Source of the DNA: a virus
Virus record (IMG/VR): IMGVR_UViG_3300012269_000002
Span: 1 to 64,000 of that record
Reading direction: 5' to 3' (one strand)
DNA length: 64,000 nt
In this document: positions 1 through 64,000 of the stretch, piece by piece
How the letters are laid out: each line of letters starts with the position of its first letter
How positions within the stretch are numbered: position 1 is the stretch's first letter
The notes under the pieces: generated by a model
Seen by the model: only the letters and a program-made list of their open reading frames with translations
What the model was told of the DNA's origin: nothing
Databases searched by the model: none
Made by a program: the position numbers and the translations under genes

Positions 1-1
1 A

Positions 2-1123
2 ATGAATTTTTTCAGTGGAATAATATATCCACTTTTTGATACGACAACCTCATCACCTACTCAGTTAAGTTTTTTAATACATGCATATGCCGTATTAAAG
101 GCACCTAGTGATATTGATTTAGCTGAGTTTGAAATATTAACAGGTCCTAATTATGATAGTAGTTTTAATACTTTAGGAACAACTAACCGCTATTCTGACT
201 ATTTAGGTGAAAATATAGGTTTAAGTCAATATAATTGGAACGGGGTATTAAATAAAAGAACTGATTCTAATGGCATATTAACGTTTACACCCGCTGAATT
301 TGAGAATGATATAAACAACATACTGGAATCATCTGGTTCTGAATCGAATACCGCAGATTTAATAGATAGTTATACCAATGATGTATTAACACTTAGAGGG
401 TTAAAATCATCGACTATAGATTTTAATGTGGACGATTCTGGTTGTTTGGTTATGGAGGTTAATACTACTATTTCTGGTAGTAGTTCTTGTAATTATTGGA
501 TTAGTGGACAAACTGGTATTAATTCCTTGAGGGTAATTAATTCTTCATCAATAAGTGCAACTGGTGACTATGCTATAGCCACTGGTTTTGCTACAAACGC
601 AAGTGGATTTGCCTCTAACGCTGGTGGTAAAGATACAACAGCAAGTGGTGCTAATTCATTTACCCATGGTGAAAATAATGATTCTAGGGCAAGTAATTCG
701 GCTATTTTAGGTGGACTTAATAATACTGTAATTAATACATCAACAAATTCAGTTATAATTGGTGGAAACAATATTACGGCCACACAATCAAATACAGTTT
801 ATACACCCAGTATTGTAGTTAGTGGTACTGTTACTTCAACTGGTATTATGACCGCACCTAACTTTGTGCTAAGTTCGGATAAAAGAATAAAAACGGATAT
901 TGAACCAATTTCGAATTATATTATTGATGTTAATTGGAAAAAATTTAAACTTAATTCTGATACATCTAAATTAAGATATGGTGTAATCGCACAGGAGCTT
1001 GAAGGGAAACATCCAGAATTTGTTATAACTGATGAGAATGGAATGAAATCTGTGGCATATATCGATTTACTTGTAGCCAAGATTAATGAATTAGAGAATA
1101 GGATTAAAATTTTAGAGAAATAA
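2..1123 (+). CDS. Tail fibre protein with C-terminal S74 chaperone domain
   Basis: Probable host-contact fibre. The middle (about residues 185-255) is a run of short degenerate repeats of the kind ATGDYAIATGFATNASG, ASGANSFTHG, SNSAILGG, which resemble YadA-type trimeric head/stalk repeats. The C-terminus (about 290-373) starts with SSDKRIKTDIEPI and ends in a coiled-coil-like stretch (INELENRIKILEK), matching the Peptidase_S74 intramolecular chaperone. In that family the domain trimerises the fibre and then cuts itself off at the Ser of the SD-R-K motif. The start at base 2 fits a TAATG-type overlap with a gene just outside the window, so the protein may be complete. Its stop overlaps the start of the next gene (TAATG). 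The domain call is firm; the receptor is unknown. Confidence 0.8.
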   Translation: MNFFSGIIYPLFDTTTSSPTQLSFLIHAYAVLKAPSDIDLAEFEILTGPNYDSSFNTLGTTNRYSDYLGENIGLSQYNWNGVLNKRTDSNGILTFTPAEFENDINNILESSGSESNTADLIDSYTNDVLTLRGLKSSTIDFNVDDSGCLVMEVNTTISGSSSCNYWISGQTGINSLRVINSSSISATGDYAIATGFATNASGFASNAGGKDTTASGANSFTHGENNDSRASNSAILGGLNNTVINTSTNSVIIGGNNITATQSNTVYTPSIVVSGTVTSTGIMTAPNFVLSSDKRIKTDIEPISNYIIDVNWKKFKLNSDTSKLRYGVIAQELEGKHPEFVITDENGMKSVAYIDLLVAKINELENRIKILEK

Positions 1124-3069
1124 TGGCAGTACCAGATACAACAACATTTAGCTTACAAGATGTGGTTAACGAAATAAACCCAACAACTGACGATTTAGTG
1201 AATTGTATTTCTGATGCCGTAGAAGGGAACTATGATTCAAGATATTATATTACACCAGCCACAAGCTTACTTGAGTTCAGAAATTATGGCCCATCTGGTC
1301 CAGAATCTTGTGATTCAGGTATGGATGTTGTTTTTATTTTTGATTATTCATCGAGTATGAACGACCATATAGAAGCCGCTAAATCTGGAGCTGTAAGTAT
1401 TATATCCACTATAAATTCACAATCAGGTTCTAATGATTATAGATTAGGTCTAGTTATTGCAGATGAATATCTTTCAGATACAAATTCAAATTATATTAAT
1501 AATATAAATTATACTAGTTTACCATCTAGTCAAAGGATAATTAATACTGGTAGTATTGCAAATAGATATCAATGGTTAACAACTATGGAAATGATGGGCG
1601 TAAATAATGGAGCAACTTTTACAAGTCAATTAGATAAATTAAACGGTGCAATTCCAATTGGTAAAGGAATATTAGACCCAGAACCTATGGATTTAGTACT
1701 AAGTAAGGTTGTTGAAAATAACTTTGCTGGTTCTTTTAGAAACGGAGTGGCAAAATATGTGATTATGGTTACAGATGATGCACCAGGTGGCGATGATGAT
1801 AGTTTTACTGATGCTGATATTTTTGAAATACAGAGATTAATATCGGTTTGCAATAGTCAAGATATTAAGGTAATTGTGCTAGGTGCTGGGGTTAATAAAT
1901 CAAGACTAGCACCAGTACCCTTTTTACCAGGTGATTATTTCCCATGGCGAAGATTGGCGCTCGACACTGGAGGGTCATGGAATGTTAGTTATGATGCAAG
2001 TACAATACAGTCGGAAATAATTAATAATTGCTCAACTCAAAATACAGGGTTTACAGTTGCCTATGTTACATCATTTATTAGTGATAGCATAACCAGTATA
2101 GATATTAGCGACCCTAATAATTTGATTGAACTGGATAGCTATACAAGTACTAATTTAAATGCTGCGCAAGGTATTAGATTGGACCTGAATAATAATGTGG
2201 CTTATGTAGTATCATCAACATCTGATGACATAACCAGTATAGATATTAGCGACCCTAATAATTTGATTGAACTGGATAGTTATACAAGTTCTAATTTAAA
2301 TGGTGCTCGTAATATTGCTTTAGATTTGAATAATAATGTAGCCTATGTAACATCATTAGCAAATGATACCATTCTTAATGATACCAGTCCTGGTGATGCT
2401 AGTAGGATAACCAGTATAGATATTAGTAACCCTAATAATTTGGTTGAACTGGATAGTTACAGAAGTTCAAATCTTGATGGTGCATTTAGTGTTGAGTTAG
2501 ACTTAGCTAATAATGTGGCCTATGTTGTTTCGTATGTATCTAGTAGTATAACTAGTATAAACATTAGCGACCCTAATAATTTGATTGAGATGGATAGTTA
2601 TATAAGTCCCAATTTGGATGGAGTTCGTTATATCGCTTTAGACCTTATCAATAATGTGGCTTATGTGGCATCATTGGATTCTGATAAGTTAACTAGTATA
2701 AATATTAGCAACCCTAATAATTTAATTGAACTTGATACTTATACAAGTACTAATTTAGATGGTGCATTAGGTATTAAATTAGACTTAGCTAATAATGTAG
2801 CCTATGTCACTTCAGAACTATCTAATAGTATAACTAGTATAAATATTAGCAACCCTAATAATTTAACTGAACTGGATAGCTATACAAGTACTAATTTAGG
2901 TGGTGCATTTGGTCTTGAGTTAGACTTAACTAATAATTTGGCTTATGTAGTATCATCAACATCTGATAGTATAACTAGTATAGATATTAGCAACCCTAAT
3001 AATTTAACTGAACTGGATAGCTATACAAGTACTAATTTAGATTATGTAATAGGGATTGCGTTAGGATAA
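1123..3069 (+). CDS. VWA-domain plus seven-repeat beta-propeller tail protein
   Basis: Likely secreted or virion-surface adhesin, translationally coupled to the fibre gene through TAATG. Residues about 67-300 form a von Willebrand factor A domain: the strand MDVVFIFDYSSS carries the metal-binding D74-x-S76-x-S78 motif. From residue 313 to the end there are seven tandem repeats of 47 residues (the third has a 12-residue insertion), each with AYV-S, (I/L)TSI(D/N)ISxPNNL, ELDSY and NL..A..(I/L).LD. They resemble LVIVD-type propeller blades, and seven of them would close one seven-bladed propeller. Many repeats are nearly identical at DNA level, suggesting recent duplication or homogenisation. 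Ligand unknown; a role in host adhesion is inferred from domains and the adjacent fibre. Confidence 0.75.
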   Translation: MAVPDTTTFSLQDVVNEINPTTDDLVNCISDAVEGNYDSRYYITPATSLLEFRNYGPSGPESCDSGMDVVFIFDYSSSMNDHIEAAKSGAVSIISTINSQSGSNDYRLGLVIADEYLSDTNSNYINNINYTSLPSSQRIINTGSIANRYQWLTTMEMMGVNNGATFTSQLDKLNGAIPIGKGILDPEPMDLVLSKVVENNFAGSFRNGVAKYVIMVTDDAPGGDDDSFTDADIFEIQRLISVCNSQDIKVIVLGAGVNKSRLAPVPFLPGDYFPWRRLALDTGGSWNVSYDASTIQSEIINNCSTQNTGFTVAYVTSFISDSITSIDISDPNNLIELDSYTSTNLNAAQGIRLDLNNNVAYVVSSTSDDITSIDISDPNNLIELDSYTSSNLNGARNIALDLNNNVAYVTSLANDTILNDTSPGDASRITSIDISNPNNLVELDSYRSSNLDGAFSVELDLANNVAYVVSYVSSSITSINISDPNNLIEMDSYISPNLDGVRYIALDLINNVAYVASLDSDKLTSINISNPNNLIELDTYTSTNLDGALGIKLDLANNVAYVTSELSNSITSINISNPNNLTELDSYTSTNLGGAFGLELDLTNNLAYVVSSTSDSITSIDISNPNNLTELDSYTSTNLDYVIGIALG

Positions 3070-3194
3070 AAATACATAAAATTAATATTATATGTTATAT
3101 GTTTACAAGATTATAAAAAAATAAATAATATTGCAAATAAAAGTTATTAAATTTTATTTACAGTTAATTAAAAGTTAAATAAAAATTTTATTAA

Positions 3195-3569
3195 ATGAAT
3201 TTTAATATAAATAAAAATGCTACATTACCACGTTTGGTAATGGAATTAGTTAAGGACGGTAGATATACCTATAAAGAATTTAACGATAAGTTACAAAATA
3301 GTAATATTACGTTCTGTATGTCCGATATAGTTACTGGTGTAAAAAAAATAGGTAGAAAAAATGCCACACTTATACTTAAAAATGAATATAACGGTTGTAA
3401 TTATGAAGAATATTATATAAGTTATCAGTTTTCGAAAAAAGATACATCAACATCTGGAACCTATATAGGTGAATTTACGATAGAATTTTTAGATGGTTCT
3501 GGTACATTGATTGTTCCAATTAGAGAAACATTACTAATAAATGTACTTGACCAAGGGATTAAAAAATAA
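3195..3569 (+). CDS. Conserved small phage structural protein (hypothetical)
   Basis: A 124-residue protein with no catalytic motif that I can see. It is rich in alternating beta-strand-like segments (ATLILKNEY, EEYYISYQF, YIGEFTIEFLDGSGTLIVPI). Similar short all-beta proteins occur beside tail-fibre genes in large marine and Bacteroidetes phages, so a virion role is likely, but this rests on position and general appearance. It stands alone: 125 bases of very AT-rich sequence separate it from the upstream gene, and an AT-rich hairpin lies downstream. Product unknown. Confidence 0.55.
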   Translation: MNFNINKNATLPRLVMELVKDGRYTYKEFNDKLQNSNITFCMSDIVTGVKKIGRKNATLILKNEYNGCNYEEYYISYQFSKKDTSTSGTYIGEFTIEFLDGSGTLIVPIRETLLINVLDQGIKK

Positions 3570-3617
3570 ATTTATTTTAAAATTACTTGTATCTTAAAAA
3601 TATTTTGACTAAATTTG

Positions 3618-3641
3618 TTAATCATTTTATAAAATGATTAA
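3618..3641. other. AT-rich perfect hairpin between two genes
   Basis: A perfect 10-bp inverted repeat (ttaatcattt / aaatgattaa) around a tata loop lies between the small structural gene and the DNA polymerase promoter. It could end the upstream transcript, but the run after it is mixed A and C and not T, so this is only a candidate terminator. Confidence 0.4.
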
Positions 3642-3663
3642 AACCCTTACTTTTGGTTTTCAC

Positions 3664-3694
3664 TTGATTATGTAGAATAAATTTACTTTATTTG
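3664..3694 (+). promoter_or_regulatory. Bacteroidetes-type promoter for DNA polymerase
   Basis: TTG at 3664-3666, exactly 20 bases, then TTTATTTG at 3687-3694. This fits the Bacteroidetes host sigma pattern (-33 TTTG, -7 TAnnTTTG) with one mismatch in the -7 box. The same spacing recurs at five other places in the window. The predicted leader to the ATG at 3711 is only about a dozen bases. Confidence 0.65.
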
Positions 3695-3710
3695 TTTAAA
3701 ATATAAGTAT

Positions 3711-6700
3711 ATGCCTAAGAACAGTGTAGATTCAGATTTAATTATTAACTTCCTAGAAGGTGGTGACCCACAAAAATATATTGTGGGTGTAGAGGCCACA
3801 TATTACGAGGACTTTGTTTATTTAATAATCAATGACCCAGATAAACCCGAAAAGACAATAGAGAAACATAGTTATACCCCATTTCTTTGGGTTAAACAGG
3901 ATGTTTTCGATATGATATATGAGGGTAAGCGTTCAAGGATAAAGAATGCTATGAGGGAGTCTGGTATTAAGGTAAAAAAACAGATTGATTCAAATGCCGA
4001 TGGTGAGATTCCTGATAGACTTAAGGATGGTTACATTTATTTGGTCGAGTGTAAGAATGGTAGTTACTCTAAATTAATAAACTTTTTCAAAAATGGTGGT
4101 GTTGATTTATTTAATCAGGACTTTAGAAAATACTTTGTAACCTTTTCACCAGCCGAACAATATTTAATTCAAACCAAAAAGAGATTATTTAAGGGTATTG
4201 AAGACTATAACGATACACATAGATTACAATTCGATTTAGAGACAGAAGGTCTTGATGCTAGAACGCAACCAATATTTCAAATAGGTATTAAGGATAACCG
4301 AGGTTTTGAATATGTCTTAGAGGTTAAGGGTGATACCCCAAAAGAAAAGAGAGATTCCGAACGTTTCGTAATAAAAGAATTCTTTAGAATCATAGACGAT
4401 ATAAGACCAGATATTATAACTGGTTATAACTCCGAAAATTTTGACTGGGATTATTTTGAAAAAAGGTGTGATAGGTTAAATCTTGATTTAGGTGAGATAG
4501 CAATTACTCTTGACCCTAATACTAAATTCAGGAGAAAAGATTCCATGCTTAAATTAGGTGGTGAGTCTGAAAATTATAAGCAAACATATATGTGGGGTTA
4601 TAATATTTTAGACATATCACACTCCGTTAGAAGAGCACAGGCAATAAATTCAAGCATTAAAAAATGGAACTTAAAATACATTACACAATTTTCGGATGTA
4701 GCTAAGGTGAATAGGGTTTATATACCTGGCGATATTTTATATAAAACCTGGTCAGACCCTAACCCATATTGGTTTAATGATTTAGATGGTTCTTGGGGTA
4801 AACTTAAAGAGGGTATGTCATTACCCGAAAACTCACAAGAGGTTAAGGGTGATTATATTGTACAGCGTTATTTATTAGATGACCTTTGGGAAACCGAACA
4901 AATCGATGGAATATATAATCAAGCAGCTTATCTAATCGCTAAATTATTACCAACAACATATATGCGTAGTTCTACAATGGGTACGGCTGGTCAATGGAAA
5001 TTGATTATGGCGGCTTGGTCATATGAAAATGGTTTAGCTATTCCATCACTTGACGAAAAAAAACCATTTGTGGGTGGGTTATCCAGGTTATTGGAGGTTG
5101 GTTATGCTAGAAATGTAATTAAACTGGATTTTGCCGCACTATATCCTAAAACACAATTAACCCATAGTATATTCCCAAGTTTGGATATATCAGGTGTTAT
5201 GGAAGGTTTATTAACTTATATTGTTGATACAAGGGATAAATTTAAATTTTTAACTGGTACACATAAAAATAAAACTAAAGAATTAAGAGATTTATTAGAA
5301 AAGAATATTGATAAATTATCAAAGGAAAGAATTGATAAGGCCAACGGGATGATTACGGATGAAAGTAAATTAGCATCCGATTATGATAAAAAACAATTAC
5401 CACTTAAGATATTAGCCAACTCGTTCTTTGGGGCCTATGGTGCACCATATATATTTAATTGGGGTGATACCGATAGTGCCGAAGAAACAACATGTCGTGG
5501 TAGACAGTATTTAAGGTTAATGGTTAAATTCTTTACCGAGAAATACGGTTTTAGAGCTTTGGTAATGGATACGGATGGGGCCAACTTTGCTATACCAGAC
5601 AATGTAGATGACATTAGGTACGTTTGTAATGGTACTCATTGGAAAACCAATATGTATGAAGCTGGAACGGAATTAAGTGGCTTAGAGGCGGTCCTAGCCG
5701 AATTTAATGAAACGTATATGATAGGGCGTATGGGTCTAGATGTTGATGATATATGTAATTCAACTATAAACTTTGCAAGAAAGAATTATGCAAATGATAT
5801 AGGTAGTAAAATTAAATTAGTCGGAAATAGTATTAAATCCAAGGCAATGCCAGTTTATATAGAGGAATTTCTTGATAAGGGAATTAGAATGTTATTGGAT
5901 GGAAATGGTTATGATTTTATAGACCATTATTATAAAACCGTTGATAACATATTCAATTACAAAATTCCAGTAGCTAAAATAGCTAGTAAATCTAAGGTTA
6001 AAATAACCCCAGATAATTATAAGAACGTTTATTGTAAACAAAAGACAAAGGCTGGTAGGGTTAAAGCTAGACAGGCACACATGGAGTTAATACTACATGA
6101 AGAAATTAATGTGGATTTAGGTGATGTAATTTATTATGTAAATACTGGTTCCGCAAAATCACATTCGGATGTTAAAAAAATAACAGATAAGGAAACTGGT
6201 AAGGTAGAGATACAATTAAACTGTAAACATATTCCACAGGACCAATTAGAAAATGACCCTAATTTAACTACAGATGAATATAATGTAGCTAAATATTTAG
6301 ATGCATTCAATAAAAGAATTAAACCACTTTTAGTTTGTTTTGATGAAGAGATTAGACATGATATTATAATAGATGTATATAAAGATAGGAAGACTAAGGT
6401 TGTTAAATTAAAGGAAAAAAGTGTATTTACAGAAAAACAATGTAAGTTAATAGCTGGAAAACCATTTAATGAATCTGACCAAGATACTTATGAGGCCCTT
6501 ATGAGAATGGAAGATAAAGAAATAGCGTTTTGGTCTAGGGTTAATAAGTTGCCAAATAATATGGAACAGGACGAATGGGATAATATTAAGTTGGATTGGA
6601 AGATTAGGTCTGAGCAAGAAATAAATGATTCAATTAGTTATGAGAAAAATTTATTCCATGAAATTATACAACGTTTAGAGATACATGAAATAAATGAAAT

Positions 6701-7280
6701 AGTTGAACATGGTGAACTTTACGGGGAATTAAGACTATTGGGAAGTATACACCTAAACGAAGATTCTTCACTGGATATTGTTTCAAATAAAAATAATTTC
6801 GTTATAGGTTCTTTTGAGGATTTATTTAAATTTAAAAAAGAAGCAGAGGAGAGAAGAATTTATTATAACACAATCGAACATAGTGATGTTGACCTATATC
6901 AATCTTGGTTGGATTACCAAGAGGTTGTAAATAGTGGTAGTACGGTCGAGGATATAACTTCAATAACAAATGAAATATCGAATATTGAAGTTGATGCCGT
7001 AATTATTAACAATGAATATATTAAGGAAATCGAAGATTACCTTATTAATCATAAATGGGAAAAAGGTTCGGATAATCAATGGGTAATGGATGATTGGGAT
7101 TATAATAAAACTGGTTCCATTACACTTGAAGATGCCTATGAACTGGAAAAAATAAAACAAAAAGTTTTAACAGAAATTAAAAACTCAAAAGTAGGGGATA
7201 AGAATTTAGTATTAAAAACACCTATTGAGGAAGAAGATATAGTCGAAGAACTGGAAGATGATGAAGAATGGAATTTCTAA
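3711..7280 (+). CDS. Family B DNA polymerase (T4 gp43-like)
   Basis: Replicative polymerase with 3'-5' proofreading. Exonuclease motif I is FDLETEG (about residue 172), and exonuclease II is ITGYNSENFDWDYF (about 240). Polymerase motif A is LDFAALYP (about 472, with Ala where DFxSLYP usually has Ser). Motif B is KILANSFFGAYG (about 565). Motif C is MDTDGAN (about 618), so the catalytic DTD is kept but the usual following Ser is Gly. At 1189 residues it is about 290 longer than T4 gp43, and most of the excess lies after motif C. It ends in an acidic tail (EEEDIVEELEDDEEWNF), possibly for clamp or other protein contacts. A host-type early promoter lies directly upstream and a strong terminator directly after the stop. 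Confidence 0.95.
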   Translation: MPKNSVDSDLIINFLEGGDPQKYIVGVEATYYEDFVYLIINDPDKPEKTIEKHSYTPFLWVKQDVFDMIYEGKRSRIKNAMRESGIKVKKQIDSNADGEIPDRLKDGYIYLVECKNGSYSKLINFFKNGGVDLFNQDFRKYFVTFSPAEQYLIQTKKRLFKGIEDYNDTHRLQFDLETEGLDARTQPIFQIGIKDNRGFEYVLEVKGDTPKEKRDSERFVIKEFFRIIDDIRPDIITGYNSENFDWDYFEKRCDRLNLDLGEIAITLDPNTKFRRKDSMLKLGGESENYKQTYMWGYNILDISHSVRRAQAINSSIKKWNLKYITQFSDVAKVNRVYIPGDILYKTWSDPNPYWFNDLDGSWGKLKEGMSLPENSQEVKGDYIVQRYLLDDLWETEQIDGIYNQAAYLIAKLLPTTYMRSSTMGTAGQWKLIMAAWSYENGLAIPSLDEKKPFVGGLSRLLEVGYARNVIKLDFAALYPKTQLTHSIFPSLDISGVMEGLLTYIVDTRDKFKFLTGTHKNKTKELRDLLEKNIDKLSKERIDKANGMITDESKLASDYDKKQLPLKILANSFFGAYGAPYIFNWGDTDSAEETTCRGRQYLRLMVKFFTEKYGFRALVMDTDGANFAIPDNVDDIRYVCNGTHWKTNMYEAGTELSGLEAVLAEFNETYMIGRMGLDVDDICNSTINFARKNYANDIGSKIKLVGNSIKSKAMPVYIEEFLDKGIRMLLDGNGYDFIDHYYKTVDNIFNYKIPVAKIASKSKVKITPDNYKNVYCKQKTKAGRVKARQAHMELILHEEINVDLGDVIYYVNTGSAKSHSDVKKITDKETGKVEIQLNCKHIPQDQLENDPNLTTDEYNVAKYLDAFNKRIKPLLVCFDEEIRHDIIIDVYKDRKTKVVKLKEKSVFTEKQCKLIAGKPFNESDQDTYEALMRMEDKEIAFWSRVNKLPNNMEQDEWDNIKLDWKIRSEQEINDSISYEKNLFHEIIQRLEIHEINEIVEHGELYGELRLLGSIHLNEDSSLDIVSNKNNFVIGSFEDLFKFKKEAEERRIYYNTIEHSDVDLYQSWLDYQEVVNSGSTVEDITSITNEISNIEVDAVIINNEYIKEIEDYLINHKWEKGSDNQWVMDDWDYNKTGSITLEDAYELEKIKQKVLTEIKNSKVGDKNLVLKTPIEEEDIVEELEDDEEWNF

Positions 7281-7285
7281 TAAAC

Positions 7286-7313
7286 AAAAGACCCACAATT
7301 AAGTGGGTCTTTT
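7286..7313. terminator. Bidirectional terminator between convergent genes
   Basis: Perfect 11-bp stem (aaaagacccac / gtgggtctttt) with a 6-base loop. A-run and T-run flanks let it work for both the DNA polymerase gene (plus) and the neck-like gene (minus), whose stop directly abuts it. Confidence 0.9.
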
Positions 7314-8474
7314 TTATTTTACATATAAACCTAGTGGTCTATATTTTAATTGTCTATTTAGGTTTTCAGCTTCATCGGCTGCCCTTTCCATTTGTTTAGT
7401 ACTTGATAACCTTTCAAGTCTGGCATCAAGTCGTTCAAGTAAATTTGTTCTCTCATCATTACCTTCCGCTAATAGGGATTCATAATCCATTGTTCTTTCG
7501 GCTTCTGGTGGACCTACTATACCACCGAACTTACCTCTAGTCCTACCCAGCGTTCTTTTCGCCTCGGCAATAAATAAACTTCTGACCAATGTTTTTGTTG
7601 GTTCATTGAAATCCGCATAATCTAATTTTGATAATGGAACTTCATTAGGTAATTTTATAATATCTGGATTATCTTTTCTACAATCGTCAACATTTTCAGA
7701 TGTGGTGTCGTAATAATGATACCACACTTGACAACCAGTAAGGTTTAGTGAGCCACCTACGGCTCCACCACTACCACCTGGTGCTGTACCATTAAAAGAT
7801 AATTTAGAGCCAGGAGTACTAAGAAGGTGTAATAATCTAGTTCCATTTGGGCCAGCTGTTATTTTATGTACCAATTCACTTCTAAGTAACCTATTTTTTA
7901 GGTTCATATCCGCTGCCATAAGTAACGTGTCATAGGCTGGGGTGGAATAATACCCACCAGAACCACCAGCACCATACCCACCAGAACCAGAACCAGACCC
8001 TATTTGTCCAAATCCACCACCGAAACCGTAATCTATACCAGCATAGTTTGCGAATAACGCCATTTGTGTAGTTGGAGGTGTAACCCATAGAACTTCATTT
8101 ATTTCTCTACCAGCTGGTATCTGATAAACTTGTCTACCAGATTCAATGGTTACATAATCTTTTTTAAGTTCCCATGGTCCTCTTTGTTGTAGTCCGACCT
8201 GTTTTGAATATGCATATGTGTATTGTGTTACGAAATCAAAATCCCTAACACTTAATGCAAAGGCCATGTCGGTCGTATCTATATTTTTGCCTAATAGTGA
8301 TTGCCATTGGTGTTCAACTAGCCACTCTTGTACGTATTGAGCGTAATCTTCAATAGCTATACCTAATAAAACACACAACATTTCATCCGTTAATTCAATC
8401 TGACGGATAGGTGCACCCATTGATACACGAAATTGTTGAAAAATCCTTTCCTTATCTTCAGTACTTACTGCCAT
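7314..8474 (-). CDS. Virion structural protein, probable neck (gp13-like)
   Basis: A 386-residue protein. The N-terminal part VSMGAPIRQIELTDEMLCVLL followed by an IEDYAQYVQEW helix resembles the start of T4 gp13-type neck/head-completion proteins of marine T4-like phages, where a strand with the pattern G.P...IELTD..I is common. The middle (about 160-200 and 255-270) is a Gly/Ser-rich low-complexity insertion (GFGGGFGQIGSGSGSGGYG), and the C-terminal third is helical and charged (LFIAEAKRTLGRTRGKFGG). It is transcribed from the minus strand with a late-type motif 21 bases upstream of its ATG. Structural role likely; the neck assignment is from memory of sequence style only. Confidence 0.5.
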   Translation of the reverse strand: MAVSTEDKERIFQQFRVSMGAPIRQIELTDEMLCVLLGIAIEDYAQYVQEWLVEHQWQSLLGKNIDTTDMAFALSVRDFDFVTQYTYAYSKQVGLQQRGPWELKKDYVTIESGRQVYQIPAGREINEVLWVTPPTTQMALFANYAGIDYGFGGGFGQIGSGSGSGGYGAGGSGGYYSTPAYDTLLMAADMNLKNRLLRSELVHKITAGPNGTRLLHLLSTPGSKLSFNGTAPGGSGGAVGGSLNLTGCQVWYHYYDTTSENVDDCRKDNPDIIKLPNEVPLSKLDYADFNEPTKTLVRSLFIAEAKRTLGRTRGKFGGIVGPPEAERTMDYESLLAEGNDERTNLLERLDARLERLSSTKQMERAADEAENLNRQLKYRPLGLYVK

Positions 8475-8488
8475 AATGTATTTTATTA

Positions 8489-8495
8489 ATAAATA
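8489..8495 (-). promoter_or_regulatory. Candidate late-promoter motif (TATTTAT)
   Basis: On the minus strand the bases read TATTTATTAATAAAA, ending about 21 bases before the ATG of the neck-like gene. The same element with similar spacing precedes many structural genes on the plus strand. Individually weak, because this heptamer is common in AT-rich DNA. Confidence 0.4.
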
Positions 8496-8519
8496 CTAAA
8501 AATAAAGGTAATATTTAAT

Positions 8520-8786
8520 TTATTGGGATAAGAATTTAATTGTTAATAAGTAAGCATCTTTAATTGTACCAAAACTAACCTCTGGTGATAGTATAACGCT
8601 ATTGTTTACCAATATGATTGGCACCGCATCGGTGTTACCTAATTCCATGACTTTTTTAACTTCGTCTTTATATTTTTCAAGGTTTATGTCAACATAATCA
8701 TATTGAACACTATTCTCACTATATAATGCCCTTAGCTCATCACAGTAAGGGCATTCTTTAAAACCGTATAATCTAACTTTACTCAT
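8520..8786 (-). CDS. Glutaredoxin-like thiol-disulfide oxidoreductase
   Basis: An 88-residue single-domain glutaredoxin. The active site C12-P-Y-C15 follows the first strand (VRLYGFKECPYC), and the cis-proline motif DAVPIILVNN is present. By family it would reduce disulfides, and in T4-like phages such a protein (NrdC) can act as electron donor for ribonucleotide reductase; this phage encodes NrdA and NrdB far away at 46-53 kb. The start codon lies inside the end of the upstream SNF2 helicase gene (8-base overlap), so the two are probably co-translated. Confidence 0.85.
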   Translation of the reverse strand: MSKVRLYGFKECPYCDELRALYSENSVQYDYVDINLEKYKDEVKKVMELGNTDAVPIILVNNSVILSPEVSFGTIKDAYLLTIKFLSQ

Positions 8787-11709
8787 TACTTGTATTTTGT
8801 TTTATAATTTCATAACTAATATATTCTGGTGTTACATTTTCATCCCCCACAATCTTATCAATATTAGATTTTTTATTATTTAAAACATTCCACATATTAA
8901 CCGAAATAGTATCCTTGAATAATTGGTAGTATATTGTAACATTATTAATTTGACCAATTCGATGGCAATTATGAACCACATAGTTACCAACAACAAATGA
9001 GTGGTCATCTTCAACTGTTAAATCATAAACTCTTTCATAACCCCTTTTTGGGTGACTCTTAATTAACTTTTTAATTGGGTAAGTAATGAAATTACCCCTT
9101 TTTGTTATTCGATTTTTTAAATTATTATTTACTGTATACTCTATTGTAAATTCTGTTTCATTTATTTCTCTAAAACTTATTGGGAGATTTAAATTGGCGT
9201 TATATCTGATTAATTGAGAGATTAATTTTTTAGACGCTGTAACCGCTTGTTGTGTGTTTTTTCGTCTATAACCATCACCATGATAATAACCATCTAATAA
9301 ACTACTTAATTGTTCCTCATTTAATTCATCAACCCATTCTGGAAATTGTTTACTATATACATTATCACCAAACCAATTTTTAAAATTTAAAGCTAAATTT
9401 TTAGAATGTATCGTACATGTTTTCGTATTATTTTTATCTACGTAAGAACTATGTTTATTAATATTAAATGATTCTTTAAATATTTTAATTATATATTCAG
9501 AGGCATCATACATTTTTTTATTATCTATTTTTTGACCAACCCCAATTATATAACCTTTACCACCATCAACACTAGAATAACCGTCAGCAACATAAAACCC
9601 AAAAGCGTATAATAAATCATTTGATAGGTAAACTTTTTCTTTTAGAATTTTTAAACGTCCATTATTTTGTGTGACATCAAATTGATTTTTAAAATTACTA
9701 TTCGTATAATTGACTAATTTAATATATTTTTTTGGTTTTTTAGGACATTCATTAATCGGGAAGGTTAATTTTTGAGTTTTGATATTAATTTCACCAGATT
9801 TAACCCATTTAAAATTACTATCTTCTTCATCATAAATATAAATTTTATGGTCATCAGTTGTTGATAATAATTGGTTACATCCAAAAGCGTCAATATCAAT
9901 ACGTAATTTCTTACGCTCTAAATGAGAATGTTTATCATTTACTAACTTAAAATTACCTTTATGAGTATAAACATAATCTCCAACTTCAATTGCTTCTATC
10001 TTTTTATAACCCTCACTAGTTAATATATTTTGACCACCAAAAATACACCTATCTTCCCCTTGTTCATTATCTCCAGGAACCCAACTAAATGAATTAAAAA
10101 TAACATAATTGGATTCAGTTAAGGTTATACCAACCCCAGCTGATATTATATTACCAATGAACACCTTTATTTTATTATCTTTTTGAAATTTATCAATCGA
10201 AATTTGTTTATCATTATCAGACATTTCACCATAATGAATTACTGATTTTTTACCAAAATAATTATATAAAGTTTTAATCTCATCAGTGAAATTTGTAAAT
10301 ATTATAACTTTATCTCCAGACTCAATAATTTCTTCAACTAGTTTAATAGTTTCGGGTATCATTTCCATTGCAACGAATTTTCTAAGTAAACCCAATTCAA
10401 CTAATTCTTTTTCTGGGGTACCCTTTTTATTTTTTTCAATTCGTTCTATAAGATATTCTTCCCATAAATTTTTATAATTTTTGATTTGGTTGTCAGACAT
10501 TTCATAAACCATAGGGATTACATTTTTTTCTGGCATATCAGCAATATCACTCTTTAAACGTCTAAGTATTGTGTTTCTACATTTAGCATTTAATTCGTCT
10601 AAGTTAGAGGCCCCATTGGTTAACCATATTCTTTTCTTTTGTTTATTTTTAAGTGTTGTAGTTATTTGTCTACCTTCACAATATCTTTCGGCAAAAAATT
10701 TCCAGTTTTTAGTTAATGGAGATTTAATCAACTTTAATAAATTATAAAAATCCATTGGCCTATTGGCGACTGGAGTTCCACTTAATAACCAAACTTTTGG
10801 AATTTTTGCACAAACTTCAGACATAATTTTACCACGATTACTATCCTTATTTTTTAACTTATGGGCTTCATCAATTATACATAAATCAAAATTAGCTGAA
10901 ATTAACTTTTGATGTCTATCCAATATTTGTTCTTTTTTTAAATCTTTACTAGGTAAAGCGTGAAAGTTTTTTAAAATATCATAGTTTATAATTGTAAATT
11001 TAGCTTCGGACCACTTTCTACCACTAACTATGGTTGTATCAAAACATTGGAAATAATGGATTTCTCTTTCCCAATTTATTTTAAGTGAAGATGGACAAAC
11101 TATTAATATTTTTTTAGCACCTGACTCAAGTGCCGCAATAATTGATTGATAACTCTTACCAGCCCCCATAATATCAGCTAATATGCAACCATCTCTAGTT
11201 AAAAGGAATTTAACGCCATCTATTTGGTGTTGGTATGGGGTTCTACCTATTGTGCCGTCCTTAAGTTCGAAGGTATCCAGCTTCTGATATTTATCAAAAT
11301 CCACATCAACATCTATTTGGTTAAAATATGGGTCCTCCAATACTTGTGTTTTTGGGATAAAATACATCTTTGGCTTTTCTTGGTTTTGTTTTACTTTACC
11401 GTATATGTGATAAGTTTTTTCAGCATCGGCCAAGATATAAAGAATCTGTATTTTTTTGGGTACGAATTTCAAATTTTCCTGAGTTTGTAGTTCCTTACCT
11501 AACCACTCGGTTATTTCAACCACCTTATTTATAAACATGGGTTCCCTATCATGGTTATCCACGATATATTTTATTTGACCCTCTGTTAGGTTAATTTTTT
11601 TATAAGTTTCGTAGGTATGTTTAAACCTTTTTATATAGGGGTTTTTACCTTCGTATTTTTGTAATAACGAAATTGCTGAACGCCCTCTTATATTTTCTAA
11701 ATTAATCAA
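8779..11709 (-). CDS. SNF2/DEAH-type helicase interrupted by an intein
   Basis: Superfamily 2 ATPase of the SNF2 type, probably for recombination or fork remodelling. Walker A is ILADIMGAGKS, motif II is CIIDEAHKLKN, motif III is LLSGTPVANRP, the second lobe includes KVIIFTNFTDEI and VFIGNIISAGVGITLTES, and motif VI is GEDR/CHRIGQ. An intein of 360 residues (555-914) interrupts motif VI directly before its Cys; removing it leaves a 616-residue helicase. The start codon is TTG at 11709: no in-frame ATG, GTG or TTG lies between the upstream in-frame stop (11730-11728) and this codon. A host-type promoter lies upstream, and the 3' end overlaps the glutaredoxin gene. Confidence 0.9.
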   Translation of the reverse strand: MINLENIRGRSAISLLQKYEGKNPYIKRFKHTYETYKKINLTEGQIKYIVDNHDREPMFINKVVEITEWLGKELQTQENLKFVPKKIQILYILADAEKTYHIYGKVKQNQEKPKMYFIPKTQVLEDPYFNQIDVDVDFDKYQKLDTFELKDGTIGRTPYQHQIDGVKFLLTRDGCILADIMGAGKSYQSIIAALESGAKKILIVCPSSLKINWEREIHYFQCFDTTIVSGRKWSEAKFTIINYDILKNFHALPSKDLKKEQILDRHQKLISANFDLCIIDEAHKLKNKDSNRGKIMSEVCAKIPKVWLLSGTPVANRPMDFYNLLKLIKSPLTKNWKFFAERYCEGRQITTTLKNKQKKRIWLTNGASNLDELNAKCRNTILRRLKSDIADMPEKNVIPMVYEMSDNQIKNYKNLWEEYLIERIEKNKKGTPEKELVELGLLRKFVAMEMIPETIKLVEEIIESGDKVIIFTNFTDEIKTLYNYFGKKSVIHYGEMSDNDKQISIDKFQKDNKIKVFIGNIISAGVGITLTESNYVIFNSFSWVPGDNEQGEDRCIFGGQNILTSEGYKKIEAIEVGDYVYTHKGNFKLVNDKHSHLERKKLRIDIDAFGCNQLLSTTDDHKIYIYDEEDSNFKWVKSGEINIKTQKLTFPINECPKKPKKYIKLVNYTNSNFKNQFDVTQNNGRLKILKEKVYLSNDLLYAFGFYVADGYSSVDGGKGYIIGVGQKIDNKKMYDASEYIIKIFKESFNINKHSSYVDKNNTKTCTIHSKNLALNFKNWFGDNVYSKQFPEWVDELNEEQLSSLLDGYYHGDGYRRKNTQQAVTASKKLISQLIRYNANLNLPISFREINETEFTIEYTVNNNLKNRITKRGNFITYPIKKLIKSHPKRGYERVYDLTVEDDHSFVVGNYVVHNCHRIGQINNVTIYYQLFKDTISVNMWNVLNNKKSNIDKIVGDENVTPEYISYEIIKQNTSNE
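8968..10047 (-). other. LAGLIDADG cis-intein in helicase motif VI
   Basis: Class 1 intein of 360 residues. Block A begins CIFGGQNILTSEGYKKIEAI; block B has STTDDH; the end is VYDLTVEDDHSFVVGNYVVHN followed by Cys +1. Two endonuclease motifs are visible, GFYVADGYSS and LLDGYYHGDGY, with Asp/Gly positions of the LAGLIDADG type. All residues needed for splicing (C1, TxxH, HN, C+1) are present, so it should be active. It sits inside the arginine-finger motif, so the helicase would be inactive until splicing. Confidence 0.92.
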
Positions 11710-11741
11710 ATTATTTATCTTTAAAAACTACTTATTATTAG

Positions 11742-11772
11742 TAAATATACTTAATTAATAATAAAAAATCAA
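11742..11772 (-). promoter_or_regulatory. Bacteroidetes-type promoter for SNF2 helicase
   Basis: On the minus strand: TTG (11772-11770), 20 bases, then TATATTTA (11749-11742). The -7 box has one mismatch (final A for G). It lies about 33 bases before the TTG start codon. Confidence 0.6.
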
Positions 11773-11801
11773 TAGTAGGGGAGTTATTCTTATTTTTCAA
11801 A

Positions 11802-11808
11802 TATTTAT
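11802..11808 (+). promoter_or_regulatory. Candidate late-promoter motif (TATTTAT)
   Basis: AATATTTATCTAAAA lies 17 bases upstream of the ATG at 11819, at the head of the tail-gene run, in the divergent gap opposite the SNF2 promoter. Confidence 0.45.
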
Positions 11809-11818
11809 CTAAAAAACT

Positions 11819-12337
11819 ATGGCAACACCTAAAATAAACCCGATAAACCGTATTAATAAGTTTTTTTCACGAGAGGATTTTGACTTAGAAATATCTTTTG
11901 GGAGGGAGGCAATTGAAGGTGACGGTAATTTTGTATTGATACTATATAGGGTCGATAGACAAATGACCGCATCCGATGATGTATATGGTGAGGCCAAAAG
12001 GGATGATATTAAATTTTTCCCACCAAATGAACTAAGGGTCGTTCCTATTATGGGTCCACCTGAAAATAAAACATATAGTAGTGGTCATTTAAGATATCTT
12101 CAAGATGGTCAATTAACTTTCGGAATATATGAGGCTCAATTAGCTGAATTGGATATTACTTTAAATTATGGTGATTATATAGGGTATCCCGTAACCGAAA
12201 CTGAAACAAGATTTTTTAGTGTTGTAAATGACGGTATTAAAAATTATGATAACACACATACTATTATGGGGTATAAGGGTGCATTTAGAACGGTAGTCTG
12301 TGCGCCAATAGATAACGATGAATTTAAAGGATTTTAA
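11819..12337 (+). CDS. Virion structural protein, possibly neck (gp14-like)
   Basis: A 172-residue protein. The N-terminal segment INKFFSREDFDLEISFGREAI precedes FVLILYRVDRQMTASDDVYGEAK, whose order (strand, Arg-rich turn, then DxxYGEAK) recalls neck and connector proteins of T4-like phages (gp14 contains a comparable segment). The rest is beta-rich. It is the first gene of a plus-strand tail block, 2 bases before the next gene, with a candidate late promoter 17 bases upstream. Function is assigned mainly by position before the sheath and tube genes. Confidence 0.45.
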   Translation: MATPKINPINRINKFFSREDFDLEISFGREAIEGDGNFVLILYRVDRQMTASDDVYGEAKRDDIKFFPPNELRVVPIMGPPENKTYSSGHLRYLQDGQLTFGIYEAQLAELDITLNYGDYIGYPVTETETRFFSVVNDGIKNYDNTHTIMGYKGAFRTVVCAPIDNDEFKGF

Positions 12338-12339
12338 TT

Positions 12340-13110
12340 ATGTGTGCACTTCCAAAAGGATTTAGAAAAAATATAAAGTTAGTCAAGGATAAGGTCGGTT
12401 TCGAGAGAAGACAGGAAATATTGGATGATATAGCCGATAAAGATACATTTTTACCTAGAGGGGTTATGTATGAGGATATGGATAAGTCATTTATTGAATT
12501 CATCGATAAGGATATGACCCTAACCGTTGAAGGTGAGAAAGTGCCAGTAATATTTTTAACGTTACAAAGATGGTCCGAGTTTAGTAAGACATGGCAGCAT
12601 TCGGATAAATATAAAAATATTAAGATGCCTTTTATTACAATAGTTAGAAAACCAAATCCACAGGTGGGTAATAACCAGGCTGGTCTTTTTAACATTCCAG
12701 GTAGGAGAACTTATACATATATGAAGGTTCCGACATTTGAAGGTGGTAGGGAGGGTATAGACGTTTATAAGATACCTCAACCAACATCTGTTGATATTAC
12801 ATATGATGTTAGGATTTTTTGTACTAGAATGAGGGATTTAAATAAATTTAACATTAAGATACAAAAAACATTTAATTCGATTCAACATTATATTAGAATT
12901 AATGGTCACCCAATGCCTTTACTATTACAAAGTATAGGTGATGAAAGTAATATTGATGATTTTGAAAATAGAAGATTTTATGTACAACCATATGAAATAA
13001 AATTAGAGGGTTATATTTTAGATGAAGATGACTTTGAGGTTATTCCAGCCATCAATAGGGCATTGGTTATGACCGAAATTGACACCGAAATTAATAACAA
13101 AAAAAAATAA
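12340..13110 (+). CDS. Probable tail completion/terminator protein (gp15-like)
   Basis: A 256-residue protein two bases downstream of the neck-like gene. Visible features are a basic N-terminus, a tight segment RKPNPQVGNNQAGLFNIPGRRTYT, then SVDITYDVRIFCTRMRDLNKFN and a C-terminal RFYVQPYEIKLEGYILDE strand set. This order (small domain, PTS-x-DITYDVRIF, MRDLN) is one I associate with tail-terminator or sheath-stabiliser proteins of large myophages, and its place directly before the sheath agrees. No enzymatic motif. The gp15 equivalence is an inference. Confidence 0.45.
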   Translation: MCALPKGFRKNIKLVKDKVGFERRQEILDDIADKDTFLPRGVMYEDMDKSFIEFIDKDMTLTVEGEKVPVIFLTLQRWSEFSKTWQHSDKYKNIKMPFITIVRKPNPQVGNNQAGLFNIPGRRTYTYMKVPTFEGGREGIDVYKIPQPTSVDITYDVRIFCTRMRDLNKFNIKIQKTFNSIQHYIRINGHPMPLLLQSIGDESNIDDFENRRFYVQPYEIKLEGYILDEDDFEVIPAINRALVMTEIDTEINNKKK

Positions 13111-13117
13111 AGATTAA

Positions 13118-13273
13118 TCATTCACCATAAATGTCTTGTGGTTTTTTACATGTTTCTTTTATTATTTTTTCAACAAATGCAAACATTTTTAAACCATTTT
13201 CTTCACAATACTGTTTTAATATAATATGTGTTGTTGGCGTTATTTTAATATTTTTTGTACGTTTCATTGGCAT
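13118..13273 (-). CDS. Small ribbon-helix-helix-like protein
   Basis: A 51-residue gene on the minus strand: MPMKRTKNIKITPTTHIILK continuing with QYCEENGLKMFAFVEKIIKE. The layout (basic beta strand KNIKITP, helix around THIILKQYCEENG, then helix FAFVEKIIKETC) is that of a ribbon-helix-helix DNA-binding protein, which by family acts as a dimeric repressor. It lies alone between tail genes, opposite to their direction. Upstream of its start are two tandem copies of an 11-base repeat (13284-13305) that could be its own operator. The start could also be the second Met. Coding status is inferred from length and fold-like pattern. Confidence 0.6.
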   Translation of the reverse strand: MPMKRTKNIKITPTTHIILKQYCEENGLKMFAFVEKIIKETCKKPQDIYGE

Positions 13274-13283
13274 TTATCTATAA

Positions 13284-13305
13284 GTATGATAAAAGTATGA
13301 TAAAA
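13284..13305 (-). repeat. Two tandem 11-bp repeats, candidate operator
   Basis: gtatgataaaa occurs at 13284-13294 and again at 13295-13305, 11-32 bases upstream of the ribbon-helix-helix gene. Spacing of one helical turn suits two side-by-side repressor dimers. No binding evidence exists. Confidence 0.4.
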
Positions 13306-13371
13306 AACACACTAAAAAAAATAAATATGATGTATTACATACATCATAAAAACTTTTGGTTTAATTTTACA

Positions 13372-13378
13372 TATTTAT
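13372..13378 (+). promoter_or_regulatory. Candidate late-promoter motif before tail sheath
   Basis: ACATATTTATAATAAAAC lies 50 bases upstream of the sheath start; the extended form TATTTATAATAAAA is shared exactly with the motifs at 26755 and 53746. Confidence 0.5.
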
Positions 13379-13421
13379 AATAAAACATTACAAAATAATA
13401 ATTTTAAAAAAAAAGTAAATA

Positions 13422-16229
13422 ATGGCAGATAAAGTATTTGTGAGTCCAGGTGTATTCACATCAGAAAGAGACTTAACCTTTGTTACACGTCAAGTTGGTG
13501 TAACAACCTTAGGTGTTGTTGGAGAAACAACTCAAGGTCCAGCGTTTCAACCAATTTTCGTTAGTAACTATGATGAGTTTACCTCATTTTTTGGTGGACA
13601 AAATGCTACAAAAATTAAAGATACTGGTGCCCCAAAATATGAACTACCTTATATAGCTAAATCATATCTATCTCAGGCCAATCAATTATTCGTAACTAGA
13701 ATTCTTGGTTTTTCTGGTTATGATGCTGGTTTATCTTGGGGTATAGCTCTTGATGGCGCACTAGACCCAGGAACTGTTGTAGAAACAGCTTCAGCATTGC
13801 CATTTAATATAAATTATACCGTAACCACTGGTAATACTTTAGTTGTCCAATCGGATAATGTAAGGATACAAGAATTATGGGATGGTGGATTATTAGATGA
13901 AGAATTATCATTTTTAGCACAAGCTGGTACAGGCGACACAGCTAACATATCTACGGTATATCAAAAAGTCGGTTCCGATTTTCAAGGTTCTGAATTTAAT
14001 TTAGAAGTGGTTACCGTTGGTTCAGGTTTGAGTGGTTCAACCACTGGTTCAACCACTGGTCTTACTTCTGAATTTTCTGCTGAATCTTATGCGGATGTTG
14101 AAAATAAAGTGGTGGCTTTACTTAGAAGTAGAGGTACTTATGATGCTAACGAAAACCTTAATTTTGAGGTAACTGGGCAAACTGGTGTTGATTTCGGGAC
14201 AACTGTAATCGATGCTGCAAGTGATGCCAAGGGTAACTTTACCCTAAACGGTACTTCAACTAAAAGTGGACCATTTAATTATTCATTATCATTAGACGGA
14301 ACTAAGAAAAATTATATTACTAAGGTATTAGGTAAAAGTACACAAGATGGTACAACTGCTATATTCGTTGAGGAAATATTCGAAAATATGTTCGAGGATT
14401 TAGTTACCAGTAATAAAGTTAGGGGTATTAAAATTGATGGTACAATTAAATACAATAGAGTATTCGATGACTATAAACAACAATATCAACCAGCGGTAAC
14501 CCCATGGGTTGTTTCTGAACTACGTGGTACAAGTCTATTAAGATTATTCAGACTTTGGACCATATCAGATGGTAATACAGCTAATGAGCAATTTAAAATT
14601 TCAATTAAGAATATAAACCTTAATACTAGGGAGTTCGATATCGAAGTTAGAAGTTATGCCGATACAGATGCTAGACCAGCGGTACTAGAAGTATTCACAA
14701 GATGTACTATGGACCCAACATCAAATAATTACATAGCTAAAAAAGTTGGTACATTAGATGGTGATTTTGCCTCTAAATCTAATTTTATACTTGTGGAGTT
14801 AAATGAGGAATCAAATACTTCGGATGCATTTCCAGCTGGTTTCTTAGGTTTCCCAATTAGGGATTACCAAGATAATTCAAATACTAGTGTTAATTCACCA
14901 ACTATTGAATATAATAAAACTTATGGTACTTTCCAAAATAAAAGAAAATTCTATTTAGGATTATCTAATACGGTTGGGATTGATAAAGATTTCTTTACCT
15001 TTAAAGGTGCTGCAAACGACCCTGTTGCCGATATTAACTACACTAAAGGTTTCCACATGGATATTGATGCAAGTGGTGCTACAGTAGATAATAACGGTGT
15101 TAACACTACCACATTCGGTTTTGAAGTGGGTGACGATGAATTCAGAAATGAGGCCGATGTTCAAAACGGACCTTACGAAAAGATTTTTGCACGTAAATTC
15201 ACATTCGCACCTTACGGTGGTTTTGATGGGTGGGATACATATAGAACAAGAAGAACTAATTTAGATTCTTATGTTGTTAACGGTGCAAAAGGTATTGCTG
15301 GAGCTAGTGGTTCAAACCCAGCTTTCAAAAATATCGCTTTAAGTAATGGTGATATAGGTATAAACTCGGATTACTACGCTTACTTAGAAGGTATATGGAC
15401 GTTTAATAACCCAGATGCCGTAAACATTAACGTGTTAACAACTCCAGGTATTGACTCATTCGATAACACAAACTTAGTTGAGGAAACTATTGAAATGGTC
15501 GAACAAAATAGAGCTGATTCAATTTATATTGTAACAACTCCCGATACCGCAAATGGTGAAATATTAACTCCAGAAGATGTTGTTAATAACCTTGATGGTC
15601 AATTTGATAGTAGTTATACTGCAACTTACTGGCCTTGGGTACAAGTAAATGATAGCGAAAATAACGTTTTCATTTATATGCCACCTACTAGAGATGTTGT
15701 AAGAAACATCGCTTTAACTGACAACATATCATTTCCATGGTTCTCTGTTGCTGGTGTACAAAGAGGTGATGTTAGCGCAATTAAAGCTAGAAGGAAATTA
15801 ACTCAAACCGATAGGGACGTACTTTATGATGGTAGAATTAACCCGATTACAACTTTCGCAACAGAAGGTATTAAAATCTGGGGTAATAAAACATTACAAG
15901 TTAAAGATACGGCACTTAATAGAATAAATGTTAGAAGATTATTATTACAAGCTAGAAAACTTATATCAGCCGTTTCGATTAGATTATTATTCGAACAAAA
16001 CGATGATATTGTTAGAAATCAATTCTTATCTCTTGTTAACCCAATATTGGATAACATTAGAGCTGAAAGAGGTTTAACGGACTTTAGAGTAGTATTGGAT
16101 AGTAGTCCTGAATCTATCGATAGAAATGAACTTTGTGGTAAGATTTACCTTAAACCAACTAGAGCCTTAGAGTTCATATGTGTTGAGTTTAACATCTTAA
16201 ACACTGGTGCAAGTTTTGACGATATATAA
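13422..16229 (+). CDS. Contractile tail sheath protein (gp18-like)
   Basis: Forms the contractile outer tube of the tail. The N-terminus FVSPGVFTSERDLTFVTRQV leading into TTLGVVGETTQGPAFQPIFV is the classic sheath handshake region. The C-terminal part contains FPWFSVAGVQRGDVSAIKAR, then INPITTFATEGIKIWGNKTL and RRLLLQARKLISA, matching the conserved inner sheath domain. At 935 residues it is longer than T4 gp18 (659); the extra length is in the surface-exposed middle. The gene has its own late-type motif and ends in a strong terminator. The tube gene follows after an inserted endonuclease gene on the other strand. Confidence 0.95.
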   Translation: MADKVFVSPGVFTSERDLTFVTRQVGVTTLGVVGETTQGPAFQPIFVSNYDEFTSFFGGQNATKIKDTGAPKYELPYIAKSYLSQANQLFVTRILGFSGYDAGLSWGIALDGALDPGTVVETASALPFNINYTVTTGNTLVVQSDNVRIQELWDGGLLDEELSFLAQAGTGDTANISTVYQKVGSDFQGSEFNLEVVTVGSGLSGSTTGSTTGLTSEFSAESYADVENKVVALLRSRGTYDANENLNFEVTGQTGVDFGTTVIDAASDAKGNFTLNGTSTKSGPFNYSLSLDGTKKNYITKVLGKSTQDGTTAIFVEEIFENMFEDLVTSNKVRGIKIDGTIKYNRVFDDYKQQYQPAVTPWVVSELRGTSLLRLFRLWTISDGNTANEQFKISIKNINLNTREFDIEVRSYADTDARPAVLEVFTRCTMDPTSNNYIAKKVGTLDGDFASKSNFILVELNEESNTSDAFPAGFLGFPIRDYQDNSNTSVNSPTIEYNKTYGTFQNKRKFYLGLSNTVGIDKDFFTFKGAANDPVADINYTKGFHMDIDASGATVDNNGVNTTTFGFEVGDDEFRNEADVQNGPYEKIFARKFTFAPYGGFDGWDTYRTRRTNLDSYVVNGAKGIAGASGSNPAFKNIALSNGDIGINSDYYAYLEGIWTFNNPDAVNINVLTTPGIDSFDNTNLVEETIEMVEQNRADSIYIVTTPDTANGEILTPEDVVNNLDGQFDSSYTATYWPWVQVNDSENNVFIYMPPTRDVVRNIALTDNISFPWFSVAGVQRGDVSAIKARRKLTQTDRDVLYDGRINPITTFATEGIKIWGNKTLQVKDTALNRINVRRLLLQARKLISAVSIRLLFEQNDDIVRNQFLSLVNPILDNIRAERGLTDFRVVLDSSPESIDRNELCGKIYLKPTRALEFICVEFNILNTGASFDDI

Positions 16230-16246
16230 TAGTAAAAAAACCCTAT

Positions 16247-16280
16247 AAAAAAACCCTATGATTTCTCATAGGGTTTTTTT
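16247..16280. terminator. Bidirectional terminator after tail sheath
   Basis: Perfect 15-bp stem (aaaaaaaccctatga / tcatagggttttttt) around a 4-base loop. It serves the sheath gene and the convergent endonuclease gene, whose stop lies in the stem. A second copy of one arm (aaaaaaaccctat, 16234-16246) directly precedes it. Confidence 0.9.
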
Positions 16281-17924
16281 ATATGTAATTGTTCCACAAT
16301 CATATATTCTATAAATTTTTCTATTAAGCATTATTTCATGTTCAGTTAAGTTTTCCGTATCAAATCCATCATCACTTAATTTACTTTTTCTAAAATTAAA
16401 TCTATGTTTTCTAGCTTTACCTACAATATACCAATAATTTGGTTTATTAGTTTTAACCTCATCAAAACCAAGGGTATTATAAAGACCACCATCACTCCAT
16501 CTTCTATCAGCATAACTCCTTATTTCATTTGGATTATAAGCGTTTATAAAGTGTTTTAAGAGCCTAGATGCCCCACCAATAACATTAGTATCCAGTTTAT
16601 TAGCAAACCTACTTAATTCATAACCATCGAACTTAGCACCTATACCTAGTCTTGGTTTATTAAATGTCATAACTGAAACCAATTCATCATTATAATAAAG
16701 CCCTAAATTAACACTACTTTTAACACTACCCTGTAAATGGGTTTTATTTAAAAAAATATCCTTATCACTTTTTGTGATATATTTTATATTACATTGCCTA
16801 GCATAAATTTTATCATTAGTTAAACCTAAAATATTCTTTAATCTACTCTTGACAATATATTCCTTATTTAACCACTCATCTTCAAAAATATGAATAAGAC
16901 GAATTCCCTTGTTTTCACACCCCAGTGTTTTATCTAAATGATAATTATTATATATAAATTTTTCAGAATGCCAATATAACCCATTATACTCAATGGCTAA
17001 GTTATGTGATGGAATATAAATATCCAATTGTTGTGGTTCTATTATTGACCTAGATGATTGAATCGTCATTATATTTAATTCATTTATTATAAAATCATTT
17101 ATATATTTTTCAACACTAGATACTGAAGACGTACATTTTACACACCCATGACCACTCAAATGGTCATATGGTAATTGCTCAAATTCACCATGCTCTGGAC
17201 AAATAATGATAATTTTATTATGACTCCCATTATAAAATGTTGTTGAATAATCATACTTAAAACTATGAACAATATTACTCTTATAAATAAAATCACCAAT
17301 ATCTAATGTTAAAACTTTTTTAGTTCTTTCAACCCCACATTTATTACAGCCCTTACCGCTTAAATGCTTACTTGGAGATTGTTCAAAATCACCATGCTTT
17401 GGACATCCAATAATAACCTTATTGACACTATCAATATATTCAACTTTTAAATAATCATATTTATCTCCATGAACTATTATTGATTTTTTAATAAATAAAT
17501 CAGTTGTATACTTTTTTTTATCACTAGTATTTATTACCCCACATTTAGGACAACCTTGTCCACTTAAGTGATTACCTGGGGATTGTTCAAAATCACCATG
17601 TTCTGGACATCCGATAATAACTTTAGTTTTAATACCCTTATAATCGACCAACCCATAATCATACTTAACACCATGTATTAATAATGATTTTTTAATAAAT
17701 AAATTAGTATCATATTTTGGTGATTTACTACATAAAGAACAACCCAAACGACCTCTTAAATGGTCAGATGGTAGTTGTTCAAATAAAATATTATGGGTTT
17801 TACATATTATTTTAATTTTTTTATCACTCCGAGTATAATCCATTTTAGAAAAATCAAATTTATCCCCAAATTTATTAAATGATTTCAATAAAAATTTTTT
17901 ACTTTTATTTTTAGTATTATTCAT
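16266..17924 (-). CDS. Free-standing Vsr-type homing endonuclease, copy 1
   Basis: Mobile endonuclease of 552 residues inserted between the sheath and tube genes on the opposite strand. The N-terminal half has four or five copies of a zinc-ribbon-like module (KYDY..V.Y, KVIIGCPEHGDFEQSP, HLSGQGCPKCG; DUF723-like), probably for DNA recognition. The core QLDIYIPSHNLAIEYNGLYW, followed by GIRLIHIFEDEW, is a Vsr/PD-(D/E)XK-type nuclease of the kind found in phage homing endonucleases. A C-terminal domain follows (RSYADRRWSDGGLYNTLGF, HRFNFRKSKL). It is clearly related along its length to the gene at 18661. It probably has no role in virion assembly. Confidence 0.85.
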   Translation of the reverse strand: MNNTKNKSKKFLLKSFNKFGDKFDFSKMDYTRSDKKIKIICKTHNILFEQLPSDHLRGRLGCSLCSKSPKYDTNLFIKKSLLIHGVKYDYGLVDYKGIKTKVIIGCPEHGDFEQSPGNHLSGQGCPKCGVINTSDKKKYTTDLFIKKSIIVHGDKYDYLKVEYIDSVNKVIIGCPKHGDFEQSPSKHLSGKGCNKCGVERTKKVLTLDIGDFIYKSNIVHSFKYDYSTTFYNGSHNKIIIICPEHGEFEQLPYDHLSGHGCVKCTSSVSSVEKYINDFIINELNIMTIQSSRSIIEPQQLDIYIPSHNLAIEYNGLYWHSEKFIYNNYHLDKTLGCENKGIRLIHIFEDEWLNKEYIVKSRLKNILGLTNDKIYARQCNIKYITKSDKDIFLNKTHLQGSVKSSVNLGLYYNDELVSVMTFNKPRLGIGAKFDGYELSRFANKLDTNVIGGASRLLKHFINAYNPNEIRSYADRRWSDGGLYNTLGFDEVKTNKPNYWYIVGKARKHRFNFRKSKLSDDGFDTENLTEHEIMLNRKIYRIYDCGTITYKKTL

Positions 17925-17942
17925 TTTTTATTTTTTTCTATA

Positions 17943-17949
17943 TATTTAT
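17943..17949 (+). promoter_or_regulatory. Candidate late-promoter motif before tail tube
   Basis: ATATATTTATTGTAAA lies 81 bases upstream of the tube start, farther than elsewhere, so the assignment is weak. Confidence 0.3.
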
Positions 17950-18023
17950 TGTAAACATCAATATACTAATATATTGTAAAGATAATTAAAATAAATAAAT
18001 AAATCAAATTAAAATAAAAAATT

Positions 18024-18512
18024 ATGGCAGACTTACTAATGAAAATGCCCGTACCATACGAGCCTAAAAGGAAAAATAGATGGTTACTAAGGTTTCCAGC
18101 TGATTTAGGAATACAGGAATGGTGGTTAGCATCGGCATCAAGACCATCTATTAATCAAAGTGATGTTGAGATACCTTTCTTAAATACATCTACTTGGGTA
18201 ATAGGTAGATTTACGTGGGAACCGATAACGGTAACCTTTAGAGACCCTATTGGGCCTTCGGCTACCCAAGCTATTATGGAATGGGTACGTTTACAATCTG
18301 AAAGTATCACTGGTAGACAAGGTTATGCCGCTGGGTATAAAAAAGATGTTGAATTGGAAATGCTTGACCCAACTGGGGTTGTTGTTGAAAAATGGGTACT
18401 TCAAGGTACTATGTTAACAACAGTTAATTTTGGTGATTTATCTATGGATGATGACAGTATAGCCGACATTACAGCCGACCTAAGGTTTGACCGAGCAATA
18501 CTTTTGTTCTAA
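18024..18512 (+). CDS. Tail tube protein (gp19-like)
   Basis: Builds the inner tail tube inside the sheath. It is 162 residues, almost the same as T4 gp19 (163). Typical features are the N-terminal PYEPKRKNRWLLRFPADLGI strand, WLASASRPS, VIGRFTWEPITVTFRDP, and AIMEWVRLQSESITGRQGYA before the C-terminal strands. It is a single gene flanked on both sides by related homing endonuclease genes. A short inverted repeat and two direct repeats follow its stop. Confidence 0.93.
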   Translation: MADLLMKMPVPYEPKRKNRWLLRFPADLGIQEWWLASASRPSINQSDVEIPFLNTSTWVIGRFTWEPITVTFRDPIGPSATQAIMEWVRLQSESITGRQGYAAGYKKDVELEMLDPTGVVVEKWVLQGTMLTTVNFGDLSMDDDSIADITADLRFDRAILLF

Positions 18513-18544
18513 CTTAACACACTTATAATAAGTTACTTACGTTT

Positions 18545-18605
18545 TATCGAATCATAAAACATAAGTAATATCAGAGTATCGAATCATAAAACATAAGTAA
18601 TATCA
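18545..18605 (+). repeat. 29-bp direct repeat, two tandem copies
   Basis: The 29 bases from tatcgaatcat to gtaatatca occur at 18545-18573 and again at 18577-18605 with 3 bases between. Upstream acttacgttttat can pair with ataaaacataagt inside copy 1, giving a 13-bp hairpin with one mismatch just after the tail tube gene. May be a processed or weak terminator, or residue of the endonuclease insertion. Confidence 0.75.
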
Positions 18606-18606
18606 T

Positions 18607-18645
18607 AAAAAAGTCCGTTTAAACATTGTTTAAACGGACTTTTTT
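18607..18645. terminator. Strong bidirectional terminator after tail tube
   Basis: Perfect 17-bp stem (aaaaaagtccgtttaaa / tttaaacggactttttt) with loop cattg. The TTG of the promoter for the next gene lies in this loop and 3' arm, so terminator and promoter overlap. Confidence 0.92.
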
Positions 18646-18656
18646 CTTTATATTTG
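18626..18656 (+). promoter_or_regulatory. Bacteroidetes-type promoter for endonuclease copy 2
   Basis: TTG (18626-18628), 20 bases, TATATTTG (18649-18656), a full consensus match. The ATG at 18661 starts 5 bases after the end of the -7 box, so the mRNA should be leaderless or nearly so. Confidence 0.75.
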
Positions 18657-18660
18657 TGTT

Positions 18661-20325
18661 ATGAATATAAAAGAGATATTATTAGAATGTAAAGAAGTTC
18701 ATAAGAATAAATATAATTATTCCAAGGTGACTTACGTTAATGCTAAAACTAAGGTTGTTATAGGTTGTCCAGAACATGGTGATTTTGAACAATTATTATA
18801 TAGTCACAAAAATGGTTTTGGGTGTAATGAATGTGCTTTAATTGTGAGGGCTAATAAACGTAGGTTAAGTCAAGATGACTTTATTGAACAATGTAAAAAT
18901 GTTCATGGTGATTATTATGATTATTCATTAGTTAATTATACTAAAATTAAAAATAATATTAATATAATTTGCCCAAGACATGGTAAGTTTGAACAAACTG
19001 CCGATGACCATAAGAATGGTCGTGGGTGTGTTAAGTGTTATAGGTCTAAACAATCTGAAAATAATCTTAAAGAAAATACTGAATCTTTTATTGATAGATT
19101 AAATTCTGAGCTCCCAAATAATGATTATGATTTTTCAGAAGTTAATTATATACATGGTAAGTCTAAAGTAATTATTACATGCCCAATACATGGTAGATTT
19201 GAGAGAAAGCCTAATTTAATACTGGATAGTAAAAAAATATGTTTGGGGTGTTCACCTAAAAAGATAGCCAGTAATAGGATTACTACTGAGGAATTTATTA
19301 TTAGGGCCATTAAAATACATGGTAATAAATATGATTATTCGAAAGTTGTTTATAAATCACCAAAATCTAAAATAATAATAATTTGCCCAGAGCATGGTGA
19401 ATTTAAACAATCAGCATATAATCATATAAATCCAATTAATTTTATGGGTTGTAATGAATGTGGTAAAAAATATGATAAAAGTGAAAATGAAGTATCTGAT
19501 TTTATAACTACATTGGGTATCTATTTTGAAAAAAATAATAGGTTAATTCTAAATGGTAAAGAATTGGATATTTATATTCCGTCTCTTAATGTCGCTATTG
19601 AGTATAATGGGTTATATTGGCATTCTGAATTACATAAAGATAATAACTATCATTTAGATAAAACAATAGAATGTGAAAAACTAGGAATTCAGTTAATTCA
19701 TATTTTTGAAGATGAATGGTTAGATAAACGAGAAATTGTTGAGAGTAGATTGAAGAATATATTAGGGTTAACTAACATTAAGGTTTTTGGTCGTAAATGT
19801 GTGGTTCGTGAAATACCAACTAAAGAGTGTAGGTTATTTTTTGATATGAATCACTTACAGGGGTATACTAACTCGAAATATAAATTAGGTTTATATTATA
19901 ATGATGAGTTAATTTCAGCTATGTTATTTACCACCCCAAGATTAGGTATTGGTGCTAAGTTCGATGGTTATGAATTAACCAGGTTTGTCAATAAACTTAA
20001 CACTAGTGTTGTTGGGGGTGCTGGTAAATTATTAAAACATTTTATAAAAACCTATAATCCAAATGAAATAAGAAGTTATGCTGATAGAAGATGGAGTGAT
20101 GGGGGTCTTTATAATAAACTTAATTTTATTAAAATGAATATAAATAAACCAAATTACTGGTATGTTAAAGGATTAAAAAGATATCATAGATTTAATTTTA
20201 GAAAAGGAAAGTTAAATGATATGGGTTATAATATTGAGGGTAAAACTGAGCGTGAGATTATGTTAGAGGCTGGTTATTTAAGGATTCATGATTGCGGAAC
20301 AATGCAATATATATTAAAACCCTAG
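18661..20325 (+). CDS. Free-standing Vsr-type homing endonuclease, copy 2
   Basis: Paralogue of the endonuclease at 16266-17924, 554 residues, same architecture. It has four N-terminal DUF723-like zinc modules (NKYNYSKVTY, KVVIGCPEHGDFEQ, GCNECA), a nuclease core (LDIYIPSLNVAIEYNGLYWH, GIQLIHIFEDEW) and a C-terminal domain (RSYADRRWSDGGLYNKL, HRFNFRKGKL). Unlike copy 1 it has its own host-type promoter overlapping the upstream terminator. Its stop codon lies inside a terminator hairpin. The two copies bracket the tail tube gene. Nuclease family is clear; the exact target is unknown. Confidence 0.85.
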   Translation: MNIKEILLECKEVHKNKYNYSKVTYVNAKTKVVIGCPEHGDFEQLLYSHKNGFGCNECALIVRANKRRLSQDDFIEQCKNVHGDYYDYSLVNYTKIKNNINIICPRHGKFEQTADDHKNGRGCVKCYRSKQSENNLKENTESFIDRLNSELPNNDYDFSEVNYIHGKSKVIITCPIHGRFERKPNLILDSKKICLGCSPKKIASNRITTEEFIIRAIKIHGNKYDYSKVVYKSPKSKIIIICPEHGEFKQSAYNHINPINFMGCNECGKKYDKSENEVSDFITTLGIYFEKNNRLILNGKELDIYIPSLNVAIEYNGLYWHSELHKDNNYHLDKTIECEKLGIQLIHIFEDEWLDKREIVESRLKNILGLTNIKVFGRKCVVREIPTKECRLFFDMNHLQGYTNSKYKLGLYYNDELISAMLFTTPRLGIGAKFDGYELTRFVNKLNTSVVGGAGKLLKHFIKTYNPNEIRSYADRRWSDGGLYNKLNFIKMNINKPNYWYVKGLKRYHRFNFRKGKLNDMGYNIEGKTEREIMLEAGYLRIHDCGTMQYILKP

Positions 20326-20340
20326 GAATTCCTAGGGTTT
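20317..20340. terminator. Bidirectional terminator, endonuclease/phosphoesterase
   Basis: Perfect 10-bp stem (aaaccctagg / cctagggttt) with loop aatt and T-run, overlapping the endonuclease stop codon and serving the convergent phosphoesterase gene too. Confidence 0.88.
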
Positions 20341-20341
20341 T

Positions 20342-21085
20342 TTATTTACCATACTTTTTATTTAATTCTTTTTCATAATCGGTATAATTGATTAACGGAA
20401 AGAATTCCCCAATATTTAAACAAATATGTTGACAATTAAATCTAAGAGTCCTTATATTTTGGTGAAAATGACCATAAAAATGATGGGTAATATTGTTATT
20501 TTCATTAATTATATTAAAAGCTGTCGATAACAATTCTCTTTCCAATATTAAATCATCCATTAATTTATCATCATATGTAGCAAATCTATTAATAATTTCA
20601 GGTGTTTTACCTGGAACATTAATCGGTGGTATAAAACTAGGGGTGGTATGTGTAACCAAAATATCAATACCCCTAACTTCTTTTAAGAAATCCTCATTTA
20701 AAACAAATAATTCATCTTCCCAATGCGAGTTAGTTTCAAGTCTTCTAGGGACCCTATCTATACTAATGGCACCACCTATACCAAGTATTTTTTTATTCTC
20801 TATTTCCAAAACGGTATAATCGGGGTGTAGTTTTAAATTGGATAATAGATAGTCACCCTTAAAAAATTTAGGGTCGTCATGATTACCCCTGATAACGTGT
20901 AGGGTTATATCCCTTTCCTTTAGAAATTCGTTGAAGAATTCTAATTTTTTTATTTCGTTACTTGTTCTAGTAAACCCAACACCATAATCACCAACATGTA
21001 TTATATGTTCGTTAGTTATTTTTTTTTGCTTTATTGTCCATTGGATAAAAGCATCGTTACCGTGAGTATCCCCTAAGAAAATCAT
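20342..21085 (-). CDS. Calcineurin-like metallophosphoesterase
   Basis: A 247-residue phosphoesterase with the five metal-binding blocks of the family: GDTHG near the start, HVGDYG, VIRGNHDDP, ILVTHTTPS and HFYGHFHQN. By family it hydrolyses phosphoesters with two metal ions. The substrate (protein, nucleotide or nucleic acid) cannot be told from sequence. It is on the minus strand with a perfect host-type early promoter 29 bases upstream of its ATG, so it is probably an early gene and not part of the tail block around it. Confidence 0.85.
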   Translation of the reverse strand: MIFLGDTHGNDAFIQWTIKQKKITNEHIIHVGDYGVGFTRTSNEIKKLEFFNEFLKERDITLHVIRGNHDDPKFFKGDYLLSNLKLHPDYTVLEIENKKILGIGGAISIDRVPRRLETNSHWEDELFVLNEDFLKEVRGIDILVTHTTPSFIPPINVPGKTPEIINRFATYDDKLMDDLILERELLSTAFNIINENNNITHHFYGHFHQNIRTLRFNCQHICLNIGEFFPLINYTDYEKELNKKYGK

Positions 21086-21113
21086 ACCGTTATAAAATTT
21101 TTATTAATTTACG

Positions 21114-21145
21114 CAAATATAATAAATAAAAAACACTTATGCAAA
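21114..21145 (-). promoter_or_regulatory. Bacteroidetes-type promoter for phosphoesterase
   Basis: On the minus strand: TTTG (21145-21142), 20 bases, TATATTTG (21121-21114). Perfect match to the -33/-7 consensus. Confidence 0.8.
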
Positions 21146-21162
21146 TAAAACTTTACTTATTA

Positions 21163-21169
21163 TATTTAT
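21163..21169 (+). promoter_or_regulatory. Candidate late-promoter motif before gp26-like gene
   Basis: TTATATTTATTTAGTAGA lies 50 bases upstream of the ATG at 21213, divergent from the phosphoesterase promoter. Confidence 0.35.
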
Positions 21170-21212
21170 TTAGTAGATTAAGAATAATAAAATTTTAAAA
21201 ATAGTTTTAATT

Positions 21213-22274
21213 ATGAGTGATAAAAAACCAGATGTTTTTCAAACAAAAAACACAGATAATATGGAATTTCCAAGTCAAATTTCTAGTGCAGAGGAACTTG
21301 CGGCTAATAAAATGAAAAGAAGAACCGAGGAACAAATTAAACTTAGGTCTGAAAATTTAGCTAAAAGTGAGGAAATAGCTAGGGAAACCGAAAAAACAAG
21401 ACTAATACAAATGGAAGAAAAAAATGCTCACCAATCAAATCAAAATTCTAGTAATCAACAAATGATAGAGCCAACGGTTAATTACCCACAAGTTACTAAA
21501 GCACCAGAACTTAGTGATATTGAAATAATGAGCCAACCCCAAATGAATCAAGCATTTGATGTAATCCCATTACCGTCCGAGGGTAAATTATACCCATCTA
21601 AAAAGAAAAGTATCAAGGTTGCGTATTTAACGACCGCTGATGAAAATATTCTTACGTCACCTAACTTAGTTGATAGTGGGCAATTTTTGGAAATACTATT
21701 AAATAGAAAGATTTTAGAACCAGAACTAAGATATAGTGATTTACACACTGGTGATAGAAATGCTATTATGGTTTGGCTTAGGGCCACTGGTTATGGTACT
21801 GATTACCAAATACAAATGTTGGATAAAAATAATGTACCATTTGAAACATCCTTTGATTTAAGTACTCTTAAAACAATAAAATTAGGTGCTGAACCAGATT
21901 TGGAAGGTTTATTTTATTTTAAAATGCCATTAAGTGGTGATGATATAAAATTTAAACTATTAAGCGTTGGTGATGTTGATGCAATAGGTGAATTATTAGA
22001 ATTGGATAAGGTTAATGGTGTTACTATTAATACTGAACCTACCCACATTTTAAACTTTCATATAATTGAGGTAAACGGTGATAGAAGTAGAGATTTTATT
22101 AAGGAATATTCAAATAATATTAGAACATTAGATGCTCAGAAACTTAGGAAATTTATTAGTAGTATCGAAAGCGGTATAGATTTAAATGTCGATATCAAGA
22201 CTCCTGGGGGTGGGTCTATAACTACATTTCTTCCAATTAACCCAAGCTTTTTTTGGCCTAACTCGGAATTATAA
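21213..22274 (+). CDS. gp26-like baseplate/tail assembly protein (chaperone)
   Basis: A 353-residue protein. Residues about 1-100 are charged and low-complexity with many Gln and Glu. From about 115 the sequence FDVIPLPSEGKLYPSKKKSI, then AYLTTADENILTSPNLV and HTGDRNAIMVWLRATGYG, is typical of the T4 gp26/gp51 baseplate-hub assembly family (T4_baseplate). These genes usually sit just before the tape measure and are thought to act like tail assembly chaperones. The gene ends in a run of seven T (22248-22254, codons S-F-F-W). After it the next reading frame continues open into a conserved-looking domain, suggesting a programmed frameshift. A late-type motif lies 50 bases upstream. Confidence 0.75.
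   Translation: MSDKKPDVFQTKNTDNMEFPSQISSAEELAANKMKRRTEEQIKLRSENLAKSEEIARETEKTRLIQMEEKNAHQSNQNSSNQQMIEPTVNYPQVTKAPELSDIEIMSQPQMNQAFDVIPLPSEGKLYPSKKKSIKVAYLTTADENILTSPNLVDSGQFLEILLNRKILEPELRYSDLHTGDRNAIMVWLRATGYGTDYQIQMLDKNNVPFETSFDLSTLKTIKLGAEPDLEGLFYFKMPLSGDDIKFKLLSVGDVDAIGELLELDKVNGVTINTEPTHILNFHIIEVNGDRSRDFIKEYSNNIRTLDAQKLRKFISSIESGIDLNVDIKTPGGGSITTFLPINPSFFWPNSEL
22248..22254 (+). promoter_or_regulatory. Candidate programmed frameshift site (T7 run)
   Basis: AGC-TTT-TTT-TGG: a run of seven T, eight codons before the stop of the gp26-like gene. A +1 (or -2) shift here continues without a stop into the frame of the downstream gene. A -1 shift meets a stop within three codons. Confidence 0.5.
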
Positions 22275-22344
22275 AACGAGTTTATTAGAAGAGATTTATG
22301 CTTGTACCAAACACATAGGGTTTTCATACCAAGATACGCTTAGT

Positions 22345-22530
22345 ATGCCTACTTACGAAAGGAGGTCCTATTTATCATTATTGATAAATGAAAATACTAG
22401 AAAATCTGAAAGGATGGAACAAGAAATGGAAAATACTACCAATAAGAACGCAAAGGGTAGTAGGACCAGTAGGGTTAGTGGTGAAACACTTAAAGCAAGA
22501 TTAAAAAACGGAGAAATACCTAACAATTAA
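22345..22530 (+). CDS. Frameshift extension of gp26-like protein (GT-like)
   Basis: The first ATG in this frame is at 22345, giving 61 residues, but the frame is open from 22222 without any ATG, GTG or TTG start before 22345. The peptide before the ATG (LLEEIYACTKHIGFSYQDTL) reads straight into MPTYERRSYLSLLINEN. In related phages the pattern of a helix, then GxSYxD, then MPxYERRxYLxLL forms one unit. The domain therefore seems to begin upstream of any normal start, and is best explained as the C-terminal part of a frameshift product of the upstream gene, as with lambda G/GT and the -2 shift in phage Mu. The C-terminus is basic and Ser/Thr-rich. A terminator hairpin overlaps the stop. Confidence 0.6.
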   Translation: MPTYERRSYLSLLINENTRKSERMEQEMENTTNKNAKGSRTSRVSGETLKARLKNGEIPNN

Positions 22531-22552
22531 ATAAGTTAGGTATTTTTTTCGT
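22514..22552 (+). terminator. Terminator after tail chaperone gene
   Basis: 11-bp stem (aaatacctaac / gttaggtattt) with a 10-base loop containing the stop codon, followed by a T-run. Confidence 0.85.
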
Positions 22553-22560
22553 TTATTAGA

Positions 22561-22567
22561 TATTTAT
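22561..22567 (+). promoter_or_regulatory. Candidate late-promoter motif
   Basis: AGATATTTATAGTAAATA, 26 bases upstream of the ATG at 22587 and just after the preceding terminator, which makes a promoter here expected. Confidence 0.5.
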
Positions 22568-22586
22568 AGTAAATACCATAATTTAG

Positions 22587-23936
22587 ATGAAAAAACTAAT
22601 TATTAACGAGTCTCAACTAAGGCTTATAAAGAATTTATTACTTGAGAATAAAACTCAGGATTTAATTAAAAAAGTTAACATCGGTGATATTATTTTAATT
22701 TACAGGGAAAATGTTGAAAAACATTTAATCTTTGAAGTTATAAATAATTTACCCGATGGTGTTTTTATGAGACCAGCTGATACAAATTCTAAGGATAGAG
22801 ATAAATTGATTAGGTTCAATATCATGGATTTGGATGGTGATACATTGAATTTAAAATGGATTGATAGCCCAGAAGGTGAAAAGGTTGGTAAACCTAGTTG
22901 GAAGAACGTAACCGTAAAAAATATAACTGGTTATAGTTTACTTGATTCGGATAAAAATCCTAAGGGTTTTGTTAAGCTTAGTGATGAGGAAGAGGAAGAG
23001 GTTAATACCGATAATTCAGTAGAGGATGATGATAATATTGAGGATAATCAAAGTGAAAGCGAATATTTAAAAACACTAATATCTAGTTTGGACGAAATTG
23101 AGGTCGGTAGTAAACACATTTTGACCTTAAGTGATAATAGTAAAATACATTTTGAGGTTATTGATAAAGTACCTAATAAAATTGGTATTAAAATATTAAA
23201 AAATGTTGGTAAAGAAGCTAAACGATATGATAAATTAATTGATAATATCCTAGAACTTGAACCATCATCAAAAACAGTTAAATTAGTTAATGGTAAAAAA
23301 ATATTTAACATATCATTTTTAAGTTACCCAGATGATAGGGATATTAATGAAGTTGATGAGGATGATGTAGATGTTGGAGAACCAGTAGTAATCAGTAACA
23401 TAATTAATTTTGAAAAATCTTATATAGATGCGAGTACGGATGTTAGTTCTTATGCAACCATTACTGATAAAGAAGCCATGAGTATGATTTTAAAAAACCC
23501 TAAGATTAGAGGTGCGTTTATGAAGCAACCAACATTATGGGATATGATTACGAATAGTGAACCAAAAGGTCTTATTAAGGCTAAATCTATTCTTGATAAA
23601 GTTTATAATGGTGACAATGAATCTAATAAACAGGTTACCGATGTTTTAAAAATTCCCAATAAAATAAGTTTTAAACTTTTAGGTGATTCATTTAGTGAAG
23701 AAATTGATGGAGTTACTTATAAATTAAATAATGAAGTTAAATATATTGCAAAAAATAGGGCCAAGAGAGATGGTGGAGTATTTTCAACTATTTTAACTAA
23801 AGGTGGTATGGAACTATTTATTTATAGAATTAAAAATAAAGATAACGAAGAATATTTAGCCAGAATAATTATAAATTCGGATAGTGGTAAGGACTTTAAA
23901 GAAAATAGGGTTATAAAAATATTTAAACAACAATAA
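22587..23936 (+). CDS. Hypothetical acidic protein upstream of tape measure
   Basis: A 449-residue protein that I do not recognise. It begins with a helix-forming stretch MKKLIINESQLRLIKNLLLE. Two similar beta-rich segments follow: residues about 25-110 (NIGDIILIYRENVEKHLIFE) and about 165-255 (EVGSKHILTLSDNSKIHFEV). They look like an internal duplication separated by an acidic linker (DEEEEEVNTDNSVEDDD). The C-terminal third is mixed. The LLLE at the end of the N-terminal helix would fit an L-x-E prohead-protease site in T4-like phages, but this is a guess. It sits between the tail assembly chaperone and the tape measure and is preceded by terminator plus late-type motif. Confidence 0.6.
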   Translation: MKKLIINESQLRLIKNLLLENKTQDLIKKVNIGDIILIYRENVEKHLIFEVINNLPDGVFMRPADTNSKDRDKLIRFNIMDLDGDTLNLKWIDSPEGEKVGKPSWKNVTVKNITGYSLLDSDKNPKGFVKLSDEEEEEVNTDNSVEDDDNIEDNQSESEYLKTLISSLDEIEVGSKHILTLSDNSKIHFEVIDKVPNKIGIKILKNVGKEAKRYDKLIDNILELEPSSKTVKLVNGKKIFNISFLSYPDDRDINEVDEDDVDVGEPVVISNIINFEKSYIDASTDVSSYATITDKEAMSMILKNPKIRGAFMKQPTLWDMITNSEPKGLIKAKSILDKVYNGDNESNKQVTDVLKIPNKISFKLLGDSFSEEIDGVTYKLNNEVKYIAKNRAKRDGGVFSTILTKGGMELFIYRIKNKDNEEYLARIIINSDSGKDFKENRVIKIFKQQ

Positions 23937-23939
23937 TAT

Positions 23940-26489
23940 ATGGCTTCAAATGATGATTTTTTAAAAAATCTAACAGCTTCGGCTAAAATACAAAAACAGT
24001 TAACTTCAAGTGTTGGTGAATATGCCAAGGCTATAGCTACTATTGGTGAAATTCAAGAAAATATTAAAATTGCGTTAGAGGGTCAAAAAGCTATTGAGGC
24101 AGATTTATTATTATTAAGACAAGAGGAACAGGACTTAATCAATAAAATGGCTGGTGATAGTGCTAACCTAACCGAAGCTGAACGTAGAAGATTAGCAAAT
24201 TTAGCGATAATAATAAGAAATCAACAAAATATTTCTGACGAACTAGTAAAACAAACTACCTCATTAAATAGACAGAATGATGAGTATATTCAGATAATTA
24301 AAAACGTTAGTAAGGTTAATTTAGGGGTGAGTACCGTTCTTAAAAGTTTAACTAAAGTACCTGGCTTAATTAAAAAAGGTTTTGGTGCTCTAGATGATAC
24401 TGGTATTTTTAAGGTTGATAAAGAAATAAAGTTAACGTCTAGAAGTCTTAATATTTCAAAAGCTAATTCAGATGCATTTGGTCTTAGTTTAAATAAGGCT
24501 GCTAAGTCAACAAGTATGATAGGTGTTCAAACAGAAGACTTATCTAAAATGCAAAAATCATATTCAGAAGAAATAGGTAGGTCCGTAGTACTAAGTGAAG
24601 AAGGTCTAGTAGCTATGTCTAGAATGGCACAAGGTACTAACCTAGGTACCGAGGGTGCTGCTGCTATGGCAGCTGAAATGGATAAATTCAACTTATCGGT
24701 TGAGGCTTCTGCCGATTACGTTGAGGAAACGGTTAAGCTAGCCGCTAAAATGGGTGTAAATTCAGATAAAGCAATTAAAAATTTACAAACAAATCTTAAA
24801 TTAGCTCAAAAATTTAATTTTAAAGGTGGAGTTGCTGGAATTACCATGATGGCAAATGAGGCCGCTAGGCTTCGTTTAGACATGGATGGGATATCTGGGC
24901 TAGCTGATAAGGTGTTTAGGCCAGAGGGTGCCGTTGAAATGGCTGCACAGCTACAAGTTATGGGTGGTGAGTTTGCAAAACTAGGTGACCCTTTCACATT
25001 AATGTTTAAAGCTAGAAATGATTTTGCTGGTTTTGCTAAGGATATTTCAAAGGCTACGGTTGAATTTGTTGACTTTAATGATGAAACTGGTGAGACAATC
25101 CTTAAGGGTGGTCTAGCGGCTGATAGAATGAGGGAGATTTCCAAGATTACGGGTATCGCCACTGATAAATTGGTTGAGATGGCTGGCGCACAAAAAAGGT
25201 TGGAGAAATTCGATTCGATTATCCCAAGTGTAATTTCAGATAAGGAAGATAGAGAAATGATTGCATCTTTAGCTACAATGAAAGATGGTAAGGCTGAAAT
25301 AGTACTTTCTGGTGGTGAAAAATTTAATTTAAAGGATATTACCGATAGTACGCTAAAGTATATAAAGGCGAATGATGAAGGTTTAAAAGAAAGGGCTGAA
25401 GGTTCTAGAAGTTTTGATGAGAACATTACTGATTTTAAAAATACAATGAAATCTACATTTTTACCATTAGCTCAAACATTGGCCAAGGATATTGGCCCCA
25501 AGATACAGGGAATGGTTGATTATTTAAGGGATAATGATTGGTTTGGTAAGATAGAGACATTTATGAAAGGTGTTGGAAGTGCCGTAACGACATTTGGTGA
25601 TATATTTAGTCCAAAAGGATTATTAATTGCTGGAATAGCTACACTTATAGCTCAACCAGCTTTATGGGTTATACGTGGACTAAAATTAGCTAAAGGATTT
25701 ATGAGCGGTGTTCGTGGCATGGGTGGTATTGGTGATGGAAAAACTGGAAGTAGAACTGGTTCTTCTGGTAGTGGAATGTTTAATACTAGTAGAACTGGTG
25801 CTGGTATGTCTAAGTCGGCTAAGATGGGGATGAATTTTAAAAGTGCCAGTAAAGGTATTGGTAGTAGGCTTGGTGGACTTACCGCTGCTGGATTTTCTGG
25901 TTATGATGAGTGGTCTGAAAATAGTGAAAACGGTATGGGAGATGGTGAAAATGCCACTAGAACTGCCGCTAGAGCTGGTGGTGCTGGTTTAGGTGCCTGG
26001 GGTGGTGCCGCTGCTGGTGCTGCTATCGGTAGTGTTGTTCCAGTAATTGGTACAATTATTGGTGGAATTATAGGTGGTATAGCTGGTGGTGCTTTAGGTG
26101 ATTATGTTGGTGATAAAGCTGGTGATATAGGTTTCGGTAGTAGTGGTAAACCAATAAAAAGTGTTGATGATGGTATCATAAGTTTTAACCCTAACGATAA
26201 ATTTATGTCGGTTGGTAGTGATGCCATGATTGCTGGAACTAACGTAAACGGAAATAAAAAACTAGCTGAAACGATATCAACTGGTGGTTCTGGTGGCTCA
26301 AGTGAGGTTAAACATAAATTTGATGATTTAAATATTAATATTTCATTGAATAGTGACACTGCATGGTTAAATAGAATCGGTTCGGATATCGCTAACGATA
26401 GGACTTTTGTTAGGGAATTAACTATTAAAATACAAGAAGAAATTAGAATGGCAATAGGTGGTGGAAAACTAAATCCTAACCCAATATAA
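23940..26489 (+). CDS. Tail tape measure protein
   Basis: Fixes tail length and is ejected with the DNA. It is 849 residues. The N-terminal 150 residues are a long coiled coil (EYAKAIATIGEIQENIKIAL, LLLLRQEEQDLINKMAG), followed by helical Ala-rich segments. Residues about 675-735 form a strongly hydrophobic Gly/Ala stretch (GAAAGAAIGSVVPVIGTIIG) that could insert into a membrane. The C-terminus is a beta-rich EVKHKFDDLNINISL segment. The place after the assembly chaperone and before baseplate hub genes matches tape measures. It begins 3 bases after the preceding stop and ends before an AT-repeat and terminator. Confidence 0.8.
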   Translation: MASNDDFLKNLTASAKIQKQLTSSVGEYAKAIATIGEIQENIKIALEGQKAIEADLLLLRQEEQDLINKMAGDSANLTEAERRRLANLAIIIRNQQNISDELVKQTTSLNRQNDEYIQIIKNVSKVNLGVSTVLKSLTKVPGLIKKGFGALDDTGIFKVDKEIKLTSRSLNISKANSDAFGLSLNKAAKSTSMIGVQTEDLSKMQKSYSEEIGRSVVLSEEGLVAMSRMAQGTNLGTEGAAAMAAEMDKFNLSVEASADYVEETVKLAAKMGVNSDKAIKNLQTNLKLAQKFNFKGGVAGITMMANEAARLRLDMDGISGLADKVFRPEGAVEMAAQLQVMGGEFAKLGDPFTLMFKARNDFAGFAKDISKATVEFVDFNDETGETILKGGLAADRMREISKITGIATDKLVEMAGAQKRLEKFDSIIPSVISDKEDREMIASLATMKDGKAEIVLSGGEKFNLKDITDSTLKYIKANDEGLKERAEGSRSFDENITDFKNTMKSTFLPLAQTLAKDIGPKIQGMVDYLRDNDWFGKIETFMKGVGSAVTTFGDIFSPKGLLIAGIATLIAQPALWVIRGLKLAKGFMSGVRGMGGIGDGKTGSRTGSSGSGMFNTSRTGAGMSKSAKMGMNFKSASKGIGSRLGGLTAAGFSGYDEWSENSENGMGDGENATRTAARAGGAGLGAWGGAAAGAAIGSVVPVIGTIIGGIIGGIAGGALGDYVGDKAGDIGFGSSGKPIKSVDDGIISFNPNDKFMSVGSDAMIAGTNVNGNKKLAETISTGGSGGSSEVKHKFDDLNINISLNSDTAWLNRIGSDIANDRTFVRELTIKIQEEIRMAIGGGKLNPNPI

Positions 26490-26549
26490 AAATTATTTTT
26501 AAAAATAATTGATTTAAAGCTTGACTTTGTGGAAAATTTTCTGTAATAT

Positions 26550-26645
26550 TGTTATATATAGTAATATAATATATAATATATAATATATAATATATAATAT
26601 ATAATATATTATATATAGTAATATAATATATATTATATATAGAAA
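26550..26645. repeat. AT-only repeat tract (7-bp unit)
   Basis: About 95 bases made almost only of A and T, with about six copies of atataat flanked by two copies of ttatatatagtaatataatata (one at each end). It lies in the untranslated gap after the tape measure. It can fold on itself extensively; no gene or known origin signal is seen. Confidence 0.75.
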
Positions 26646-26678
26646 AAAATTTAAATTTTTTATTCAAACGGAAAAATC

Positions 26679-26707
26679 GTGATACTTTAAAGTATCACTT
26701 TTTTTTT
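26679..26707 (+). terminator. Terminator after tape measure
   Basis: Perfect 10-bp palindrome (gtgatacttt / aaagtatcac) followed by nine T. Confidence 0.88.
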
Positions 26708-26754
26708 ATAATTAATATAAAATATTTATTTTGACATAAAATTGGTTACGTTAA

Positions 26755-26761
26755 TATTTAT
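26755..26761 (+). promoter_or_regulatory. Candidate late-promoter motif before baseplate genes
   Basis: TTAATATTTATAATAAAAG, 25 bases upstream of the ATG at 26780 and directly after a terminator. Confidence 0.5.
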
Positions 26762-26779
26762 AATAAAAGAAAGAGTATT

Positions 26780-29700
26780 ATGTCAAATAGTATAAACACA
26801 TTATCACCAAATTTCAGGGATTTTCTACTTGGTAGAAACATCATTAGTGATACTATTAAAAACAATGGATTATTACCACTTTTACAAACGGTTGCCAAAC
26901 CAGTTGAAATATCCCGTGCTCCAGAAAGTATTTTACCATCAACGGATATTGAAGTTAATGGTGAGTTTTATAAAGATTTAAATATAATTGAGAATAAATT
27001 CCAAGGTACTGATGAACAGTACAGGTCAATTGATATTATAAAAACAAAGGGTAGTACTAATGAGTTTAGTGTTCGTGACAACTCTAATTTTTACCAACAA
27101 TTAAATACAACACAAAACACTTATAAAGCTGAGGACGCAAACTACGTTGATGCTTCAATATATTTAAATAGTTCAAGTGCACCAATAATGCAAATGGGTC
27201 CGTATTTAGATGAATTCGGTAATTTAAATGTTGGTGGACCTTCAACACAAGCTTTAGATATAATCGGAAGTGTTTTAGGTGGTAACGGTATTGGTTTTTC
27301 AAATACTGGAATTGATACTGGGTTTGATGTTAGAAGTTCATTAGCTGGTCGAGTTCTATCGTCCGCTGGGGTTATAAACGATACCAAGTTAGGTCAACTA
27401 AGTGTTGGGTTCTTGGCTACATCATTAGGTAATAACGTTGCCTTTAATATCCAACAACAATCATTAGGTAAGATTAATTTAAACCCATTAAGTTTAATAA
27501 AGGGTGATAGTGTAATTAGACCAAATTTCAATATAACGGTAGCCAAGGGTACGTTAGGTACGGCAGTTGATTTATTGGAAAGAATACTTGGTTTTGAAAC
27601 ACCAGTTAGCTTACTTTCAAGGTCTTCTTCAATATTTGCTAGCGAGAGTGGAAATATAAGTACAATCGATAGGGCAAACTCGGTAATCCAAAATACTGGT
27701 AAAGGGCAAATTTTAAGCTTATTCGCTAACTTAAACTCCAACAGTAATGAAAATTTAATAGGTGAGAGAATAGGGTATGTTCCAAATTATGAAGACTCTA
27801 GAACAGAAAGAGGGTTTAATCAAGGACCACTTAATGCTGGAGTTTCATATGCGTTCAATAACACGGGTGCTTTAGGTAAATATTCAAGTGTTCTGATTGG
27901 TGGGTTTAATGATGATTTCGATGAATTTAAAAATTTATTTTTAGATAATAAATTTACTTGGATTGGTACTGGTTCAAATTCATTAACGTATAGTAGTAGT
28001 AATTTTGGGGTTAGTGATGTTCCAGGGGTAATTCCTGATTTTTCAGTTAAAAAAGGTTTATTATTTAAAACACAGGAATTGTTCAAAAATAAAAACATGA
28101 GAACCCTTACGGTTGGACATGGGGTTAGTATCGATGGTTCAACACAAACACAATCAGCAATAAATGCTGGGTTTATGTCCAAGGGTAGTGGGGTTTTAAG
28201 TGAGTCCGCATTAAACGGTACAGCAGATGCTTTGGACCCTAGTAGTGTATTTTGTAGAACTTGGACAACATATGATAGATATTCACAAGTTGGAGACTTA
28301 CAGAAGAGTAGTGGTTTAGATGCTTTTGCCAGAATCAATGGTGAAGAGTATAGTAATTCAGTTTTAGATGATAATGGTTTCGTTAGAATAGGACCTTACA
28401 AGGGTGAAGAAATAAAAAAATTCATGTTCTCGATTGAAAACTTAGCTTGGGTGGGGCAATTAGATAAATTATTGGAATCCGAAAAGGGTGAAGGAGATTT
28501 ACTAACAGGAAATAAAGGAAGAATTATGTGGTTTCCACCATATGATATTACATTCAATGAGACAACATCGGTTAACTGGGATAAAAATAATTTTATAGGT
28601 AGAGGTGAACCAATTTATACTTATAACAATACTGAAAGAACTGGCACACTTAGTTGGAAAATCGTTGTTGACCATCCAAACTACATGAACTTTATGGAAG
28701 ATTTAAGTAGTGATGAGATTAATTCATTTTTCTCTGGTTGTCTTAAGTCTAAGGGTATTAGAAATAGAATTTTAACAAATGATGAACAAAATAATATTTC
28801 AGTTGCTGAAAACTTTTCACAACCAGAGATAGTAAATAGTGAGACAATCCCAACAACGGTATTCAAGGTATATTTCGCTAATGATAATACAGATATACCA
28901 GATTTATATGAAAATGGTTTAAAAAATGGTGTTTCAAATGAAAAGATAGATTATAACGAAACCCCATCTGGAATTGTTTCCGAGGAATTTAATTACGGTG
29001 TCGGAACTACTTTAGGTCAAGGCCCAGTGGGTAGTGTCGGTAGGGTTTATAATGATAATACAAATTTCGGTTTAAATGGGCAAACAACCCCAATTGATGT
29101 TGATGGTGATGTATTTGAAGGATGGCAAGACCCAAAATTTATAACAAAAATAAACTCTTTCTTAAAAGAAAAATGTAGATTTTGTAAAATTAATATTGTT
29201 GGTTATGCCAGTACTCCTGGAACTGTTAATAATAATTTAATATTATCACAAAGGAGGGCATCTAATATAAATAATTGGTTATTAAATACTAGTGGTATTA
29301 TTAGTCCAGATGATGAATTTAGGGAAAAAAGGATAAGTGTAGAGTTTAGAGGTGCTGGTGAAACCGAGGCTGGTGGTCCTGGATGTGTTTTTGGTAGTGA
29401 AGATAGTGAACCATGTAAGCGTTCCAGAGTTGCATCTATTGAAATAGAATATGACCCTACACTAAAGGAGATTATTGAACCAACCGTAACAACGGTGGAT
29501 TCAAATTCACCAACGAGAACAAGTTTAATACCTTTATCCAGATTTTATAATGAATCACATTATTTTGAAAAATTAGAACAAACCGATAACTTTATCTATG
29601 ATAATATAAAACAAAAAATTAAACATTTTCACCCTGGTTTCCATTCAATAACACCAGAAGGGTTTAACTCTAGGCTTACATTTTTACAACAATGTACTAG

Positions 29701-30232
29701 ACAAGGACCTACTACTGGTTTATTAAATGAAAAAGGTGAGGGTGGTAATGTTACAAATCCTAACAATTTAGCTTTTGGTAGGCCACCAGTATGTATTCTT
29801 AGAATAGGTGATTTTTATCATACTAAAATTATAATCGATAATTTAACTTTTGATTATGACCCATTGGTCTGGGATTTAAATCCAGAAGGTGTTGGCGTAC
29901 AACCTATGATAGTAACGGTAAATATGAGTTTTGCGTTTATCGGTGGTTCCAGTTTGAACTCACCAATAAACCGATTACAAAATGCGGTATCGTTTAATTA
30001 CTTTGCGAATACGGAAGTATATGACCCAAGAGCACAAAAAGTTAAAGTTAAAGCTGAATTAAAAGAAGGTGAAAAGGCTAGTGGTATGTTAATAAAGGGT
30101 ACATTCCCAAATAGTGAAAACTTCATGGTTGATTCGGTTAGTGCTAAAGGAATAAATGTAGGTAATACAGAAATTGTTATTAGTCAAGATGCTATTTTAA
30201 CAAGTACACAAAATCAAATCGTTTCGGATTAA
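26780..30232 (+). CDS. Baseplate/tube-initiator protein with OmpA-like domain
   Basis: A 1150-residue structural protein. The segment IMWFPPYDITFNETTSVNWD, followed by FIGRGEPIYTYNNTERTG, and the C-terminal PPVCILRIGDFYHTKIIIDN then MIVTVNMSFAFIGGSSLNSP are characteristic of large baseplate hub or tube-cap proteins of myophages. Between them (about residues 785-870) lies an OmpA-C-like module: CKINIVGYASTPG, then NNLILSQRRASNINNWL, which in its family binds peptidoglycan. It is first in a three-gene baseplate operon (next genes start 11 bases downstream and by overlap), with a late-type motif before it. The OmpA-like call rests on the G-x-(A/T)-S/D and LSxxRA motifs. Confidence 0.65.
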   Translation: MSNSINTLSPNFRDFLLGRNIISDTIKNNGLLPLLQTVAKPVEISRAPESILPSTDIEVNGEFYKDLNIIENKFQGTDEQYRSIDIIKTKGSTNEFSVRDNSNFYQQLNTTQNTYKAEDANYVDASIYLNSSSAPIMQMGPYLDEFGNLNVGGPSTQALDIIGSVLGGNGIGFSNTGIDTGFDVRSSLAGRVLSSAGVINDTKLGQLSVGFLATSLGNNVAFNIQQQSLGKINLNPLSLIKGDSVIRPNFNITVAKGTLGTAVDLLERILGFETPVSLLSRSSSIFASESGNISTIDRANSVIQNTGKGQILSLFANLNSNSNENLIGERIGYVPNYEDSRTERGFNQGPLNAGVSYAFNNTGALGKYSSVLIGGFNDDFDEFKNLFLDNKFTWIGTGSNSLTYSSSNFGVSDVPGVIPDFSVKKGLLFKTQELFKNKNMRTLTVGHGVSIDGSTQTQSAINAGFMSKGSGVLSESALNGTADALDPSSVFCRTWTTYDRYSQVGDLQKSSGLDAFARINGEEYSNSVLDDNGFVRIGPYKGEEIKKFMFSIENLAWVGQLDKLLESEKGEGDLLTGNKGRIMWFPPYDITFNETTSVNWDKNNFIGRGEPIYTYNNTERTGTLSWKIVVDHPNYMNFMEDLSSDEINSFFSGCLKSKGIRNRILTNDEQNNISVAENFSQPEIVNSETIPTTVFKVYFANDNTDIPDLYENGLKNGVSNEKIDYNETPSGIVSEEFNYGVGTTLGQGPVGSVGRVYNDNTNFGLNGQTTPIDVDGDVFEGWQDPKFITKINSFLKEKCRFCKINIVGYASTPGTVNNNLILSQRRASNINNWLLNTSGIISPDDEFREKRISVEFRGAGETEAGGPGCVFGSEDSEPCKRSRVASIEIEYDPTLKEIIEPTVTTVDSNSPTRTSLIPLSRFYNESHYFEKLEQTDNFIYDNIKQKIKHFHPGFHSITPEGFNSRLTFLQQCTRQGPTTGLLNEKGEGGNVTNPNNLAFGRPPVCILRIGDFYHTKIIIDNLTFDYDPLVWDLNPEGVGVQPMIVTVNMSFAFIGGSSLNSPINRLQNAVSFNYFANTEVYDPRAQKVKVKAELKEGEKASGMLIKGTFPNSENFMVDSVSAKGINVGNTEIVISQDAILTSTQNQIVSD

Positions 30233-30243
30233 AAATAAATATT

Positions 30244-30561
30244 ATGGCAAATTATTTTGATAGATATAGTAAATTCAGTGAAAACGGTATAATAAAACCA
30301 ATACCTGGTTTAAAAATACCACCAGAAAGTACTGATAAAAATGTTGTTTATAAGTTAGGTGAAACAAGGCTTGACATTTTAAGTCAAACGTATTATACTA
30401 ATCCGTATCATGGTTTTTTAATAATGTTAGCAAACCCACAATACGGTGGTTTAGAATTTAACATAAAAAACAATGATATTATTAGGGTTCCATTTCCTTT
30501 TGATTCTGCAATTGAAAGATATTTAAACTCTGTACAGATTTATAAAAAATTATATGGCTAA
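30244..30561 (+). CDS. LysM-like baseplate wedge protein (gp53-like)
   Basis: A 105-residue protein. The segment YKLGETRLDILSQTYYTNPYH, then FLIMLANPQYGG and NNDIIRVPFPF, follows the pattern of gp53/LysM-like tail modules (L..IA..YYG.....W.I..AN....P..L..G..L.IP). In T4 gp53 joins baseplate wedges. It is sandwiched between two large baseplate genes: the upstream stop is 11 bases away and the downstream start overlaps its end by 8 bases. Confidence 0.65.
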   Translation: MANYFDRYSKFSENGIIKPIPGLKIPPESTDKNVVYKLGETRLDILSQTYYTNPYHGFLIMLANPQYGGLEFNIKNNDIIRVPFPFDSAIERYLNSVQIYKKLYG

Positions 30562-33500
30562 GAAAATAACACAAGATAGATTATTATATTACGAACCAAA
30601 TCCAGATGATAATGTATTAATACCAAATGAGGATATTAGTATATTCGTTGAGTTGGAAACAATGAGTAAAACTAGGTCTATGATTAGGGTTAATACTGTT
30701 GATGGTACTGGTAAAATAGTAAATAATGGTGAAAAGAACGGTGTAATAAATTTTATAGATGGGGCTAAAGAAAATAAGGAACAATTCTTATCTACCAACT
30801 ATACGGTAAACGATTCCGATTTCGATAATGATGGTGATACCCTAGGTATTGAAAGTATTGATATAGAATTTGATACTGCATATACCCCATTGGTAAAAAT
30901 AAAATTTATAGATGTTAGGGGCCAATCAATTTTAACAAAGGGGAATAATTCAAAATATAGGGTATTTTTTGAATTACCATACCCAACATTCAATTTAACG
31001 GTAAAGGGTTTCTATGGTAGACCAGTTTCTTATTGTTTACATTTACTTAAATGGAACGCAAAATTTAATTCAAATACTGGCAATTTTGAAATAGATGCTG
31101 AATTTATAGGTTATACTTATGCTAAGTTGACCGATTTATTAATTGGGTATATTAGGGCAACGGTACAAACCGAAGAAGGTTCTAAGATATTCAATAAATT
31201 AAAGGAAGAAGAGTTGGCCAAGGGTATTGAAATTAAAACCATTGATGAATATTTAGTTGACATCGATAAAATATCCGATGAATTTGAAAAATTAAAAAGT
31301 CAGAACGAAAATATAAAAGAGGTTAATACAATTGATTTAATTAGAGATGGTCTAACAAGTATTAGGCGTGAAATAACTAGCCTTACCACGTTTATGGTCG
31401 GTAAGGGTACAACTAATTTTAATAATGGTTCTGGTGTTTTGGGTGTTGATGTGACCAATATTTTTGAAATTGATAATAATATAATAAAGACTAGAAAAAA
31501 AATAAAGGAAATTGTTGATGACCCAGAAAGTGGTCTAAATATTAAAATAGGTATAACTAACTTAACCATTAGCTCTACTAATTTGACCTCTATGATTAAA
31601 TTAAGTGGTTTAAAAAATTCAGACTTCAATACAACTGAAAGTGGTGTTGAAGCTATTACTCAAAAAACCCCTAACATATATTCAATCGTTGATACAACCC
31701 CTATAACTCAATTATCTAAATCTGTTAAGAATTCTTTATCAAATAGTAATACGGATAAAGAATTAGTCGTATATGATTTTAGAAGGATTTTTGTTGAATT
31801 AAACTCAATAGAGGGTAAATTAAATACACTCGAAAGTGAACTTAGAAATAAAATTGGTACTGATTTAGCTAACATAGCTAAAACTAAATTAAATTTCGAC
31901 CCTACAATTAGGAATATAATAAGAATTTTTACAATACATTGTGAAGTGTTTTTAAAAACATTACATAAGGTGTCCAATGATGCGGTATTTGGTCCTAATG
32001 CTAGTGATAGGTTAGAAGTTTTAAATAAAGTTGGATTGAATGAAAAAAATAGTGATTTCAAATCGACATCACCAATATACCCATGGTTCGAGTATAGGGA
32101 GGCCAGTAATGATGAAGGTTTCTTTGAGACTTGGGTTGGTAGTAAAATTAATAGTGACGATACGAATAAAGTTAACGAAGTTTTATTTGTTGAAGATTTA
32201 TTAGATAAATTAGTTCAATTAGGTAGAATAGATGAACAATCCGAGTTAACCTCAAATAATGATTTAGATTTTTATCCAGTCTCGGTATTAGATACTTTTG
32301 TTTCTGGAAATATAAGTGAAAACCCATATTTAACGGCACTAACATCACAAAGGGATAAGACTAGAACAACCCCAGAAGAACTTATTAGATGTTTACTCCT
32401 TAGAGGCTTTCTAGCTCTAGGTTTTAACAATGAAAATTATGGTAGACAATTAGTCTCTTTTATGGGTGAATTGGAAGCATATAACGTATTCAGCGCATTT
32501 GGTAAAATGAGTTTTAATAAAGTTAATGACTTAATAAATTCGGTTAGACCAAGAAGTAGTGATATTGAAATTAAAATAAAAGAAACTATTGATATTGGTA
32601 AGACTAAATTTAAACGCCCTATACTATTAGACGGTGAAGAAGATAGTTTTTATACTTATAATTATATTTTTGATTCATCAAACGGTAGAGCGTATTTACC
32701 AATTAATGGTGGATTCGATGGTGAAATATTTTATGAAAATCCTAGTGATAATTTAAATAAACTTAAAAGTTTATCTAGTATTAATAGTTTGACGGATACA
32801 TATACATTTACAAATAATATAAGTAATAGTAGTGTTAATGGGTTAGATATTATTGAAGATGGTTCAGTTTTCTTTAAAATTTTAGAAGATGGGGAATATG
32901 AAGGTTTATCTAATAGAGTCAACAATGGTATAGAACTTTTAGGTCCAGATGGTGCGTATAGAGGATTAATAGCGTTAGATTCTGTTATAGAGGAAGGTAG
33001 TATATATAATAATGTTTATAAAAATGAAACATTATTAACTCCAAACCCGTATGATGGTAATTTAAAAGCTCAAGAAATATTTAATATTCAATATAAAGAT
33101 GGTAGCGTTGAAAATGTGTTAAAAGCCTATTGGTATGTTGAAAATAGGTCTTCATTGACTGGTCTATTCAGTAATGAAAATACTGTTGGTGGAACTTATC
33201 TTACTAAATTATCAAATGAAAACGAATTAAAAAAAATTACGGATTCTACTTTTGAAAATAAAGATTTATTAGAAACAAATTCATTAGGTAATACTAGGTT
33301 ATCCGCTAGAATAATTCCTGGCAAATGGGGTGACCAAAAAAACTTAATGATGGATTTGGTTAATGAAGTGGATGTTAATTTAATTTATACACCATATATT
33401 GAATTTTCATCAACTAAAGAAGGTGGTGAAACTAATAATGGTTTTAGTTTGTTCGGTAGTGAATTTTATAATAATCAAAAATTAATTGAAGCTAAAGCAT

Positions 33501-36151
33501 TTTTATTCTTACATACATTTTCTTGGGAGGGAGTAATAGGTAAGGTTGGTGAAGATGTTAGTCTATTTGATAAAATAACAAATGATGAAAACCCAACAAT
33601 AAAGGGTTTATTCAATAACTATAGTTCTTTTATAAAAGCCCCTAAATTATGGTGTGCGTTTATTGGTGGTCTTATATATAGATATGAATTAGGTGAATTA
33701 GGTGAGGATATTATTAATTTTAATGATAATCTAATCCCATTTCAAACAGATTCATCAATTTTACCAAAACATGATGAATTCTTATATTCAATTGATGATG
33801 CTGGTATTATTGATAGGTCAATGTTTGGTATGACGTTTGAACCACAGGACGGTAATTATGCCAAATTGGATAAGGTAATAAAAAACTTACCTTTTAAAGT
33901 TAGAAGTGAATTTAAGCGTATTTTTACCTCATTCGTTGATAGAGAGTTTTTAACAATAGCTAGTGAATTAGAAGTTTGGAACGATACCTATGGGGTTTCG
34001 TTCAATACCCTATGGGATAATTTAAATGAATTAAATAGTTCTTCTACTTCAATGGTGGATAATATAAGTAAATCTAGTATTAGAGATATTATGGGTATTA
34101 GAGGTAATGATGTATATAAAAACTATATATTGGTATTACCCTCAACTAATCCTAGGGATATTAATAATAAAGAATATAAAAAATTAAAACAAATAAATCT
34201 ATTACTTAAACCTAATACTTTAGTTTCTAATTTAATTAATAAATTAATAAGTAGTAGTTACATTATACAAAATGGTGCTCCTAGAGTATTTTTGGATAGA
34301 ACCAGTTTTAATGATGATAAATATACCTCAATAGGTGTTGATAAAGATGATTATAACGCATACTTAGAAGGTTTTCTAACTAGATTTGAGAAATTGTCGG
34401 AAGATTGGGAAAAAAATGGGAACCCAGAAATAGATGACATACAACAAAAGATATTTAATTCAATAGATGATGATTTAATAAAATTAACATTATACAGGTC
34501 TTTAGGGGCAATTTATAATAAATGGGTGGCTGGAACCGATGATGCTATAACTAGTGAATGTGGTTTTAACACAAATATTATAGATTCATTTAAATTCCTT
34601 GATAGGTCATTCAACGATATAGGTGATAAATTTTATATCAACCCAACCGTTGTTGCGGATTTAATCAGGTTTAATTATAATCAAAGTTTTTTTGATATAG
34701 TTAATAAAATTTTGAGTGATAATAATTTTAACTTTATCCCATTACCGTCATTTGTTAATTTTACCAAAATGGATGAATTAGTTGATATGTTTACACCGTT
34801 CCCATATAACGATACCCTTGAAGATAAAATAGTTGGGCCAGCGTTTATATGTACATACACTGGACAATTATCAACAAACCTAGATTTAGGTGATAGTTAC
34901 GAGCACATTGACGATGGTATTTATATAAGTGAGGATAGTGATGGTAAAATTACTGGAATACCAGAGGATTTTAAAGGTGTTGATGATGATTCATTAAATA
35001 TACCCATGATTGGTGTATCTTATGGTCAACAAAATCAAAGTTTCTTTAAGGATATAGCCCTTGACCAAAGGGAATTTACGGAAACATCTGAAACATTACA
35101 GGTAATTGAAAATATATCAAATAGTGGAGATAAAAGAAAAGCCGCATCCGTTGGACAAAATTTAATGAATATTTACCAAACTAGGTCATATTCTGCCGAG
35201 GTTGAAATGATGGGTAACGCAATGATTCAACCAATGATGTACTTCCAATTAAACAACATACCAATGTTTAGAGGTGCTTATATGATTCTTAAGGTAACCC
35301 ATAGCATTAAAGCTAACAGTATGACAACTAAATTTAAGGGTGTTAGAATTAAAAAACCTAAAACCAAGTTAGTTGATGCACCAACATTATTTATGCAATT
35401 ATTAGGTTCATTAAAATCATTTGGTACTGCTAATGGTATTTCAGATGGTACGGTGGATAGTAGAGACCCATTTGTGGTTAGAGTAGGTTCAGCTGCAACT
35501 AGAGGTGCAAAAACATCTATTTCATGTGGTGTTGTTACTAAAAGTGTTAATGATTTTAATACTGTTTTAAAATTAGTTATTGATTATTTAGAGGGTTCGT
35601 ATTGTTCTGGAGGTTTAAATTGTGGTAGTGAAGCAAGTGGTGAAACGTTATGGGGTTTAGATAGGAAAAACCAAAGTAGACCTAATGATGAATTTTGGGC
35701 CTTGGTCGATGCCAAAAAAAATGGTACAAATGGTGTTGGGGTTTTTAACGCAAGATATCCCAAACCAAAAGATGAACCAGAATTATTTGAAATTTTCTCA
35801 AGGGTAATAAAATTGGATTACGAAAGATTTAAGAAAAATTATTTTAAAAGTGCACCAAATGTTGCGGATATAGTTGAAACAGATGGTAGATTATATTTTA
35901 ATATGATTTATGGTGTATTTAATGGTGCTGGATTCTTTAAGGGTTATGCTCAAGTATTAATAATAGCGTATAATCAAAATAACGGTATAACAACCGATGA
36001 ATTAACAAAAGTATTTGTTGATGAAAGATTGGGTGGTGCGGTAAATGCATTTAGATTAGGTACTGGTGGTAAGAAAATAGGCAGAGGGTCAATGGAATTG
36101 ATTGCGAACACAGGTATTGATATCGAAAAAATAGTAGGGTTAAATTGTTAA
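30554..36151 (+). CDS. Giant baseplate protein with C-terminal muramidase domain
   Basis: 1865 residues, the largest protein of the window. The N-terminal part contains YRVFFELPYPTFNLTVKGFY and NTGNFEIDAEFIGYTYAKL, a repeated feature of large baseplate hub proteins. Around residues 1540-1620 is QTRSYSAEVEMMGNAMIQPM followed by RGAYMILKVTHSI, similar to hub-domain ends. The last about 200 residues hold FNTVLKLVIDYLEGSY, then SGETLWGLDRKN and DEFWALVDAKK, resembling GH108-type muramidases, in which a Glu in an E-G-(G)-Y context is catalytic. This suggests a tail lysozyme fused to the baseplate, the role gp5 has in T4, for local cell-wall digestion during injection. Lysozyme assignment is moderate. 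Confidence 0.65.
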   Translation: MAKKITQDRLLYYEPNPDDNVLIPNEDISIFVELETMSKTRSMIRVNTVDGTGKIVNNGEKNGVINFIDGAKENKEQFLSTNYTVNDSDFDNDGDTLGIESIDIEFDTAYTPLVKIKFIDVRGQSILTKGNNSKYRVFFELPYPTFNLTVKGFYGRPVSYCLHLLKWNAKFNSNTGNFEIDAEFIGYTYAKLTDLLIGYIRATVQTEEGSKIFNKLKEEELAKGIEIKTIDEYLVDIDKISDEFEKLKSQNENIKEVNTIDLIRDGLTSIRREITSLTTFMVGKGTTNFNNGSGVLGVDVTNIFEIDNNIIKTRKKIKEIVDDPESGLNIKIGITNLTISSTNLTSMIKLSGLKNSDFNTTESGVEAITQKTPNIYSIVDTTPITQLSKSVKNSLSNSNTDKELVVYDFRRIFVELNSIEGKLNTLESELRNKIGTDLANIAKTKLNFDPTIRNIIRIFTIHCEVFLKTLHKVSNDAVFGPNASDRLEVLNKVGLNEKNSDFKSTSPIYPWFEYREASNDEGFFETWVGSKINSDDTNKVNEVLFVEDLLDKLVQLGRIDEQSELTSNNDLDFYPVSVLDTFVSGNISENPYLTALTSQRDKTRTTPEELIRCLLLRGFLALGFNNENYGRQLVSFMGELEAYNVFSAFGKMSFNKVNDLINSVRPRSSDIEIKIKETIDIGKTKFKRPILLDGEEDSFYTYNYIFDSSNGRAYLPINGGFDGEIFYENPSDNLNKLKSLSSINSLTDTYTFTNNISNSSVNGLDIIEDGSVFFKILEDGEYEGLSNRVNNGIELLGPDGAYRGLIALDSVIEEGSIYNNVYKNETLLTPNPYDGNLKAQEIFNIQYKDGSVENVLKAYWYVENRSSLTGLFSNENTVGGTYLTKLSNENELKKITDSTFENKDLLETNSLGNTRLSARIIPGKWGDQKNLMMDLVNEVDVNLIYTPYIEFSSTKEGGETNNGFSLFGSEFYNNQKLIEAKAFLFLHTFSWEGVIGKVGEDVSLFDKITNDENPTIKGLFNNYSSFIKAPKLWCAFIGGLIYRYELGELGEDIINFNDNLIPFQTDSSILPKHDEFLYSIDDAGIIDRSMFGMTFEPQDGNYAKLDKVIKNLPFKVRSEFKRIFTSFVDREFLTIASELEVWNDTYGVSFNTLWDNLNELNSSSTSMVDNISKSSIRDIMGIRGNDVYKNYILVLPSTNPRDINNKEYKKLKQINLLLKPNTLVSNLINKLISSSYIIQNGAPRVFLDRTSFNDDKYTSIGVDKDDYNAYLEGFLTRFEKLSEDWEKNGNPEIDDIQQKIFNSIDDDLIKLTLYRSLGAIYNKWVAGTDDAITSECGFNTNIIDSFKFLDRSFNDIGDKFYINPTVVADLIRFNYNQSFFDIVNKILSDNNFNFIPLPSFVNFTKMDELVDMFTPFPYNDTLEDKIVGPAFICTYTGQLSTNLDLGDSYEHIDDGIYISEDSDGKITGIPEDFKGVDDDSLNIPMIGVSYGQQNQSFFKDIALDQREFTETSETLQVIENISNSGDKRKAASVGQNLMNIYQTRSYSAEVEMMGNAMIQPMMYFQLNNIPMFRGAYMILKVTHSIKANSMTTKFKGVRIKKPKTKLVDAPTLFMQLLGSLKSFGTANGISDGTVDSRDPFVVRVGSAATRGAKTSISCGVVTKSVNDFNTVLKLVIDYLEGSYCSGGLNCGSEASGETLWGLDRKNQSRPNDEFWALVDAKKNGTNGVGVFNARYPKPKDEPELFEIFSRVIKLDYERFKKNYFKSAPNVADIVETDGRLYFNMIYGVFNGAGFFKGYAQVLIIAYNQNNGITTDELTKVFVDERLGGAVNAFRLGTGGKKIGRGSMELIANTGIDIEKIVGLNC

Positions 36152-36152
36152 A

Positions 36153-36183
36153 TTGTTTATTAAAAATAATTTAACTATATTTG
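36153..36183 (+). promoter_or_regulatory. Bacteroidetes-type promoter, near-leaderless
   Basis: TTG (36153-36155), 20 bases, TATATTTG (36176-36183), a perfect match. The ATG at 36188 begins 5 bases after the box, exactly as at 18661. Confidence 0.78.
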
Positions 36184-36187
36184 TAAC

Positions 36188-36787
36188 ATGAAAATAGCGA
36201 ACATAGTTATAGACACACCAATAAAGGTTAATAATAAATTTAATGTGGTCGATTCCTTTGATAAAATAATCAAGGGAATCCCAACATTATTGGTTGGGTT
36301 AAATCACGTTAGAAATATAGACCCAAAACCAGATTTCTTAGATAGGAAATTATCCGAAGATGTTTATTGGACATTCAGCAAAAAAGAAAAAAGGGTCCTA
36401 TTTGAAGAGGACCTATTCTATTTCACGGAAGCCATTTATAAAAATATAATCAAAAAAACAAAGTATAGATTCATTGATTTAATTCTCACAAATTCGAGTG
36501 AGATTTTACTTATACTTTCTGAAATTAATAAAATTAAGAAAATTATTACATTAAAGCATAAAAATATGTTGTATATTTATGGTGATAATATTATCTTCGG
36601 TTTTGATTTAAAACAAGTTACGTTCATTGGGTCCGATACTATTAAGTTAATTGATTTAATCAAGAACTTATCTGACGTGTTTTTGGAGGATGATAACATA
36701 CTTATAGAGTATAATAATGATTTGGAAATGTTTAATTATGAAACTAAATATATCCCGATATTATACACTATGAACCAAGATGAATAG
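36188..36787 (+). CDS. Hypothetical early protein
   Basis: A 199-residue protein without a motif that I recognise. It is Ile/Lys-rich with alternating helix and strand (LPTLLVGLNHV-like, TKYRFIDLILTNSSEILLIL, LYIYGDNIIFGFDL). The host-type promoter abutting its start and the overlap with the next gene (8 bases, ATGAATAG) suggest an early two-gene unit. It lies between the baseplate block and the gp32/UvsX block. No signal peptide or membrane segment. Function unknown. Confidence 0.6.
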   Translation: MKIANIVIDTPIKVNNKFNVVDSFDKIIKGIPTLLVGLNHVRNIDPKPDFLDRKLSEDVYWTFSKKEKRVLFEEDLFYFTEAIYKNIIKKTKYRFIDLILTNSSEILLILSEINKIKKIITLKHKNMLYIYGDNIIFGFDLKQVTFIGSDTIKLIDLIKNLSDVFLEDDNILIEYNNDLEMFNYETKYIPILYTMNQDE

Positions 36788-37181
36788 AACAATTTTATTA
36801 GCATCCTTTATGGGTACTAAAGATATAGATATTTTTTTTAAAAAGCTTAAAGATAAATATAACATTCAGAAAACGAAAGTATTCGTATTTGAACATGTAG
36901 ACGACCCCACTAAATTAATCGTAACATTTAAATTAGTAATTAAAAATAATATAAGGTTCAATATTAAGAAAGACCTACCAAACTCAATATTAATTCACAA
37001 AAGAGGTACGGCAATCTATACAATCAACGCCCTTAATAAATTAATAGAAAATACCCACCCAGAAACATTGGGAAACATTAATTATAGTTCGGTTAAAATA
37101 GATTGGTCCGAATTTCAAAATAAATTACTTACCTTTTATAATGATGAATTAAAGATATGTGATATAAAACGTATTTTTTAA
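36780..37181 (+). CDS. Hypothetical protein, coupled to upstream gene
   Basis: A 133-residue protein of unknown function. It starts MNRTILLASFMGTKDIDIFF and has a strand-rich middle (FVFEHVDDPTKLIVTFKLVI) with a phrase LPNSILIHKRGTAIYTINAL. Its start overlaps the end of the upstream gene by 8 bases, so translation is probably coupled. It shares the upstream host-type promoter. Similar small proteins of unknown role lie before the gp32 region in related phages as far as I recall; that is weak support. Confidence 0.6.
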   Translation: MNRTILLASFMGTKDIDIFFKKLKDKYNIQKTKVFVFEHVDDPTKLIVTFKLVIKNNIRFNIKKDLPNSILIHKRGTAIYTINALNKLIENTHPETLGNINYSSVKIDWSEFQNKLLTFYNDELKICDIKRIF

Positions 37182-37191
37182 CTTTTCACCA

Positions 37192-37198
37192 TATTTAT
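37192..37198 (+). promoter_or_regulatory. Candidate late-promoter motif
   Basis: CATATTTATTAGTATAA, 37 bases upstream of the small gene at 37229. Confidence 0.35.
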
Positions 37199-37228
37199 TA
37201 GTATAACAAAAGTATTAATATTAATATT

Positions 37229-37408
37229 ATGGATAATAAAAAAAACATTAAAGATAGTGTTAATTCGTTTTTAGGTGAAGATGAAAAAACATTAGAACAA
37301 GAAATGGATTGTTCTTCGGGCACTTGTGTAATCAAGAGCGATAAAAGCTTAGTAGAAAGAATTAACAAAACAATAATAACTGAGGACGGTAGACAACTAT
37401 TGTTTTAA
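37229..37408 (+). CDS. Small conserved protein with CSSGTC motif
   Basis: A 59-residue gene: MDNKKNIKDSVNSFLGEDEK, TLEQEMDCSSGTCVIKSDKS, then LVERINKTIITEDGRQLLF. It has two Cys four residues apart and a C-terminal (V/I)xxEDGRQLL ending that I recall from short proteins in other large marine phages. It lies 12 bases before the acidic protein gene and shares a late-type motif with it, so the two may be expressed together. Function unknown. Confidence 0.65.
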   Translation: MDNKKNIKDSVNSFLGEDEKTLEQEMDCSSGTCVIKSDKSLVERINKTIITEDGRQLLF

Positions 37409-37420
37409 TACATAAAGGAA

Positions 37421-38191
37421 ATGCATAAAAATATTAACAAAAACTTACTTAGTGAAGAAGTTAAGAGATTTAAACTAATGTCCGAGTACGCCTTCTATGA
37501 AGATAGAACACCAGACAACGGACTTAGCGATGAAGACTTAATATTAGGTATGACCGAAGATGACGATTTAAACTCAGATGAAGATGCACTTGATGCCGAA
37601 GCTGATGCGGTAGCCGATGATTTAGGGTCTGATTTAGGGCCAGAAGGTGATGGTGGTGAAGAACTTGGTGGTGATTTAGAAGGTGGTGATGAAGATTTGG
37701 AAGATTTAGAATCCATGGACGAACCTATGGACGAACCTATGGATGAACCTATGGAGGATGATGCAGTTGAATTAGATGTAACTGAATTAGTTAATGGTAC
37801 TGATGAAGCGACACAAGCAGCAAATGCTGCAAGTGCGGCAGCTGATGAAAGTAACGCTAAGATGGGAAAATTAATGGGTATGGTATCTAAATTAGAAAAA
37901 CAATTGGATAGTATGAACGCAATTTCAAATAAAATTGACAACTTAGAACAAGAATTAGAAAAAAGAGCACCGACCCCAGATGAAAAAATAGAGATGAGGT
38001 CATTGGATTCTTACCCATATAATCTTAAATTAACTGATTTCTGGTCACAACAAAAAGGTCAGTACGATGTCATGAATGACGAAGAAAAAGAAGAGGAATA
38101 TACTTTAACGAGACAAGATGTTGATTCATCATACTCAGACTCAATGACTAAGGACTCGTTTGATAATACTTACGAAGAAGAGGATATTTAA
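37421..38191 (+). CDS. Acidic, scaffold-like protein
   Basis: 256 residues, very acidic. The N-terminal helix NLLSEEVKRFKLMSEYAFYE is followed by an Asp/Glu/Gly-rich region (about 45-125) containing three tandem DEPM units. An Ala-rich helix and a coiled coil follow (KLMGMVSKLEKQLDSMNAIS, KIDNLEQELEKRA), then an acidic tail. The combination of coiled coil and acidity is common in phage scaffold or prohead core proteins, but no capsid gene is nearby, so the role is uncertain. A strong terminator follows the gene. Confidence 0.6.
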   Translation: MHKNINKNLLSEEVKRFKLMSEYAFYEDRTPDNGLSDEDLILGMTEDDDLNSDEDALDAEADAVADDLGSDLGPEGDGGEELGGDLEGGDEDLEDLESMDEPMDEPMDEPMEDDAVELDVTELVNGTDEATQAANAASAAADESNAKMGKLMGMVSKLEKQLDSMNAISNKIDNLEQELEKRAPTPDEKIEMRSLDSYPYNLKLTDFWSQQKGQYDVMNDEEKEEEYTLTRQDVDSSYSDSMTKDSFDNTYEEEDI

Positions 38192-38213
38192 CATAATTTG
38201 TGTTGCATATTAA

Positions 38214-38240
38214 AAAGAAGGCTTTTGCCTTCTTTTTTTT
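38214..38240 (+). terminator. Terminator after acidic protein
   Basis: 9-bp stem (aaagaaggc / gccttcttt) with tttt loop followed by a T-run. Confidence 0.88.
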
Positions 38241-38250
38241 GTTTAAAACA

Positions 38251-38281
38251 TTGATTTAATCGATTATATTAACTTTATTTG
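38251..38281 (+). promoter_or_regulatory. Bacteroidetes-type promoter for the gp32 unit
   Basis: TTG (38251-38253), 20 bases, TTTATTTG (38274-38281), the same variant box as the DNA polymerase promoter. The leader to gp32 would be about 185 bases. It contains a possible 23-codon reading frame (38364-38435) with no recognisable product. Confidence 0.65.
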
Positions 38282-38471
38282 CGGTATAGGAAATATGAAA
38301 ATATTTTAAAAAAAGTTGCTAAAAAAAGTTTACTTTTCGGAATTTTTACGTATATCTAATAAGATGATTATTCATATGCATATTACACAAAACTACTACG
38401 AAAAACAATTACGAGAGGTTAAATTGCCAGAATAACTATTATAAATAACTATTACATTAAAAAAAACAATT

Positions 38472-39428
38472 ATGAGTAACATTTTTGAAAGCATGTTAAA
38501 ACAGTACGATGAATCACATAATCCCGTGGCATCAAACGCTAAAAAGTACGATTTAAAAAACTACTTTAGTACTTACCTGAAAGATGGTGTAAATCAAATC
38601 ACAAAAAAAATTAGAATTTTACCTCCTATGGAAGGGTCAACCGTTCCCTGGGTAGTAAAGTGGGGTCACAAAATTCAAGTTGAAGGCTCTTGGAAAACAT
38701 TCGCATGTCTTAAACATGAGTATGAAGATGCATGTCCTTTCTGTGAAGCTAGAGAGGTTCTATTATCCTCTGGTGAAGCTAGTGATAAAGAGTTAGCTAA
38801 AAAATATTCGGCTAGAATGATGTATGTCGTTAAAGTTATCGACAGAGATTTTGAATCAGAAGGAGTTAAATTCTGGAGATTTAATCACGATTACAGAAAA
38901 ACTGGTATTTTCGATAAAATAATGGGAGCTATTAAAGCGGTTCAACATGATATATCGGACCCACAAACTGGTAGGGATTTGAATATTGAAATCGCAAGAG
39001 ACCAAAACAAAAGACCAGTTGTCCAATCAATATCTTACCCATTAGTATCAACACCATTAAATGCGGATGCTGGAATAGCTACCGATTGGTTGTCTGACAC
39101 TAGAGTTTGGCAAGATGTTTATAGTGTAAGAGATTATAACTATTTAGCGATTGTAGTTAGTGGAGAAGTTCCAGTATGGAGCAAGGCTAAAGAAAAGTTC
39201 GTTGCAAAATCATCACTTGATGTACCTAATACTGGTGGAGATAAGTCTCATGATGATTTAGATTCTGAATTAGTTATGGGTGGACCTAAAGTTAATCCTA
39301 CCGACAACACCGCTAAAGGTGTGGTTCAGGTTAGTACACCAGCAGTTGATTTAGCTAAAGTTAATACAGTTAAACCTAAACCATCTCAAATCGAAGAAGA
39401 TGATGAGGATGATGACTTACCATTCTAA
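38472..39428 (+). CDS. Single-stranded DNA-binding protein (gp32-like)
   Basis: Coats ssDNA at the replication fork and in recombination. Residues 79-91 contain C-x2-H-x5-C-x2-C (CLKHEYEDACPFC), the zinc-binding block of gp32. The fold region includes FWRFNHDYRKTGIFDKIMGA and YLAIVVSGEVPVW. The C-terminus is a flexible acidic tail ending EDDEDDDLPF, the protein-contact tip of SSBs. At 318 residues it is close to T4 gp32 (301). It leads an operon with UvsX, the flap nuclease and one unknown gene. The about 185-base leader after the promoter leaves room for gp32-type autoregulation, but no pseudoknot was worked out. Confidence 0.9.
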   Translation: MSNIFESMLKQYDESHNPVASNAKKYDLKNYFSTYLKDGVNQITKKIRILPPMEGSTVPWVVKWGHKIQVEGSWKTFACLKHEYEDACPFCEAREVLLSSGEASDKELAKKYSARMMYVVKVIDRDFESEGVKFWRFNHDYRKTGIFDKIMGAIKAVQHDISDPQTGRDLNIEIARDQNKRPVVQSISYPLVSTPLNADAGIATDWLSDTRVWQDVYSVRDYNYLAIVVSGEVPVWSKAKEKFVAKSSLDVPNTGGDKSHDDLDSELVMGGPKVNPTDNTAKGVVQVSTPAVDLAKVNTVKPKPSQIEEDDEDDDLPF

Positions 39429-39456
39429 ATTAAATTAAAATATAATACAATATAAT

Positions 39457-39479
39457 AATGGGTGTGTGATGCACCCATT
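39457..39479 (+). other. Hairpin between gp32 and uvsX
   Basis: Perfect 8-bp stem (aatgggtg / cacccatt) with a 7-base loop, not followed by a T-run. It may lower or process the transcript between the two genes. Confidence 0.4.
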
Positions 39480-39508
39480 GTTATCTACAATAATTAATAA
39501 ATTTAAAT

Positions 39509-40612
39509 ATGGCAAAAAAAGCACCAAAAAAAGTAGTAGAAAAGAAAAATTTTGATTTAGATTCGTTCTTAGAATCCGAAAATTTAAACTCAGACCCAAA
39601 AGATAAAGAATTATCCTGGGTACCATTATCAAAGGCTTGGCATGATTCATTAAAATTACCTGGTTTTCCAAGAGGTTTTGTTAGCTTAATTAGAGGTTAT
39701 TCAAATACAGGTAAATCAACAGCATTTTATGAGGCCATTGCTGGCGCACAAAAAATAGGCGACTTTGCCGTGGTTATTGAAACCGAAGGTAACTGGAACG
39801 ATGGTCACGCAAAAATGGTCGGGGTTAAGTTTAAAGAAGTGGTAGATGAAAAAACTGGCGAGATAACCGAAAAACCAGATGGGTTTATGTTACTTAGAGG
39901 TAAGGATTTATATGATAGATATAAAAACTATGACCACAAGGATTCAAAAATGACCACAAAACCAACTAGGGGTGAACCAGTTATTGAAGATGTTGCGTTA
40001 TTTATTAATGAAATGATTGACAAACAATCAGAAGGTTTAATAGATAGAAACATGGTATTCCTTTGGGATTCAATCGGAACACTTAACTGTTATAAATCAG
40101 CAGTATCTAATGCTAGTAATAACATGTGGAATGCTGGCGCAATGGGATGCTTCCAATCACTGGTTAACTTTAAGATACCAGCGAGTAGAGATATCGATAG
40201 TGAGTATATTAATACATTTATATGTGTTCAAAAAATATGGTTGGATAGTATGAACGGTACGGTAATTAAACACAAGGGTGGTGAATTTATGTTCTATAAT
40301 TGTAGAATACTGGTACACTTAGGTGGTATATTAACACATGGTACTACTAAATTAAAAGCTAAATCATTAGGCCAAGATTACCAATATGGAATTAAGGCTA
40401 AGATTAGGTGTGAGAAAAATCATGTAACGGGTATTGAAAGAAGTGGAGATATCGCTTCAACACCTCACGGATATGTTAATCCAGATGAACTTGATGAGTA
40501 CAAAAAAGAACACCGTGCATTCATTCATGAAGCATTGAGTGTAGATTATGATGCAAAAATTGACTTTTCAGAAGAAGATGGCAATTTTGATGATGTGGAT
40601 AAGGAAAGTTAA
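39509..40612 (+). CDS. UvsX/RecA-type recombinase
   Basis: DNA strand-exchange ATPase of T4 UvsX type. Walker A is G63-Y-S-N-T-G-K-S70, Walker B is MVFLWDSIGTL, and the DNA-binding/ATPase core continues through NNMWNAGAMGCFQSLVNFKI and FICVQKIWLDSMNG. The C-terminus is acidic. At 367 residues it is close to T4 UvsX (391). It lies between gp32 and the flap nuclease, so the recombination and replication proteins are made together. Confidence 0.9.
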   Translation: MAKKAPKKVVEKKNFDLDSFLESENLNSDPKDKELSWVPLSKAWHDSLKLPGFPRGFVSLIRGYSNTGKSTAFYEAIAGAQKIGDFAVVIETEGNWNDGHAKMVGVKFKEVVDEKTGEITEKPDGFMLLRGKDLYDRYKNYDHKDSKMTTKPTRGEPVIEDVALFINEMIDKQSEGLIDRNMVFLWDSIGTLNCYKSAVSNASNNMWNAGAMGCFQSLVNFKIPASRDIDSEYINTFICVQKIWLDSMNGTVIKHKGGEFMFYNCRILVHLGGILTHGTTKLKAKSLGQDYQYGIKAKIRCEKNHVTGIERSGDIASTPHGYVNPDELDEYKKEHRAFIHEALSVDYDAKIDFSEEDGNFDDVDKES

Positions 40613-40642
40613 AAATAGTATTAACCTTTAAAGGTAAAAGTT

Positions 40643-41698
40643 ATGAGAAGATTGCCACCTAAAGAATTAGGTAATAAAGCAATTCAAAGTACATTAGTAG
40701 TCGATGGTAATGCCCTCTATAAAAGAGGTTTTATCGGGGCTAGGGAAGAATACAACCACAAGGGTAAACAAATAGGTGGTGTATACCAATTCCTAACGGT
40801 TTTAAGGAAGTTATTAGAAGATAATTTATATCACAATGTATTTGTGTTTTGGGACGGTGATTTTTCTGGAAAACTAAGGTGGGAAATTTACAAAGATTAT
40901 AAAATAGCTAGAGGTAAGGACTATATAAATGGGACTAAACCTGACGACCCATCTGAAATCATACAAAGGGGTATGGTATTCAATTATTTGGAAGAGTTAT
41001 ACGTTAGACAACTTGTGGATAATGTTGTCGAGGGTGATGATTTCATAGCCTATTACTGTAAGGTTAAAAAGGAACATGAAAAAATTACAATAGCCACAAG
41101 CGATAGGGATATGTGCCAATTAATTACGGATGATGTTAGAATCTATATGTTAGATTTAAAGACATATGTAACTAAGGATAATTTTAATACATATTTTAAA
41201 TATCATTTAGATAATGCCGCACTAATGAAAATATTATGTGGTGATAATAGTGATAGTATTAAAGGTGTAAGAAGACTTGGTGAAGGTACACTATTAAAAC
41301 ATTTTCCAGAGTTGACCGAAAGGAAGGTAGAGTTAGATGAAATTATAGAGGGTGCAATAAAACTACAGGGTGAAAGAATATCCAATAAACAAAAACCCCT
41401 ACAAATTCTGACCAATATTTCAGAAAGTATAACTGACGGAATACAAGGTAGTGATTTATTTGAAATAAACCGAAAACTAGTTGATTTGACAGTACCACTA
41501 TTAACCGAAGGGGCAATAGAGGAAATAAATAACCTAATCGATTCACCAATGAGTGACGATAGAAGCATAAAAAAAGTATATGCGATGTTAAAAGAGGATG
41601 GGATAGATAAGATGTTAGGTGAACATAGATTTACCGAGTACCTATTACCGTTTAAAAAATTAATTGAAAGAGAGAAAAAAAATAACATTTTAAATTAA
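40643..41698 (+). CDS. RNase H / 5'-3' flap exonuclease (T4 Rnh-like)
   Basis: FEN-family nuclease that removes RNA primers and flaps. Metal-binding blocks are in order: STLVVDGNALYKR, VFVFWDGDFSGKLR, VVEGDDFIAYY, ITIATSDRDMCQL and LCGDNSDSIKGVRRLGEGT (helix-hairpin-helix). At 351 residues it is a little longer than T4 RNase H (305). It follows uvsX by 30 bases and precedes an unknown gene by 5 bases in the same operon. Confidence 0.9.
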   Translation: MRRLPPKELGNKAIQSTLVVDGNALYKRGFIGAREEYNHKGKQIGGVYQFLTVLRKLLEDNLYHNVFVFWDGDFSGKLRWEIYKDYKIARGKDYINGTKPDDPSEIIQRGMVFNYLEELYVRQLVDNVVEGDDFIAYYCKVKKEHEKITIATSDRDMCQLITDDVRIYMLDLKTYVTKDNFNTYFKYHLDNAALMKILCGDNSDSIKGVRRLGEGTLLKHFPELTERKVELDEIIEGAIKLQGERISNKQKPLQILTNISESITDGIQGSDLFEINRKLVDLTVPLLTEGAIEEINNLIDSPMSDDRSIKKVYAMLKEDGIDKMLGEHRFTEYLLPFKKLIEREKKNNILN

Positions 41699-41703
41699 AA
41701 ACT

Positions 41704-42198
41704 ATGGAGAAAGTAAAAAAGAATTTTTGGGACGACTTTAGGTTTGAATTCAACCTTTACATCAATGACAATATTATATGTCAAAGAATGTTTAACGTTA
41801 AAGGCTACAATAAACAAGTCTTAAATTCATTAGAATTAAATGAGTTAATGAGGTCATTAACGGGTATCAACAACAATGAATTAGGGTATATGGGTGTTAT
41901 CCCAACCTACTTTAAATATTTGTGTTCAAATGTGTCTTGGAGACATTATAACCCTTACAGGTTATCTGAGACTAGTGAAAACGTAAAACCTATGTTTGAT
42001 AGTGAAGATATTTTCACATTTGAAATCAAGGTTGACAAGCGAGTTGTTGCCAAAAGTCAATTCTCAGGTAATTGGTTCCAAACGGACGTTAGGTATGCCG
42101 TTAATATTAGAGACATTATCCCAGAGATAATTTCAGAAATAGAGGAATATATGAGTAGAGAAGAGTACACCTTACCTTACGAATCTGGGGTTTATTAA
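41704..42198 (+). CDS. Hypothetical protein at the end of the gp32 operon
   Basis: 164 residues, unknown. The sequence FWDDFRFEFNLYINDNIICQRMF looks like an extended beta strand pair, followed by a helical RSLTGINNNELGYMG and an aromatic KYLCSNVSWRHYNPYRLS. No catalytic motif. Because it is co-transcribed with gp32, UvsX and the flap nuclease and ends in a terminator that overlaps its stop, a role in DNA replication is possible, but only by position. Confidence 0.6.
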   Translation: MEKVKKNFWDDFRFEFNLYINDNIICQRMFNVKGYNKQVLNSLELNELMRSLTGINNNELGYMGVIPTYFKYLCSNVSWRHYNPYRLSETSENVKPMFDSEDIFTFEIKVDKRVVAKSQFSGNWFQTDVRYAVNIRDIIPEIISEIEEYMSREEYTLPYESGVY

Positions 42199-42211
42199 CC
42201 CCAGATTTTTA
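42182..42211 (+). terminator. Terminator before gp41
   Basis: Perfect 9-bp stem (aatctgggg / ccccagatt) with an 8-base loop holding the stop codon, then a T-run. Confidence 0.88.
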
Positions 42212-42247
42212 AATCCCCATTTATAAAGTTAAAAAGTTTGAATAATT

Positions 42248-44692
42248 ATGAGTAAAATAGATAAAGATAAGTTAGGGTATTTAGGTATTGATTTCCAATA
42301 TAGGTTATTACAGCAAATTATAGTAGATAGAAAATTTGGTGAGTCGATTATAGATATAATGACACCAAATTACTTTGAAGATGCATTTTTAAGGAGTGTT
42401 GCTGGTAAAATAAAGGATAACTACGAAAAATACGAAACAATACCAGACATGAATAGTTTGGAATCTATATTATATGAAAATATAATTGATGAAGTTGACA
42501 AGGAAATGTATATCAGTTCCCTTAAAAGAATCAAAGAGGCCGAACAGAACAATAGTCTTAGAACCCAAGACATTGCAATGAAATTTTGCAAACAACAAGA
42601 GTTAAAAAAATCTGTAAGAGAAATGCAGTTGATAATTGAAAAGGGTGACTTGGACGATTATCATTTATGTGAAGAACTTCTTAAGAAAGCCTTAGAGGTC
42701 GGACATAGTAAAGATGATGGTATAGATGTATTCTATGATATCGAAAGTGTATTATCCGAAGATTTCAGGGACCCAATACCAACGGGTATCGATGGATTGG
42801 ATACTTACATGGATGGTGGATTGGCTAAAGGTGAATTAGCGGTGATTTTAGCCCCTACTGGGGTTGGTAAAGCTCAACCTCTTACATCTAAAATATTAAC
42901 ACCTAACGGTTGGACAACTATGGGAAAAATACAAGTTAATGATTTTGTTATTGGTGATGATGGTAAAAAGACTAAAGTTATTGGTGTGTTTCCACAAGGT
43001 AAACGACCTATATATGAAATTAAATTTAACGATGGTACATCTACATTATGTGATGAAGAACATTTATGGTCTGTAAATACAATAAACCAACGTAATCGTA
43101 AAACTAAAAAAAATGGTAAAGTAGTTTATCTACCAAGTGATGATAGTTTTAAAACGATTAAAACTAAAGACATGTTAGATGATATTAAAAAATGGGGTGG
43201 TAAAAATAATTATAAAATACCCATAGTTAAACCAGTTCAATTTGAAAATAATACTAAATTACCTATCGACCCATATGTAATGGGATTAATATTAGGTGAT
43301 GGATGCATTACGGATTCAAATCAACCTAGAATAACAACTAAAGATGAATTTATTGTTAATGAAGTTAAGAGTAGGTATAATGATGTTAATATTTATTCTA
43401 GAGAACGTTATATTGAAGAAAATAGTACCAATAAAATTATGTTAAATAAAAGGAGTATTCTTGAAATATCATTATTAGGTGCTAAATCTAAATTAAGTGA
43501 TTTAAAATTATATGGTTGTAATAGTGAATCTAAATTTATACCTAACTTATATTTGTTTAATACTATAGAAAATAGGTTATCTTTGTTACAAGGTTTAATT
43601 GATAGTGATGGTTACATTAATTCACATAGAATAGAATATGTGACTGTTTCAGAATCGCTATGTAATGGAATGATTGAGTTAATTCGTTCATTAGGTGGTA
43701 AAGTTAGTTTTAAAACGAAAATAGGTTCATATAAAAATAAATTAGGTGAAATTATTAACTGTAAAAAATATTATAGATTATCTATGAGTTTACCCAATAA
43801 TGGTATTATACCTTCCTTATTACCTCGTAAACGTAATAAATTTATAAATAGGGAAAAATATTCTAGTAATAAATTTATTACCTCAATTGAATATCACGGA
43901 CATTTAGAGGCACAATGTATTATGGTAGATAATATTAATCATTTATATGTGACAGATGATTATATTGTAACTCATAATACCACATTGAGCACTAAGTTAG
44001 CAAACCACGCTAAAAACATAGGTAAAAACGTTCTACAGATATTCTTTGAGGATAACCCAAAGATAATTCAGAAGAAACATTTAACATGTTGGATGGAAGG
44101 TAAATACACATTAAACGAGCTAAGTGAAAATAAAGAAGAAATATTTGCTGTTGCCGAGGAAATGCAAAGTAGACCTGGAACTATTAGATTAAAAAAATTT
44201 CCTAGTGATAGTACTACAATTCCGATAATTAAACAGTATATTAAAAAATTGATGTCACAAGGATTTAAACCTGATTTAGTTATATTGGATTATATTGACT
44301 GTGTACAATCAAGTAAACAATATAAGGAAAGTTGGGATGCGGAAGGTAATGTAATGCGACAATTTGAAACGATGTTATCAGAACTTGATATGGCTGGTTG
44401 GACCGCTGTTCAAGGTAACCGTTGTGTTTCTATTGATACTCATGTAGTTACTAAGAAAAATGGTAATATAAAAATAAAAGATATTGTTGAAGGTGATGAA
44501 ATATTAACACATAAAGGTTATAAGAAGGTAACACATGTATTTCCTATTGAAAAGCAACCGATATATAAAATAAAATTAAAATCTGGTAAAACTATAAATG
44601 TATCTAAAAAACATAAGTTTCCAACTAGTGATGGAAAACTTTTATCAATACAAGATGGTTTAAAAGTGGGTGATAAATTATTAACTAAATAA
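42248..44692 (+). CDS. Replicative helicase gp41, N-part, with cis-intein and intein N-half
   Basis: First of two genes for the DnaB-family replicative helicase (T4 gp41). Residues 1-208 are the primase-contact domain and the start of the RecA core, ending ILAPTGVGK. A 369-residue cis-intein (209-577) interrupts the Walker A motif. The helicase continues with TTLSTKLANHAKNIGKNVLQ, through LVILDYIDC (Walker B) to GWTAVQGNR. It then runs into the 89-residue N-half of a split intein (CVSIDTHVVTKKNGNIKIKD) and stops. The missing C-terminal 111 residues are on a separate gene at 45875, after an endonuclease gene. Summed exteins are 467 residues, like T4 gp41 (475). Confidence 0.93.
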   Translation: MSKIDKDKLGYLGIDFQYRLLQQIIVDRKFGESIIDIMTPNYFEDAFLRSVAGKIKDNYEKYETIPDMNSLESILYENIIDEVDKEMYISSLKRIKEAEQNNSLRTQDIAMKFCKQQELKKSVREMQLIIEKGDLDDYHLCEELLKKALEVGHSKDDGIDVFYDIESVLSEDFRDPIPTGIDGLDTYMDGGLAKGELAVILAPTGVGKAQPLTSKILTPNGWTTMGKIQVNDFVIGDDGKKTKVIGVFPQGKRPIYEIKFNDGTSTLCDEEHLWSVNTINQRNRKTKKNGKVVYLPSDDSFKTIKTKDMLDDIKKWGGKNNYKIPIVKPVQFENNTKLPIDPYVMGLILGDGCITDSNQPRITTKDEFIVNEVKSRYNDVNIYSRERYIEENSTNKIMLNKRSILEISLLGAKSKLSDLKLYGCNSESKFIPNLYLFNTIENRLSLLQGLIDSDGYINSHRIEYVTVSESLCNGMIELIRSLGGKVSFKTKIGSYKNKLGEIINCKKYYRLSMSLPNNGIIPSLLPRKRNKFINREKYSSNKFITSIEYHGHLEAQCIMVDNINHLYVTDDYIVTHNTTLSTKLANHAKNIGKNVLQIFFEDNPKIIQKKHLTCWMEGKYTLNELSENKEEIFAVAEEMQSRPGTIRLKKFPSDSTTIPIIKQYIKKLMSQGFKPDLVILDYIDCVQSSKQYKESWDAEGNVMRQFETMLSELDMAGWTAVQGNRCVSIDTHVVTKKNGNIKIKDIVEGDEILTHKGYKKVTHVFPIEKQPIYKIKLKSGKTINVSKKHKFPTSDGKLLSIQDGLKVGDKLLTK
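42872..43978 (+). other. Class 3 cis-intein (Ala1, WCT) in gp41 Walker A
   Basis: 369 residues, starting AQPLTSKILTPNGWTTMGKI, so residue 1 is Ala and not Cys or Ser. The class 3 triplet is present: W in CDEEHLWSV (block B), C in EAQCIMVDN (block F) and T in DYIVTHN (block G), with Thr at +1. In this class the block F Cys does the first attack. LAGLIDADG endonuclease motifs are MGLILGDGCI and LLQGLIDSDGYI. It splits GVGK from TTLSTKL, so ATP binding needs splicing. Confidence 0.88.
44423..44689 (+). other. Split intein N-half (gp41-8-like)
   Basis: 89 residues: CVSIDTHVVTKKNGNIKIKD, then YKKVTHVFPIEKQPIYKIKL and HKFPTSDGK; followed by a stop codon. From memory it resembles the N-half of the very fast gp41-8 split intein known from marine metagenomes. 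Insertion point QGNR/SSL is in a conserved motif of the helicase core. Confidence 0.9.
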
Positions 44693-44703
44693 CTTTTTTG
44701 TAC

Positions 44704-44769
44704 TGCGGTTAACTTTTTAATAAATTATAACTATTTATAATGAAATATATTATGAAAAAGTTAACTGCA
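44704..44769 (+). promoter_or_regulatory. Start-sequestering hairpin with internal late-type motif
   Basis: Arms 44704-44718 and 44755-44769 pair over 15 bp (one G-U). The 36-base loop holds TATTTAT at 44732-44738 and the ATG at 44752-44754 directly before the 3' arm. Read-through RNA would hide the start region; RNA begun inside the loop would not. Confidence 0.65.
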
Positions 44770-45882
44770 AAATATATTATTAATAGGAAAATGTTTAATA
44801 ATATTGAAGAAAATACGATTACTGAAAGACATTTAAATGAAATTGATAAAATTTTAAAAAAATATGATAATAAAACTATAAAAAATAGGTTAAAAAATAT
44901 TCATGATTTTATAAAATATAATGTTGATGGGTGTTGGTTAGAAAGGATAAATATTATTAGAACTGTTTTAAAAAATGATGTAACATCTGATTATGCTTTA
45001 GAAATAAGATATGGAAAAAAAAATGTAGAAAAAAAGAAAAAAGATTTTTCAAGTAAATTTGGACATAGTTTAGAAAAATATAAAAAAAAATATGGTGAGT
45101 TGTTAGGTAAAATAAAATGGGAAGAATATTTAAAAAAATCAAAAACACCTTGGGGTTTAGATGCATGTATTGAAAAATTTGGTAAAATAAAAGGTCCTAA
45201 AAAATGGGATGAAAGACTAAGTAGAAAAAATAAAACTATGTCTGAGCGAAAATTAATAAAACCATATAGAAATGGTAGAACTTTAAAAGAATATCAAAAT
45301 AGGTATGGAATTGAAGAAGGTTTTATTAAATGGGATAAAAGAAATAAAAAACAAAGTTATAGATTTAGTAAAAAATATTATATAAATACTTTTGGTGAAA
45401 AGGTTGGTAATGAAAAATGGAATGAATATCGTAAAAGAATGAATTTAACTTCATTAGATAGTTTCATAAAACGTTACGGTAAAAAGAAAGGTATTGAAAA
45501 GTTTAACACTTACATAAGTAAATGTTTTAAAAGTGGTTCTTTTTATAGTAAAATTTCACAAGAATTATTTTTTGAAATTTATAATAAATTAACTGAAAAT
45601 ATAAAAAAGGGTGTTAGATTTGCTAAATTGAATGGTGAGGAAGTATTTCACGTTAATCAAGATGATTTAAAAATAATAATGGTTGATTTTAAATGTGGTA
45701 ATAGAATAATAGAGTTTGATGGTGATTATTGGCATGATAATACTAAACAAAAAATAATTGATAAAAAACGAGATGAGTATTTAAAAAGTAAAGGTTATAA
45801 TATTATGAGAATATGGGAATCAGAGTATTTGAAAAATAAAAATAAAATAATAAATAAATGTTTAAAATTTATAAATGAATAG
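44752..45882 (+). CDS. Vsr-type homing endonuclease in the gp41 gap
   Basis: Endonuclease between the two gp41 genes, about 376 residues. The N-terminal two-thirds has about six copies of a basic module (KYGELLGKIKWEEYLKK, KFGKIKGPKKWDERL, RYGIEEGFIKWDKRN, TFGEKVGNEKWNEYR, RYGKKKGIEKFNTYI), probably for DNA binding. The C-terminal nuclease core is RIIEFDGDYWHD, then DKKRDEYLKSKGYNIMRIWE, the EDxHD/Vsr-like type described from fractured genes with split inteins. An ATG at 44740 also exists; 44752 is preferred because it lies 20 bases after the late-type motif and abuts the hairpin arm. Its stop overlaps the start of the gp41 C-part by 8 bases, so translation is probably coupled. Confidence 0.88.
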   Translation: MKKLTAKYIINRKMFNNIEENTITERHLNEIDKILKKYDNKTIKNRLKNIHDFIKYNVDGCWLERINIIRTVLKNDVTSDYALEIRYGKKNVEKKKKDFSSKFGHSLEKYKKKYGELLGKIKWEEYLKKSKTPWGLDACIEKFGKIKGPKKWDERLSRKNKTMSERKLIKPYRNGRTLKEYQNRYGIEEGFIKWDKRNKKQSYRFSKKYYINTFGEKVGNEKWNEYRKRMNLTSLDSFIKRYGKKKGIEKFNTYISKCFKSGSFYSKISQELFFEIYNKLTENIKKGVRFAKLNGEEVFHVNQDDLKIIMVDFKCGNRIIEFDGDYWHDNTKQKIIDKKRDEYLKSKGYNIMRIWESEYLKNKNKIINKCLKFINE

Positions 45883-46363
45883 TGATATGAATAAATATGA
45901 TATTAGTATGGATGATTTTTCATTAGATGAAATAGAATCCATAGAATTAATGGGCGAAGAAGATACAATAGATATAACAGTAGAAGATACACATATGTTT
46001 TATGCTAATGATATTTACACACATAATTCATCACTTACGGCAGAAACGGTCGATTCAAGTATGTTCGGGGGGTCTATTAAAAAAGCACAAATAGGTCACT
46101 TCATCATTTCAATAGCAAAAACATTGGACCAAAAAGAACACGGAACCGCAAATATGGCGATACTTAAATCTAGATTTGGTCAAGACGGGATAATATTTGA
46201 GGATATTATTTTCGATAATGGTAGAATACAGATAAGTATTAATAAGGGGCAAGAGGATGGTCATAGCTTTTTACAAAGTAAACAAAATAGAGCCGTAAAG
46301 GACCAGAATAGAGTTAGTAATATTATGGCCGCCATACAAGAGAGAAAAGAATTAGAAGGATAA
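45875..46363 (+). CDS. Replicative helicase gp41, C-part, led by intein C-half
   Basis: Second gene for gp41. Residues 1-51 are the intein C-half (45875-46027), ending TIDITVEDTHMFYANDIYTHN, close in memory to the gp41-8 C-half (EETIDINVTNDRLFFANGI). It is followed by Ser +1 and the last 111 residues of the helicase: SSLTAETVDSSMFGGSIKKA, FIISIAKTLDQKEHGTANMA (sensor and arginine-finger region). The needed residues (HN, S+1) are present, so trans-splicing with the 42248 product is expected. Its start overlaps the endonuclease stop. NrdB follows 27 bases later. Confidence 0.92.
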   Translation: MNSDMNKYDISMDDFSLDEIESIELMGEEDTIDITVEDTHMFYANDIYTHNSSLTAETVDSSMFGGSIKKAQIGHFIISIAKTLDQKEHGTANMAILKSRFGQDGIIFEDIIFDNGRIQISINKGQEDGHSFLQSKQNRAVKDQNRVSNIMAAIQERKELEG

Positions 46364-46390
46364 AAAATTAAATAATTAAAAATAGAAATT

Positions 46391-47365
46391 ATGATTGAAC
46401 CAATTTTACAAGAGAATAAGAACAGATTTGTTATATTTCCAATAGTGCACCAAGACATATGGGAATGGTACAAAAAAGCTGAATCAACTATTTGGACAGC
46501 AGAAGAAATAGATTTATCACAAGATTTGACCGACTGGGAAAAACTTAATGATAACGAACAATACTTTATTAAGAACGTATTAGCGTTTTTTGCCGCATCT
46601 GATGGTATTGTTAATGAAAACCTTGCAGAAAACTTTGTTAGTGAAGTGCAATATGCCGAAGCTAAATTTTTCTACGGATTCCAAATAATGATGGAAAATA
46701 TTCATTCAGAGACATACTCATTGTTAATTGATACGTATGTTAAAGATGAGGAAGAAAAAGATAGGTTATTTAGGGCTATCGAAACAGTCTCAGCTGTAAA
46801 GAAAAAAGCTGAGTGGGCATTAAAGTGGATTGATTCACCTAGTTTTGCTGAAAGATTAATTGCTTTCGCTGCGGTTGAAGGTATTTTCTTTTCAGGTTCG
46901 TTTTGTTCTATCTACTGGTTAAAGAGTAGAGGACTTATGCCTGGACTTAGTTTTTCAAATGAATTAATTTCAAGAGATGAAGGGTTACATTGTGATTTTG
47001 CGGTGCATTTACACAATCACCACTTAGTTAATAAAGTTCCAAAGGAAAGAATTAGAGAAATTTTAGAGTCGGCCCTTGAAATTGAAAAAGAATTTATTTT
47101 AGAATCATTACCAATTAGTTTAATAGGTATGAACTCTAAATTAATGTCTCAATACTTGGAGTATGTAACCGATACCTTGTTAGTGGATTTAGGTTGTGAA
47201 GCTATTTATAACGCTAAAAACCCATTTGATTTCATGGTTAATATCGCATTGGAAAATAAAACTAATTTCTTTGAAAAAAGAGTTAGTGAGTATTCAAAAA
47301 ACGGTGTTGGAAAAAGTTCTGAAACAAATATCATGACTTTTGGTGAAGATGATGAAGATTTTTAA
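46391..47365 (+). CDS. nrdB: Ribonucleotide reductase small subunit
   Basis: Class Ia beta subunit that holds the diiron-tyrosyl radical. Metal ligands are visible: D41 (EEIDLS), E102 and H105 ([10 protein letters not shown]) with the radical Tyr at 109, four residues after the His as in E. coli H118/Y122. Later ligands are E in [13 protein letters not shown] and E/H in [10 protein letters not shown]. It is 324 residues, a normal length, ending GEDDEDF, the C-terminal tail that docks on NrdA. No intein or intron here, unlike its partner. It lies between gp41 and nrdA, 23 bases before nrdA. Confidence 0.95.
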
Positions 47366-47388
47366 TATATATTAATAAACTATAAATA

Positions 47389-49821
47389 ATGAAAGTAATA
47401 AAAAGAGATGGTTCATCGGAGCCAATTAAATTCGATAAGATATCGGCAAGAATTAAGAAACAAACTTACGGTTTGAATACGGATTATGTTGATTACATGG
47501 AAGTTACTCAGAAAGTTATTGCTGGAATTTTTGATGGTATTACAACAAAAGAATTAGATAACCTAGCCGCAGAAATTGCGGCTTCGTTAACTAGGGTACA
47601 TTATGATTATTCTAAACTTGCCTCTAGGATTTCTATTTCTTCATTAAAGAAGTATACTAAAAAAAGTTTCACGGAAACCATTGAGGACCTTTACCATTAT
47701 GTAAACCCAATAACTGGCGAACAAGCTGGTCTTATTGCGGACAACGTATATAATATCGTTCGTGAAAACTCCAAAAAACTTGAACAAATGATTGTTCATG
47801 ACAGAGATTTCGACTATGACTTCTTCGGTTTTAAAACACTTGAAAGAGCATACTTATTAAAAATTAATAATGAAATAGCCGAAACTCCACAACATATGTG
47901 TTTAAGAGTTTCATTGGGGATTTGGGGAGATAACCTTAAAGAGGTTCAAAAGACATATGATTCCTTAAGTAAAGGTTTATTCACACACGCAACACCTACG
48001 CTTTTTAATTCTGGAACTAAAAAGCCACAGTTGTCAAGTTGTTTTGTTGCTGGTACAAGTGTATTTACAACAAGTGGTGTTAAAAATATTGAAGATGTTG
48101 AAATTGGTGATAAAGTAGTTACTCACAAGGGTAACGTTAAGGAGGTTCAACAACTACATAAAAATAAATTAAATGATAGACAATTGTATGACCTTAAAAC
48201 TTATGGTAGTCCAAATATGACTGTAACTGGTAATCATAGAATTTTATCATTATCAAAAGAACAAGATAAGTGGGGTAAAACACCAAAATGGAACTCGGTT
48301 GAATACCTAAGGGTCGGGGATTATGTGGCCATACCAAACAAAATTGGTAAATATGCACCAGAAAAGGTTGAATTAATAGATTATGTACCAAATAATTATG
48401 GTAATATAGAATTAGAAAGTGAAATCATTGGAGATAAACTAAAAGTAAAATCAAAATGGTTGCGAAGACACAAATTAAATAATAATGGTGGTAATATTAT
48501 AGTCACTAGAAAACATAATGAGATAAATAAATCAATCATAATTGATGAAGATTTTGCATTTTTATTAGGTGTTTGGATTGGTGATGGAAATATATTAACT
48601 GGTAAAGATTATAGTAAAACTTTAACTGTTAATAGGGGTATTAGATTTACAAATAATAAGGATGCCTATGGTTTAATTGATAGGTTAGATAAATTAATAA
48701 CTAAAATATTCGGTATTGATGGTAATATTTCAAAACCAACAAAAACCAATACAATAACTATTGATGTACATTCACATGTTATATCTAATTATTTTTATAA
48801 AAACTTTGGTAAGGGTTTTAATGGTAAAAAAATACCCGATTTCATGTATAATTGGGATAAACTTATGATTTCAAAATTTTTAGAAGGTTTAATAACTTCT
48901 GATGGTTGTGTGACTAAAAGTGGTGATATTAGGATTACTATGGCAAATATTGACTTAATCAAATCAATATTTGCTTTATCCAGAAACTGTGGTATACCAT
49001 TATCATACTCCGAGGCAACATCATTAAAATTAGGTGGGACTAAATTAACCGCTAGGATATCTTTACCTAAGGGTTCAATAGATTTATCCAATATCTATAA
49101 ACTATATAATGACGAAAGGTTAAGTGAGTATTTTAATAAGTCAAATAAAAATTCCAATATTAAAATAATAAATGGTACAACTTTTATTATAATAAATAAA
49201 AAAAGTGAAAATATTAGTAAACCAGAATTTGTATATACGCTAGGTGTTCAGGATGACCATTCATATGTTGTTGAAGGTAATGTAGTTGAAAATTGTTTCC
49301 TATTGGGTATGGCAGATGATTCAATCAAGGGCATATATGAGTCTTTAAGCGATTGTGCCGACATTTCTCAGTCCGCTGGTGGTATCGGTATCCACATTCA
49401 TAATGTTCGTGCCAAGGGCACTTATATAAAGGGTACAAATGGAACCTCTAATGGTATTGTACCTATGTTGAGGGTTTATAATGAAACAGCTAGATATGTA
49501 GACCAATGTTTTACCGAAGAAACATTAATCAATACCGATAAAGGGTTAATTAAAATTAAAGATATTTCTGAAGGGGATAAAGTTAAAACGTCAAATGGTT
49601 TTAATAAAGTTAAAAAAGTTAAAAAATTTAATAAAGAAAAAAGAGAATTAATAAACGTTAATGGTAAAACTAAATCAACAGTAAGTCACCCTTATTTAGT
49701 AGTTGAAGATTCAACTGGTAGAGATTTAGAAATCATTAAATTATCAATTAAATCTGGAACATTAATACCTAAATGGGTTGAAGCTAAAGATTTAAATAAA
49801 AATATGTTTATATTAAAATAA
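47389..49821 (+). CDS. nrdA: Ribonucleotide reductase large subunit, N-part, with cis-intein and intein N-half
   Basis: First of three NrdA genes. The N-terminal ATP-cone starts MKVIKRDGSSEPIKFDKISA; the barrel begins with ETPQHMCLRVSLGIWG and THATPTLFNSGTKKPQLSS. A 418-residue cis-intein (218-635) then interrupts before the redox-active Cys (E. coli C225). The extein resumes CFLLGMADDSIKGIYESLSD, through AGGIGIHIHNVRAKGTYIKG to NETARYVDQ. The last 104 residues are the N-half of a split intein (CFTEETLINTDKGLIKIKDI, STVSHPYLV), followed by a stop. The extein so far is 288 residues. Confidence 0.93.
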   Translation: MKVIKRDGSSEPIKFDKISARIKKQTYGLNTDYVDYMEVTQKVIAGIFDGITTKELDNLAAEIAASLTRVHYDYSKLASRISISSLKKYTKKSFTETIEDLYHYVNPITGEQAGLIADNVYNIVRENSKKLEQMIVHDRDFDYDFFGFKTLERAYLLKINNEIAETPQHMCLRVSLGIWGDNLKEVQKTYDSLSKGLFTHATPTLFNSGTKKPQLSSCFVAGTSVFTTSGVKNIEDVEIGDKVVTHKGNVKEVQQLHKNKLNDRQLYDLKTYGSPNMTVTGNHRILSLSKEQDKWGKTPKWNSVEYLRVGDYVAIPNKIGKYAPEKVELIDYVPNNYGNIELESEIIGDKLKVKSKWLRRHKLNNNGGNIIVTRKHNEINKSIIIDEDFAFLLGVWIGDGNILTGKDYSKTLTVNRGIRFTNNKDAYGLIDRLDKLITKIFGIDGNISKPTKTNTITIDVHSHVISNYFYKNFGKGFNGKKIPDFMYNWDKLMISKFLEGLITSDGCVTKSGDIRITMANIDLIKSIFALSRNCGIPLSYSEATSLKLGGTKLTARISLPKGSIDLSNIYKLYNDERLSEYFNKSNKNSNIKIINGTTFIIINKKSENISKPEFVYTLGVQDDHSYVVEGNVVENCFLLGMADDSIKGIYESLSDCADISQSAGGIGIHIHNVRAKGTYIKGTNGTSNGIVPMLRVYNETARYVDQCFTEETLINTDKGLIKIKDISEGDKVKTSNGFNKVKKVKKFNKEKRELINVNGKTKSTVSHPYLVVEDSTGRDLEIIKLSIKSGTLIPKWVEAKDLNKNMFILK
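48040..49293 (+). other. LAGLIDADG cis-intein in NrdA before C225
   Basis: 418 residues: CFVAGTSVFTTSGVKNIEDV at the start, TVTGNH in block B, endonuclease motifs FLLGVWIGDGNIL and FLEGLITSDGCV, and end VYTLGVQDDHSYVVEGNVVEN followed by Cys +1. The penultimate residue is Glu and not the usual His, so Asn cyclisation must be helped otherwise. The +1 Cys is the catalytic Cys of NrdA. Confidence 0.9.
49507..49818 (+). other. Split intein A, N-half, in NrdA
   Basis: 104 residues beginning CFTEETLINTDKG and ending WVEAKDLNKNMFILK, interrupted by a stop codon and 41 non-coding bases before the C-half gene. It contains block B STVSH. The insertion site is YVDQ/GGGK. No endonuclease gene lies in this gap. 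Confidence 0.85.
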
Positions 49822-49862
49822 TAAACATGTAAGAACATGAATTTAATAAAATAAAATAAAAA

Positions 49863-51087
49863 ATGGCATACAAAGATAGTATTGAAAATTTTAATGAGCT
49901 AGGTTATGACTTAGATAACATTAAATTAGAAAAAGTTAAATCAATAAGTACTTCAATAGAAGATTGTGAAGTATATGATTTAGAAATTGATGAGTTTCAT
50001 AATTATGAAACAGAAATGGGATTAGTTCATAATGGTGGTGGTAAACTTTTGCCTTCACGTTAAAAAAATTCAGTTAATTGCTGGAACTCCCTTAGAGTTT
50101 ATAATACTACAACGCAGATGGTAACGTCAAACGTGAATGTTTGAAAAATTATAAAATTGGGAAATCAGCAGCCAAGGTTCTTAGAAATAAGAATAAGGTT
50201 CAACGACTAGGTTATGGAGTCTTAATATTAAGTTAAAGATAGTAAAAACCCACGAAAGCTGGACAATGTTAATTCATTGAAGATATAGTCTAGACTTATT
50301 AGAAATAATAAGAGGTTGAGATAAAGAACTCAACGTTAATACAACGAAAAGAAAGGGTAGTATTGCCGTATATTTAGAGCCATGGCATGCGGATGTACAG
50401 GATTTCATTCAATTAAGAAAGAATCACGGAAAGGAAGAAATGAGAGCTAGAGATTTATTCTTAGCCTTATGGACCCCAGATTTATTTATGCAGAGGGTTG
50501 AATCCGATGGTGATTGGACTTTAATGTGTCCACATGATTGTCCAGGTTTATCCGATGTTTATGATACTAAGGATAGTAAGGCTTTTACTGAATTATATGA
50601 AAGTTATGAGGCTTCTGGTAAAGGAAAGAAAACCTTAAAAGCTAGAGAATTATATGCTGAAATTCTTGAGAGTCAAATTGAAACTGGGACACCTTACATA
50701 TTATTCAAGGATGCTGCCAATAGTAAATCAAACCAACAAAATATAGGTACAATTAAGTCTTCAAACTTATGTCTAGTTGGTGAAACTAATATTAAAATTA
50801 GATTAAATGGTATTGAGGGTGAAATAAGAATGGATTTATTAAATGAGTTATTTAAAACTAATGAAAATTTAGAGGTTTTAAGTCATAATATTAGAACAAA
50901 AGTTAATGAGTGGAAATTAGTCACAAATTCAGCAATGACTAACCCTAAAACTAATGTTTTAAAAATAACTGACGAAAAAACTGGTAAATCAATTAAATGT
51001 ACGCCAGAGCACGAAGTCTTTACTGAGAATAGAGGTTATATTATGGCTAAAGATTTAAAATCTGATGATGTTTTAGTAATTAATTAA
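49863..51087 (+). CDS. nrdA: Ribonucleotide reductase large subunit, middle part (intron-containing)
   Basis: Second NrdA gene, best read as exons 49863-50042 and 50347-51087 (306 residues after intron removal, frame kept). Residues 1-57 are the C-half of split intein A ([22 protein letters not shown]). Then come GGG, the group I intron and [20 protein letters not shown], through [20 protein letters not shown] and [19 protein letters not shown] to IKSSNL. The last 105 residues are the N-half of split intein B ([39 protein letters not shown]). This protein thus needs trans-splicing at both ends. Unspliced RNA would stop at 50063 after [12 protein letters not shown]. The +1 residue of intein A is Gly. 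Confidence 0.85.
50043..50346 (+). ncRNA. Group I intron in nrdA
   Basis: 304-nt self-splicing intron without an ORF. Core elements are in order: P (aattgctggaactccc, 50076-50091), Q (gaaatcagcagccaag, 50161-50176), R (ggttcaacgactag, 50197-50210) and S (gaagatatagtc, 50279-50290). P7 pairs gacta with tagtc. P1 pairs exon GUGGUGGU (50035-50042) with GCCUUCAC (50051-50058), with the expected U-G at the splice site and one U-U mismatch. A P9-like hairpin (gttgag/ctcaac) lies near the 3' end, and the last base is G. Joining exons gives [17 protein letters not shown], exactly the conserved NrdA sequence. Confidence 0.93.
50770..51084 (+). other. Split intein B, N-half (NrdA-2/NrdJ-1-like)
   Basis: 105 residues from [11 protein letters not shown] to [12 protein letters not shown], then a stop. 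In style it matches, from memory, the split inteins NrdA-2 and NrdJ-1 of marine metagenomes (CLxGxxxI, CTPEHxVxTxNRGY, KDLxxDDxLV). It interrupts SNL/CTEI, just before the thiyl-radical Cys (E. coli C439). Confidence 0.9.
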
Positions 51088-51098
51088 AAATATTTTAG

Positions 51099-51144
51099 TA
51101 ACTTCCATAATTATAAGATATTTATTATTAAATTATGGAAGTTA
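51099..51144 (+). promoter_or_regulatory. Start-sequestering hairpin with internal late-type motif
   Basis: Perfect 14-bp inverted repeat: taacttccataatt (51099-51112) and aattatggaagtta (51131-51144). The 18-base loop holds TATTTAT (51119-51125). The endonuclease ATG at 51135 lies inside the 3' arm. A transcript begun in the loop would lack the 5' arm and be translatable. Confidence 0.75.
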
Positions 51145-51899
51145 TGAAAAATAATAAATATTATGTGTATGGTTATTTCGACCCTAGAAAAGGGGGTGAA
51201 TATAAATTTGGTAAATATGTGTTTGAATTTGAGCCAATATATATTGGTAAAGGTAAATGTGGTTCTAAACGAATGGAAAGGCATTTATTATTCATAAAAG
51301 ATAGGAATATTGATTTAACGAATAATAAATATAAATTAAACTTATTTAATCAGATAATGAGTGATGGTCTTGAACCCATTTTTTTTAAAATAGAAGATAA
51401 ATTAAATGAAGACATCGCTTATAGTATTGAAACGCTTTTAATTGATTTAATTGGATTTAGACACAATAATACTGGAACATTAACCAATATAAGTGTTGGT
51501 GGATTTGGTGGTGATATGTTTACAAATAACCCTAATAAAGAATATATTAGGTCATTAAGGGTTAAACAAATGAGTGGTGAAGGTAACCATAGGTTTGGTA
51601 TTAAATTAGAGGATACCCCATCACATAAAATGAGGGGTGAAAATCATTGGAATACTGGTCGAGAAATTTCAAGCTCAACTAGAAAATTGATGTCAAAAAA
51701 TAATAGCGGTAAGAATAACCCCAATGCCACTAAAGTGTGTAAGTATGATTTGGATGGTAAATATATTTGTACATATAATACGATGAAAGAGGCATGTGTT
51801 GAAAATAATGTTAATAAGGGTTGTTTGATTAGGGCGTGTAAATCAAATTTAAAATACACTGCTAAAGGTTTTAAGTGGGGTTATAATAATAATAATTAA
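51135..51899 (+). CDS. GIY-YIG homing endonuclease in the NrdA gap
   Basis: 254-residue endonuclease between the intein B halves. The GIY-YIG core has YYVYGYFDPRKGG and FEPIYIGKGKCGSKRMERHL, with the Glu of AYSIETLLIDLIG further on. The C-terminal part has short NUMOD3-like motifs (GEGNHRFGIK, GENHWNTGRE, SGKNNPNATK) and a NUMOD1-like helix-turn-helix (KVCKYDLDGKYICTYNTMKE, NKGCLIRACK), the usual DNA-binding tail. Start at 51135 (an ATG at 51144 is an alternative); both are hidden by or next to the hairpin arm. It is expected to cut NrdA alleles that lack the insertion. Confidence 0.9.
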   Translation: MEVMKNNKYYVYGYFDPRKGGEYKFGKYVFEFEPIYIGKGKCGSKRMERHLLFIKDRNIDLTNNKYKLNLFNQIMSDGLEPIFFKIEDKLNEDIAYSIETLLIDLIGFRHNNTGTLTNISVGGFGGDMFTNNPNKEYIRSLRVKQMSGEGNHRFGIKLEDTPSHKMRGENHWNTGREISSSTRKLMSKNNSGKNNPNATKVCKYDLDGKYICTYNTMKEACVENNVNKGCLIRACKSNLKYTAKGFKWGYNNNN

Positions 51900-51933
51900 A
51901 TCAATTAGTATATATAAAAATATAAAAAATAAA

Positions 51934-53202
51934 ATGATAAAAATAGAAGAATTAGAAGAGGAAGTTTCAGTTTATGATATCACTGTAGATGGTAATCATA
52001 ATTTCTACGCTAACGACATTTTAGTACATAATTGTACTGAAATAATGGAGGTTAGTACACCTGATGAAACAGCCGTATGTAACTTAGCTAGTGTCGCACT
52101 ACCAAAGTTCGTTGAAATCCCAAGTGGTAAAGTTAAATCTAAAGATAAGGAATTAAGAACATTCGACCATGATGGGCTATATGATATAGCATATCAGATT
52201 ACGGTTAACTTAAATCAAGTTATCGATATTAACTGGTATCCAACAGAAAAGGCTAAAAAGTCTAATTTTAGACATAGACCAATTGGTATCGGTGTTCAAG
52301 GTTTAGCTGATACATTTGCCATGTTAGGTTTACCGTTTGAATCAGATGAGGCTCAAAAATTAAATAAAGAAATTTTTGAAACGATTTATTTTGCATCTAT
52401 GACAGCATCTATGGATTTGGCTAAAATAAGTGGTTCTTATGAAACATTTGAAGGTTCACCAGTATCTAAGGGTATCTTCCAATTCGACATGTGGGAAATG
52501 GAAGAAGGTGAATTATCTGGAAGATGGGACTGGATTAAGTTGAAAAAAGCGGTAATTAAAAATGGTGTTAGAAATTCATTATTATTAGCACCGATGCCAA
52601 CAGCATCAACAGCTCAAATATTAGGTAATAATGAATGTTTTGAACCATATACCACCAACATATATAAGCGTAATGTTTTAGCTGGTGAATATATCATAGT
52701 GAATAAACATTTAATAAGTGATTTAATCGACTTAGGGTTATGGGATGATAAACTTAGAATTGATTTAATCAAGAGTAATGGTTCTATTCAGAGTATTGAT
52801 AGAATACCACAGAACGTTAAAGATATTTATAGAACTGTTTGGGAAATGAAATCCTCAACACTACTTAAAATGTCAAGGGATAGAGGTTTATTCATTTGTC
52901 AATCTCAATCAATGAATTTATTCATAAGGGATGCAAATACGGCTAAATTATCAAAAGCTTTGATGTATGGTTGGAAATTGGGTCTTAAGACTGGTATGTA
53001 TTACCTAAGAAGTAATTCTAGCGTTTCGGCCAAACAAAGTTTAGGTGCCGAAGTTCAACAAAGAGTAATCGAAGAGGTAAAACAAGAAGTGCCCGAAACT
53101 AAGTTAGTTGCACCCATTGTAAGCTCGATAGCCGAAGAAGAAGCACTTAAGGGTGTTACTTGTAGTTTGGATGACCCCGATTGTGAGGCATGTGGTAGTT
53201 AA
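51934..53202 (+). CDS. nrdA: Ribonucleotide reductase large subunit, C-part, led by intein C-half
   Basis: Third NrdA gene. Residues 1-33 are the C-half of split intein B (51934-52032), MIKIEELEEEVSVYDITVDG to NFYANDILVHN. After it come C+1 and 389 extein residues: CTEIMEVSTPDETAVCNLAS (the two active-site Cys, E. coli C439 and C462), RHRPIGIGVQGLADTFAMLG, LLLAPMPTASTAQILGNNEC and the C-terminal redox pair in DPDCEACGS. Required splicing residues are all present. Total NrdA extein from three genes is 821 residues, near normal (E. coli 761). A terminator follows. Confidence 0.93.
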   Translation: MIKIEELEEEVSVYDITVDGNHNFYANDILVHNCTEIMEVSTPDETAVCNLASVALPKFVEIPSGKVKSKDKELRTFDHDGLYDIAYQITVNLNQVIDINWYPTEKAKKSNFRHRPIGIGVQGLADTFAMLGLPFESDEAQKLNKEIFETIYFASMTASMDLAKISGSYETFEGSPVSKGIFQFDMWEMEEGELSGRWDWIKLKKAVIKNGVRNSLLLAPMPTASTAQILGNNECFEPYTTNIYKRNVLAGEYIIVNKHLISDLIDLGLWDDKLRIDLIKSNGSIQSIDRIPQNVKDIYRTVWEMKSSTLLKMSRDRGLFICQSQSMNLFIRDANTAKLSKALMYGWKLGLKTGMYYLRSNSSVSAKQSLGAEVQQRVIEEVKQEVPETKLVAPIVSSIAEEEALKGVTCSLDDPDCEACGS

Positions 53203-53223
53203 ATGTAATTAAGTATTAATATT

Positions 53224-53257
53224 AAAGGTCTTTCAGCGATGTTAGACCTTTTTTTAT
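53224..53257 (+). terminator. Terminator after nrdA
   Basis: 8-bp stem (aaaggtct / agaccttt) with a 12-base loop followed by a T-run. Confidence 0.85.
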
Positions 53258-53291
53258 TTTACCATTTATTTTTTAAAAAATTTTATTATAA

Positions 53292-53298
53292 TATTTAT
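53292..53298 (+). promoter_or_regulatory. Candidate late-promoter motif before gp25
   Basis: AATATTTATGATAAAAT, 21 bases upstream of the ATG at 53313, directly after the nrdA terminator. Confidence 0.5.
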
Positions 53299-53312
53299 GA
53301 TAAAATAGTATT

Positions 53313-53702
53313 ATGGCTGGTAATGGAGTTTTCATAAATATAGGCTTTCCCTTTAGTGAAAGTAATAGAGGGTTTTTCTTAAAATTAAATAATGATGATA
53401 AGGGTGCCATCAAATCTGATTTAATGCATTTAATACTCACCAGAAAGGGTGAGAGGTTGTATATGCCAGAATTTGGTACAAACCTATTGAAATATATTTT
53501 TGAACCAAATGATAACGTAACCCAAGAGGATATTAAAAGGGAAATAAACCTTACAGTTAAAAAATATCTACCAAATCTACAAATAAACGGGGTTATCGTT
53601 AACGAGAATGAGGCAACACCATATGGTGTAACAGTTAGAATAGATTATACCGTAACAGATGACGTATTCCAAGAAACAGACTTCGTTATAATTGAATTAT
53701 AA
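53313..53702 (+). CDS. Baseplate wedge protein gp25-like
   Basis: 129 residues, close to T4 gp25 (132). The conserved core is DLMHLILTRKGERLYMPEFG followed by TNLLKYIFEP and IKREINLTVKKYLPNLQINGV, the GPW/gp25 family pattern. It joins the wedge to gp6 and the tube/sheath start, and helps trigger contraction. The gp6-like gene follows 63 bases later, with its own late-type motif. Confidence 0.93.
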   Translation: MAGNGVFINIGFPFSESNRGFFLKLNNDDKGAIKSDLMHLILTRKGERLYMPEFGTNLLKYIFEPNDNVTQEDIKREINLTVKKYLPNLQINGVIVNENEATPYGVTVRIDYTVTDDVFQETDFVIIEL

Positions 53703-53745
53703 AATATAACTTTTATTTACTTTTAATATATTTTATTTATTATAC

Positions 53746-53752
53746 TATTTAT
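53746..53752 (+). promoter_or_regulatory. Candidate late-promoter motif before gp6
   Basis: ACTATTTATAATAAAAT, 20 bases upstream of the ATG at 53766; shares TATTTATAATAAAA with those at 13372 and 26755. Confidence 0.5.
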
Positions 53753-53765
53753 AATAAAATAAACT

Positions 53766-55583
53766 ATGGCCAAGAAAATAAATTATAATTCAAGGAATTT
53801 TGCTGATGTAAGACAAGAGTTAATCAGCTTTGTTAAGCAATATTACCCAGATATATTCAATGATTTTAACGATGCATCGGTTGGTATGATGTTATTGGAA
53901 TTAAATGCCGCTGTTGGTGACATGTTATCTTTTCATACCGATAGGATGTTTCAAGAAACCCAATTAGATTACGCACAGGAAAGAGGTTCAATATTATCTA
54001 TGGCCAGAACTTTTGGATTAAAGGTTCCTGGTAAAAGTCCATCGGTAACAATTGCCGATTTTTCCGTTACGGTTCCAGTATTAGGTGACACGTTCGACAT
54101 TTCATACGCACCAATATTAAGAAGAGGTGTTCAAATAAGTGGTGGTGGTAAAGTATTTGAAACTACTGACGAAATAGATTTTTCAAGTCCGTTTACTACT
54201 GGTGGAATACCCAATAGATTGATTATACCTAATTTTGATTCTAACAATACATTAATTAATTACAGGTTAACTAAAAGGGAAATGGTTATTAACGGTGTTA
54301 GTAAAACCTTAAAGAGAGTTTTAACTGGTGATAATATTAAACCATTTTTTGAAATAATATTACCAGACGATAATGTATTATCCATAAATTCAATTATTTC
54401 ACTAGAAGGAACCAACTATGTAACAATACCCACAACAAATCAATTCTTTGACGAGGATTTAAGATGGTATGAGGTAGATGCCCTGGCCGATGATACGGTT
54501 TTTATTCCTAATAACGATGTAATTAGTGATAATTCAGCGATTATCCCAGGTAAATTCTTTAGGGTCAATCAAAGATTTATAAGGGAATATACTGATAATG
54601 GTTTTACCAGAATTATATTCGGTGGTGGTTCAGAAGATGTTAGTTCTTTATCTAATTTTGGGGTAAACCCAAACCTAGTTAATAGAATAGGGGATTTTAT
54701 TAATAATTTATCATTAGGTATAACCCCTAAACCGAATACCACTATGTTTATTCAGTATAGAGTTGGTGGTGGTGCCGATACCAATGTTGGACCAAACTTA
54801 TTAACGACCATTAATCAATCCGAAACAATTGTAAACGGACCAAACTCAACGGTTAATCAATCCGTTAGAAATTCACTTACGGTAACTAACCCGTTACCAG
54901 CTTTAGGTGGTAAGGACGAACCATCAATTGAAGAATTAAGGAATTTGGTTAGATATAATTTCTCATCACAAAATAGGGCCGTAACACTTCAAGATTATAA
55001 AACTAGGATAGCTTTGATGCCAGGTGAGTTCGGAGTGCCCTTTAGAGTGAACGTAATGGAGGAACAGAATAAAATTAAGGTCTATGTCTTAACATTGGAT
55101 AACGATGGGGATATAAGCACGTCATCGAATATGACGTTAAGAAATAATGTAGCTACTTACTTATCCGATTATAGAATGATAAATGATTTTGTTGAGGTGG
55201 GTAATGGTAAGGTATATAATTTAGGTTTTGAGGTCGATTTATTTATTGATAAACAATTTTCACAATCACAGGTAATTTCTCAAACGATTATCGAGATTAC
55301 AAATTATTTCAACATCAATAACTGGGGTATGGGTGATAATATTTATTTAACTCAGTTAATAGAACAAATAAATAATGTAAGTGGTGTTATAAACGTTGTT
55401 GATTTAAGGGTTTATAATAAAGTAGGTGCTGGTAGGTATTCTTCAAATGAAATACCACAACCTTACATTGATGATGAAACAAGACAAATAGATTTATTGG
55501 GTGAATATACCATTTTTGGTGACCCAGTGGGCATGTTTGAAATTAAAAGACCAGACCTAGATATTCGTGTTAGGGTAAAATAA
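53766..55583 (+). CDS. Baseplate wedge protein gp6-like (baseplate J family)
   Basis: 605 residues (T4 gp6 is 660). The N-terminus FADVRQELISFVKQYYPDIF, then DASVGMMLLELNAAVGDMLSF and DRMFQETQLDYAQERGSIL, is the typical gp6/baseplate J start. Later PSIEELRNLVRYNFSSQNRA and VTLQDYKTRIALMPGEFG are the J-family C-terminal core. By family gp6 dimers form the continuous ring of the inner baseplate. It follows gp25 as in T4 and precedes a small membrane protein gene. Confidence 0.93.
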   Translation: MAKKINYNSRNFADVRQELISFVKQYYPDIFNDFNDASVGMMLLELNAAVGDMLSFHTDRMFQETQLDYAQERGSILSMARTFGLKVPGKSPSVTIADFSVTVPVLGDTFDISYAPILRRGVQISGGGKVFETTDEIDFSSPFTTGGIPNRLIIPNFDSNNTLINYRLTKREMVINGVSKTLKRVLTGDNIKPFFEIILPDDNVLSINSIISLEGTNYVTIPTTNQFFDEDLRWYEVDALADDTVFIPNNDVISDNSAIIPGKFFRVNQRFIREYTDNGFTRIIFGGGSEDVSSLSNFGVNPNLVNRIGDFINNLSLGITPKPNTTMFIQYRVGGGADTNVGPNLLTTINQSETIVNGPNSTVNQSVRNSLTVTNPLPALGGKDEPSIEELRNLVRYNFSSQNRAVTLQDYKTRIALMPGEFGVPFRVNVMEEQNKIKVYVLTLDNDGDISTSSNMTLRNNVATYLSDYRMINDFVEVGNGKVYNLGFEVDLFIDKQFSQSQVISQTIIEITNYFNINNWGMGDNIYLTQLIEQINNVSGVINVVDLRVYNKVGAGRYSSNEIPQPYIDDETRQIDLLGEYTIFGDPVGMFEIKRPDLDIRVRVK

Positions 55584-55604
55584 ATAGAATTAAATAAAAA
55601 AGTT

Positions 55605-55976
55605 ATGGGTTGTAGTAGTTGTAAAGATAAAAGTAAGGGGTTCCTTCCAAATGGGGGTGTCAATAATGCAGATAATAGTGGATTATCATTAGTTGAAAAG
55701 ATAGTAATATTTATAACTAAAACAATTGGTTTTATTATAGGTGGGGCTATTTTAGCTATTATTGTTATACCATTTTCACTATATACCTTATTTAAGATAG
55801 TTTATTTTGAAGAATCAATAGATATTACTGGTGCCTTGATAAGTTTAGGTAATATACTAATGAAAGACCGCAGTGGTGATGACGATTTGAATGATGTTAA
55901 CATTGACGATATTGACTCACAGGATTATGAATTGGTTGGTGTCGATGACATAACCGATGACTTTAAAAATAAATAA
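55605..55976 (+). CDS. Small membrane protein with MGCSSC N-terminus
   Basis: 123 residues. A Cys-rich start (MGCSSCKDK) is followed by a 35-residue hydrophobic stretch (VIFITKTIGFIIGGAILAII, then VIPFSLYTLFKIVYF) that should form one or two membrane helices, then an acidic tail (DDDLNDVNIDDIDSQDYE). It is not a classical lipoprotein, since the Cys lies right at the start with no signal peptide. It lies 21 bases after gp6 and 3 before the long tail protein, which also has a hydrophobic region. Function unknown. Confidence 0.65.
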   Translation: MGCSSCKDKSKGFLPNGGVNNADNSGLSLVEKIVIFITKTIGFIIGGAILAIIVIPFSLYTLFKIVYFEESIDITGALISLGNILMKDRSGDDDLNDVNIDDIDSQDYELVGVDDITDDFKNK

Positions 55977-55979
55977 TTA

Positions 55980-58900
55980 ATGTCTGATAATATTAGAATA
56001 AAAACAACACCAGGTGGTGGGGATAAGCGACTTAACGTAAAAATTGACCAGAAATTCGATTTTATCGAAATACTTTCACTTAAAATCTCACAAGAGGAAG
56101 CATATAGAAAATTCTGTTCGGACTACGGGGTTGTGGTCGGTAGGGTTATTGTTAATAATGGGTTAGGTGTACCTAATGCCAAGGTTTCTATTTTTATACC
56201 GATAGATGAAGAAGATTCAATAGACCCAGAAATACTTGGACTTTACCCTTATGAGGTTATAACCGATAAGGATGAAGATGGTATTGGTTATAATTTAATG
56301 AGTAGAAGTGCCAGGGGTAAGGATGATTGTTACACATCAATAGGTACGTTCCCAAGTAAAAGGGAAATACAGGATAACCCAGAAATGACTGAAATTTATA
56401 CCAAATATTATAAATTCAGTACAACTACAAACGAATCTGGTGATTTTATGTTATTCGGGGTACCAGTTGGGACCCATTACTTACATGTAGATGCTGACAT
56501 ATCGGATATTGGTATATTATCACAAAGACCTTATGATTTAATTTCACAAGGTGTTGATAAAAATAAATTTTATTCAAGTAATAAATTTAAGGGTAGAACT
56601 GAAGACCCGAACTTAACGCAGTTAAAAACGGTATCACCAGTGAGTGTTTCCGTTGTCCCATTTTGGGGTGATATAGATGAGTGTGAAATAGGTATTACTA
56701 GGGTTGATGTTGATTTAAAAACAACGATTATCCCAACTGCAATATTTATGGGTTCCATATTCAGCGACAATGAAAAAAATAGTGTAAATAAAAATTGTAG
56801 ACCAAGAAAAAACTTAGGTAAGGGTGATGAACTCGATACTGGTGGGGGTTCAATTAGAATGTTACGTTATAAAAACGATGGGTCAATAGAGAATTTTGAC
56901 GTAGAGGGTGGTAGGGTTATAGACGATAATGGTGTTTGGGCCTATCAGATACCTATGAATATCGATTATGTGATAACTTCAGAAGATGGTACTTTAATTC
57001 CATCTGAAGACACTACTAAGGGTATAGCTACCAGAGCTAGAGTTAGGTTTAAAGTGGACATGGATTCAACGGGTGGTGAAGGTAGACTTAGAGCTAGGGC
57101 TAGTTATTTAGTACCACATAACCCAGATAATTATTTTGATTCGGATTATTCGTTTGATAATACAACTAAGGATAAACATTTTACCGATTTATTTTGGAAT
57201 AAGATTTATACGGTTAAAAATCATTTAACAAGGGTTCAGGGTGTTTCTAATGTGGAAAGAAGAACGTTTGTTGGTTTAAAAGATGTAGACGAGGGTGGTA
57301 TTAATAACCCTTTACCATTTAATAAAATGGATACCAAGACAAACCCATTATTTGTGGTTATTTGTATAATTCTTTCAATAATGGTATCACTAATTTGTTT
57401 TATTAATAGTTTTATTATAATAACTATTAATCTTATTTTTTCGGGAATAAATGCTTTATTAAGAATGGTATGTAAAGTTATTTCTTCTTTAGCACTTGGT
57501 ATAACAGATGCAGTACCCCGTAAAATTGGTCCTTTTAAAATATGGAGTGATGAAAAAAAAGATAAATTTAGACGTAAGGCATGTATGGGTTGTTGTGAAA
57601 ATAATAGTTGTACCAGATGTAATTGTAATAATATTATAAAATTATTAGGTTATATCACACTTGGATGTAAAGAAGAAAAATATGCGATATGTGGTGGTGG
57701 TAAAGGTTGGTTGAAAAAAGCGACTCTAGAGGCTACTATATATAGACTTAGTCTTGATGTAAACGAACCAACAGATAATGCAGGTGAATGTCCTAAAGAA
57801 CCAGATTCTATTCCAGGTAATTTTCATTACCCTGGTGATTTACATTGTCATGAAGAAACAAAAATATTAGATATTTTTAAAATAGAAGATGCTGGATTTT
57901 TAAATTGTATATTATTACAAATTGCTGAAGCACTTAATGTATTTAAATTTGATTTTTATAATGATTGGATAAATGGTACATTATATTCATTTTTACTTAA
58001 ATATAAGAAAAAGAAAAATAATGAAGGTAAATATTGTAATGTTGATAATAGTTATAGTAATTATATAGTTGATAGCTGCACATCCGCACCACCACAAGAC
58101 CCAAGCGCAACCAGTGATAAGGTTGATTTAAGAGGTGGGGTCGATAGTAGTAGAAATATTAAAATTAATGAGGGCTATATTAAGCGTTTTAAGGGTGAAT
58201 TATTTTATGCTGCATATACAAGAACAAATGGTTATAAATTATTTGCAACAGATGTAGTTTCCTTAGGTTCCATTCTTGACTGTGATTGGCAAGGTGTACC
58301 TAAAATATATCCATGGTTAGTTGAAACAACATATAATGCACCACCACTCCAACATGAATATGTTATATTGGATAACGGTCAAAGAGTTATTGATGTATCT
58401 GGTTATAATAGCAATGACTGTAATAATAATAATAGTCCCTTAATAGGTGAAATTACTTGTTTCGGTTTAAAAACTGGACCAAAACAATGTAATAATATTA
58501 AAAGATTTAGTGAATTGGGTATGGGCCTAGATGAAAGGCGTATCGAGGATGGTGGATTGAATGTTGATAATACAATAAGTAATACAGACATTGAGAATCC
58601 GTTCATTAGAGGTGCCTTTGTATTCGCAAATAGACAATCTCAAATAGGTGGGGCAACAATACCATTAACATATATAGATAGTTTATCTGGTGGTCAATAT
58701 AGTTATGACTATAACGACCCAACGTATAACCTATTTAGAAACCCTAATAAAAAAAGAATATGGCAATACGAAGATTCATTCTACTTTTATTTTGGACTTA
58801 ATGCTGGTAAAACTGCATTAAATCTAATGTTAGATAAATTCTTCCCTACATGCATACCAGAAGTCGATAATGATTTCTTTGTACTGGTAAATAATATTAT

Positions 58901-60209
58901 CGATGATGATAATGGTCCATTACCAACAGGTTCAATTGAAATAGACGTTATAGGTGGTATCGGTCCTTTTTCTTTCCAATGGGTTGGGCCAGTAGTAAAT
59001 GGTATTCAATATCCAACAGTAAACGATACCCAAAATATTAGTGATTTATTTGTTGGCACATATAACTTAATAGTAATCGATTCAATAGGTAATGTAATAA
59101 AAGGTTCCTTTATTGTACCAGGACCTCCTAGTGTTTTTTGCGAAGTACAAACGGTACCAACTAGTTCTTTTGGTGCATCCGATGGTGAAATAATTGTGGG
59201 TATTATAAGTGGTACACCACCATATAGTATTGAATTATATAATGCCATAACTAATAATTTAATTAATACAGTATCTAATATAATAACTTCTTCATATAAT
59301 ATTACTGGTTTATCTAGTGGTAATTATAGGGTTTTAGTTAAAGATAATGGAACACCTGAAACACAGTGCTCCACTATTGTAAGTATAACTGAACCAGGGG
59401 CGTTAAATATTGTGGTTGACGGTTCATCCGTTGGGTGTTTTGGTTCAACTAATGGTAGAGCTACTGTTGATATAAGTGGTGGGTTACCACCATATACTAT
59501 ATTATGGTCAAACGGTGGTAATACTACAAGTATTAATAATTTAGGACCTGGTAATTATTCAGTAACCGTTACTGACATTGCTGGACAAAGTGATAATGGG
59601 TCATTTACGGTCACGAACCCACCACAAATTAATTATAATATAACAAGTAAAAATATTACTTGTTTATTTACGGATGATACTGAATTCAAAGAGGGTCTTG
59701 GGTCCGAAGATGGTGAGATAACCGTAAACGTATTAGGTGGTGGTTCACCTCCATTTACAATATCATTACAAGGGGGTTATAATGATATATCAAGAGTAAT
59801 TAATGGAAACTCAACGGTATTTAGTAATTTACCTTATGGTTCATCGTTATTCTTTGATTCATATACTGTTATTATTACTGATTCTAGGGGTTGCTCTAGA
59901 ATAGAAGATGTTTTTATTTATAGACCAGAATTTAAATTAGGTGGTAGTTTGGCCTATAATTCAAATACCTTAACAGCGACAGCAATAGGTGGGTTTGCGG
60001 TAACAACTGATGAAGATGGAAACATAATCGGAAATTACACGTACAGATGGGAAACTATTCTTTCTGGTGGTTCAAACTTTACTGCGGTGACAACAACGAC
60101 CAATAACCAATATACACCAACAACATCTGGTAGATGGAGAGCTGTTATTATCGATAATAACGGAACTGGTGGTGCATGTGAGTTTATAACAAACGAAAGG
60201 ACTGTTTAA
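55980..60209 (+). CDS. Long tail protein with hydrophobic/Cys-rich region and SprB-like repeats
   Basis: 1409 residues. The N-terminus GVVVGRVIVNNGLGVPNAKV is like a carboxypeptidase regulatory/Cna-B type beta sandwich. Residues about 453-500 are strongly hydrophobic (PLFVVICIILSIMVSLICFI, NSFIIITINLIFSGINALL), enough for two membrane helices. Next is a Cys cluster (KACMGCCENNSCTRCNCNN, about 530-552). Residues about 975-1315 contain four SprB-like repeats (GGLPPYTILWSNGGNTTSI, LGPGNYSVTVTDIAG; others are more diverged), the module of the flavobacterial gliding adhesin SprB. It starts 3 bases after the small membrane protein and 2 bases before the next structural gene. It is likely a host-contact or membrane-contact tail protein. 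Confidence 0.65.
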   Translation: MSDNIRIKTTPGGGDKRLNVKIDQKFDFIEILSLKISQEEAYRKFCSDYGVVVGRVIVNNGLGVPNAKVSIFIPIDEEDSIDPEILGLYPYEVITDKDEDGIGYNLMSRSARGKDDCYTSIGTFPSKREIQDNPEMTEIYTKYYKFSTTTNESGDFMLFGVPVGTHYLHVDADISDIGILSQRPYDLISQGVDKNKFYSSNKFKGRTEDPNLTQLKTVSPVSVSVVPFWGDIDECEIGITRVDVDLKTTIIPTAIFMGSIFSDNEKNSVNKNCRPRKNLGKGDELDTGGGSIRMLRYKNDGSIENFDVEGGRVIDDNGVWAYQIPMNIDYVITSEDGTLIPSEDTTKGIATRARVRFKVDMDSTGGEGRLRARASYLVPHNPDNYFDSDYSFDNTTKDKHFTDLFWNKIYTVKNHLTRVQGVSNVERRTFVGLKDVDEGGINNPLPFNKMDTKTNPLFVVICIILSIMVSLICFINSFIIITINLIFSGINALLRMVCKVISSLALGITDAVPRKIGPFKIWSDEKKDKFRRKACMGCCENNSCTRCNCNNIIKLLGYITLGCKEEKYAICGGGKGWLKKATLEATIYRLSLDVNEPTDNAGECPKEPDSIPGNFHYPGDLHCHEETKILDIFKIEDAGFLNCILLQIAEALNVFKFDFYNDWINGTLYSFLLKYKKKKNNEGKYCNVDNSYSNYIVDSCTSAPPQDPSATSDKVDLRGGVDSSRNIKINEGYIKRFKGELFYAAYTRTNGYKLFATDVVSLGSILDCDWQGVPKIYPWLVETTYNAPPLQHEYVILDNGQRVIDVSGYNSNDCNNNNSPLIGEITCFGLKTGPKQCNNIKRFSELGMGLDERRIEDGGLNVDNTISNTDIENPFIRGAFVFANRQSQIGGATIPLTYIDSLSGGQYSYDYNDPTYNLFRNPNKKRIWQYEDSFYFYFGLNAGKTALNLMLDKFFPTCIPEVDNDFFVLVNNIIDDDNGPLPTGSIEIDVIGGIGPFSFQWVGPVVNGIQYPTVNDTQNISDLFVGTYNLIVIDSIGNVIKGSFIVPGPPSVFCEVQTVPTSSFGASDGEIIVGIISGTPPYSIELYNAITNNLINTVSNIITSSYNITGLSSGNYRVLVKDNGTPETQCSTIVSITEPGALNIVVDGSSVGCFGSTNGRATVDISGGLPPYTILWSNGGNTTSINNLGPGNYSVTVTDIAGQSDNGSFTVTNPPQINYNITSKNITCLFTDDTEFKEGLGSEDGEITVNVLGGGSPPFTISLQGGYNDISRVINGNSTVFSNLPYGSSLFFDSYTVIITDSRGCSRIEDVFIYRPEFKLGGSLAYNSNTLTATAIGGFAVTTDEDGNIIGNYTYRWETILSGGSNFTAVTTTTNNQYTPTTSGRWRAVIIDNNGTGGACEFITNERTV

Positions 60210-60211
60210 TT

Positions 60212-61942
60212 ATGGATAAAAGAATAAAAAATAAGTTAAATAGTGGTGTATCTAAATTAGATATAAACACCAATTCATATGTTAAAGTTGAATTAGGTGG
60301 TGAATTAAATGTTTTACCACCAGGTGAAATTAATTATGTGTTAGATGTAAATGAACAATTTGATAAAGAGCGTAGGGAATCGCAAATATATAGGTTCACA
60401 TTTACAATTTCACCCCTATTCAGTAATGTTCTACATAATGTTAGAGGTAATAACAACCTAGGGACATTCGGTAATTCAATAATACCTAAATTTGGTAACG
60501 GCTTAACCACTCTCAATGATTTATTATTTAGGGAAGACCCATATGATAATGATTTTACGGGTCAATTGGAATTAACATACGAAGAGGCAATCAACAGAAA
60601 CTTAAAAGAAGTTAACGGTTGGTTTGGATTTTACGACCCAGATTTAACTAGAGGTTCCTTATGTAAGTTTTATGATTTGGAACCAACTAGGGAGCGTTTT
60701 GATTTAAACTCTAGTATTAATAAAAATTGGGGTATGACAATAACGTATCCTTACGCCAGTGATGACACTCACATCATCGTAAACGGTGGTTTAAATATTA
60801 TAGAGGCAGAATCAGTATTAGTTGGTAATGTACCCATGGTGGCCTTGGGTGTGTCTACTAAACATGGTCTAAACAACGGTGATACAGTTAGGTTATTAAA
60901 TATGCCCAATTCAAATTATGAAGGTGATTTTAGGGTAAGAAGATTAGGTCTGGATAACGGTGATAATAAAGATAACTATTTTGTGGTTAGTATTGACCCG
61001 ACCACTGTACCGATTGGTGGTAACTTTAGTAATGGTAGAATGAGAAGGGTAGTAAATGGTGAACCATCAACTTACTATGTTAGAAAGTTCAAAAAAATTA
61101 TGTTAAATGAGGATAACTTTGAAATTTATCCTCTAGCATACAGTAAGACTATTTTTAATGATAGTATTTTCCAAATGATAGTTAACGAGGATATTGATAT
61201 TTCTGAATTAACCGATAATCTAGGTAGACCATTAAGTGAACTATATCTTACATTTGTTAAAACAAATAGTCAGGGTACGTTCGGACCAGTTAAGAGTGGT
61301 TTTGATTTAGAGTTTCTACCTGGTAATCTAATTGAAAACTTATCTAATGTTAGAAGAATTCATGATGGTGCCAGTAATGACCCGTTCACATCACAATTAT
61401 CATTGGAATTTCAATTAAGTATGGATTCATATGATGAGTTTTACGGTGACATTGTTGAATATAATAAATTTGAATTGAAAGAAACCGTTTTATCGGATGT
61501 TTTACACAGATTTAATACCGTCAATAGGGAACAAATTTATAGTGGAGTGGCCGATGGACCTAGAAGAGAAGGTTATCTATATAAACCACATCATAAAATA
61601 CAAATAAAACAGTTTTCATTGTATATCGAACAAGGCGATTCAAGCACTCTTGATATACCAGATTACGCAGAAGATTTAGGTGATGGTAGATTTTTATGGA
61701 GGGATTTACTGGATATAGGAATCTCCAATGGTGAAAATGATGTATTAGATTACCCATTCACAAATGGGACACACTATATATATAAACAATTGTGTTTAAA
61801 TACTATAAGACAAGACCCATTCGGTGTTTATGATTTATTTTATAGTGGTATAAACACAGAAACCGACTTTTCACCAGCTGACCCTATCGGTGATGCAATA
61901 ACGGATAAGTTTACAATTAAAAATAGTGGAGATGCGTGTTAA
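60212..61942 (+). CDS. Probable baseplate/tail structural protein
   Basis: 576 residues, not recognised as a named T4 protein. The sequence has many beta-strand segments and aromatic motifs (RESQIYRFTFTISPLFSNVL, VNGWFGFYDPDLTRGSLCKF, DNNG-type turns, GRFLWRDLLDIGISNGENDV). It lies 2 bases after the long tail protein and overlaps the next gene by 11 bases, in an unbroken run of structural genes. A virion role is likely; the exact position in the tail is unknown. Confidence 0.6.
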   Translation: MDKRIKNKLNSGVSKLDINTNSYVKVELGGELNVLPPGEINYVLDVNEQFDKERRESQIYRFTFTISPLFSNVLHNVRGNNNLGTFGNSIIPKFGNGLTTLNDLLFREDPYDNDFTGQLELTYEEAINRNLKEVNGWFGFYDPDLTRGSLCKFYDLEPTRERFDLNSSINKNWGMTITYPYASDDTHIIVNGGLNIIEAESVLVGNVPMVALGVSTKHGLNNGDTVRLLNMPNSNYEGDFRVRRLGLDNGDNKDNYFVVSIDPTTVPIGGNFSNGRMRRVVNGEPSTYYVRKFKKIMLNEDNFEIYPLAYSKTIFNDSIFQMIVNEDIDISELTDNLGRPLSELYLTFVKTNSQGTFGPVKSGFDLEFLPGNLIENLSNVRRIHDGASNDPFTSQLSLEFQLSMDSYDEFYGDIVEYNKFELKETVLSDVLHRFNTVNREQIYSGVADGPRREGYLYKPHHKIQIKQFSLYIEQGDSSTLDIPDYAEDLGDGRFLWRDLLDIGISNGENDVLDYPFTNGTHYIYKQLCLNTIRQDPFGVYDLFYSGINTETDFSPADPIGDAITDKFTIKNSGDAC

Positions 61943-62774
61943 CAACTATACATTAAAAATACCTACAATGAGTGGGTCAACTGGTCTTAAAATAGATTTA
62001 CCGATAAGTCAATCAATTGGTTTAGCTGGTCAATCTGAAATTATAGAATCAAAATTCGTAAATGTTGAGGTAGAAAACTCTATTAATCGAACATTCGATT
62101 ATGAGAAAGTTAAATTTTTACCTAAAAACTCATTAAACGATAATTTGGTTAATGGTATCTTATATAAATTAAATTTTATAGATAATGGGGCTTACCCATC
62201 GAATACCTATTGGTCCAATATCGGTTTAACTAATAATGATTTTAAATTTAGAAAAAATGGTTTTGTTAAATCTTTTTTAAGGTTGGATTTTTATAATACG
62301 GACATAACCTCAACTCAAAGGTTATTATTTTTCATAACTTTATTTCCTAAGTTTAATTTAAATGACCTACAAAGTAACGGTACACATCCACAACCATCTA
62401 ATTATAGTGTAACATTTAGGTTAGGGAATAATATAATAGATAAAAAAGTTAACGGTGAGGGGTTTGCAATATACTATTTTAAAGATGAGGTATTACCGAC
62501 TGTACCCAAAGAGCTTTATATGAGGGCCACCTTCAATAATGCAAAAACTGGTAAAACTACTAGATTTATGTCAAATAATAATCTAAATCTAAGTATAGAT
62601 AATTTAATTAAGACGACTAGTGGAACTAATTTGGTGAACAACTTACATACTAGATATTTATTAGAAAGGGATGTTGATGGTTATTATTATAGACTGGATT
62701 CTACTTACTCAAATAACATATTGAATAGTTCAGATAATTATTCAATAAATTTATATGAAATCAGTGTACAATAA
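61932..62774 (+). CDS. Probable tail structural protein
   Basis: 280 residues. The ATG at 61932 (MRVNNYTLKIPTMSG) is preferred to a GTG six bases upstream; it overlaps the previous stop by 11 bases. Beta-rich, with RKNGFVKSFLRLDFYNTDIT, TQRLLFFITLFPKF and FAIYYFKDEVLPTVPKELYM, a pattern like subunits that form tail wedges in large phages. No enzymatic motif seen. Its stop overlaps the next start (TAATG), so the three genes 60212-63637 are translationally linked. Confidence 0.58.
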   Translation: MRVNNYTLKIPTMSGSTGLKIDLPISQSIGLAGQSEIIESKFVNVEVENSINRTFDYEKVKFLPKNSLNDNLVNGILYKLNFIDNGAYPSNTYWSNIGLTNNDFKFRKNGFVKSFLRLDFYNTDITSTQRLLFFITLFPKFNLNDLQSNGTHPQPSNYSVTFRLGNNIIDKKVNGEGFAIYYFKDEVLPTVPKELYMRATFNNAKTGKTTRFMSNNNLNLSIDNLIKTTSGTNLVNNLHTRYLLERDVDGYYYRLDSTYSNNILNSSDNYSINLYEISVQ

Positions 62775-63637
62775 TGAAGATAATTAAACGAAAAATATCA
62801 TTAGACGACTTTATCAGTAAGGAACCTGGAACTTGGGGCAACCTATTGGTCGAGTCATTTAATATAAATGTTTTCATAACCCAGGATTCCGATGATATGG
62901 GTATAATGACTGATTTAGACTTCGTACCTAAAGATAATACAACCCCAGATTACCAAATATTAACGGATAAGTTAAGTACACTTGGTCTTAACTTTAATTT
63001 CATGAACGGTGGTACATTTAATACCTCACAAACTGAAATTGAATCCAGCACTAGAATTGCTGACTATAACCATAGTGATTATTTTGTTGAGGGTGGTATT
63101 GTTTCTGGACTAACGGAAGATAGGTTAGATGTAGTTAAATCATATGATAGGGATTTGGTCTATAAACCTTTATTTGATGTTGATAAGGGTGTATATTTGG
63201 ATTATAGGGGTAATAATGTAAACGGTGTAACCAGGGTAAATAGTAATTTAAATAACTTGAACCCTATCACTTATTCCGAGGATGTTAATATTAGCGACCC
63301 AAATATAGGTACAATATCTCAGAGTAGTGGATTGTACTTTATGACGTACAATAATATAATCAGGGAATTAGTTACACCAGATTTAGGAATTGTTGAAATC
63401 CCAACGACAAAAATGTATTATAAGTCCCAAGGCTTTAACGATACGAACACATTAATAGCGGCAAACGTAAAGGAAGAATATTTATTTGGTATAACAACGG
63501 CACCAGAAGTTCAAAGTGATGTATTTATTGATAGAGGAAGAAATACGATATTACAAAGACATTTACAATTAGGTGAAATTACAAACATTAGTGATTTAAT
63601 CAATTATGGTAATGGATTTTATAAAATAATAAAATAA
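62774..63637 (+). CDS. Probable tail structural protein
   Basis: 287 residues, coupled by TAATG to the upstream gene. It begins MKIIKRKISLDDFISKEPGT and contains WGNLLVESFNINVFITQDSD and a C-terminal EEYLFGITTAPEVQSDVFID, RGRNTILQRHLQLGEI. The last phrase (FIDRGRNTILQRHLQLGEI) recalls C-terminal parts of baseplate-associated proteins in other large phages. No catalytic motif. Function beyond virion structure unknown. Confidence 0.58.
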   Translation: MKIIKRKISLDDFISKEPGTWGNLLVESFNINVFITQDSDDMGIMTDLDFVPKDNTTPDYQILTDKLSTLGLNFNFMNGGTFNTSQTEIESSTRIADYNHSDYFVEGGIVSGLTEDRLDVVKSYDRDLVYKPLFDVDKGVYLDYRGNNVNGVTRVNSNLNNLNPITYSEDVNISDPNIGTISQSSGLYFMTYNNIIRELVTPDLGIVEIPTTKMYYKSQGFNDTNTLIAANVKEEYLFGITTAPEVQSDVFIDRGRNTILQRHLQLGEITNISDLINYGNGFYKIIK

Positions 63638-63656
63638 AAATTAAAAGTAGAATATA

Positions 63657-64000
63657 ATGAGTGGAACATATGGTACAGTAAGGTCGGCAGACATGTCACC
63701 AGAAGACGTTGATATAACAGTTTTTTATTCCCCGAATAGGGAATCGGTAAATAGTAACGTATTTAAACTGGATTCTCAAAATTTAAGACCAATAAATAAC
63801 CCAAATAATACGACTGGTGGGTTTGAAATTTTCGGTGGATTATATTCACTTAATCTACCCGTTGAGAATTTTAGCTCTAAGGGTATCTATACAATAGTAT
63901 TTAAACCAGTTGAAATAAGAACTAGAATAGTAGATTGCGGTGTTTTATCGGCTTTTCCAGATATAAAGGGAATATTATTCGATGCATCAGATAGTAATTT
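63657..64000 (+). CDS. Tail structural protein, 3' end outside window
   Basis: A reading frame from the ATG at 63657 runs off the end of the window (114 complete codons): MSGTYGTVRSADMSPEDVDI, then TVFYSPNRESVNSNVFKLDS and FEIFGGLYSLNLPVENFSS. It starts 19 bases after the previous stop and looks like a beta-rich virion protein continuing the tail block. Product otherwise unknown. Confidence 0.6.
   Translation, partial: MSGTYGTVRSADMSPEDVDITVFYSPNRESVNSNVFKLDSQNLRPINNPNNTTGGFEIFGGLYSLNLPVENFSSKGIYTIVFKPVEIRTRIVDCGVLSAFPDIKGILFDASDSN

Follow-up and report, generated by a model that had tools for sequence, protein, structure and literature searches.

A predicted timing switch over the start of a homing endonuclease gene between split-intein halves in a phage nrdA

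The inverted repeat at positions 51099-51144 of a 64,000-nucleotide stretch of viral DNA (hereafter the window, taken from a virus record of 161,293 bases) is probably a timing switch of the homing endonuclease gene located between the two split-intein halves in nrdA. In the mechanism proposed here, early transcripts reading through nrdA would carry both arms of the repeat, and their folding would leave the endonuclease start (51135 or 51144) hidden; both NrdA pieces would then be made and the endonuclease would not. Later on, a late-reprogrammed RNA polymerase would initiate just downstream of a TATTTAT motif, inside the loop, and the resulting RNA, devoid of the 5' arm, would leave the start open and allow the endonuclease to be made. 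Additionally, the endonuclease may bind the hairpin arm that resembles its presumed homing site and thereby hold down its own production, in the manner of I-TevI.

Two protein similarities make a Bacteroidota host likely for this phage: its NrdB shares about 75% identity with the NrdB of Tenacibaculum phages, and its baseplate protein is similar to the one from Flavobacterium phage immuto. Other sequence features of the window include an array of ATATATAATATATA-like repeats (26568-26640) upstream of a 1150-aa ORF and two intergenic, perfect 18-bp inverted repeats with loops of 3-4 nt (16244-16283 and 18607-18645), which are terminator-like. Two adjacent genes, L118:12007 and L118:13254, resemble each other at the N-terminus and are preceded by near-identical sequence (gtgttttga.tatatttatcgtatatagttacattt).

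Judging from its ORFs and their domain matches, the nrdA locus is a fractured gene, with the intein halves carried on separate ORFs and a free-standing endonuclease ORF between them, all on the plus strand. The middle NrdA fragment (50440-51087 as the longest ATG ORF; Pfam Ribonuc_red_lgC 6.7e-38 and Intein_splicing 2.9e-7) ends in the split-intein N-half, which runs from about 50770, after SSNL. The C-half (51934-52032) opens the ORF 51934-53202, which continues into the C-terminal part of NrdA (Pfam Intein_splicing 6.3e-7, Ribonuc_red_lgC 7e-111). The gene between them (51135-51899, with an alternative start at 51144) encodes a GIY-YIG homing endonuclease according to its Pfam matches to LEM-3_GIY-YIG (1.6e-7; 31.8 bits against a curated cutoff of 27) and NUMOD3 (2.4e-4). 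In all 20 relatives checked, NrdA is uninterrupted at SSNL/CTEI. The initial annotation had likened the control of this gene to that of I-TevI; the pattern is supported by computation, and the gene lies not in an intron but between split-intein halves in NrdA.

The interruptions of nrdA amount to four, namely a group I intron and three intein insertions. The intron covers 50033-50312 and likely extends to about 50352 (Rfam Intron_gpI, E = 2.6e-18), and its exons are in frame as GGT/AAA AGA AAG provided that the cut follows GGTGGTGGT. A second intein site, VDQ/GGGKRK (49821-50040), has Gly rather than Cys, Ser or Thr as the first post-intein residue. Uninterrupted relatives read RYVDQGGGKRK at this site, and L092 and L108 also carry inteins at the same position, followed by the same Gly. 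The intein at VDQ/GGGKRK is broken at 49822-49863 by a stop, with a new ATG about 40 nt on and no endonuclease gene between the halves.

Regarding its anatomy, the hairpin consists of a 5' arm at 51099-51112 (TAACTTCCATAATT) and a 3' arm at 51131-51144 (AATTATGGAAGTTA, its exact reverse complement), both given on the plus strand, which together form a perfect 14-bp inverted repeat. The repeat begins at the 12th base past the upstream TAA stop (51085-51087), its 3' arm contains the endonuclease ATG at 51135-51137, and its loop of 18 nt, between 51112 and 51131, holds TATTTAT (51119-51125), all of which agrees with the first description of the element. When extended, the repeat reaches 20 nt at 90% complementarity. 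Perfect repeats of at least 14 bp with loops of 3-40 are expected by chance at a mean of 0.04 per 64 kb, according to 233 order-2 Markov sequences of that length, and the 66-nt stretch over the hairpin has a folding energy of -19.9 kcal/mol (z = -6.2), a stability that none of 200 shuffles reached. A search of the whole 64-kb window against Rfam at gathering thresholds gave no match, and a sigma-70 promoter scan did not exceed shuffles. The reading of the hairpin as an intrinsic terminator was rejected, since the 3' arm is not followed by a T-run and the interval from the NrdA fragment to the endonuclease gene gave no terminator-like site in the forward direction.

The GIY-YIG gene has a second in-frame ATG at 51144 (MKNNKYYVYGYF...), 18 nt from TATTTAT, compared with 9 nt for 51135. 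Because the spacing in relatives is mostly 13-21 nt, 51144 is the better placed of the two; the ATG at 51135 is indeed present in the arm, as originally proposed, but the true start may instead be 51144. Folding with opening energies places both candidates under the hairpin. In the predicted structure of the long read-through RNA the start is sequestered, and TATTTAT is positioned such that a transcript begun from it would lose the 5' arm. From the geometry of T4 promoters, the late transcript would begin at about 51131-51133, and RNA from 51132, the predicted short form, is without stable structure. The predicted cost of opening the start drops from 11.5 kcal/mol in the long RNA to 0.6 kcal/mol in the short one, which supports the earlier claim that the former hides the start and the loop-begun RNA frees it.

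The TATTTAT motif, the presumed late promoter element, is the most enriched 7-mer at 8-20 nt upstream of starts in the 161-kb record (24 occurrences versus 1.32 expected, p about 4e-22). It marks, among others, two baseplate genes (gp25 and gp6), a head-tail adaptor-like gene, an endolysin gene and several endonuclease genes. Among relatives, TATTTAT precedes gp25 by no more than 40 nt in 6 of 6 cases, whereas the interval 8-22 nt before the start contains it in 0 of 18 nrdB, 0 of 21 nrdA and 1 of 24 gp41 genes. The proposal that TATTTAT is a promoter motif is therefore backed by both the genome-wide enrichment and the gene classes in relatives, and these same classes point to activity late in infection. 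Searches of the 161-kb record, which is perhaps incomplete, for a gp55-like late sigma factor (the T4 protein and two families as queries) gave none. Three endonuclease-like genes of the record, L119:2472, L120:18540 and L117:2619 (record positions 124972, 160540 and 86119, respectively), also show TATTTAT together with a start-covering fold, and their start-opening energies fall from the long to the short RNA from 13.4 to 2.9, from 9.8 to 0.5 and from 10.7 to 3.6 kcal/mol, respectively.

A second hairpin of this kind is found in the window at another fractured gene, gp41-like, located 6.4 kb upstream of the nrdA locus and also on the plus strand. The N part of this helicase (42248-44692, identified by homologues) has a split-intein N-half at its end, from about 44423 onward, and the C-half with the C-terminal part of gp41 follows at 45875-46363 (Pfam Intein_splicing 9.5e-4 and homologous loci). 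Between them lies an EDxHD/Vsr-type homing endonuclease gene (44740-45882; Pfam DUF559 8.1e-10 and homologues), unrelated to the GIY-YIG gene, whose homologues begin at the position corresponding to 44752. The hairpin covers this start (44704-44769, from folding and the duplex test), with a 15-bp stem formed by 44704-44718 and 44755-44769, TATTTAT at 44732-44738 in the loop and z = -6.1 in the duplex test. In the gp41-site homologues of other contigs, TATTTAT mostly stands 13-20 nt before the start and a start-covering stem is kept, with stem sequences and registers that differ. In the duplex test, four gp41-type relatives (L009, L023, L024 and L036) give weak scores, although pairing of at least part of each start codon is still predicted; the distant EDxHD relatives L050-L085, mostly without TATTTAT, were excluded from the analysis. 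When about 100 TATTTAT-led starts were scanned without bias, the strongest hairpins fell nearly all at endonuclease genes. These include two families in nrdJ split inteins, where the same arrangement is seen, in some cases with GTG starts and GGAGG within the stem. The gp41-like gene of the window also contains an apparent LAGLIDADG-type intein at about 43300-43980 (QGLIDSDG motif; ending ...VTHN/TTLSTK).

The arms of the sister systems co-vary. In an arm-swap test on 16 non-redundant gp41-type loci, arms pair with their own partner at -15.5 kcal/mol versus -10.6 kcal/mol for permuted partners, and none of 20,000 permutations matches the self value. With the GIY-YIG gene of the window and three NrdJ-site genes included, z is -9.2, and 55 control TATTTAT genes show a weak self-pairing excess (z about -2.3 to -3.3). 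This co-variation pertains to the sister systems and not to the 51099-51144 hairpin itself, because the relatives of the GIY-YIG gene are only near-identical copies in viral contigs (L002-L004), and genome contigs gave none. The start-opening energies also set endonuclease genes apart, with 11.9 kcal/mol in the long RNA versus 1.6 kcal/mol in the predicted short RNA, compared with 5.3 versus 2.8 kcal/mol in controls (p = 4e-8). In all 24 genes examined, at least one base of the start codon is predicted to pair with a stretch that lies ahead of the predicted transcript start. Under the identical opening test, T4 I-TevI (13.8 versus 5.0 kcal/mol) and I-TevII (8.1 versus 4.0 kcal/mol) give a matching pattern, so the parallel with I-TevI drawn in the initial annotation is upheld at the level of computation.

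The weakest layer of the case concerns the mimicry of homing sites by the hairpin and its possible role as an operator. A matrix built exclusively on 16 uninterrupted nrdA relatives, for which about 100 overlapping matrix windows were tried, has its single best match in the 64 kb, both strands considered, at 51097-51112 on the minus strand (AATTATGGAAGTTACT), overlapping the 5' arm. The NrdA sequence that the arms resemble, a presumed part of the homing site, is AATAATGGAGGTTAGT (52041-52056, plus strand), as given by the matched-site comparison and the matrix. A pairwise alignment of the GIY-YIG hairpin with its own homing site is not significant, as a score this high is reached by 18% of random 50-mers. 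A gp41 extein-site matrix, with the tested locus left out and the matrix window picked after looking, finds the same box upstream of TATTTAT, usually among the top 20 of 13,000-22,000 positions, in loci that are not independent because of shared descent. In the window this conserved box (TTTGTACTGCGGTTAACT, 44697-44714, plus strand, from the leave-one-out matrix and alignment) is the mimic of the gp41 homing site in reverse complement and overlaps the 5' arm of the second hairpin. At nrdJ loci the site is matched by both arms, and the comparison of matched with mismatched sites, with the window gene pooled in, gives about p = 0.01. The operator of I-TevI resembles its own homing site and mediates autorepression (PMC2988022); by analogy, the mimic in the arm suggests a candidate operator for the endonuclease, the homing sites themselves being putative.

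This mimicry, in the form of the best nrdA match in 64 kb, both arms at NrdJ sites and the conserved box at gp41, is also what speaks for an alternative in which the palindrome is mainly a DNA operator, made of inverted endonuclease sites flanking the promoter, and the hairpin in the RNA is incidental, with no influence on translation. This alternative is considered unlikely. G-U pairs make up 48 of the 514 spanning pairs and loop sizes range from 3 to 34, features that favour selection on the RNA and would not be expected of a fixed dimer operator. Moreover, the mimic box of the gp41 family overlaps the 5' arm only partly and the 3' arm shifts relative to the start among relatives, and the paired region always takes in at least part of the start codon. 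Less probable still is that the hairpin acts as a processing or stability element guarding the upstream or downstream nrdA message instead of locking the start codon. It does lie between two gene halves that both need expression, and T4 endonuclease genes are known to have RNA processing sites nearby (PMC2988022), but the arms follow the start codon and not the end of the upstream gene, the 3' arm reaches the start in 24 of 24 genes, and the stem has no T-run after it. Finally, an unselected repeat, left by template-switch mutation or by the repair of quasi-palindromes in AT-rich DNA with TATTTAT as a chance AT-rich string, would suit a region of about 28% GC in a window with other long repeats, but is the most improbable of all given the positional enrichment of TATTTAT (p about 4e-22), the co-varying arms and the presence of hairpins at unrelated endonuclease starts in three target genes and their absence from most other TATTTAT genes.

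If the timing switch operates as proposed, split-intein endonuclease genes would stay off while the essential host gene is made early, by means of the same lock as that of the T4 intron endonucleases, which would then be a convergent solution rather than a peculiarity of T4. About 20 natural variants with differing stems would be usable as tests. A broader reading, which we hold tentatively and regard as somewhat doubtful, is that in each endonuclease gene one short sequence does two jobs, as a DNA mimic of the homing site that the endonuclease would bind to shut off its own late promoter and as an RNA lock on the start codon, having evolved separately at the nrdA, nrdJ and gp41 split-intein sites in unrelated families and converged on the T4 I-TevI design. 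The homing site would in that case be reusable as DNA operator and RNA arm alike.

Fractured genes, in which a conserved gene is interrupted by the two halves of a split intein flanking an endonuclease gene, with the Vsr-related (EDxHD) family among these endonucleases, were reportedly described by Dassa et al. in 2009, whose abstract is said to name apparent gene control elements at some loci. In the literature searched, no description of a hairpin lock in a split-intein setting was found. As Dassa et al. may have noted part of this, the claim of novelty is kept to the new setting of a known control.

On every computable feature, the nrdA locus appears to be like the systems for which a hairpin and a late promoter have been described, which are I-TevI, I-TevII, I-TevIII, segB and Aeh1 mobE (PMC2988022, PMC3014915). 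It shares with T4 I-TevI, in the td intron, a GIY-YIG enzyme inside a nucleotide-metabolism gene, a hairpin in the long RNA and a promoter motif placed so that the late RNA loses the 5' arm, both of the latter predicted here (PMC2988022). The operator of I-TevI, which resembles its homing site, may have a counterpart in the candidate operator at the nrdA locus. The two differ in their host element, a group I intron for I-TevI and a split intein at the nrdA locus, and in their promoter motif, TATAAATA and TATTTAT, respectively; unlike in I-TevI, the arms themselves would constitute the homing-site mimic at the nrdA locus, and the AUG lies in the stem. The NrdA of Aeromonas phage Aeh1 functions as a split protein and is not known to carry an intein, whereas the NrdA pieces described here bear split-intein halves. 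In Aeh1, as here, an endonuclease gene (mobE) splits nrdA; it has a late promoter and a hairpin over its translation start region (PMC2988022), both of which are predicted at the present locus, although mobE encodes an HNH enzyme and the gene at the present locus a GIY-YIG one.
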